Positions 1 to 25,823 of a stretch of DNA of 25,823 nucleotides are shown here, one piece after another. Each line of letters starts with the position of its first letter. The first letter of the stretch is position 1. The notes under the pieces are model-generated. The model was not told where the DNA came from and did no database searches. It saw only the letters and a list, made by a program, of their open reading frames with translations. The DNA is from a virus: positions 1-25,823 of the IMG/VR virus record IMGVR_UViG_3300042547_000289. One strand, written 5' to 3'. A program made the translations under genes and the position numbers.

Positions 1-264
1 GGTGACTACGACTGGGACAACATCCCGACCGATCACGACTTGAAGTTCGTTTCACTCGCAATATGGGATCCTGAGTCGTACTACGGCGACGAATGGGTAG
101 ACGAGCAGGGTTTAATTCGCAAGTCATTGTCGGTGAACGACATCGCCAAAGCGTTCGGGAAACTCGTGTCCGAGGGTTACACCTTGGATCACGAAGACCT
201 TGACGCTGTCGGTGGTGACTCCGTCATGCAGACAGCAGTACTTGGTGAGGTCACCTACGGGTGA
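1..264 (+). CDS. Hypothetical acidic protein, 5' end outside window
   Basis: The frame is open from base 1 (it reads GDYDWDNIPT and on) to the TGA at 262-264, so this is the last 87 codons of a gene that begins before the window. A TTG at 40 lies in frame but has no convincing ribosome-binding site, and the residues before it look like the same protein, so I treat the gene as partial. The visible part is soluble and acidic, rich in Asp, Glu and aromatic residues, with no membrane segment or Cys cluster. I do not recognise a family. It belongs to the plus-strand series of small phage genes and is followed at once by a family A RNA element. Confidence 0.7.
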   Translation, partial: GDYDWDNIPTDHDLKFVSLAIWDPESYYGDEWVDEQGLIRKSLSVNDIAKAFGKLVSEGYTLDHEDLDAVGGDSVMQTAVLGEVTYG

Positions 265-274
265 GTGAGTATTC

Positions 275-358
275 CCCCAGCGACTAGGTCGTGCCCGTTC
301 AATCGGGACTGGGGACTAGCGGAGCACACGCTCCGTGAAGATAAGACCTGAGGAGGTC
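275..358 (+). promoter_or_regulatory. Family A start-associated RNA element plus SD hairpin (copy 1)
   Basis: Predicted three-way junction: outer stem CCCCAG (275-280) with CTGGGG (309-314), enclosing hairpin CGAC/GTCG with loop TAG (281-291) and hairpin CCCG/CGGG with loop TTCAAT (294-307). A further hairpin GGAGC/GCTCC with loop ACAC follows at 321-334. Next comes the Shine-Dalgarno hairpin GACCT/AGGTC with loop GAGG (345-358), five bases before the ATG at 363. The stems vary while the TTCAAT loop is kept in the other copies at 2535 and 6218. Function is inferred to be control of translation or RNA processing of the next gene. Confidence 0.7.
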
Positions 359-362
359 AACC

Positions 363-875
363 ATGAAAGCAAATGAAATCAGAGCAATTCGGAGTGTCAA
401 TCCCGAAGCGATCTTCTACGGTCACAAGTTCAATGGGTACTTCATCATTGACGATGTGATTGAAGAGCGGGTGGAACTTGACACCTCGTGGAGGTCATCT
501 TCACCGAAGTATCGCACGGTCAACAAGTTGAAGGGTCGCACGATCACTAGAGATCGTGGGCGTCAGCAGACATTGTCGTACAACGGTGAGATCGTCCCTG
601 AGCGCCTTCCATCAATGAAGGTGTCTGATGGGCTTCACTACCGCTTGCGTCCGCAGGACATCATTGGTGTGTACACCAAGCAATCGCTGAGTGAGTTCCT
701 AGAAGAGGAGCAGATCAGCATGATGCAAGCATTCACCGAAGAGCGAAACAGCAACGACCACTACGACTCGCTCGTAGATCAAGTTGCCGAGTTACTCGGT
801 GTGAGCAAGGCAACAGCCCGTCAAGGTGAGCCTCTACTGGAGGCAATCGTTGCCAAGTTCAAGGTGAACGCATAA
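363..875 (+). CDS. Hypothetical protein, 170 aa, possible C-terminal helix-turn-helix
   Basis: The start is fixed by the conserved GAGGAGGT site at 350-357. The protein is soluble and mixed-charge. The first hundred residues look beta-rich and basic (RTITRDRGRQQ near residues 59-69). The last third is helical, and residues about 137-162 (LVDQVAELLGVSKATARQ) have the spacing of a helix-turn-helix, which could mean DNA binding, but this rests on pattern alone. It is a single-gene module between a family A and a family B RNA element. I do not recognise a family. Confidence 0.85.
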   Translation: MKANEIRAIRSVNPEAIFYGHKFNGYFIIDDVIEERVELDTSWRSSSPKYRTVNKLKGRTITRDRGRQQTLSYNGEIVPERLPSMKVSDGLHYRLRPQDIIGVYTKQSLSEFLEEEQISMMQAFTEERNSNDHYDSLVDQVAELLGVSKATARQGEPLLEAIVAKFKVNA

Positions 876-883
876 GTGATCGG

Positions 884-981
884 CATCACGGGGGCAACCT
901 CGTGGTGTCCTCACGGTGCATCGGTCAAGTGATCGGTGCATCGTGAGGGCATTCGCCCAATTTAGATACCTGAGGAGGTAT
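884..981 (+). promoter_or_regulatory. Family B start-associated RNA element plus SD hairpin
   Basis: P1 is a 10-bp stem CATCACGGGG-type/CCTCGTGGTG with a GCAA tetraloop (884-907). P2 is a long hairpin of about 16 bp (909-948; CCTCACG pairs with CGTGAGG, then GTGCATCGG with TCGGTGCAT). P3 is GGGC/GCCC with loop ATTC (947-958) and shares two bases with P2. The Shine-Dalgarno hairpin is ATACCT/AGGTAT with loop GAGG (966-981), four bases before the ATG at 986. No T-run follows any stem, so a simple intrinsic terminator is unlikely. Confidence 0.7.
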
Positions 982-985
982 AACC

Positions 986-1672
986 ATGAATACAGAAGCA
1001 ATCTACGCCAAGGTGCAGGCAATCCTTGACCGTGCCAATCATCCGAACACGCCACAAGCGGAAGCCGAGACGGCTCTCGCCATGGCACAACGGCTCATGA
1101 TGAAGCATGGACTTGAAGAGTCCGCATTCGCCAAGGCTCAAGATCGTGACGAGAACATCGTGACTGAGGTCATTGAGGTTAGTGGCAAATGGCAACTTCG
1201 CCGTCTGTCACTCGCTGGATCAATCGCCAAAGCCAACTCTGTCGCTTGCTATCGCTCCACTAGGTGGAAAGATGGTAAGAGCCTGTTGACGCTGGTCGTG
1301 TATGGCACCGCTGGTGACATATTCGCTGTGAAGACGCTGTTCGCATCGGCAGACTTGCTCGCTTCTCGTGTGATCCCCAAGGGTGATCGGTCATTCCGCA
1401 ATGCGTGGTGGCTGGGATTCTCGGCGGGAGTAAGCGAGGTGTTGCGCAAGTCCAAGAACGAAGTGATCGCAGAGCAGGGTGTGGGCACTGGATTGGTGCT
1501 CGCTGACAAGTTCAAGCGTGCAGACAGCGAGATGCGTGCAAAGGTCAAACTCAAGTCGGCTGGCTACTCCCGATATTCATCGGGCAGTGGTTACTCGGCT
1601 GGGCAGTCTGCTGGTCGTGCATTCAGCACTGGTGGCATCGGCAACGGTGTTACTGGAGCGCTGGGACGATGA
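986..1672 (+). CDS. DUF2786 domain protein
   Basis: Residues 4-48 match the DUF2786 pattern seen in actinobacterial and phage proteins: an Ile-x-Ala-Lys-Val start (IYAKVQAILDRA), an Ala/Glu-rich helix (EAETALAMAQ) and the closing RLMMKHGLEES. The middle (about 60-185) is a mixed alpha/beta region. The last 40 residues are a low-complexity Gly/Ser tail (about 188-228). The biochemical role of DUF2786 is not known. The start is set by the SD hairpin. The last four bases, ATGA, are shared with the start of a HELAH metallopeptidase gene, so the two products are probably translationally coupled and may act together. Confidence 0.85.
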   Translation: MNTEAIYAKVQAILDRANHPNTPQAEAETALAMAQRLMMKHGLEESAFAKAQDRDENIVTEVIEVSGKWQLRRLSLAGSIAKANSVACYRSTRWKDGKSLLTLVVYGTAGDIFAVKTLFASADLLASRVIPKGDRSFRNAWWLGFSAGVSEVLRKSKNEVIAEQGVGTGLVLADKFKRADSEMRAKVKLKSAGYSRYSSGSGYSAGQSAGRAFSTGGIGNGVTGALGR

Positions 1673-2145
1673 GCATCCATGCATACATGGAGGCAGTGCG
1701 GGGGAGCGTTGAGAAGCGCTCTCCCAAAATGCCCGAGCATCAAGCCACGGTGTATGCGATAGAGCGTGAGGTGGCTTATCACTTGCCATCTCAGGTGATC
1801 GCCACCAAGGACGCATTCGCTTGGCTGGATCGTGTGTGCGAGACCGAAGGCTGGGATACGCCGATGGTTGACCGCATCCGATCCACCAAGTGGGCAGGTG
1901 TCGCTAGTGCCGAAGGCAATGTCATCGGCATCAGTGGCTCCAGTACGACAGTGCTCACACTGGCTCATGAACTCGCTCACATCGTATGTGGCGAGCGTGG
2001 GCACAATGAGTGCTGGCGTCATGCATTCGTGAACATCGTGCGAGATCACATCTCGGTACAGCATGCGTCACTCCTGCACACCTTGTACGAGCGCTTTCAA
2101 CTTCAATCAGGTCAGTGGAGGCTGACCGACACATCACGAGTGTGA
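1669..2145 (+). CDS. Putative zinc metallopeptidase (HELAH motif)
   Basis: Residues 100-104 are HELAH, the HExxH zinc-binding and catalytic signature of gluzincin- or SprT-like metallopeptidases. A downstream His (H112 in GERGH or H118 in WRHAF) could be the third ligand. The context resembles small actinobacterial metallohydrolases of the TIGR04338 type, though I cannot confirm that assignment. No signal peptide or membrane segment is present, so it should act in the cytoplasm. It overlaps the DUF2786 gene by ATGA. Its last five codons and stop codon fall inside hairpin P1 of the next RNA element (2132-2155), with the TGA in the loop. Confidence 0.75.
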   Translation: MSIHAYMEAVRGSVEKRSPKMPEHQATVYAIEREVAYHLPSQVIATKDAFAWLDRVCETEGWDTPMVDRIRSTKWAGVASAEGNVIGISGSSTTVLTLAHELAHIVCGERGHNECWRHAFVNIVRDHISVQHASLLHTLYERFQLQSGQWRLTDTSRV

Positions 2146-2232
2146 ACTCGTGGTGCTGTCATGGCTCATCGGCGCAAGTCGGTGGGTCATGACAGCATCA
2201 TCCGATGCTGAATCAAAATGCCTGAGGAGGCA
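2132..2232 (+). promoter_or_regulatory. Family B start-associated RNA element plus SD hairpin
   Basis: P1 is CATCACGAG/CTCGTGGTG with a 6-base loop that contains the stop codon of the upstream gene (2132-2155). P2 is a continuous stem of about 19 bp (2155-2173 with 2178-2196, several G-U pairs) closed by a GCAA tetraloop. P3 is AGCATC/GATGCT with loop ATCC (2194-2209), sharing three bases with P2. The Shine-Dalgarno hairpin is TGCCT/AGGCA with loop GAGG (2219-2232), and the ATG lies at 2237. Confidence 0.7.
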
Positions 2233-2236
2233 AACC

Positions 2237-2527
2237 ATGAAATACGGAATAGAAGACACAATTGCAAAGGCAATTCGTGGGCATGTCCACTTTGATTCCA
2301 TGTCAAATGAGACTCCAGAGTTCATGTGGAGGAGGCATTGTGACCGAGCACTACTTGCTCTGAGCGTGTTGTGGCAATCACTTGTGGATCAACTCAACAT
2401 GGACGGCGCAGTGGTCAATGAATGCAGGACAGCAGAAGAGAACATCGCATTCTTGATCAACTGCGGAGTTGGTGAAGAGGTTGCGAGGTTCACCGTCAAT
2501 GAAGAAAACAATTGGGGTTCCTACTAA
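2237..2527 (+). CDS. Hypothetical protein, 96 aa
   Basis: The reading frame extends further upstream (to 2150), but the conserved SD hairpin at 2219-2232 places the start at the ATG at 2237. The upstream extension would run through RNA stems. The protein (MKYGIEDTIAKAIRGHV...) is mainly helical, with Trp and Cys residues in RRHCDRALLALSVLWQSL (about 33-50). It shows no recognisable domain. Single-gene module. Confidence 0.8.
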   Translation: MKYGIEDTIAKAIRGHVHFDSMSNETPEFMWRRHCDRALLALSVLWQSLVDQLNMDGAVVNECRTAEENIAFLINCGVGEEVARFTVNEENNWGSY

Positions 2528-2534
2528 CCAATTC

Positions 2535-2615
2535 CCCTAGCGCCTCGGGCGTGCCGATTCAATTCGGGCTAGGGACTGTGAGCAACCGCTCACTACAAAA
2601 TACCTGAGGAGGTAT
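2535..2615 (+). promoter_or_regulatory. Family A start-associated RNA element plus SD hairpin (copy 2)
   Basis: Outer stem CCCTAG (2535-2540) with CTAGGG (2569-2574). Inner hairpins are CGCC/GGCG with loop TCG (2541-2551) and CCGA/TCGG with the invariant loop TTCAAT (2554-2567). Then come hairpin GTGAGC/GCTCAC with loop AACC (2578-2593) and SD hairpin ATACCT/AGGTAT with loop GAGG (2600-2615). Relative to copy 1, several inner pairs and one outer pair differ in a compensatory way. Confidence 0.7.
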
Positions 2616-2619
2616 AACC

Positions 2620-2937
2620 ATGAGTTATCAACTAACAGCGAATGATCTTGAATTGATCACCGAGATACTGGAGCAACACGATGTGGGCACTGTCATGCAG
2701 TACTCGGGTCGTGGGATGTATGGCGATCAGTGCCTCGGCATTGTGACCGAGGACGAGGCATCAACATTCTTGATCCTCGGTCTTGAATTGGCTGGTGCGT
2801 CCTACCGAAGTCTCGGCTTGACACTGAGCCGTTCGGGTATGCGCACCGACAGCATGGGGCGTGACTCCGTTGTTGTGTACTTCCCATCTATCACAATGCC
2901 CGAGGGCTTCGTGGAGGAGGACGAGGACAGCGACTGA
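2620..2937 (+). CDS. Hypothetical acidic protein, 105 aa
   Basis: The start is the ATG five bases after the SD hairpin. The protein begins with a helical segment (LTANDLELITEILEQHDVGT). A Gly-rich central part follows (SGRGMYGDQCLG). The C-terminus is very acidic (VEEDEDSD), as in many small phage proteins that bind host factors or mimic DNA, but no function can be assigned. It is a single-gene module; the next RNA element begins ten bases after the TGA. Confidence 0.8.
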   Translation: MSYQLTANDLELITEILEQHDVGTVMQYSGRGMYGDQCLGIVTEDEASTFLILGLELAGASYRSLGLTLSRSGMRTDSMGRDSVVVYFPSITMPEGFVEEDEDSD

Positions 2938-2946
2938 TAGTCGGGA

Positions 2947-3048
2947 GCATCACGGCGCAAGCCGTGGTGCCCTCACAGTGCAGGGGCGTTGGCTCGTGCA
3001 TTGTGAGGGCATACAATTGCCCATTCAACTAACAAAGCCTGAGGAGGC
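2947..3048 (+). promoter_or_regulatory. Family B start-associated RNA element plus SD hairpin
   Basis: P1 is a 10-bp stem GCATCACGGC/GCCGTGGTGC with a GCAA tetraloop (2947-2970). P2 is CCTCACAGTGCA/TGCATTGTGAGG with a 14-base loop (2971-3008). P3 is GGGCA/TGCCC with loop TACAAT (3007-3022) and shares two bases with P2. An unpaired A-rich spacer leads to the SD hairpin GCCT/AGGC with loop GAGG (3037-3048). The ATG is at 3052. Confidence 0.7.
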
Positions 3049-3051
3049 ACC

Positions 3052-3306
3052 ATGGATGCAAGTATTCACAAAGTAACTGGGTTACGGATTGAGAAGTCCG
3101 ATGATCCACGGCTCAAGACGATTGATCTCGTGATTGAGTACGAAGATTTGGCGGTCAGCCGTCCCCAGTGGGGGCAGGATGGAGAGTCATTCGGTTACGC
3201 AAAGTTGGAGTCAACGATCACGCTGTTCGTCAGTGACACCGTTGACATGGAGACAGTGCTGTGGCAAGCAATTGCAAATATCACTTCCCAACTCGCCAAT
3301 GCGTGA
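3052..3306 (+). CDS. Hypothetical protein, 84 aa
   Basis: Short soluble protein with a beta-rich middle (LKTIDLVIEYEDLAV, about 21-35; LESTITLFVSD, about 52-62) and a C-terminal helix (ETVLWQAIANITSQLANA). No Cys cluster, membrane segment or recognisable family. The ATG is fixed by the SD hairpin at 3037-3048. Single-gene module between two family B elements. Confidence 0.8.
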   Translation: MDASIHKVTGLRIEKSDDPRLKTIDLVIEYEDLAVSRPQWGQDGESFGYAKLESTITLFVSDTVDMETVLWQAIANITSQLANA

Positions 3307-3323
3307 GTAATCAGCAATGGGCA

Positions 3324-3430
3324 GTCACGGCGTGAGTCGTGGCGTGCTCGTGGTACATCGGTTCCCCCATCGGTGTATCACGAGGACGCAAGTCCACTTA
3401 GTAAACACAAACAGAATCTGAGGAGGTTCT
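3324..3430 (+). promoter_or_regulatory. Family B start-associated RNA element plus SD hairpin
   Basis: P1 is GTCACGGC/GTCGTGGC closed by a GTGA (GNRA) tetraloop (3324-3343). P2 is a 16-bp hairpin (3347-3362 with 3369-3384, loop TCCCCC). P3 is GGAC/GTCC with a GCAA tetraloop (3384-3395). The SD hairpin is AGAATCT/AGGTTCT with loop GAGG (3413-3430), including one T-G wobble. The ATG is at 3435. Confidence 0.7.
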
Positions 3431-3434
3431 TACC

Positions 3435-4160
3435 ATGGGTGCAATTACACCAAAGCAACAAGCGTTCATTCGCACATTGTTACTGGAGCGTGCTTCAACA
3501 CTTGAGATGACAACAGATCAGGTGGACGAGTTCATCACAACAATGAATCTGAATGAACTTACGAGCAAGTCAGCGTCCACTGCCATTGACAGCATTCGCA
3601 AGATTCAAGTCAAGGCTGTGGGCACCGCACACTTGCCACCTGCCGAGCGCACCATCGTGAACAAGTTTGCCAACCCGTGTGCCCTCTGTGGGCATCCAGT
3701 GTTGGCAGGCGCTGGTCATGCGTTGCTCATCGGCGGAGCATGGAGCACTTACCACAAAGAAGGTGAGTGCTCATCGGCTCCTGCAATCGTTGCCGACAAG
3801 GTGACCAATGAATCGTTCGGCACGCTTGCCGATGGTTTCTTTGCGTTGCCGTCATCGGGCACCAACGATCTTGTCTTCTACGCAATCAAGACCAACAAGG
3901 GCTTTCATAACGCAAGCCTGAAGGGTCAGCGAGGCATCTACATGCAAGTAGGTGGGCGTAGTGATGAGAAGTTGCGAGGAGAGCGTGGTCTCAATGCAAT
4001 CAAGCGCATCGCATCACTCAGTGATGATGAGCGACTGCAAGCACAAGCGCTGTACGGTCAAGAGATCGGACAGTGTGGTGTCTGCGGTCGGCGTCTCACT
4101 GATGAAGTGACACGCAAGCGTGGCATTGGCAATGACTGCGCAAGTAGGTTACAGATGTAG
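3435..4160 (+). CDS. DUF6011-type zinc protein
   Basis: 241 residues with two probable zinc sites. The first is C82-x2-C85 with H107 and C112 (CALCGHPVLAG... YHKEGEC). The second is the C-terminal C214-x2-C217...C235 unit (CGVCGRRLTDEVTRKRGIG then NDC), which matches the DUF6011 pattern common in actinophages. The N-terminus (TPKQQAFIRTLLLERA) is a helical segment also typical of these phage proteins. The role is unknown; a nucleic-acid-binding function is plausible from the zinc ribbons. It forms a single-gene module directly before the SNF2 helicase module. Confidence 0.8.
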   Translation: MGAITPKQQAFIRTLLLERASTLEMTTDQVDEFITTMNLNELTSKSASTAIDSIRKIQVKAVGTAHLPPAERTIVNKFANPCALCGHPVLAGAGHALLIGGAWSTYHKEGECSSAPAIVADKVTNESFGTLADGFFALPSSGTNDLVFYAIKTNKGFHNASLKGQRGIYMQVGGRSDEKLRGERGLNAIKRIASLSDDERLQAQALYGQEIGQCGVCGRRLTDEVTRKRGIGNDCASRLQM

Positions 4161-4169
4161 CCTGAGGGC

Positions 4170-4270
4170 GTCACAGGGCAACCTGTGGCGTGCTCGTAGT
4201 GCACAGGAGATGACGGACTTCTGTGCATTACGAGGACGCAAGTCCACTTAACAAGTACCTGAGGAGGTAT
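4170..4270 (+). promoter_or_regulatory. Family B start-associated RNA element plus SD hairpin
   Basis: P1 is GTCACAGG/CCTGTGGC with a GCAA tetraloop (4170-4189); its two central pairs differ from the CGGC/GCCG copies in a compensatory way. P2 is a 14-bp hairpin (4193-4206 with 4221-4234). P3 is GGAC/GTCC with GCAA (4234-4245), identical in sequence to the copy at 3384. The SD hairpin is GTACCT/AGGTAT with loop GAGG (4255-4270). The distance to the ATG at 4279 is longer than elsewhere. Confidence 0.7.
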
Positions 4271-4278
4271 CTAAGACC

Positions 4279-5805
4279 ATGAATAAACAACTAGAAGAAC
4301 TGAGCGCACTGCTCTCGGGGCTTGCCCGTGTTGTGCCAGCAATTAAACCTGACGCCACACTGCACGCTCTGAGCAGTGCACACAATGGTGATGTCAGTGT
4401 TGATCTTGCCGAGCCTCTATTCCCATTCCAGCGTGCTGGCGTTGCTTATGCAATCAAGCAGAAGCGAGTCATCATCGGAGATGAGATGGGGCTGGGTAAG
4501 ACACCACAAGCCATCGCTGTAGCAGTGCATGCGCACACCGAGAAGCACAAAGTGCTTGTCGTGGTGCCACCGTCACTGCGCATCAACTGGCTCCGCTCAT
4601 TCGCACTGTTCGCACCGTGGCTCTCCGTAGCCATCGTGAAGGGCAAGGCTGTGACTGCACTTCCCAAAGCCGATGTAATCATCATCGGTGACAGCAACAT
4701 TGACACATGGTCAATCAAGTTGGCGGGCAAGTTCGGCGCACTCATCGTAGATGAGGCTCACCGTGCGAAGACAGAGAAGTCAGCACGCACCAAGGGCATC
4801 GCATATGTCGCTAAGTCAATTCCGACTGAGGGATATGTGGTGTTGCTCTCGGGCACCATCATTGTGAATCGCCCAAACGAGTTGGTCTCGCCACTGTTGC
4901 TCATTGACAGGCTTGACCGAGTATTTGGTGGGCGCTTCTCATTCCGTCAGCGATACTGCGATCCCATCCACAACGGTTGGGGTTGGGTGTACAACGGAGC
5001 CAGCAACACCACTGAGTTGAATGACACCTTGCGTGGCACCTGCTATGTGAGGCGCAACAAGTCAGATGTGTTGAAAGAACTTCCAGCCAAGCGCCGTGCA
5101 CAAGTTGCTACCGAGATCAGTAACACTGACCTCGTGGCATATCGTCACGCCGAGAATGACTTCCGTGACTTCGTCATCGCCAACGGCGGTGTTGAAGCGT
5201 GGCAGAGGGCATCCAAGGCTGAGGTAGTCACACGGCTCAATGCGTTGCGCAAGTTGCTCGGAGTAGCAAAGGTCTCCTATGTGGTAGAGCATGTTGAAGA
5301 ACTTGTCGCTCAAGGCGAGAAGGTCATCGTGTTCGCACATCACAAGGATGTCATTGCAAAATTGACTAGTGCTTTCAATAAGCACGGTGTAGTCAAGGTT
5401 GCTGGTGGCATGACCGATGATGAGAAGCAGGTTGCGGTTGACGCCTTTCAAAATGGTGACGCCAAGGTATTCGTTGGACAATTCACATCGGCAGGTGTGG
5501 GCATTACGCTCACTGCTTCATCGCATGTGGTGTTCGCTGAAGTGCCATGGACACCAGCCGAAGCGGTGCAAGCCGAAGACCGTGCTCACCGTATCGGGCA
5601 GACAAACTCTGTTGTTGCTTGGTGGATGTTGGCAGTAGATAACAACATCGCACTACCCACTGTGGATGATCGCATGTGGGCATTGCTCAACGCCAAGCAC
5701 GAAGTAGTGTCGGCTGTCTTGACGGGCAACGGAGAAGATATGGGCGCCGAGGGTGGAAGTATCACCCAAGAACTCATAGAAGGGATTGTCGGTAACGGAG
5801 GATGA
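4279..5805 (+). CDS. SNF2-family DNA helicase/translocase
   Basis: A complete two-lobe SF2/SNF2 ATPase of 508 residues. Seen motifs: Q-motif-like FPFQRAGVAYA (48-58), Walker A GDEMGLGKT (67-75), DEAH box VDEAH (157-161), motif III LLSGT (189-193), the SNF2-type RRNKSDVLKELPAK (258-271), motif V GVGITLTAS and motif VI EDRAHRIGQ (433-441). The compact size and lack of extra domains fit the SMARCAL1-like phage helicases. It probably moves along or anneals DNA during phage replication or recombination. The start is the ATG after the SD hairpin. Its stop overlaps a possible 45-codon gene by ATGA. Confidence 0.95.
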   Translation: MNKQLEELSALLSGLARVVPAIKPDATLHALSSAHNGDVSVDLAEPLFPFQRAGVAYAIKQKRVIIGDEMGLGKTPQAIAVAVHAHTEKHKVLVVVPPSLRINWLRSFALFAPWLSVAIVKGKAVTALPKADVIIIGDSNIDTWSIKLAGKFGALIVDEAHRAKTEKSARTKGIAYVAKSIPTEGYVVLLSGTIIVNRPNELVSPLLLIDRLDRVFGGRFSFRQRYCDPIHNGWGWVYNGASNTTELNDTLRGTCYVRRNKSDVLKELPAKRRAQVATEISNTDLVAYRHAENDFRDFVIANGGVEAWQRASKAEVVTRLNALRKLLGVAKVSYVVEHVEELVAQGEKVIVFAHHKDVIAKLTSAFNKHGVVKVAGGMTDDEKQVAVDAFQNGDAKVFVGQFTSAGVGITLTASSHVVFAEVPWTPAEAVQAEDRAHRIGQTNSVVAWWMLAVDNNIALPTVDDRMWALLNAKHEVVSAVLTGNGEDMGAEGGSITQELIEGIVGNGG

Positions 5806-5939
5806 TCGTGGGCGCTGTAGCGCTTCATGGTCAGCGCTACTGGCGACATACGGAGTGCTCCTGTCCTCACGGGAGCACACCACAGTGCATCACGGGCGCA
5901 AGCCCGTGGTGTTCTGACTGTACATTGTCTCACCGATAG
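5802..5939 (+). CDS. Possible small Cys-rich protein, 45 aa (doubtful)
   Basis: An ATG at 5802 overlaps the helicase stop as ATGA, the junction used throughout this arm. It opens a 45-codon frame ending in TAG at 5937-5939. The product has six Cys in two groups (CSCPHG, QC, PWCSDC), which resembles a zinc-binding knuckle. Against it: GGAGG lies directly against the ATG, and the second half runs through the conserved P1 and P2 stems of the RNA element. It would explain the unusually long 82-base gap between the helicase stop and P1. The gap also contains two perfect hairpins, at 5817-5840 (GTAGCGCT/AGCGCTAC) and 5855-5878 (GTGCTCCTG/CGGGAGCAC), so the region may instead be purely structural RNA. 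Confidence 0.35.
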   Translation: MIVGAVALHGQRYWRHTECSCPHGSTPQCITGASPWCSDCTLSHR

Positions 5940-5989
5940 TGTACGGTCAGAACATCATCCGATGTTCAACAAGTAGACCTGAGGAGGTC
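5888..5989 (+). promoter_or_regulatory. Family B start-associated RNA element plus SD hairpin
   Basis: P1 is CATCACGGGC/GCCCGTGGTG with a GCAA tetraloop (5888-5911). P2 is a 15-bp stem (5912-5926 with 5938-5952). P3 is GAACATC/GATGTTC with loop ATCC (5950-5967); compared with P3 at 2194-2209 the loop is the same and the stem pairs covary. The SD hairpin is GACCT/AGGTC with loop GAGG (5976-5989). The ATG is at 5993. Two extra hairpins upstream (5817-5840 and 5855-5878) are found only in this copy. Confidence 0.7.
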
Positions 5990-5992
5990 ACC

Positions 5993-6208
5993 ATGTACAA
6001 CTTAAATGTAAGTCTCAACGGAGGCATAGACCGCCGTGGATCCGAACTGGACATCCTGTACCAGTTAGTTGAAGAGGGCATGGAAGCCATCTACAACCGA
6101 CTTGGTGACGATGGCATTTATCCATGGGGAACTGTGGAGCAGTATGTCGCTGTACAGCGGAAGATCCAAGATGCTCTCGGAGAGATCTGTTCTAAGAACG
6201 GTTTCTAA
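5993..6208 (+). CDS. Hypothetical protein, 71 aa
   Basis: The frame is open from 5939, but the SD hairpin at 5976-5989 fixes the start at the ATG at 5993. The product (MYNLNVSLNGGIDRRG...) has a helical core (ILYQLVEEGMEAIYNRLG) and a second helix near the C-terminus. No known domain, Cys cluster or membrane segment. Single-gene module followed by a family A element. Confidence 0.75.
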   Translation: MYNLNVSLNGGIDRRGSELDILYQLVEEGMEAIYNRLGDDGIYPWGTVEQYVAVQRKIQDALGEICSKNGF

Positions 6209-6217
6209 TTGAGATTC

Positions 6218-6303
6218 CCCTAGCGCCTCGGGCGTAGCGTTCAATCGTGACTAGGGACAATGCGAAAGCAGATACACACAAACCAATTAAAGCCTGAGGA
6301 GGC
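6218..6303 (+). promoter_or_regulatory. Family A start-associated RNA element plus SD hairpin (copy 3)
   Basis: Outer stem CCCTAG (6218-6223) with CTAGGG (6251-6256). Inner hairpins are CGCC/GGCG with loop TCG (6224-6234) and a weaker GCG/CGT with the invariant TTCAAT loop (6237-6248). The next hairpin is TGC/GCA with a GAAA (GNRA) tetraloop (6261-6270). The SD hairpin is GCCT/AGGC with loop GAGG (6292-6303). The ATG is at 6307. Confidence 0.65.
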
Positions 6304-6306
6304 ACC

Positions 6307-6549
6307 ATGAAAGTAAGTAAAGCAATTGAATTATTAAGGGATATCAATCCTGACGAAGAGATTTGCATCTCTTGGTGGGAATCAAACCTGTTCACTACAG
6401 GTGACGATGAAACACCATTGTCGGCAGACTCAGATGGATGGCTCAGTGCCGTTCAAGAGTTTGACTCCAGTGGTGGGTATGCATCAGTAAATGAAGATGT
6501 TTGGACATTCTTGTACCAAGCAATTAACGAAGTGGAGGTGGGTTACTGA
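6307..6549 (+). CDS. Hypothetical acidic protein, 80 aa
   Basis: First gene of a three-gene module. The N-terminus (MKVSKAIELLRDINPDEEICI) resembles the small phage proteins that start with a helix followed by a Pro-Asp-x-Glu turn and a beta strand; their function is unknown. The protein is strongly acidic. Its TGA overlaps the next ATG by one base (TGATG), which suggests coupled translation. Confidence 0.8.
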   Translation: MKVSKAIELLRDINPDEEICISWWESNLFTTGDDETPLSADSDGWLSAVQEFDSSGGYASVNEDVWTFLYQAINEVEVGY

Positions 6550-6764
6550 TGGCAAATGAAATTGTAGTTAAATGGTCGTGGCACGACATCAAAGCGTGGT
6601 ACCCCGAATGGACTCAAGAACAGTGTCAGGACGCATTGGACGAAGTTGACGGGTATGTACACGAGAGAGTCGTGGAACTCGGCAACGATGTGTTACAACA
6701 ATTGGTATACGAGATCGTTGAAACCTCATGGGGCGAAGACGAAGAAACGGAGGAAACAGAATGA
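6549..6764 (+). CDS. Hypothetical acidic protein, 71 aa
   Basis: Second gene of the module, starting within the previous stop (TGATG). Trp-rich N-terminal part (VKWSWHDIKAWYPEWTQEQ), a central helix, and a very acidic tail (WGEDEETEETE). No recognisable family. Its stop overlaps the start of the next gene (ATGA at 6761-6764). Confidence 0.8.
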   Translation: MANEIVVKWSWHDIKAWYPEWTQEQCQDALDEVDGYVHERVVELGNDVLQQLVYEIVETSWGEDEETEETE

Positions 6765-7048
6765 GCAATATCGGAACACCAGTAGGTGCATGGGCAATCA
6801 TCCAGTGGTATGACTCAGGCATTGAGGACGAGCGTTACTTCTCGTTTGGCACATGGGATAACAATGCATGGAACGGCGAGTTTGACTCGCTGGGCAACCG
6901 TGACGATGAGGTCTTCTTCTACTGTGAAGACGGCGAGGAGCAACTCAAGACGCTCATCGGCAACAGCGGTGAGGACTTTGTGGTCTTGTCGTATGACATT
7001 GTCTACAACACCCCACTCGTGCTTACTGACATGGAAGGTACATCCTGA
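6761..7048 (+). CDS. Hypothetical protein, 95 aa
   Basis: The frame is open from 6728, but the ATG at 6761 overlaps the upstream stop as ATGA and follows GGAGG at 6749-6753, so I choose it. The protein is rich in Trp, Tyr, Asp and Gly (MSNIGTPVGAWAIIQWYDSG...) and looks beta-rich and acidic. No family recognised. Third gene of its module; its TGA is followed at once by the next family B element. Confidence 0.75.
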   Translation: MSNIGTPVGAWAIIQWYDSGIEDERYFSFGTWDNNAWNGEFDSLGNRDDEVFFYCEDGEEQLKTLIGNSGEDFVVLSYDIVYNTPLVLTDMEGTS

Positions 7049-7054
7049 TCGGGT

Positions 7055-7163
7055 GCATCATGGCTCACGCCATGGTGCGCTCACAGCCCACAGACATTGT
7101 TTGTGGGTTGTGAGGGCACTTTGTGCCCGATAAAGTAATTAATCCCTAAGACCTGAGGAGGTC
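7055..7163 (+). promoter_or_regulatory. Family B start-associated RNA element plus SD hairpin
   Basis: P1 is GCATCATGGC/GCCATGGTGC with loop TCAC (7055-7078). P2 is CTCACAGCCCACA/TGTGGGTTGTGAG (7080-7114). P3 is GGGCAC/GTGCCC with loop TTT (7114-7128). An alternative outer stem, ATCGGG (7048-7053) with CCCGAT (7126-7131), would enclose P1 and P2 as a three-way junction and exclude P3. The SD hairpin is GACCT/AGGTC with loop GAGG (7150-7163). The ATG is at 7168. Confidence 0.7.
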
Positions 7164-7167
7164 AGTT

Positions 7168-7356
7168 ATGAGCAAGTGGATAGTAAGAGTTAACGAAACC
7201 ATTGACTATGGGTACGAGGTAGAAGCGACATCCGAGGCAGACGCCTTTGAAAAGTTCTATCGCCTTGATGGTGACCAATTAGAAGTTGCGCTCAAATGGA
7301 AAGAAAGTTTGGGCTTTGAAGCACCATGGACAGCCAACGAAACGGAGGGTAAGTAA
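7168..7356 (+). CDS. Hypothetical protein, 62 aa
   Basis: First of a four-gene coupled module. The protein reads as beta strand, strand, helix (MSKWIVRVNETIDYGYEVEA, then TSEADAFEKFYRL). This resembles the many small phage proteins of the 'xYxVxAxSxxxAxE' kind, whose role is unknown. Its TAA shares one base with the next ATG (TAATG). Confidence 0.75.
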   Translation: MSKWIVRVNETIDYGYEVEATSEADAFEKFYRLDGDQLEVALKWKESLGFEAPWTANETEGK

Positions 7357-7634
7357 TGGGAAGCATGAATGCACTAGGAATGAATGAGGCTGTCGTGGAC
7401 GGTCTCATTGAACTACGACAGGCGCTCTCGTGGCACCTGACATCCAATCACTATCCATCCGTGCCTTTGAGCATGCTGGATGCTTGCGTATTAGCAATTG
7501 AGTACCTGAACGAGGAAGACGCCGATGCCAACATCACACTGCCTGAGGGCGTGCTGTGGCGTGGTCAGGCTGTCGCTCCTGCGTGGGCAGTTGTTGATGC
7601 GTACCATCTTGAGTCATTCTTGGAGGAGAACTGA
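7356..7634 (+). CDS. Hypothetical protein, 92 aa
   Basis: Second gene of the module; starts inside the upstream stop (TAATG) with GGAGG at 7346-7350. Mostly helical, with no Cys or membrane segment. An in-frame second ATG lies four codons on, so a slightly shorter product is possible. No family recognised. Its TGA overlaps the next ATG (TGATG). Confidence 0.75.
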   Translation: MGSMNALGMNEAVVDGLIELRQALSWHLTSNHYPSVPLSMLDACVLAIEYLNEEDADANITLPEGVLWRGQAVAPAWAVVDAYHLESFLEEN

Positions 7635-7834
7635 TGCAGAGCGTAGAGCAGTATTTCAAGAGCGAGGGAGAGATCCCAACAGCAGTGATCATGTGTCAGC
7701 ACGACTTCCGTCCAGCATCTGACTTACCTTCGGATGTATGGAGGTGTGTCAAATGCGCTGAGAACGGTTGGGACAGCCAGCAGACTCAGTTCGCTCCATG
7801 CAATGGCAACTGCCGTTGTGGGGGCGAGCAATGA
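7634..7834 (+). CDS. Small putative zinc-binding protein, 66 aa
   Basis: Third gene of the module, coupled by TGATG. Contains C-x-H (CQH) about residue 21, WRC-x2-C (WRCVKCAENGW) and a Cys-rich C-terminus (CNGNCRCGGEQ). This is the pattern of a small zinc finger or knuckle found in many phage proteins. Nucleic-acid or protein binding is plausible; no specific function can be given. Its stop overlaps the next start (ATGA). Confidence 0.7.
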   Translation: MQSVEQYFKSEGEIPTAVIMCQHDFRPASDLPSDVWRCVKCAENGWDSQQTQFAPCNGNCRCGGEQ

Positions 7835-8076
7835 GCGGTTATCCAGTAGTGCGCAGGGATTTGGTGGAGGCGGATCTTTTGATCCCCTCCGTCAATACCA
7901 ACGAGTACTACGGTACCGAAGACATCATCAAACTTAAGTACATTGGCAATGTCAATGAGCAATTTGAAGATGACTTCTCGGGAGGATATGTCAAGTTCCG
8001 TGACCCGAGAGGACACTTTGTGTTTCTCTACAGCATTGACCTAGATTGGATTGAAACATCGTTAAACGAGTCCTGA
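7831..8076 (+). CDS. Hypothetical protein, 81 aa
   Basis: The frame opens at 7768, but the ATG at 7831 overlaps the preceding TGA as ATGA, the usual junction here, and gives MSGYPVVRRDLVEADLLIPS. Residues about 25-75 look beta-rich with many aromatic and acidic positions. No family recognised. Last gene of the module; the next RNA element starts 20 bases after its stop. Confidence 0.7.
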   Translation: MSGYPVVRRDLVEADLLIPSVNTNEYYGTEDIIKLKYIGNVNEQFEDDFSGGYVKFRDPRGHFVFLYSIDLDWIETSLNES

Positions 8077-8096
8077 GAGGCTCGTACGAAGGGTGC

Positions 8097-8210
8097 CATC
8101 AGCCTTGGCTGGTGACATCCCGTGGGTGCTCTGCCCACTGATCGGGGTAGAGCGCCCACGGGGTGACGACACTGTGTCACACCCATGAGTTAAAGAATCT
8201 GAGGAGGTTC
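8097..8210 (+). promoter_or_regulatory. Family B start-associated RNA element plus SD hairpin
   Basis: P1 is CATCAGC/GCTGGTG with loop CTTG (8097-8114). P2 is a long 18-bp stem (8119-8136 with 8145-8162). P3 is a two-part hairpin, GGGTG/CACCC (8161-8165 with 8180-8184) enclosing GACA/TGTC (8168-8178). The SD hairpin is GAATCT/AGGTTC with loop GAGG (8195-8210), as at 3414-3429. The ATG is at 8213. This is the last element of the series in the window. Confidence 0.7.
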
Positions 8211-8212
8211 AA

Positions 8213-8545
8213 ATGAGTAATACACCAGTAGCAATGTCAGTAGATGAATGGTCTGATCTATACCTGCCCATCGTTAATCACCTTGATGCCAACGCATCGT
8301 TTGACGATGGCAACGGAGGGATCATGTTTGAAACCTACGGTGAAGAGGTGGAGTATGTCTTCGCACAGCCGAGTGCAGTCGTGTGGACATATGTAGACGG
8401 CGATGATGGAACTTACATCCTCGCTGGAAGACACTATGTGAACCGCATTGGGTATTTCATTACTGAGTACCCATGGATCACGGGTTTCAATGACAAGAAT
8501 CAAATACAAGTAAGCAGTAACGCAGAGATGGAGGCATCACAATGA
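8213..8545 (+). CDS. Hypothetical protein, 110 aa
   Basis: First of a four-gene coupled module (8213-9616). Acidic, aromatic-rich and probably beta-rich in the middle (VEYVFAQPSAVVWTYVDGDD; YILAGRHYVNRIGYFIT). No Cys cluster or membrane segment. I do not recognise a family. Its stop overlaps the next start by ATGA. Confidence 0.8.
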   Translation: MSNTPVAMSVDEWSDLYLPIVNHLDANASFDDGNGGIMFETYGEEVEYVFAQPSAVVWTYVDGDDGTYILAGRHYVNRIGYFITEYPWITGFNDKNQIQVSSNAEMEASQ

Positions 8546-9093
8546 GCGAAGATACAGAGAACAAGTGCTGTGAATGTGAGGAGTTAGTGGACGCCGAAGG
8601 TGACTTCGGTTGGAGCACCGTCAAAGAGGATTACCTCTGCTGGGGTTGCTACGAGTCCGACACGAATCATGCTTCAACCGTGCAGATCGTGGACGATGGT
8701 GCAGTACTCAAGTACTACATCGGAGACCACATTCGCATGGACGAGTATGGAGATGACATGTTCCGTACCAACATCACGATCAACCGTGAGTACATCCATT
8801 CCAGTGGCTGGCGTGGGCACTACGAGACCACCATTGAAGGCTGGACAGACGTCATGACTGGCTGGACAACAGGTGGCTGGGATGATCCGATTGCACAGCG
8901 TAAGCAGACATTCAACCAGTGGGCAGAGTCATTGGTGACAGGTGAACTGGTACCGCCAGTGCCTGTAGCCATCGTGGCTGACCCTACGAGCAATGTGTTC
9001 AGCATGGGCATCTCGGTGCTCACACCTGATCCAATCAAACTCAAGGAATGGATCAACGGAGACTTTGACGAACTCTACGGAGCGCTGTCATGA
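8542..9093 (+). CDS. Hypothetical protein with N-terminal zinc ribbon, 183 aa
   Basis: Residues 9-37 hold two Cys pairs (KCCECEELV and LCWGCYESD), a likely zinc ribbon. The rest is a folded acidic region rich in Trp and Gly (WRGHYETTIEGWTD, then WTTGGWDD). The C-terminal part (about 140-183) resembles a small alpha/beta unit with no known match. Coupled to both neighbours by ATGA. The zinc ribbon suggests a role with nucleic acid or a protein partner, but nothing more can be said. Confidence 0.75.
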   Translation: MSEDTENKCCECEELVDAEGDFGWSTVKEDYLCWGCYESDTNHASTVQIVDDGAVLKYYIGDHIRMDEYGDDMFRTNITINREYIHSSGWRGHYETTIEGWTDVMTGWTTGGWDDPIAQRKQTFNQWAESLVTGELVPPVPVAIVADPTSNVFSMGISVLTPDPIKLKEWINGDFDELYGALS

Positions 9094-9326
9094 GTCGGAA
9101 CTGGGCACCATGGGATGAAATACACGAAGAATGCACATTCTTCTGTGAGGACGGGTGCGGTCGTGAGTGGGTAGAGACAGCGCAACTGTTCCCTGATGAT
9201 GAAACGGCTGAAGCCACATGTACTTGTGGCAAGGAAGTAACTACATCAACCCTGTACGCCGTTTACAGAGACAGAGCATCGTTTGATGCTGAATACATAT
9301 CCAAAGGAATGAGAGGAATACTGTGA
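9090..9326 (+). CDS. Small zinc-ribbon-like protein, 78 aa
   Basis: Two Cys groups, FFCEDGCG (about 18-25) and TCTCGKEV (about 43-50), are spaced as in a zinc ribbon. No other domain. The start overlaps the previous stop (ATGA), and its own stop overlaps the GTG start of the LysM gene (GTGA). Confidence 0.75.
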   Translation: MSRNWAPWDEIHEECTFFCEDGCGREWVETAQLFPDDETAEATCTCGKEVTTSTLYAVYRDRASFDAEYISKGMRGIL

Positions 9327-9616
9327 ATACAAAAGATTACACAAGGCAAAACAACATCGTGAAACGCACCTTTCTTACTGTGTTAGCAGTAGGTGGGGCG
9401 TTGTTTCTCGTGTGGGCTGTGCGTGACTACAACAAGCGCATGACCACCTATTCATGTGACACGGCACCAGTGACTGTCTACAGGGGTGACACCTTGTGGC
9501 AGATCGCTCGCCAGCACTGTTGGGGCAACCTGTCCGTGGCTGTAGACGATCTCGTAGAGGAGTACGGGACGAACCTTCAGATTGGACAGACCATTTACCT
9601 GAAGAGCAATTCATAA
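9323..9616 (+). CDS. Membrane-anchored LysM domain protein
   Basis: Starts at GTG 9323, overlapping the upstream stop as GTGA. The N-terminus is basic, then residues about 16-33 (TFLTVLAVGGALFLVWAV) form one transmembrane segment. Residues about 51-94 match a LysM module (VYRGDTLWQIARQHC ... LQIGQTIYLK), with the usual GDTLW start and the NLQIGQ-x-IYL ending. LysM binds peptidoglycan, so the domain probably faces the cell wall. A role in lysis, superinfection exclusion or surface change is inference. Two Cys (C45, C66) could form a disulfide outside the membrane. Confidence 0.85.
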   Translation: MNTKDYTRQNNIVKRTFLTVLAVGGALFLVWAVRDYNKRMTTYSCDTAPVTVYRGDTLWQIARQHCWGNLSVAVDDLVEEYGTNLQIGQTIYLKSNS

Positions 9617-9642
9617 ATTAATTAATTAGAAGTTGCAATGAG

Positions 9643-9676
9643 TACCCCCACGGGGGTAGTTTTATCCCCGTGGTAC
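9643..9676 (+). terminator. Mutually exclusive hairpins (terminator/anti-terminator-like)
   Basis: Hairpin I is TACCCC/GGGGTA with loop CACG (9643-9658), followed by GTTTTAT, which looks like an intrinsic terminator after the LysM gene. Hairpin II is CCACGGGG (9648-9655) with CCCCGTGG (9666-9673), an 8-bp perfect stem using the same bases. Only one can form at a time. It marks the end of the modular series and lies 38 bases before the DUF932 gene, whose SD (AAGGAG, 9701-9706) is ordinary. Confidence 0.6.
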
Positions 9677-9713
9677 AAACAACCAAACAATTCAAACGAC
9701 AAGGAGAAATATC

Positions 9714-10733
9714 ATGAGTAAGGAAACCAGCCAGTGGCTTAACCAAAATGTATTGGTGGGCTTTACATCTAAGCGTGGAAACGCATGGCACTACAAGGCA
9801 ACCGATCAGGGAACCGAGCCAAACCATTACGAGCAGGCAATCCCTGTAGAGGATGTCCAGCGCCGTCTGTTTCACTGGAAGGCTGTTGAAGCGCCAGTGT
9901 TCGTGCAGGTGCCTGACATCTCGGGAGTCAAGTACATCCAGCAAGACGACCGCAAGGCTGTTGTGCGTGATGACACCTTTGAGACTCTCGGTCTCTTCAA
10001 GGACTCATACCAAATCCACCAGTACCAAGAATGGTTGCTGGGAACCGTTGCCAATGTCATTGATGACAGCAACCTTCAGATCGGTTCTGCGGGTCTGTTG
10101 CGCAATGGCGGCGTTGCTTGGGTCAGCATTGAAATGCCTGAAACAATCAGCACTAAGGCTGGCTTTGAGTTCCGCCCGCACCTGCTCGCAACCACGAGCC
10201 ACAACGGCACGCTTGCCACTACCTTCAAACGAGTGGTGACCGCAGTGGTCTGTGACAACACACTCGCTGGAGCGCTCGGTGAGGCTGGCAGTGAGTTCAA
10301 GACACGCCACAGCAAGTACAGCAACGGACGCATCCAAGACATCCGTGATGCTCTCGGGATCATCCACACCATGGCAGACGAGGTCACTCTTGAAATTGAG
10401 CGACTCTCTTCTATCTCGGTCAGACAGTCTGAGTGGGACGCCATTGTTGATCGTCTCATCCCCGTTGGTTCCGAAGAGGCACGACCACAAGCAGTGAGCC
10501 GTGCTCAGAACAAGCAGGAAGCAATCCGCCACCTGTACAAGTACGACCCACGAGTTGCCCCATGGATGGGAACTGGTCTCGGAGTGTTGCAGGCATTCAA
10601 CACCTACCAGCACCACCTCAGTGGCAAGGATGACAGCCGTGTTGAGCGCAATGCTCTCAACGCACTCAACGGGAAGACAGATGACTTTGATCGTCAAGTC
10701 CTCCGCATCTTGGGTGATGTGGTTCTTGTATGA
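9714..10733 (+). CDS. DUF932 (phage/plasmid-like, TIGR03299 type) protein
   Basis: 339 residues matching the DUF932 family found in phages and plasmids. The most typical stretch is residues about 152-187 (EFRPHLLATTSHNGTLAT, then FKRVVTAVVCDNTLAGAL). The C-terminal half is helical. The family is often found beside recombination or anti-restriction genes, but its activity is not known. AAGGAG eight bases upstream sets the ATG. There is no GAGG-loop hairpin here, unlike the genes before it. The stop overlaps the start of a WhiB gene (ATGA), so the two are probably co-translated. Confidence 0.9.
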   Translation: MSKETSQWLNQNVLVGFTSKRGNAWHYKATDQGTEPNHYEQAIPVEDVQRRLFHWKAVEAPVFVQVPDISGVKYIQQDDRKAVVRDDTFETLGLFKDSYQIHQYQEWLLGTVANVIDDSNLQIGSAGLLRNGGVAWVSIEMPETISTKAGFEFRPHLLATTSHNGTLATTFKRVVTAVVCDNTLAGALGEAGSEFKTRHSKYSNGRIQDIRDALGIIHTMADEVTLEIERLSSISVRQSEWDAIVDRLIPVGSEEARPQAVSRAQNKQEAIRHLYKYDPRVAPWMGTGLGVLQAFNTYQHHLSGKDDSRVERNALNALNGKTDDFDRQVLRILGDVVLV

Positions 10734-11113
10734 GTGACACTCTTGAGACGGGGGAGCAATCCCCCGTCACTGAGTACAGTTATTGGGAGATGGTAGAGCC
10801 TCTTCCATTCCCTGATCTGTATTCAACATGGCGTGAGCAATCACTATGCAAAGACAAGGGAGAACTCTTCTTTGTACCTACCTACCGTGGCGTTAATGTG
10901 AAGTGGCTTCATCAGCGCAAGAAGCGTGCAATGAAGATATGCGCCGATTGCCCTGTCCAGTATGAGTGCCTGCGTTATGCAGTACTTAATGACATGCGAC
11001 ATGGAATATGGGGAGGCAAAGATATGCAGTCCCTTAAGAAAGAAGAGCGTGTAGTTATCACCAAGCGCATAGAGCGCATAGAAATAAAGTCAGCCAAGGC
11101 TGTCAATAAGTGA
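10730..11113 (+). CDS. WhiB-family [4Fe-4S] transcription regulator
   Basis: Contains the four cluster-binding Cys of WhiB proteins (C40, C71, C74, C80; CADCPVQYEC) and the G[I/V/L]WGG turn (GIWGG, 92-96), followed by a basic C-terminal tail (KKEERVVITKRIERIEIKSA). WhiB proteins are restricted to actinobacteria and their phages; they bind sigma factor region 4 and change host transcription or block superinfection. Here it follows the DUF932 gene by ATGA overlap. The last 24 bases overlap the 3' end of the convergent glycosyltransferase gene. Confidence 0.93.
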   Translation: MSDTLETGEQSPVTEYSYWEMVEPLPFPDLYSTWREQSLCKDKGELFFVPTYRGVNVKWLHQRKKRAMKICADCPVQYECLRYAVLNDMRHGIWGGKDMQSLKKEERVVITKRIERIEIKSAKAVNK

Positions 11114-12163
11114 CTTGAGGCGGTGGGCACCAATAGGAATATTGCGTGCCCACACCGCTTCCCTCAGAGCCTCTCCCTCATCTGCTCGCCTGACAGGATC
11201 CCGAAGATCTTTCAGATGCTTGAGCCACTGCGATGGTTTACTCGCAGTCCTACCAATCCCCCAAGTTTTACGCAAACCTTCATAAGAAGATAGAGATGAA
11301 CCAATCCATGGAATACCTGATGAGGAGTACTCCAGTAATTTAATATCACTTTTAGCATGGTTGAATGGAGTGTCTCGCAGTGGTGCTAGTCCGATGTCCA
11401 TGGTGAGCAATGACGGATATTGTGTAGCGTCCACAGCATTGAGCACGGTTACTTGATCATCATGAAGACCTAGTTTGCTGGCGACAGTCTCTGCATGTGC
11501 ATAGTGTCCGCTGTGTTGAAACTTAATGTCTCCTGAAATGATTAAAGGATTGATGACACCTTTGAGAATCTCAAGATCGCCCGAGCGGTGGCTCGTGGCA
11601 CCGACCCAGCCAACCGTGGGGTGATGGCTGTCAGTGTGGGTGTGTGGTGTGAACCTCTCAACATCAACGGTGTTCTCAAGTATGTGAATGGGGCAACGCA
11701 CCCATGACTTGATACGGTCAGCGAGGTATTGAGTGGAGACTGTGATGCAGTCACTAGAAGCAAGCACATTCTTGTAATGGTTACGGTTCTCTCTAGGGTT
11801 AGTCTTTGGATGCGAGGACTTGAAAGCGTCATTGGACGGATCTAAGCCCCAGTACCAGTCGTCTAGGTCATTAATGATGATCTGTCCATTTTGACGAGCC
11901 TTGGTGATGTGTTCAGCGAGGTTGTCATGCATCAATCGTTGCATGATTAGGACATCTATGGAAATAAGGATGTCTCGGGAATCCCGAATGCAAAAGTGAT
12001 CTTTATTCCATACCAGTACGCCTATAACTACTTCAGTCCCTAGGTGCTCTAGCCATTCAATGTATTGACCGAGGCGTGCCCAACCTGAGCCACCCCAGTG
12101 TTGTTTACCATCAGCGGCTTTTTGGGCAGGTAGGTAGTCACCACTTGCCATACCTACCCTCAT
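11090..12163 (-). CDS. Glycosyltransferase, GT-B fold (GT4-like)
   Basis: 357 residues with a GT-B layout. The N-terminal part has a Gly-rich donor-side loop (HWGGSGWARLGQ, 22-33). The C-terminal lobe begins near VGWVGATSHRSGDLE (184-198) and carries the sugar-nucleotide signature (MDIGLAPLRDT then KLLEYSSSGIP, 255-284), including the Glu seen in GT4-type enzymes. It may glycosylate phage DNA, a virion protein or a host surface component; the sequence does not say which. It is the last gene of the left-going operon. The start (ATG 12163) overlaps the stop of a 49-codon gene. Confidence 0.85.
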   Translation of the reverse strand: MRVGMASGDYLPAQKAADGKQHWGGSGWARLGQYIEWLEHLGTEVVIGVLVWNKDHFCIRDSRDILISIDVLIMQRLMHDNLAEHITKARQNGQIIINDLDDWYWGLDPSNDAFKSSHPKTNPRENRNHYKNVLASSDCITVSTQYLADRIKSWVRCPIHILENTVDVERFTPHTHTDSHHPTVGWVGATSHRSGDLEILKGVINPLIISGDIKFQHSGHYAHAETVASKLGLHDDQVTVLNAVDATQYPSLLTMDIGLAPLRDTPFNHAKSDIKLLEYSSSGIPWIGSSLSSYEGLRKTWGIGRTASKPSQWLKHLKDLRDPVRRADEGEALREAVWARNIPIGAHRLKSLIDSLG

Positions 12164-12309
12164 GTAAGTTCCTCAAACTCCACTGAACGGTTGGCTTGTT
12201 TTGGACAAGCGTGTACAGGGGGTTCCGAAGGGTTCACATACAGCACCAGCACCTGTCCGCAACCAGAACAAGAGTACCTGCGCTTAGTCTTTTGACGCTC
12301 TTCACTCAT
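12160..12309 (-). CDS. Very small zinc-ribbon protein, 49 aa
   Basis: Start ATG at 12309-12307 overlaps the stop of the HTH gene (ATGA), and its TGA overlaps the ATG of the glycosyltransferase. The product begins MSEERQKTKRRYSCSGCGQV and contains CSGC with a later Cys (HACPKQ), half a zinc ribbon plus a basic N-terminus. Double translational coupling makes it a credible gene despite its length. Function unknown. Confidence 0.75.
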   Translation of the reverse strand: MSEERQKTKRRYSCSGCGQVLVLYVNPSEPPVHACPKQANRSVEFEELT

Positions 12310-12515
12310 GCCTGTGGAACCTTCCAAGGACGCCATTCTGCTAGGAATGCGTTGATTTCACGAAGATCCCAAATAGGGGTAGAGGCTAGATGCGTGATTG
12401 GCTGTGGAAACTTCTTTTGTTTGCGTAGGGCGTGTATGCGTTGTTTGCTCACGCCAAGAACTACCGCAATCTCACTAGTTCCTGCTAAGTGCTCGGGTTG
12501 TAGTTGGTTTGTCAT
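12306..12515 (-). CDS. Excisionase/AlpA-like helix-turn-helix protein
   Basis: 69 residues. Residues about 11-40 form a winged helix-turn-helix of the MerR/AlpA/excisionase kind (AGTSEIAVVLGVSKQRIHAL), followed by KQKKFPQPI and a Trp-Asp strand (IWDLREINAFLAEW), the usual layout of HTH_17 proteins. Such proteins bind DNA as transcription regulators or recombination directionality factors. No integrase gene is visible nearby, so a regulatory role is at least as likely. It is coupled by ATGA to the next gene. Confidence 0.85.
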   Translation of the reverse strand: MTNQLQPEHLAGTSEIAVVLGVSKQRIHALRKQKKFPQPITHLASTPIWDLREINAFLAEWRPWKVPQA

Positions 12516-12547
12516 GTGTACATCTTACCTTTTGTTTGTTGGGCTGT

Positions 12548-13051
12548 CTACAATCGCCAGTGCCCTAAACCACCGTTGTCATACAAGTATCTTGCGACCG
12601 AAAGGTTGCAATCAACATTAAATAATCCTTTTATGTCGGTACCACAGATGTTGCGGGTGACTGTCTTCCACGAAGAATTGACTTGAACCAAGCCTAGGTC
12701 TTGTGAGCCGTTCCTGTTGAGGGTGGTGTTATGTGCTTGTGGGTTGCACCTGCTCTCACGCCATGAGATGTAGGAGAAGGCAACTACGGGCAAGCCGTAT
12801 TCCCTAAACTTAGCCTCCCACTTAGGGCATCGCTTTGTTGTGTCTTTAGGGATCCCTGCTGGGATCTTTACTTCCTGCACAACCTCAGGAATTGCTTCTA
12901 GATACGTAAGTTGTCTTATTGGTAATACTTCAATGTTTTCTGCTGGAATGTTTACTACTTCGGATTGCTGTTCTTCTGAAGTAAATCCAAACACAAAACT
13001 AACAAGTGATGTGATGGCTACTCCAACGAGTAATAGCGGGCGATCTAACAA
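12548..13051 (-). CDS. Membrane-anchored lysozyme-like (lytic transglycosylase/Rpf-type) protein
   Basis: I place the start at TTG 13051, six bases after AAGGAG (13063-13058). A GTG at 13090 would give 13 more residues but lies inside the terminator stem after the WhiB gene. The 167-residue product has an N-terminal transmembrane or signal segment (LLLVGVAITSLVSFVFGF). A linker follows, then a lysozyme-like domain with catalytic Glu (ISWRESRCNP; E99), the SLT-type SQDLGLVQVNSSW, and four Cys in the domain (CPKW, SRCNP, NICG, VDCNL). It should cut peptidoglycan outside the membrane and could aid lysis or wall remodelling. Confidence 0.8.
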   Translation of the reverse strand: MLDRPLLLVGVAITSLVSFVFGFTSEEQQSEVVNIPAENIEVLPIRQLTYLEAIPEVVQEVKIPAGIPKDTTKRCPKWEAKFREYGLPVVAFSYISWRESRCNPQAHNTTLNRNGSQDLGLVQVNSSWKTVTRNICGTDIKGLFNVDCNLSVARYLYDNGGLGHWRL

Positions 13052-13077
13052 TCGTCTCTCCTTGATAGGCGGATAAA

Positions 13078-13119
13078 GCAAAACGCCCACAGGATTCTGT
13101 GAAGAACACTATGGGCGTT
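13078..13119 (-). terminator. Intrinsic terminator downstream of WhiB gene
   Basis: On the minus strand AACGCCCA (13119-13112) pairs with TGGGCGTT (13089-13082). A nested CACAG/CTGTG hairpin with loop AATC lies in the loop region, and the stem is followed by TTTGCTTTA. It comes 20 bases after the WhiB stop and just before the SD of the transglycosylase gene. It probably reduces read-through between them. Confidence 0.65.
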
Positions 13120-13139
13120 ACCCTTCTAGTTTACAGGTG

Positions 13140-13556
13140 TTAAGGCTGAATCAACCTGAACTTAAGCATCTCTAAATCAATCAGGGTTGTCCCCATTTTA
13201 GGAATCTCTTGAATGTTTATTTCATTAATCTCTTTTGCTTCAGCCTCCACACACTCTGTACACCTACAACCTTGTCTGTAGCGTGTCCATGTACCGTGTG
13301 GACGCATGACACTGGCTTTAGGGTGATCAACAGTGAGCGCTGTGCGCTCCTGTGGCGTGAGTCCGCCCCACAATCCCCACTTCTCATCAATCCCATCATC
13401 TAAACATTGTTTCCACACAGGACATTGACGACATACTGCTCTAGAAATTGTGTAGTAATTCTCAGGAATGTCGGTGTCTAGTGGTGGGTACCAAAGGTCA
13501 ACATGGCGATCTTTACAGAGCGCTTGCTCTCGCCAGTCTTCCTCAAACTGTGGCAA
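13140..13556 (-). CDS. WhiB-family regulator with C-terminal HGT/GCRC zinc-like motif
   Basis: WhiB domain with cluster Cys C14, C42, C45 and C51 (CRQCPVWKQC) and GLWGG (61-65). A second unit follows: RPHGTWTRYRQGCRCTEC (86-102), the His-Gly-Thr ... Gly-Cys-Arg-Cys-x2-Cys pattern seen in many actinophage proteins and likely to bind a metal. The start appears to be TTG 13556, directly after the TAA of the upstream gene; no strong SD is seen. This is the second WhiB of the window; the two differ in length and tail, so they probably have different targets. Confidence 0.88.
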   Translation of the reverse strand: MPQFEEDWREQALCKDRHVDLWYPPLDTDIPENYYTISRAVCRQCPVWKQCLDDGIDEKWGLWGGLTPQERTALTVDHPKASVMRPHGTWTRYRQGCRCTECVEAEAKEINEINIQEIPKMGTTLIDLEMLKFRLIQP

Positions 13557-13976
13557 TTAAAACTCTCGCTTTAACAAATCATCATTTACACGGATGTCAC
13601 GAACTGGACGAAGTGCAGACTCAACTGCGTTTTGTATAGATGTACTAAGTTGTTCTACTTGCTGTAGCAATCTAGATACTTCACCTTTTAGACGTTCGTT
13701 CGTAGCCACCAATTCAATAATGGAGTCCCAGTTGTCTAAGAGGATCTCCGCTACTGAAAGTTCCGTGCGGTTTGCAAAGTCCTGTAGTGATGGAGCCTTA
13801 CTATCAGTGAGCAACTGCGGTATAGCGCTGAGGGCATTACTTAAACGCTGGCGCTCTTTTTCTAACTCTTCTGCCATCTGCTTGCGCTTTATATACATAT
13901 GTAGTTCCTTGTCAGTTAGGGCATTATGCCATTCTGTGTAGTGAGCGTTATTGTTGTACGCCATCGGGTAAGCCAT
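13557..13976 (-). CDS. Coiled-coil protein, about 139 aa
   Basis: Mostly helical and charged, with two coiled-coil-like stretches (ELHMYIKRKQMAEELEKERQ; LVATNERLKGEVSRLLQQVE). No membrane segment. The start is unsure: GTG 13982, ATG 13976 and ATG 13964 are all in frame inside the end of the DUF6378 gene, and none has a strong SD. A region near SLQDFANRTELSVAEIL has an HTH-like flavour, so a DNA-binding role is possible but unproven. Confidence 0.7.
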   Translation of the reverse strand: MAYPMAYNNNAHYTEWHNALTDKELHMYIKRKQMAEELEKERQRLSNALSAIPQLLTDSKAPSLQDFANRTELSVAEILLDNWDSIIELVATNERLKGEVSRLLQQVEQLSTSIQNAVESALRPVRDIRVNDDLLKREF

Positions 13977-14286
13977 CTTCACGAACTACACAATCCCAAC
14001 CGCAAGCACTGTAACCAATGCTGTCCGTCCAATGGTCTCGCTTTTCAGGACTCCATGACAGGCGGGAAGTCTTGAGAAGCATCATCATGACCGCAACATC
14101 ATGTGGCTTCAAATGAAAAGCCTGTCGGCGGTCAATGATACGGCGAAGGTAAATCGTCCAAAAGTCAGCAGTCGTAGAGAAGTCATCAATGGGGTCACCG
14201 TAACTATCATTGCGGTCACCATTGATCAGCATGTCTGCTTCGGTAAGTACATCTGTGCGGTTGTTAAATGTAGGTGGTTTCATCAT
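13948..14286 (-). CDS. DUF6378 domain protein
   Basis: 112 residues with the typical pattern of this phage family: a helix ending in an NGDRxxxYGDP turn (LINGDRNDSYGDPIDDF, 21-37), an aromatic helix (ADFWTIYLRRII), LKPHDVAVMMMLLKTSRLSW and a closing helix with DSIGYSACG. The conserved Asp, Arg and Glu suggest a nucleotide-related helical fold (possibly MazG-like), but this is inference. Its start overlaps the nucleotidase stop (ATGATGA), and its end overlaps the coiled-coil gene. Confidence 0.8.
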   Translation of the reverse strand: MMKPPTFNNRTDVLTEADMLINGDRNDSYGDPIDDFSTTADFWTIYLRRIIDRRQAFHLKPHDVAVMMMLLKTSRLSWSPEKRDHWTDSIGYSACGWDCVVREDGLPDGVQQ

Positions 14287-14876
14287 TCGTATATCTCCAT
14301 GTCGGTGTTGTAGATTTCAATTAATTTAATAAAGTTGCGAAGATTGGACACCCGTAGTGCGTCTTCGTAGTGCTCATTCCATGGCTGCGTGCGGAGAACC
14401 GATAGTGCGCCAGCGTTCTTCATGTCCAAGTAGTAATCAACGTGGTCGTCAATGGCGATTACCTTGCCACCTATTTGTTTAATGACATCACCTTTAGAGG
14501 TGGTTGGGAAGTGGAGGAAGTCTGGCACAAGGTCGTGTTTCTGGAGCCACTCGGCTGTTTGCTGGTGTGCCTCTTTAGGTCTAAAAGTAACGACATGGAT
14601 ATTTAGATTCATCTTTCTGAGCATTGACCATGCGTAGTCGGCGTAGTACTCAGGGGGCATGGTTGCAAAGAGATCATGGTGATGGGCTGCCGCTGCAATG
14701 TGGTGATTGAATTCGCTTTCGGTCATTCCCCAGTCTTCATAGAAAGCCCAGCGGGTCGGGTAAGGCAGTGTCTGGGCATTCATGCCAAGGATGGCTACGC
14801 AATAGCGCTTGAAGGCATCTGCAAAAGGGTACACAACGCCGTCAAGGTCAATGGCAACATCTGTAATCTTGTCCAT
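14283..14876 (-). CDS. HAD-family 5'(3')-nucleotidase-like phosphatase
   Basis: 197 residues. Motif I is D10-L-D12-G-V (AIDLDGVVYPF) with nucleophile and general acid. Motif II is T97 in VVTFRP. The Lys lies in KGDVIKQIGG (128-137), and motif IV is IDDHVD (142-147). This fits the NT5C/phage 5'-deoxynucleotidase group, which dephosphorylates (d)NMPs and trims nucleotide pools. It is the first gene of an operon with its own promoter (14935-14907) and is followed by DUF6378, which may also act on nucleotides. Confidence 0.85.
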   Translation of the reverse strand: MDKITDVAIDLDGVVYPFADAFKRYCVAILGMNAQTLPYPTRWAFYEDWGMTESEFNHHIAAAAHHHDLFATMPPEYYADYAWSMLRKMNLNIHVVTFRPKEAHQQTAEWLQKHDLVPDFLHFPTTSKGDVIKQIGGKVIAIDDHVDYYLDMKNAGALSVLRTQPWNEHYEDALRVSNLRNFIKLIEIYNTDMEIYE

Positions 14877-14906
14877 GCGGTACCCCGAGCGTTGTAAATC
14901 TAGTAG

Positions 14907-14935
14907 AGGCTAACGGTGAACTAGAGGGTTGTCAA
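14907..14935 (-). promoter_or_regulatory. Sigma-70-type promoter for the nucleotidase operon
   Basis: On the minus strand a perfect -35 TTGACA (14935-14930) is followed after 17 bases by TAGCCT (14912-14907), a TAnnnT -10 box. The -35 box overlaps the stop codon of the preceding gene. It is 31 bases from the ATG at 14876 and is the best canonical promoter I see in the window. Confidence 0.55.
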
Positions 14936-16368
14936 TTATCGTCAGAGAGGTCTAGCACTTCGGAGTACAGAGCATTGGTGGCATTAGAACCTAATCCGCC
15001 ACCTTCTAGTGCTCTCGTAGATTCTCCTGCTCTCGGGCCGAACAGTCGGGACATGACTCCTGAACCAGCCCGTGCTTCTACTTCTAAGCGGATGGTGTCT
15101 CGTGTATCTGAGATGTTCTTGAACTTGTCAATCAGGTTGAAGAGGCGATCCATCTCATGGGATAGTGCTGGGTCAAGACCCTGTCCTTCTAGTTCTTCAG
15201 CGAAGCGAGCGAAGAGCACACGGCTTACTTGCATCTCTAAAAGTGCTCGCATAGCGGCTTGAAGTTGGTCTTTAGTGCGTATCTCAATTGGTAACTTAAA
15301 GGCACATTCTGAATGTTCCTTGAAACTCGGACATTTGTTGCTGAGATAGCAACTATCGCACTGCCGTAAAGGGCTTGAATTGTATCGTAAAACGTCTACT
15401 TTTATGGGGTCTATTTCTATAGATTCCCCTTCACTGTCAACGGTTTGCGAGCCAAAGGAGGTAATCGTTTCTACACCCATGACTGGTAGCAATACACGCT
15501 CACTCTCGTGCCGCTTCGTTGGGGTGTTGATAGCAATAGTTGACCCTCCAGAAACCAAAGAAGTGGGGGTACCCGTTGTGGGGGGTATAGCAACTATCTG
15601 CCCATTATCGGACGTCAAAACTTCTTGCTCGTCATCGTCATTCATAGGGTCATAGCCCCCAAAAGTATGTGTCTCCCATTGCTTCCATGAAGCGATAGCA
15701 AGGGTTCCAACGGCGGATACATTGTCATCCATTACAGCATCAAAGTCAACGCCAAGACGAGCGATGTCGGCTCGGTGCTTTCTACGGGCTGAATCTTTTT
15801 GTTGTGCGGGGTAACGGCGTAAACCGTGACCGTCCCACACTTGCGTTTCGCCATAGCGAATAGCACTTGTCCATGAGCCTACGATTACCGTGTCCCACTG
15901 GATGCGCTCAATGAGGTCTGGCTTTGAGGTGATCCCTACCAGTTTGGCGCTCCAGCGCTGCGCAATAGAAGCGATGCGAGCCACATTCTTACCTGTGACT
16001 GCCTTGTCACTGATTGCTGCCCGTCCGTACTTTTGGCAGAGCCACGCTAAACGCTCCAGATCCTGCTCGTCATTCCACAACGGGTAGTACTTATCCCCCA
16101 GCCAGGCTCCATCGTAGTCAGGGCGTCCAATAACCATAAATAAAGAGTCTGCGTGGTCACGGACGAAGGTGTCAAAGCGAGTGGTATCTTCATCGTTTTC
16201 AGAGGTGTACACAATGACATCTCCACCATCAAAAAGGGCGCTGATGTCCAGTTCTTTCTTTTTAGGGATTGGAAAGTGTGTCAGGTTGATGGCGTAGCGC
16301 TTTACACCCGCATTCACAAGCATCTTTCTATAAGACCCTTTTTCCGCTCCACCAAAGAAGATCTTCAT
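14932..16368 (-). CDS. Two-part protein: alpha/beta (TIM-barrel-like?) domain plus Cys4 helical domain
   Basis: The ATG at 16368 overlaps the upstream stop (ATGA) and gives 478 residues. Residues 1-235 alternate strands and helices (IFFGGAEKGSYRKML; VIVYTSEND; LFMVIGRPDYDG; LVGITSKPD; VIVGSWTSAIRYGE), like a TIM barrel. The WTSAIRYGETQVWDG and GLRRYPA stretch recalls queuine/7-deazaguanine transglycosylase-like phage proteins (DpdA-type), but only weakly. Residues 236-330 are low-complexity. Residues 337-355 have C337-x2-C340-x5-C346-x8-C355, a likely zinc site, followed by a helical region (360-430) and a Gly-rich tail. A terminase-accessory or DNA-modification role is conceivable. I do not recognise the family firmly. 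Confidence 0.7.
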   Translation of the reverse strand: MKIFFGGAEKGSYRKMLVNAGVKRYAINLTHFPIPKKKELDISALFDGGDVIVYTSENDEDTTRFDTFVRDHADSLFMVIGRPDYDGAWLGDKYYPLWNDEQDLERLAWLCQKYGRAAISDKAVTGKNVARIASIAQRWSAKLVGITSKPDLIERIQWDTVIVGSWTSAIRYGETQVWDGHGLRRYPAQQKDSARRKHRADIARLGVDFDAVMDDNVSAVGTLAIASWKQWETHTFGGYDPMNDDDEQEVLTSDNGQIVAIPPTTGTPTSLVSGGSTIAINTPTKRHESERVLLPVMGVETITSFGSQTVDSEGESIEIDPIKVDVLRYNSSPLRQCDSCYLSNKCPSFKEHSECAFKLPIEIRTKDQLQAAMRALLEMQVSRVLFARFAEELEGQGLDPALSHEMDRLFNLIDKFKNISDTRDTIRLEVEARAGSGVMSRLFGPRAGESTRALEGGGLGSNATNALYSEVLDLSDDN

Positions 16369-16628
16369 TCTTCTAGAGTCTTTTCGTCCCAGTAGGTGTC
16401 TCGCCATATTGAGGGACTGTGGTTTTGCTCTACTAAAAGTGCTTCCAATTCGTCACCGTACAGGCGAAGCATGTGCACGCAGGGGTCGTCTCCATCGTCC
16501 CACGCCAAGTCTTCGTCCTCGGTTGTGGGTATGCCATCGTGTGTAGTGCACACGGGAGGCCCAACAAACTTCTTTTCTAACCCGATGCGTAGCCATGTTT
16601 CAAAGGTCATTTTTGAGTGATCAGCCAT
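16365..16628 (-). CDS. Conserved phage hypothetical protein, 87 aa
   Basis: Acidic. The layout is a helix (MTFETWLRIGLEKKFV), then GPPVCTTHDGIPTTEDE, then DDGDDPCVHMLRLYGD. The GPPVCxxHDGxPTT and DPCxHxxRLY pattern is familiar from many phage and actinobacterial small proteins whose function is not known; Cys27, His30, Cys50 and His52 could hold a metal. It overlaps the upstream gene by 8 bases and the downstream one by 4. Confidence 0.8.
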   Translation of the reverse strand: MADHSKMTFETWLRIGLEKKFVGPPVCTTHDGIPTTEDEDLAWDDGDDPCVHMLRLYGDELEALLVEQNHSPSIWRDTYWDEKTLEE

Positions 16629-17103
16629 CAGTCCAGTTTCTTTCCGCTCTTGCTAAAGCCTGAGCATCTGCTTCTTCCACGATGGCATCCCACCCTTTCA
16701 TGATGCGCCCCTCTGACCATTCTGGTCTAACTGTGTGTGGGACGGTCATTAGAAGTGTGGGAATCCCGTTATGAGACACTTTTGCAATAACTTGTGGATC
16801 AGTGTCTATGTACCAATTAATGCGACCATAAACTGCGTGTAGGTTTTGTATGCGAGCAACTTTTGCATCAACTGTGTTTTCAACAATAAAGTCAACTGTA
16901 GACGCTTTAAAACCTTCTCGTTTAAGCCAAGATAGGCAGCCGTCATGATTAGTTACGCCCGCAGCAAAGACAGCCATACGCCCGCTGTAGGCAGGGAACA
17001 GGGTGCTCCACAGTTTCCTACCCTCGGGAATGGGTTGTCTAGCGCCTACGTCCTCACTTACAAGACTGGGCACTGACAAAACGTCTAGTGACACCAAGAT
17101 CAT
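16621..17103 (-). CDS. HAD-like protein, possibly degenerate
   Basis: 160 residues. The order of elements recalls a HAD phosphatase: an N-terminal strand with Asp (ILVSLDVLSVP), a turn after a second strand (FAAGVTNHDGCLSWL), a Lys-bearing segment (DAKVARIQNLHAVYG) and WYIDTDPQV as motif IV. In motif I the residue two after the Asp is Leu (D7-V-L), not Asp, so the general acid is missing and catalysis may be lost or changed. Assignment is by pattern only. Coupled by ATGA to the gene before it. Confidence 0.6.
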   Translation of the reverse strand: MILVSLDVLSVPSLVSEDVGARQPIPEGRKLWSTLFPAYSGRMAVFAAGVTNHDGCLSWLKREGFKASTVDFIVENTVDAKVARIQNLHAVYGRINWYIDTDPQVIAKVSHNGIPTLLMTVPHTVRPEWSEGRIMKGWDAIVEEADAQALARAERNWTDG

Positions 17104-17588
17104 TTGTCGTACAAACCCAATTCAATGCGTTGACGGTGAGCGTAATGTTCAGCGGCTGGGCAGTACATGCAGAGGTATTGGCGCTTTTCAGGAGCGACAC
17201 CAGTCTTACGACCAATTGTCTTTGATTCAATACACCAATCAATACAACCATCTTTAGGACGGTTGTGACGATTAAAGCACTTCAGTGCGTCTAGTTTCAA
17301 TTCATCACGGGTGTCTTTGATGTAGACATCATTCTTTGCTAGTTCGCTCTTAACGGCTGTTTCCGAATCCAGTTTCTTAGCGGTCTCAGCGTCAGTGCGG
17401 TAAATCAGTGCTCGGTAGTTGTCAGGATCAGGGACACGGGCGTTGTGGCGCTCAATGATCTCTCGGAGTTCCATGTCATACTCAGCAGGCCCACTGTAGG
17501 GCTTCATCTTGTACATTGTGGCGTCAGTCTTTTTGCCATCAACCAATTTCCAGCAGACGAGTAGACGGTGTTCTTCTTCAATAGACAT
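17100..17588 (-). CDS. Conserved phage Cys-rich protein, 162 aa
   Basis: The C-terminal third carries a distinctive Cys/His pattern: CFNRHNRPKDGCIDWC (about 113-128), SKTIGRK, then YLCMYCPAAEHYAHR (about 147-161 region) and a closing LGLYD. This unit recurs in actinophage proteins and probably binds zinc; its function is unknown. The N-terminal part is charged, with a Tyr-Arg-rich segment. A good SD (AGGAG) lies 7 bases before the ATG, and a hairpin lies just upstream at 17618-17602. Confidence 0.8.
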   Translation of the reverse strand: MSIEEEHRLLVCWKLVDGKKTDATMYKMKPYSGPAEYDMELREIIERHNARVPDPDNYRALIYRTDAETAKKLDSETAVKSELAKNDVYIKDTRDELKLDALKCFNRHNRPKDGCIDWCIESKTIGRKTGVAPEKRQYLCMYCPAAEHYAHRQRIELGLYDK

Positions 17589-17601
17589 GTTGTGCTCCTA
17601 A

Positions 17602-17618
17602 CTTCGGTCTAGCCGAAG
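17602..17618 (-). other. Hairpin between operon segments
   Basis: CTTCGG (17618-17613) and CCGAAG (17607-17602) on the minus strand form a 6-bp stem with a 5-base loop, 15 bases after the stop of the 117-residue gene and just before the SD of the next gene. No T-run follows, so it may be a weak terminator or a processing site. Confidence 0.4.
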
Positions 17619-17632
17619 CCTACTACAGATTA

Positions 17633-17986
17633 TTAAGCCCAGTCCCCATCACCAAAGTATTGGCGCCGTGAGAAGCGAGCACCAAGTTCATCAGCGGTCT
17701 CTCTTTCCATTCGTCCGCCTTTTCCTCGGTCTTGACGGTAATTAGAGACACGAGCATCTACGGCATCCGCAATCGCAGGTTCCAGATCTGGTTGTATAAC
17801 ACTTCTTCCCATCACATTGTCAAATCCTGGCATAAGAACATGGTTACTGACATGACCATGCTCCTGTAAAAGTTGTTGAGTGAGCATGCCCCTAAGGCGT
17901 GGCAATTCAGAACGTCCTTTGCCCATGCGGTTTACTTTGTTGAGGTGGGGTTCGCCCACTGGGTTCATGCGATGATCATGTGCCAT
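17633..17986 (-). CDS. Hypothetical basic protein, 117 aa
   Basis: Rich in His, Arg, Gly and Met, with little hydrophobic core in the first half (MAHDHRMNPVGEPHLNKVNR) and a short helix (MLTQQLLQEHG). The middle motif PGFDNVMGRSVIQPDLEPA is more ordered. The C-terminus is charged. It is the last member of the run of small disordered genes (21890 to 17633). An AAGGA lies upstream of the ATG. No family recognised; a minor virion or nucleic-acid-binding role is a guess from composition. Confidence 0.7.
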   Translation of the reverse strand: MAHDHRMNPVGEPHLNKVNRMGKGRSELPRLRGMLTQQLLQEHGHVSNHVLMPGFDNVMGRSVIQPDLEPAIADAVDARVSNYRQDRGKGGRMERETADELGARFSRRQYFGDGDWA

Positions 17987-17995
17987 GAGGAGTCC

Positions 17996-18199
17996 TTACT
18001 TGTGTAGGTGTGCTTCGGGGGCGTTAGCCAAGGGTGTGCGCTCTACAAGACCATATTGTGCTTGGAGTTCCATAGCACGAACACTGGCATCTGTCGGATC
18101 AAGGTCACCGCCACGGTCTGGTGTGGTGTTCTTGAATTTGCCATCTTTGGCACCAAGAGCCAAGTCGTTATTCATTGAGCGGGTTTCGTTTACAGCCAT
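17996..18199 (-). CDS. Hypothetical protein, 67 aa
   Basis: Mostly polar, with a helix in the second half (SVRAMELQAQYGLVERTPLA). The first half is Asn/Gly/Asp-rich and probably disordered. It lies 12 bases after the stop of the Gln-rich gene and 9 bases before the next start. No recognisable motif. Confidence 0.7.
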   Translation of the reverse strand: MAVNETRSMNNDLALGAKDGKFKNTTPDRGGDLDPTDASVRAMELQAQYGLVERTPLANAPEAHLHK

Positions 18200-18211
18200 T
18201 ATATAATCCTA

Positions 18212-18916
18212 TCAGGTAGTCGGCGGGGTGTTGTTAAAAGAACGCTTAGAAGCACGAGAAGTGGCTGGAGATGTCAACCGTTGGCGTTGTGCTTGAATAC
18301 CAGCAATGGCTTGCTGTTGCATGGGCGTTGGGTTGAAAGTCCGTGGAGGAGCGCCTGGGTTTGTGTATTGCTGTTGCATTGGAGCAACAGTGGCTTGACC
18401 TGCCATCTTTTGGTAGCCCGATAACAAAGGGTTGCTTGCTACGGGAGGGGATTGCCAACGAGCCAAGTTTTGGTTAATGGCTCCGACTCCCGTAGTGAGC
18501 GAAGTTGATGGAGCAGGTGGGGCTGGTTTGAAAGCGCTTGCATACTGCTGCGTCATTTGTGCCGCTTGTGCCTGCTGCGGCAAGTTTTGCCAAGCAGAAG
18601 CGAGGCGTTGACCTGCTTGCGCCTGCTGTTGTTGCGCCGCCTTACTTGCTTGCACATTAATGTTTCTATCTACAATGCCTTGACCAATCCGATTTACAGC
18701 CTCTGCTGCCATTGGCTTTGTGCGGGTATCACGGATTTGTCCGCCGTCCCACGATTGACTTACGCCAGCACGGCCTGGTTGGAAACGGGCTGAAGATACG
18801 GGAGTGCCTTGCTTAAAGCCACCTTGCATCCAGTTTGGGGTTTGACGAAGCCAACCAGCGTTATAGGTGTTCCATTGTTGATTTTGGATACCACCAAGAT
18901 AATCGTTGTCTGCCAT
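18212..18916 (-). CDS. Gln/Ala/Pro-rich low-complexity protein, 234 aa
   Basis: Strongly biased composition: Gln-Ala runs (ASKAAQQQQAQAGQRLASAW, about 89-108; PQQAQAAQMTQQYASAF) and Pro-Ala-Ser stretches (PAPPAPSTSLTTG), with a Trp-rich N-terminus (NQQWNTYNAGWLRQTPNWMQ). It is probably disordered and could be an internal virion, scaffold-like or linker protein. The junction with the upstream gene is TAG-GT-ATG, a two-base spacer seen at several junctions here. Confidence 0.75.
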   Translation of the reverse strand: MADNDYLGGIQNQQWNTYNAGWLRQTPNWMQGGFKQGTPVSSARFQPGRAGVSQSWDGGQIRDTRTKPMAAEAVNRIGQGIVDRNINVQASKAAQQQQAQAGQRLASAWQNLPQQAQAAQMTQQYASAFKPAPPAPSTSLTTGVGAINQNLARWQSPPVASNPLLSGYQKMAGQATVAPMQQQYTNPGAPPRTFNPTPMQQQAIAGIQAQRQRLTSPATSRASKRSFNNTPPTT

Positions 18917-18918
18917 AC

Positions 18919-19233
18919 CTACCCCAAACTCTGCATTGAATATCGGCTAGAACTAGAGAAGTTCTCTTCCATAAACGTGCCATCACGGAACATTACAGGT
19001 GCCCCTGAGACCCAAGAGCGGTTAGAGGCGGTGTAACGATCAATGTTTAGTACATCCATTATACCCATTGTCTGCTTTGCATAGCCTTCACGAACAGTAA
19101 ACAATTGTTGTGGATGTACTGGGCGAATCTGGCGGATGGTGTCTGGATCAGAGATAGCCGTCTGCAAAGCCATGTCAACGAGCGCCTCAGCATGAGACCG
19201 CCATGGTTTAGCGTTAGGTATCTGTTGAGCCAT
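18919..19233 (-). CDS. Hypothetical protein, 104 aa
   Basis: I choose the ATG at 19233, two bases after the upstream TAA (TAA-AC-ATG); a TTG at 19248 is in frame but overlaps the upstream gene and lacks an SD. More ordered than its neighbours: a helix (SHAEALVDMALQTAISDPDT), a strand (QLFTVREGYAKQTMGIMDVL) and a beta-like end (SWVSGAPVMFRDGTFMEENF). No family recognised; the strand-rich part might be a virion component. Confidence 0.75.
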   Translation of the reverse strand: MAQQIPNAKPWRSHAEALVDMALQTAISDPDTIRQIRPVHPQQLFTVREGYAKQTMGIMDVLNIDRYTASNRSWVSGAPVMFRDGTFMEENFSSSSRYSMQSLG

Positions 19234-19235
19234 GT

Positions 19236-19493
19236 TTAGTTGTACCAACCGTTCTTGTATTTGTCTTCACGGCTTTCACGCTTAGGCAACTGAGGACGTG
19301 GCATACCGTAAGGGTTTGCATCATCTCTGTTGCTTTCGTAAGGGCTGTCATCACCACTACCACCTGTTTTGGTAGTTGGCTTATTTGGTGGCTTTTTACC
19401 GCCGCCGCTGGTGGCAGGATGGTTGCGCATCTTCCATGTTTTCATGTCAACAATGCGTGCGCCGTTGCGAGATTCGTCAGTACCTTTTGCCAT
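19236..19493 (-). CDS. Hypothetical Lys/Pro/Gly-rich protein, 85 aa
   Basis: I take the ATG at 19493, which shares its A with the stop of the 57-codon gene (TAATG), rather than the in-frame ATG at 19526. Composition is basic and low in complexity (SGGGKKPPNKPTTKTGGSG), with a charged C-terminus (PKRESREDKYKNGWYN). Probably disordered. The SD is weak; coupling to the upstream stop is likely. Confidence 0.7.
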   Translation of the reverse strand: MAKGTDESRNGARIVDMKTWKMRNHPATSGGGKKPPNKPTTKTGGSGDDSPYESNRDDANPYGMPRPQLPKRESREDKYKNGWYN

Positions 19494-19666
19494 TATTCGT
19501 CCTCGTCCTCGTCTATCTTGTCCCATTCGGGGTTATAACGTCCTTGAGAAACTAATTGCGCTTTAAGCGAATCCATTGCACCAAACAAAGAGTTTGTAGT
19601 GCTCTCTAAAGCAGCACGCCCCACTTTACGATTTGGATGGTTACCTGTATCTTCACCTCGTGCCAT
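19493..19666 (-). CDS. Small hypothetical protein, 57 aa
   Basis: ATG at 19666-19664 lies two bases after the upstream TAA and follows GGAG (19676-19673). The stop TAA shares one base with the next ATG. The product begins MARGEDTGNHPNRKVGRAAL, has a short helix (SLFGAMDSLKAQLVSQG) and ends with the acidic tail DKIDEDEDE. Its fit between its neighbours supports a real gene. Function unknown. Confidence 0.75.
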   Translation of the reverse strand: MARGEDTGNHPNRKVGRAALESTTNSLFGAMDSLKAQLVSQGRYNPEWDKIDEDEDE

Positions 19667-19668
19667 AG

Positions 19669-20160
19669 TTATCTCCAGTTAGGGGCGAGTGCTTTAAGTT
19701 GTGATTGACGTTGGAGACTCATCTCCGTCACTTGGTCACGCTTTTGATCTCGTGAAATACCACGAGGCCCAACCTTCCCGTCATTGGTCAGGCGTACAGG
19801 TTCTGCGCCTGTAGGCGCAAACTTCAAACCTTGTGCTTGGTACTCTAGAGCGGTGTAGAGGTTGAACTCATCGGGCCAAATGTAGTCGCCCGCATTAATT
19901 CTTTCTCCTTTGTGCACGCCACGAGAATACTGGCGAGCGTTCATGCGGCTCAATGAGCCAAGTATTTTATCCTGACGGCGGTTGGCGGACATAGTGCCAA
20001 GGTATCCATCTGGATACTGTGTGTCGGATCCAGTTTGGTATCCCGACAACTGCCAGTCTTTCTGGTTACGGAATACTGGCTGTGGGCCAAAGTCAGCCTG
20101 CGTGTTGCCGCCTGGAGGTGCCGAAGGACTCATCCATGATGTAAAGGTATTCTTGCTCAC
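19669..20160 (-). CDS. Hypothetical protein, 163 aa
   Basis: GTG start at 20160, overlapping the upstream TGA as GTGA. Ser/Gly/Gln-rich N-terminus (MSKNTFTSWMSPSAPPGGNT) followed by a basic region (RRQDKILGSLSRMNARQYSR, 61-80), a Trp-Pro-Asp turn with a helix (YIWPDEFNLYTALEYQAQGL) and a charged tail. No family recognised. The second half looks folded. Confidence 0.7.
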   Translation of the reverse strand: MSKNTFTSWMSPSAPPGGNTQADFGPQPVFRNQKDWQLSGYQTGSDTQYPDGYLGTMSANRRQDKILGSLSRMNARQYSRGVHKGERINAGDYIWPDEFNLYTALEYQAQGLKFAPTGAEPVRLTNDGKVGPRGISRDQKRDQVTEMSLQRQSQLKALAPNWR

Positions 20161-20324
20161 ACACCCACCTGACCTTGTCCACTTGGTGTAAGCAGACCAC
20201 CCATTGTACCGCCTCCAGTAGCCTCTATGGGACGAAGGTTGTAACGGGCACCACCACGTTCACCAGTAAATTGAGCAGGTTTGCGCCCAACAGAAGGCTT
20301 ACGAGACTTCTTTTTAGAAGCCAT
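20157..20324 (-). CDS. Small basic protein, 55 aa
   Basis: ATG at 20324-20322, two bases after the upstream TAA (TAA-CC-ATG); TGA at 20159-20157 overlaps the next GTG start. The product begins MASKKKSRKPSVGRKPAQFT, very basic and probably nucleic-acid binding or disordered, and ends in a Gly-rich tail (GGLLTPSGQGQVGV). Correct packing on both sides supports it as a gene. Confidence 0.75.
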   Translation of the reverse strand: MASKKKSRKPSVGRKPAQFTGERGGARYNLRPIEATGGGTMGGLLTPSGQGQVGV

Positions 20325-20326
20325 GG

Positions 20327-20758
20327 TTACTTAGCAGGTGGCTTTTTGTCTGGAACTTCACCGCTCTTGATCATTGGTGACTTTTTAGTTGTTTTCTTTT
20401 TACGAACGGCAGGGATTGTGGGGTTAGGCACAGTTAGAGAGTCAGTGCTATCCGCAGGCTCAGGGCGTGGCGTAATACCTTTGTACATACCCGTGGTGCC
20501 AAGGATGCGCTTACCGCTTTGCCTATGGCGCAGAGGGATGCGAACATTGCCAACTTCCCCTATTTTAGTTGTCTTAACGCCACCTTTACCTACGCCACCT
20601 AAAGTAAGTGGGACAGCGCTAACGCCCGTAAACATAAGCAGTCTTTCTTCATCTTCGGAAGCACGAGCAGTATTAGGCTCATTAAAGTAAGGAAGATTAT
20701 CGGCTTGCTGCGCTGGTGCGACTTGGTGCCCGCTACGAAAGTGGTCTTTACGAGCCAT
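20327..20758 (-). CDS. Hypothetical basic protein, 143 aa
   Basis: Central beta-rich part (LLMFTGVSAVPLTLGGVGKG; TTKIGEVGNVRIPL) and a Lys/Pro-rich C-terminal tail (AVRKKKTTKKSPMIKSGEVP, 116-135). No known domain. The ATG lies three bases after the upstream TAA. Short basic tails like this are common in phage internal or DNA-binding proteins, but this is only composition. Confidence 0.7.
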   Translation of the reverse strand: MARKDHFRSGHQVAPAQQADNLPYFNEPNTARASEDEERLLMFTGVSAVPLTLGGVGKGGVKTTKIGEVGNVRIPLRHRQSGKRILGTTGMYKGITPRPEPADSTDSLTVPNPTIPAVRKKKTTKKSPMIKSGEVPDKKPPAK

Positions 20759-20761
20759 TAG

Positions 20762-21151
20762 TTAGTAGGTTCCCCAACCACTTCCTGGGGTATCACGCAA
20801 ATGCTGTGACGGTCGTATCTTTTTCATTGTTTCATCATCAAGTTGCGGAGCGCCTTGCTTTAAACGACTTTCCATCTCATCGGCTTGGCGATAATAAGTG
20901 TCAGCACTTCTGTGTCCGCCACTCATCCGCATTTGGTCGCCTTTCATACGAGTATCTGAAGCCTTCATTTGAATAGCCTCTTTGTCTTTATCCGCTTGAC
21001 TCTTATTTGAGATAGGAGGAGGTCCACCTGTTGGCTTTTTACGAACAGGAGGTCCTGGAGGGAGTTTAGCCCCACTTGCTTGTGGTGCAGGTGCGCTAGG
21101 ACGCTGACCACGGAATGACATGTTGCCTGAGATGCGACCGAGGATGCTCAT
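20762..21151 (-). CDS. Hypothetical Pro/Lys-rich protein, 129 aa
   Basis: Start ATG 21151 shares a base with the upstream TAA (TAATG). The N-terminus MSILGRISGNMSF resembles that of the next gene upstream (MSIFNKIRGGAGQ), suggesting a shared short element. A Pro-rich stretch follows (AKLPPGPPVRKKPTGGPPPI), then a Met/Lys-rich helix (ADKDKEAIQMKASDTRMKGD). No family recognised; probably largely disordered. Confidence 0.72.
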   Translation of the reverse strand: MSILGRISGNMSFRGQRPSAPAPQASGAKLPPGPPVRKKPTGGPPPISNKSQADKDKEAIQMKASDTRMKGDQMRMSGGHRSADTYYRQADEMESRLKQGAPQLDDETMKKIRPSQHLRDTPGSGWGTY

Positions 21152-21681
21152 TATTGGTTCTTCCACTCCCGTGTCATTTTGGCGTTACCCCAGCGAGCGC
21201 CAGAAGGAGACTGTTGACCAGTAGCCATGTCAAAGGTGTTGCCACCGCCAAAACCAAATGAACTATCTTTATCAAAAGATGGTTCTTGGTCTGTCATCCA
21301 GGAGCCAATACGTGCTTCGCCTTTTGCTGTTTGACCATATGTATGAATAGTGTGCATGTCACCATAACTAGTTACTTCATGACGAAGGGGGCTTGTGGAA
21401 CCTTTAGGAGTGTTGTGGAAAACTCTACCGCTCTTTGGAGTACCAAGGGATTCTGGTTTTGGCATTTTATTCAAACCACGTTCGTCTTTTTCATAGATTC
21501 GTGCGGCAGGGGCTGCTGCGGCAGGGGCTGCTGCTGGTGTATTGTTGCCAAAACTAGTATGCTTCAACCAATCATCATTTTCTTGAAAACTTGATTGCTG
21601 TGTTGGTTGGTTAAACTGCTTTTTCTTTGGTGGGTACCCAGATTGCCCAGCGCCGCCACGGATCTTGTTGAAAATGCTCAT
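21151..21681 (-). CDS. Hypothetical Ala/Gly/Gln-rich protein, 176 aa
   Basis: Starts MSIFNKIRGGAGQSG. Contains a Gln/Asn-rich region (KKKQFNQPTQQSSFQE), an Ala-Pro run (AAAPAAAAPAARIYEK, 50-65) and a Gly-rich C-terminal part (SSFGFGGGNTFDMATGQQS). The middle (FHNTPKGSTSPLRHEV; SYGDMHTIHTYG) may fold. Junction TAA-CT-ATG with the upstream gene. No family recognised. Confidence 0.72.
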   Translation of the reverse strand: MSIFNKIRGGAGQSGYPPKKKQFNQPTQQSSFQENDDWLKHTSFGNNTPAAAPAAAAPAARIYEKDERGLNKMPKPESLGTPKSGRVFHNTPKGSTSPLRHEVTSYGDMHTIHTYGQTAKGEARIGSWMTDQEPSFDKDSSFGFGGGNTFDMATGQQSPSGARWGNAKMTREWKNQ

Positions 21682-21683
21682 AG

Positions 21684-21890
21684 TTAGTCTGCGTCTTTCG
21701 TCAAATAGGATTTAGAGGAATCATAATCAGGGTGTTTTTCCATGCCTGCTGGCATGTCTAAATCATCGCTGTCTTGGGTTGCGCCGTGTGGATCATCTCC
21801 ACGACCTGCGTTGTATCCACGATGATGCACCATTTTGGCACGGGCAGCGGCTGGAAGGGTACCTCGCAACTTTGGGCTGATATCTGCCAT
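21684..21890 (-). CDS. Hypothetical protein, 68 aa
   Basis: Basic-to-acidic switch: the first half is basic (MADISPKLRGTLPAAARAKM, then VHHRGYNAGRG) and the second half acidic (DDPHGATQDSDDLDM). Junction TAG-TA-ATG with the SpoVS-like gene just upstream, so it should be translated with it. No known domain. Confidence 0.7.
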   Translation of the reverse strand: MADISPKLRGTLPAAARAKMVHHRGYNAGRGDDPHGATQDSDDLDMPAGMEKHPDYDSSKSYLTKDAD

Positions 21891-21892
21891 TA

Positions 21893-22183
21893 CTACCTCA
21901 CTACTGGTTTGAATGAGATAGCCGAAATGGCTTCTCCGTTATCTCCAATAATATCATCAAAGCCAATAATGTAAGTTAAGTCAATGCCACGTGGGGCAAC
22001 AAAGCCTCTTGCAATAGCGGCGGCTTTAGCGGCTTGGTTTACAGCGCTTGCACCGATGGCTCGCATTTTAGGAAAGTGCCCTGCGGCAACTGCTCGGGCA
22101 AGAATGGAACCAACACTTTGAGGGTTGCTGGATCCTGAGACTTTTAGTACGTCCTCAATGGGGGCGTGAACTTCTTCTGACAT
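21893..22183 (-). CDS. SpoVS-family protein (stage V sporulation protein S homologue)
   Basis: Residues about 12-94 align with the SpoVS pattern along the whole domain: VLKVSGSSNPQSVGSILA (12-29), AIGASAVNQAAKAAAIARGF (42-61, matching the AIGAGALNQAVKAVAIARGF core of the family) and VAPRGIDLTYI (62-72), then an acidic turn and a final strand. SpoVS is a small dimeric, Alba-like fold that can bind nucleic acid and affects sporulation and division in Bacillus and cell cycle in other bacteria. A phage copy might bind DNA or RNA or act on host development. The ATG has a strong SD (TTAGGAG) held in the inverted repeat at 22191-22235. Confidence 0.9.
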   Translation of the reverse strand: MSEEVHAPIEDVLKVSGSSNPQSVGSILARAVAAGHFPKMRAIGASAVNQAAKAAAIARGFVAPRGIDLTYIIGFDDIIGDNGEAISAISFKPVVR

Positions 22184-22190
22184 GGTGTAA

Positions 22191-22235
22191 CTCCTAATAG
22201 AACAATGGTTTTATATTGTTCACAAAGTTTAGGAG
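22191..22235 (-). promoter_or_regulatory. Nested inverted repeats covering the SD of the SpoVS-like gene
   Basis: On the minus strand the outer pair CTCCTAA (22235-22229, the end and stop of the resolvase-like gene) and TTAGGAG (22197-22191, the SD) are complementary. Inside them GAACAAT (22221-22215) pairs with ATTGTTC (22206-22200) over an 8-base loop. Both stems are 7-bp perfect. Folding would hide the SD until ribosomes reach the upstream stop, so this may couple or gate translation. Confidence 0.6.
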
Positions 22236-22594
22236 TACTTTGCTTCCTTTAAGAGTTCAATCAAATCGTCAAGACGCATCACAACGTATGATTCACCCAA
22301 CGCTTTTTCCCCTTTACCTTTCCTCTTCACAACCAGTGCAGGAACGGCATCATTTAGGCGCTTTGCTTGCTCTACAGTGTCATTGAGCCAACCACTGATG
22401 TTGAAGGACTTGTCATTCTTGCACTGTATTGCAACCCCTCGTTCGGTTACAGATTGTGCAATGCCGTTGATGTCGCCTGTGTCCATGGCTCCAGCAAGGG
22501 CAGTTCTACGAGCGTTTTTAAAACCAGCAGTGATTAAGTAGTCCTTGACCAAGGTCTCAAAGGCTGTCCCTTTGGCTTTGTGCTTGTTTCCCAT
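22229..22594 (-). CDS. Resolvase-like PD-(D/E)XK nuclease
   Basis: The ATG at 22594 comes two bases after the upstream TAA and gives 121 residues (an upstream in-frame start at 22645 overlaps the other gene). Motifs: E13 in GTAFETLVKDYL, D41 in MDTGDINGI and Q58-C-K60 in AIQCKND, followed by a helix (GWLNDTVEQAKRL) and the strand ALVVKRKG. This is the Holliday-junction-resolvase-like phage nuclease layout, with Gln where Glu is usual in the ExK motif. It probably cuts branched DNA in recombination or packaging. Confidence 0.78.
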   Translation of the reverse strand: MGNKHKAKGTAFETLVKDYLITAGFKNARRTALAGAMDTGDINGIAQSVTERGVAIQCKNDKSFNISGWLNDTVEQAKRLNDAVPALVVKRKGKGEKALGESYVVMRLDDLIELLKEAKYS

Positions 22595-22596
22595 AG

Positions 22597-22872
22597 TTAG
22601 AACTCTAGGGGTAGCACAATGATGGGAGTACCTTCCCCGACCCACGCACCAAGGCAGTTAAAACTGATGTACTCCTCGGCTTGCTCACTTGTCATGCCGT
22701 CACGCTCCATGCATACGCTCATCATCTTTTCCCATGAGTAGACAGCAAGGGTGGGGTTGTTCATGCGCTCAGAGAAACCAATAAGGGCTTCATCAAAGCC
22801 GTCCATTAATAGAACGGTTTCGTCAATCTCCGTGAAGGCTTCACTTATCTTGTCTCGTAGGTCATTGTTCAT
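22597..22872 (-). CDS. Conserved phage hypothetical protein, 91 aa
   Basis: Helical N-terminus (EAFTEIDETVLLMDGFDEAL, 12-31), then SERMNNPTLAVYSWEKMM, EYISFNCLGAWVGEGTPIIV. The LLMDGFDEAxIG and FNxxGAWVGExTPI stretches are familiar from many phage genomes, but no function is known. It overlaps the upstream gene by 11 bases. Confidence 0.82.
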   Translation of the reverse strand: MNNDLRDKISEAFTEIDETVLLMDGFDEALIGFSERMNNPTLAVYSWEKMMSVCMERDGMTSEQAEEYISFNCLGAWVGEGTPIIVLPLEF

Positions 22873-23050
22873 TGTTAAAGGTTCTTTCTATTTCCTCGGA
22901 GTGTTCTAACACCTCGTAGTGTTCTAACACGTTAGCGACTTCATAAAGAAAAGAAGGCTCAAAGGTAACCTGCACTCTTCCTTTTCCTTCTCGGATAACG
23001 TCCGCCATGAGGCGAACAGTTTCACTAAGGGGTAACTCATGTTCTGACAT
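22862..23050 (-). CDS. Hypothetical protein, 62 aa
   Basis: I choose ATG 23050, which shares a base with the upstream TAA (TAATG); the longer frame back to 23149 lies within the oxygenase gene. The product (MSEHELPLSETVRLMADVIR) is helix-strand-helix and acidic at its end (LEHSEEIERTFNNEQ). No family recognised. Confidence 0.75.
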   Translation of the reverse strand: MSEHELPLSETVRLMADVIREGKGRVQVTFEPSFLYEVANVLEHYEVLEHSEEIERTFNNEQ

Positions 23051-23835
23051 TATCTGTACTCCGTAATTACTGTGCAGTGCGTCTTTGGGCACAAGCGTGT
23101 GTGGGGGATGTTGTCTACCGTGGTGCGTACAAGCAGGCGTTGTAGCCATCTGTCTGTGCCATCGTAACGAGCCTGGAATGGTTTACGACCATGGATGGTG
23201 TCAGAGTTATCCATAACAAATAGGTCACCCGTAGACAACACAACTTCTTTAGTACAGTCATCAATTGCTTTTTGAAGAGTAAGCAAAGCAGTTGCGGCAT
23301 CTTCGTTTATACCAACCATTACAGATTGGTCGTACTTAAGTTGGTAGGTATTGTTTGTTTTCTTAGTCAGGACTGAAAGGTTGATAGGCGAATCAGGTTC
23401 ACCTTTAGTCCTAAAACTTTCATCAACCGATGTCCTGAACCATGGCTGGCGAAGCACTGTAATAGTTCTGTCAGACAAGCGACCAAGGATGTCTGACAAG
23501 TCTGCGTAAGTGGTAGCCGCCTGCGGATCCCCACGAAGACATAGGAGAAGAACAAAGTCAGGCAAGTAAGGGTGGAAGCAAGTCTCTGTATGTAGCGCCA
23601 ACGTACCTTTTGAGGATGTAGATATCTGTGCGTACTCTGTTTTTTGATTAGGCAATATGTTTTGGATAAGGTTGCCATTTTGTTCTTGGGCGTACCCCAC
23701 AGGATGTCCAAAGGCTTGAGCGGCATCAAACAAGGTAGCGCTGGCAACAGCCGTTAGATCATCGGCAAATACGGGAGTTAACGGAGTAGGTGGAACTACT
23801 CCAAGTTCCTGACCTTGGTACAGGTAGGTTGTCAC
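23050..23835 (-). CDS. Fe(II)/2-oxoglutarate oxygenase, clavaminate-synthase/AsnO-like
   Basis: 261 residues, GTG start overlapping the upstream stop (GTGA). Iron ligands H82-x-E84 (LALHTETCFHP) and distal H215 (DTIHGRKPF), followed by R223 and R233 (ARYDGTDRWLQR), which fit the 2-oxoglutarate-binding Arg of the TauD/AsnO/VioC group; DLFVMDNSDTIHGR is the usual context. Such enzymes hydroxylate amino acids or peptide-bound residues; the phage substrate is not shown. No peptide-synthetase or antibiotic genes lie nearby. The clustering with DNA-repair genes allows a role in nucleic acid or protein modification. Confidence 0.85.
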   Translation of the reverse strand: MTTYLYQGQELGVVPPTPLTPVFADDLTAVASATLFDAAQAFGHPVGYAQEQNGNLIQNILPNQKTEYAQISTSSKGTLALHTETCFHPYLPDFVLLLCLRGDPQAATTYADLSDILGRLSDRTITVLRQPWFRTSVDESFRTKGEPDSPINLSVLTKKTNNTYQLKYDQSVMVGINEDAATALLTLQKAIDDCTKEVVLSTGDLFVMDNSDTIHGRKPFQARYDGTDRWLQRLLVRTTVDNIPHTRLCPKTHCTVITEYR

Positions 23836-24356
23836 GGATTAAACCTTGCTTGTCTGCGCTCCTGAGGTGCAATACTAATGCGGCGGCTTAGTTCCCTAGA
23901 CAGGACTTGCGCACCACGCTCACAACGCTCAAAGACGGCATCAACCATCTTGCGGTAAGCACGAGAGTTCAAGTGCTCTTCCTGCTGTTGGATTACTTCA
24001 GGGTCTACGTCTCGGCGGGCTTTAGCCAATGTTACGGTGTCACCTTTGGCTGTGTCACTCCATTGACCGATTAAGCACTTGGCTTCAACGATCCGACAGT
24101 TATTTGCTTGTCGCTCTTCGTTGATTTCAGCGTCAACTAGTTCTGCTTTGGCGTAAGATACCCAGGCCATGAACTCTCCGTAGAGAGACATTAATTCAGC
24201 GTCTGATAATTCGTCCAGATACTGTGGAACTTGTGGCACTTCCCCCGCTGGTCGTGGGGGCATCGTGAACTTCTGATTGAAGCGCTCCCTCACCGATTGA
24301 TTGTCCTGCGTGAAGTCGGGTCGTGTCATCGGTTCTGGTCGCAGTATTGTTCTCAT
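23832..24356 (-). CDS. Conserved helical phage protein, 174 aa
   Basis: Helical core from LSDAELMSLYGEFMAWVSYA (about 50-69), with long charged helices (TLAKARRDVDPEVIQQQEEH) and ending in RRISIAPQERRQARFNP. Proteins with this layout often follow Cas4-like exonuclease genes in actinophages; the role is not known. The ATG at 24356 overlaps the Cas4-like gene by 161 bases; later in-frame ATGs (24329, 24263) would shorten the overlap but have weak SDs. I keep the longest start with reserve. Confidence 0.75.
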   Translation of the reverse strand: MRTILRPEPMTRPDFTQDNQSVRERFNQKFTMPPRPAGEVPQVPQYLDELSDAELMSLYGEFMAWVSYAKAELVDAEINEERQANNCRIVEAKCLIGQWSDTAKGDTVTLAKARRDVDPEVIQQQEEHLNSRAYRKMVDAVFERCERGAQVLSRELSRRISIAPQERRQARFNP

Positions 24357-25227
24357 CGCTTTCCTTCCAGCATGTTTTTTTGTATGGGCATTGTTTGCAT
24401 GTTTTGTGTTCTGAATCTGTTACCCACTCAGGTCTCATCGGTGGGATAGATGAATCTAGCGCTCGGACAACAGTTTCGCAAGCACTCAAAATGGGGTCAA
24501 CAAGTTCCTGCTGAAACTGTATGACAAACTCTTTTACTTCCTGGGTTGCTTTCCACTCATAGATAAACACCATGGTGTGGATACCCGTGCAGTACATGTA
24601 CAGCATGGCTTGCCGCACATGGGATTGAAAAGGTTGGCGCACTGCCTTCCACATAGCATCGGGATTACCATCAGATTCTTTAAATAATCCGTAGTTCTCA
24701 AAGCGGATGGTACCTGCCCCTACACTTTTAATTTCAATTAAGAATGGAGCGTCTTTTCCATTATCTACAATGCCATCGGCATGACCAAGGAGATGGTGCT
24801 CTGTGTTTTGTACAGGGACTTCTTTGTATAGCGGTTTAATCGTTCCACAAACAGGACAAGCCTGTGGCGAAGTTGCGTCCCAACGATGATTACAAATAGT
24901 GCTGGAGCATTGCCAGACACCTGCCAGAACGCCAGCGTCTTCTAACCAACCTTGCCACTTAGCATGAATAGCATGGCCTTCTGCAAAGACGTTTAATCGC
25001 TGAAATGCAAACTTCTCTTCTTGTTCCTTTTTGTAACCTTTAATGGTGTACCACGAGGAGCGAGGGCACCAATCCTTTTTAGCGATTTCACTAGGATGAA
25101 GGTGAGCGGTATCCCTTGTGGACTCCAAGCGTGTCTTAAGTAGGTGCTCCTGCACAATGGGGATGACCTTACCTTTAGCGGTAAGTGTCTTTTTGTACTC
25201 TTGTAAGTGCCAAGGCAACTCAGTCAT
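24196..25227 (-). CDS. Cas4-like PD-(D/E)XK exonuclease with Fe-S Cys and zinc insert
   Basis: 343 residues. First cluster Cys C54 (SEIAKKDWCPRSSWY), a zinc-ribbon-like insert C107/C112 and C124/C127 (QACPVCG), catalytic D151 (GHADGI), E165-I-K167 (LIEIKSVG), Q206-x3-Y210 (RQAMLY), and the second Cys group C277-x2-C280-x5-C286 (CKQCPYKKTC). This is the RecB/Cas4 layout: a 5'-3' exonuclease fold with a [4Fe-4S] cluster. It probably makes recombinogenic ends for the phage RecA. The last 57 residues are low-complexity and overlap the next gene. No Cas genes or CRISPR array are seen. Confidence 0.9.
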   Translation of the reverse strand: MTELPWHLQEYKKTLTAKGKVIPIVQEHLLKTRLESTRDTAHLHPSEIAKKDWCPRSSWYTIKGYKKEQEEKFAFQRLNVFAEGHAIHAKWQGWLEDAGVLAGVWQCSSTICNHRWDATSPQACPVCGTIKPLYKEVPVQNTEHHLLGHADGIVDNGKDAPFLIEIKSVGAGTIRFENYGLFKESDGNPDAMWKAVRQPFQSHVRQAMLYMYCTGIHTMVFIYEWKATQEVKEFVIQFQQELVDPILSACETVVRALDSSIPPMRPEWVTDSEHKTCKQCPYKKTCWKESDENNTATRTDDTTRLHAGQSIGEGALQSEVHDAPTTSGGSATSSTVSGRIIRR

Positions 25228-25561
25228 CGTTTAATCCTGACAGTTCTAAGAAGTCGTCCTCAGTGAGCACAACGTAGCGGCGGTTATTGAGGTCAAACTG
25301 AAGTACAGGTAAGCGATCTTCTAGGATTGCCCGCTCTACTAGTTCAGACAGATCTTTGTGTTTAAGCGTGATCTGTTTGGCGTTTACCGTAAACTTATTC
25401 TCAATGAGGATGTCAGTGGTGCGTACATCGTTCTTACGAAGCCACCCTGACCCTGATCCTGCATTGCGTGAACCTTTGTAAGACTTTGCAGAGCGCTGCT
25501 CTTGGCGCTTGGACTGCTTGTTGATTGCTTTGCGGTCGCTTCCATCGCCGCCAAGTATCAC
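25220..25561 (-). CDS. Resolvase-like PD-(D/E)XK endonuclease, small type
   Basis: 113 residues, GTG start overlapping the RecA stop (GTGA). Motifs: E21 (RQEQRSAKSYKG), SGSGWLRKNDVRTTD with D45 and D50, and E54-N-K56 (ILIENKFT), followed by the helix LSELVERAILEDRLPVL and a YVVL strand. This order (basic helix, Gly-Ser-Gly-Trp, ND-x-RT, ExK) is that of phage Holliday-junction or putative recombination nucleases. It overlaps the Cas4-like gene by 8 bases, so both nucleases and RecA are made from one operon. Confidence 0.82.
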   Translation of the reverse strand: MILGGDGSDRKAINKQSKRQEQRSAKSYKGSRNAGSGSGWLRKNDVRTTDILIENKFTVNAKQITLKHKDLSELVERAILEDRLPVLQFDLNNRRYVVLTEDDFLELSGLNDD

Positions 25562-25823
25562 GCCAACCCAAACTTTGCAAACACCTCTGCTGTGATCTTG
25601 TCCCGCAGTTCGGTGTCCTCACGAACAGCCTGCAAGATGCCATCTTTTCCTTGCCACTTTTGGTCTCCATACGAGTAGTAAGCGCCAGCACGGGTAACTA
25701 GTTCATAGGCAATAGCGATGTTTACTACATCTTTAACGGTGTCAAAGTCACCTCTGTTAAAGCCCTGTGTCTCAGCGAAGTAGTAATCCACTACAGCAAC
25801 TTGCTGTGGGCGGTACGTCTTGT
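25558..25823 (-). CDS. recA: RecA-like recombinase, C-terminal end (start outside window)
   Basis: The frame is open to the window edge. The visible 88 residues match the end of bacterial RecA: a region equivalent to the DNA-binding lobe entry (YFAETQGFNRGDF), a helix (VNIAIAYELVTRAGAYYSYG), then DQKWQGKDGILQAVREDTEL, where RecA has the AGAWYSY ... QG core and the final helix. It lacks the long acidic tail of some RecAs. The phage copy would pair strands in recombination and repair; the following nuclease genes support this. Walker motifs are beyond the window. Confidence 0.85.
   Translation of the reverse strand, partial: KTYRPQQVAVVDYYFAETQGFNRGDFDTVKDVVNIAIAYELVTRAGAYYSYGDQKWQGKDGILQAVREDTELRDKITAEVFAKFGLA

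Follow-up and report, generated by a model that had tools for sequence, protein, structure and literature searches.

Shine-Dalgarno (SD) hairpins in an uncultured actinophage and its relatives are supported as a selected RNA structure that is conserved through compensated base pairs. The folded RNA modules found upstream of these hairpins, namely hammerhead ribozymes and two further types termed A and B, are shown to be interchangeable before orthologous genes. These observations suggest that the SD hairpin and its upstream module constitute a general system for dividing a long viral message into parts that are translated separately. No account of such a combination was found in the literature searched, with preprints and most subscription journals lying outside the search.

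Shine-Dalgarno hairpins and the variation of their stems

A sequence-only reading of the window, meaning the whole 25,823-nucleotide stretch of viral DNA that was analysed, had claimed 11 SD hairpins. All 11 were found, with the stem classes exactly as listed in that reading, and the coordinates it gave are those of hairpin starts rather than start codons (Table 1). Each hairpin is located 4-11 nt 5' of its ATG (spacing from AGGAGG to ATG) and consists of CTGAGGAG between complementary arms of 2-5 nt. The sequence CTGAGGAGG occurs 11 times on the + strand of the 25.8-kb record and never on the - strand. The stems fold as drawn, with predicted free energies of -4.2 to -6.3 kcal/mol for the isolated stems. 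Of the 12 starts with an intergenic gap (90-187 nt) before them, 11 have an SD hairpin, whereas none is present at the 10 starts whose gene overlaps the one upstream. This division between gapped and overlapping starts is a context absent from the sequence-only reading.

Table 1. SD hairpins and upstream modules of the window.
Feature	Position	Strand	Remarks
Type A module, UUCAAU loop, 3' flank ACU	272..317	+	R1 68.9 bits, E 5.8e-16 (training-set member)
SD hairpin GACCT-GAGG-AGGTC	345..358	+	before ATG 363
Type B module (P1 + long H2 + small H3)	883..958	+	5' of SD hairpin 966; folds, long stem
SD hairpin ATACCT-GAGG-AGGTAT	966..981	+	before ATG 986
Type B module	2130..2210	+	5' of SD hairpin 2219; folds, long stem
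SD hairpin TGCCT-GAGG-AGGCA	2219..2232	+	before ATG 2237
Type A module	2532..2577	+	5' of SD hairpin 2600; R1 68.2 bits (training-set member)
SD hairpin ATACCT-GAGG-AGGTAT	2600..2615	+	before ATG 2620
Type B module	2947..3022	+	5' of SD hairpin 3037; folds, long stem
SD hairpin GCCT-GAGG-AGGC	3037..3048	+	before ATG 3052
Type B module	3321..3395	+	5' of SD hairpin 3413; folds, long stem
SD hairpin AGAATCT-GAGG-AGGTTCT	3413..3430	+	before ATG 3435; U-G pair in stem
Type B module	4167..4245	+	5' of SD hairpin 4255; folds, long stem
SD hairpin GTACCT-GAGG-AGGTAT	4255..4270	+	before helicase ATG 4279
Type B module	5887..5967	+	5' of SD hairpin 5976; folds, long stem
SD hairpin GACCT-GAGG-AGGTC	5976..5989	+	before ATG 5993
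Type A module	6215..6259	+	5' of SD hairpin 6292; R1 57.5 bits (training-set member)
SD hairpin GCCT-GAGG-AGGC	6292..6303	+	before ATG 6307
Type B module	7055..7128	+	5' of SD hairpin 7150; folds, long stem
SD hairpin GACCT-GAGG-AGGTC	7150..7163	+	before ATG 7168
Type B-like module (longest H2)	8093..8180	+	5' of SD hairpin 8195; folds, long stem
SD hairpin GAATCT-GAGG-AGGTTC	8195..8210	+	before ATG 8213; U-G pair in stem

Pairing in the SD stem was evaluated at 184 nonredundant sites from other contigs, with expectations derived from column composition; these site counts ignore kinship among the phages. Pairs 2 and 3, which lie outside the CT/AG core, are Watson-Crick in 98% (57% expected) and 81% (37% expected) of the sites, respectively. 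A stricter subset comprises the 103 sites without a match to the pattern by which the contigs were found, and here the same pairs are Watson-Crick in 97% (38% expected) and 77% (32% expected) of cases; all four types of pair are represented. Pairs 5-8 exhibit Watson-Crick pairing at chance level. Thus the stems covary in related phages, and the compensatory changes, together with G-U wobbles in the stem, uphold the earlier proposal of a selected RNA structure. The wobbles point to RNA because a DNA palindrome would not tolerate such pairs.

The loop GAGG, which had been called invariant, is indeed constant within the window, but relatives retain the hairpin with CAGG, TAGG, AAGG and longer loops. 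The closing pair also varies among relatives, and hexaloops occur. Predicted stability is kept near -5.5 kcal/mol in the family, with a standard deviation of 1.25 kcal/mol versus 1.93 kcal/mol when the outer pairs are shuffled, and none of 1000 shuffles is as narrow. Shuffled flanks yield a mean of -1.8 kcal/mol versus -6.9 kcal/mol for the real ones, and weak inner pairs go with longer stems. In a host-gene search, 116 of the 119 genome stretches that carry the element hold a single copy each, so the repeated form is phage-specific within this sample.

Folded RNA modules upstream of the hairpins

A module lies 5' of every SD hairpin in the window, three of type A and eight of type B. Across the family, 93% of SD-hairpin sites follow a folded RNA that is a hammerhead ribozyme, type A or type B; the remainder, about 7%, have no recognised module, which counts against a cassette reading. 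The modules differ in sequence yet keep their pairing, and one orthologous gene is preceded by a hammerhead, A or B in different phages. This larger upstream unit was missed by the sequence-only reading.

Type A is a three-way junction with no Rfam match, and was modelled with a covariance model (R1) whose training set includes the window sequences. Its paired cells amount to 95% versus 74% when shuffled, and its covariation is 0.498 versus 0.145 shuffled, with slid alignments reaching at most 0.125. For 55 of 57 type A matches, CTGAGGAG is located 24-34 nt further 3'; of the two exceptions, one carries an SD hairpin of different sequence. The first type A module of the window is followed by a P4 hairpin and a linker, and then by the SD hairpin. 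Type A was not found in 198 bacterial genomes of one class, in a search run without a positive control, nor in an R1 search of the Cluster K phage Anaya.

Type B is a stack of hairpins (a P1 hairpin, a long H2 and a small H3) with a 16-24 bp stem. A stem score of at least 14 is reached at 62 of the 72 remaining family sites, versus 0 of 216 shuffles. At its 5' end, the module at 2130..2210 extends over the stop codon of the gene before it. A PyrR-site match at 8055-8163 lies below the gathering score.

Hammerheads occur in three relatives (L017, L102 and L300) and also in the unrelated contigs L034 and L024. A pattern search of 2.2 Mb of loci yielded 15 type II hammerhead cores, and all 15 precede an SD hairpin by 14-24 nt. 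Those of the three relatives carry the CUGANGA / GAAA / NUH core and three closing stems, and are predicted to cleave; the core is invariant across 12 aligned copies from their modules, and the stems covary. Rfam Hammerhead_II matches at L102 score 36.4 and 32.7 bits, and hammerheads of the clade in general score 28-36 bits, just below the gathering threshold of 37. The window has no hammerhead at E up to 1. The SD core CUGAGGAG was considered as a hammerhead core (CUGANGA) and rejected by eye, since neither GAAA nor stems surround it consistently. The CTGAGGAG hairpin is missing from the majority of other multi-hammerhead phages; hairpin and cutter are thus separable, which counts against the cassette reading.

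Message processing and competing readings

The replacement of upstream modules by hammerheads in relatives shifts the interpretation from a switch at the ribosome-binding site (RBS) to a transcript-processing cassette. On balance, we lean slightly towards the reading in which gene-boundary cassettes cut or mark a long transcript, with an unpaired linker and then an RBS in a weak fold downstream. Each cassette, occupying an intergenic gap, would consist of a processing module, a short unpaired linker, the SD hairpin and the AUG of the first gene in a block that would be translationally coupled. The module would cut the long co-transcribed message at gene-block borders, or mark it for cutting: hammerheads by self-cutting, the long duplex of type B as a probable fit for RNase III, and type A either as a tRNA-like substrate of RNase P or as an undescribed ribozyme that cuts itself. 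The product would keep a compact 5' leader, and the linker may serve as a ribosome landing (standby) site. The weak hairpin could hold the SD in a defined local fold, shielded from mispairing and open enough for full initiation. Because cassettes move between genes, many of the differences among SD-stem pairs may have arisen by such exchange and not by point mutation. Certain AGGAGG starts outside the cassettes also fold locally, an observation that runs against the cassette reading.

A promoter or terminator reading was rejected, since T-tailed terminators are not in excess and one sigma70-like site was found against an expectation of 6.8; these counts are as expected under read-through transcription. 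RtcB ligase was likewise rejected as a partner for 2',3'-cyclic-phosphate ends, being absent from 16 family records and from other hairpin phages, several of them fragments. It is present in Anaya.

As a tRNA-like substrate of RNase P, type A would be expected to show a T-loop, an acceptor/T-stem stack of fixed length and an RCC-like flank on the 3' side. The type A loop is UUCAAU (UUCGACU in L068), the distance from loop to [AG]C[UA] is 11 nt in 48 of 50 cases versus 12 in tRNA, the flank is ACU rather than ACC, and neither ARAGORN nor Rfam calls the module as a tRNA. The predicted stem of type B is a long near-perfect duplex, as expected of RNase III substrates, at 62 of 72 sites. We tentatively propose, at somewhat less than even confidence, that type A represents a novel kind of RNA for mRNA processing, being either a self-cleaving ribozyme not described before or a tRNA-like substrate of RNase P. 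Type A, hammerheads and RNase III-type stems would then be cutters that can stand in for one another, each of them tied to an SD hairpin of tuned stability.

It is unlikely that A and B are barriers rather than cutters, with module and SD hairpin acting as a 5'-end stabiliser or folding insulator that shields the leader from nucleases and blocks pairing of the SD with C-rich module strands. The compact stacked structures, the short linker and the narrowly kept hairpin stability would suit this role. However, interchange with hammerheads at an orthologous gene points to cutting.

We consider it quite improbable that the hairpin is a translational operator, stabilised by another RNA or by a protein of phage or host origin so that the gene blocks are repressed jointly. 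The same hairpin does precede 11 blocks, and its stability is just below the published repression range, such that modest stabilisation by a ligand could repress. In MS2, SD hairpins of -6.6 and -7.9 kcal/mol permit 0.8 and 1.0 of maximal expression, and one of -9.5 kcal/mol permits 0.2 (PMC9894550). The isolated window stems are on the permissive side of these values, which refer to 42 C and other folding parameters, and stem opening as the control step proposed by the sequence-only reading is not supported. Its suggestion of a controlling protein fares no better if the protein reads the loop, since in relatives both the closing pair and the first loop position are variable. As the stems also use all pair types, mainly the SD itself is left for recognition. 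No candidate binding protein was identified, and CsrA-type binding was rejected because the loop lacks the ANGGA spacing. A protein switch at the SD hairpin finds no support.

A DNA-level element, whether palindromic operator or promoter-linked site, is very improbable: it would account for the inverted repeat, the repeated copies and the strand bias, but not for U-G stem pairs, the use of four types of pair at a single stem position across the family, and a tight tie to start codons and SD without an excess of promoters. We give almost no credence to an ordinary strong RBS spread by recombination, with the hairpin as a by-product of CCT upstream of AGGAGG, because, although shuffling of cassettes between genes is evident, covariation outside CCT/AGG reaches 97% and 77%, longer stems offset weak inner pairs, and shuffled flanks lose the stability of the real ones.

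Relation to known systems

In T7-like phages, long intercistronic hairpins are RNase III sites that cut the polycistronic early mRNA. Type B resembles these as a long intercistronic hairpin, but has a conserved P1-H2-H3 stack, and its cleavage is putative. Perreault et al. (2011, PMC3088659) described hammerhead arrays of phages and prophages that flank single genes or short blocks; for multi-hammerhead prophage arrays, cleavage of polycistronic RNA was proposed and has partial support from experiments in vitro and in E. coli. The relatives studied here likewise carry self-cleaving-type RNAs at single genes or short blocks, where such arrays are proposed to yield single-gene mRNAs. In contrast, the window gaps carry types A and B, neither of which is matched by an Rfam ribozyme family. 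That two uncharacterised RNAs take the place of hammerheads at orthologous genes gives a direct lead to new ribozymes or RNase substrates.

Standby sites and structured RBSs are described for the MS2 coat gene and tisB mRNA (PMC9894550, PMC7708055), and a processed, structured 5' end activates translation of the latter (PMC7708055). As in these systems, an unpaired region adjoins an SD-containing hairpin. Unlike them, the predicted hairpin described here is repeated before many genes with constant predicted stability and a very short linker. It offers a testable unit of cutter, landing site and tuned RBS.

SAS and ESAS elements of Cluster K mycobacteriophages, with an analogue in EF-cluster Microbacterium phages (PMC3203893, PMC7302621, PMC12699233), have been described since 2011. 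Pope et al. proposed a DNA-level role (palindromic operator or promoter-linked site) for ESAS, and its authors took the uncompensated arms as an argument against an RNA fold. Like the present family, these elements are repeated and occupy the RBS of numerous genes that lie outside the structural module, with the SD inside a short inverted repeat and often a larger inverted repeat upstream. As the sequence-only reading held, the two are distinct: no window element before a start resembles the 13-nt SAS consensus GGGATAGGAGCCC at up to 2 mismatches. Most SAS copies in Anaya are exact, and most deviations found near starts break pairing. ESAS are 17-bp imperfect inverted repeats with one consensus, whereas the upstream modules here are covarying RNAs or hammerheads of differing sequence. 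SAS is conserved as sequence with uncompensated deviations, whereas here the pairs covary and the sequence varies, and for its own elements this hairpin family clearly favours an RNA structure.

SD hairpins and gene-block starts

The sequence-only reading placed 11 Shine-Dalgarno (SD) hairpins in the window, and all were confirmed at their coordinates with the stems described. Within the 25.8-kb record, CTGAGGAGG occurs 11 times on the plus strand and not at all on the minus strand. Spacing from AGGAGG to ATG is 4-11 nt at all 11 hairpins, and the isolated stems are predicted to fold with -4.2 to -6.3 kcal/mol. An SD hairpin is present at 11 of the 12 window starts preceded by a 90-187 nt gap, the exception being a DUF932 gene, and at none of the 10 starts that overlap the preceding gene. 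These hairpins mark the starts of gene blocks.

This record, an IMG/VR fragment, has no close match in the set of deposited phages, and two WhiB-family genes suggest an actinobacterial host. A homolog of dpdA-like genes may point to 7-deazaguanine DNA modification. Relatives were collected both with the SNF2-type helicase and with the pattern ACCTGAGGAGGTN{0,6}ACCATG; many of the contigs carry 4-15 copies, which are grouped on a single strand, on contigs of up to 97 kb.

Features of the window and of a Cluster K phage
Feature	Location	Strand	Remark
Type B module (example)	window 2947-3022		P1 3' arm could also pair with H3 5' arm, lengthening H2; both pairings appear conserved; likewise in other type B modules
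SNF2-type helicase	window 4279-5805		
PyrR-binding-site-like match	window 8055-8163		37.6 bits (gathering 54), E 0.06; core AGUCCUGAGAGGCU; just 5' of the module of gene 8213
DUF932 gene start	window 9616-9714 (start 9714)		own CCCCCACGGGGG-type hairpin and open AAGGAG SD
WhiB-family gene	window 10730-11113	+	
WhiB-family gene	window 13140-13556	-	
dpdA-like tRNA-guanine transglycosylase homolog	window 14932-16407	-	27-29% identity to Streptomyces phages' protein
RtcB-like RNA ligase	Mycobacterium phage Anaya (L110) 43036-44223		Cluster K phage with SAS/ESAS

Conservation of the SD stem

Across the family, the hairpin is formed at 160 of 161 CTGAGGAG sites preceding ATG. The loop GAGG, first described as invariant, is retained in the window and at nearly all family sites, but relatives carry other loops: CAGG, TAGG and AAGG in GC-rich relatives, and variant hairpins such as GACC-CGAGGA-GGTC, GCCT-AAGGA-GGGC and GGAGC-AGAGGAG-GCTCC. 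The conserved feature is the SD within a hairpin.

The proposal that flanking pairs change together holds in the relatives. Among 184 nonredundant sites (at most 90% identity over 75 nt, kinship not corrected for), pair 2 outside the CT/AG core is Watson-Crick at 98% versus 57% expected, and pair 3 at 81% versus 37%. Separate analysis of 103 sites outside the search pattern, which removes search bias, yields 97% versus 38% for pair 2 (A-U 54, G-C 27, U-A 15, C-G 4) and 77% versus 32% for pair 3. Pairs 5-8 form no better than chance.

At pair 1, C-G and U-G are found but almost never U-A, since the SD itself forms the 3' side. All 13 sites that combine a U-G pair 1 with an A-U pair 2 have 4-5 pairs outside the core, and a G-C at pair 2 accompanies 2-3 such pairs. 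The spread in folding energy across sites is 1.25 kcal/mol; randomly exchanging outer pairs between sites widens it to 1.93 kcal/mol, and none of 1000 such shuffles is as narrow. Thus, weak inner pairs are offset by longer stems, and stem stability is held. A DNA palindrome would not retain the U-G pairs seen, and it is unlikely that a single protein would recognise four different symmetric bases; a DNA operator is therefore disfavoured.

Folded modules upstream of the hairpins

Folding of the gaps predicts a large structure 5' of every window SD hairpin, and a recognised module is present at 127 of 137 family sites (93%; type A 50, hammerheads 15, type B 62). A type II hammerhead (GAAA, NUH, CUGANGA, three stems) is the upstream structure at most sites of the contigs L017 and L102. 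A pattern scan of 2.2 Mb matched 15 hammerheads, each of them 14-24 nt 5' of an SD hairpin. Rfam Hammerhead_II scores are 28-36 bits against a gathering score of 37 (E down to 8e-4), and an alignment of 12 copies gives a covariation of 0.466 versus 0.167 shuffled. The same order is repeated in L300, L034 and L024, the latter two lacking protein similarity to the window's family within the stretches compared. L033, from the window's clade, has one hammerhead-like match (32.6 bits), in which CUGACGA is possibly followed by an additional base.

Type A, in three window gaps, is a three-way junction consisting of P1 (6 bp), P2 (4 bp, triloop), UG, P3 (3-5 bp, UUCAAU loop), A, ACU, a hairpin and the linker. 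With the SD stem included, 42 sequences have 95.3% of cells paired versus 74% shuffled, and covariation is 0.498 versus 0.145 shuffled (at most 0.125 with partners slid); without that stem, it is 0.567 versus 0.162. A search against Rfam gave zero matches. The covariance model matches 98 times across 40 loci, counting the sequences it was trained on, and CTGAGGAG lies 24-34 nt 3' of 55 of the 57 distinct matches; of the two exceptions, one has an ambiguous base at that position and the other a different SD hairpin.

The UUCAAU loop is exactly 11 nt from an [AG]C[UA] flank in 48 of 50 type A sites, though P3 varies between 3 and 4 bp. At equal distance, the GC-rich relative L068 carries UUCGACU, by sequence a textbook T-loop. 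Together, this acceptor/T-arm-like stack of constant length and its RCC-like flank hint at recognition by RNase P. In tRNA, unlike type A, the corresponding distance is 12 nt and the flank is ACC, and such recognition therefore remains a lead. Alternatively, type A might be a new ribozyme rather than an RNase P substrate.

Type B, in eight window gaps, combines a P1 hairpin with an H2 stem of 16-24 bp and a small H3. H2 scores of at least 14 are reached at 62 of the 72 family sites that are neither type A nor hammerhead, and in 0 of 216 shuffles. The alternative pairings (Table) are such that the module could switch between two folds.

When the proteins encoded 3' of the elements were clustered, the gene M[PS]Y..WGNTPAYKA was found preceded by a hammerhead (L017 and one further record), type B (L048) or type A (L021), and several other ortholog groups exchange A and B. 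Orthologs of the MSYQL gene are preceded by the stems ATACCT/AGGTAT, GTACCT/AGGTAC, GACCT/AGGTC and CTCCT/AGGAG. It is mainly this interchange before the same gene that leads us to think that A and B share the role of the hammerhead.

Proposed processing and translation, and comparison with known systems

Hammerhead clusters have been proposed to cut phage transcripts into gene-sized mRNAs, with cleavage shown in vitro and, for one array, also in E. coli (Perreault et al., PMC3088659). Our scan with one hammerhead stem matched at least 120 viral stretches, many with several hammerheads right before starts, and hence this arrangement is common. Phage contigs L201, L235, L237, L265, L281, L182 and L297 each carry at least three immediately 5' of start codons, two of those in L235 exceeding the Rfam gathering score. 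The CTGAGGAG hairpin is missing from most of the viral stretches that the scan listed, and is thus a separate refinement.

Sigma70-like promoters and T-tailed terminators showed no excess over expectation. PyrR-like matches with scores comparable to that of the window also occur in L021 and L108. Linkers of 12 nt are A-rich (39% A, 13% G). Re-analysed MS2 data (PMC9894550) place expression near full at -6.6 and -7.9 kcal/mol and falling at -9.5 kcal/mol, and so SD stems of -4 to -6 kcal/mol should not repress alone. As tisB shows, a sequestered ribosome-binding site can be served by a processed structured 5' end together with a standby region that is unpaired (PMC7708055). Given these precedents, we favour a reading in which the modules would lead to processing of the transcript, by self-cleavage or by enzymes, leaving a locally folded ribosome-binding site at which translation would be standby-assisted.

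RtcB was not found in 16 records of the window's phage family, several of them fragments. The SD hairpin is not a Start-Associated Sequence (SAS) of Cluster K mycobacteriophages, although it occupies the same place. The ESAS, larger inverted repeats upstream of the SAS, have arms of one common sequence, and those who described them argued against folding at the RNA level. The majority of SAS copies in Anaya are exact, and clear deviations close to starts disrupt the stem. Thus, in the SAS the sequence is kept and deviations break pairing, whereas in the SD hairpin of the window's family the sequence varies and pairing is kept.
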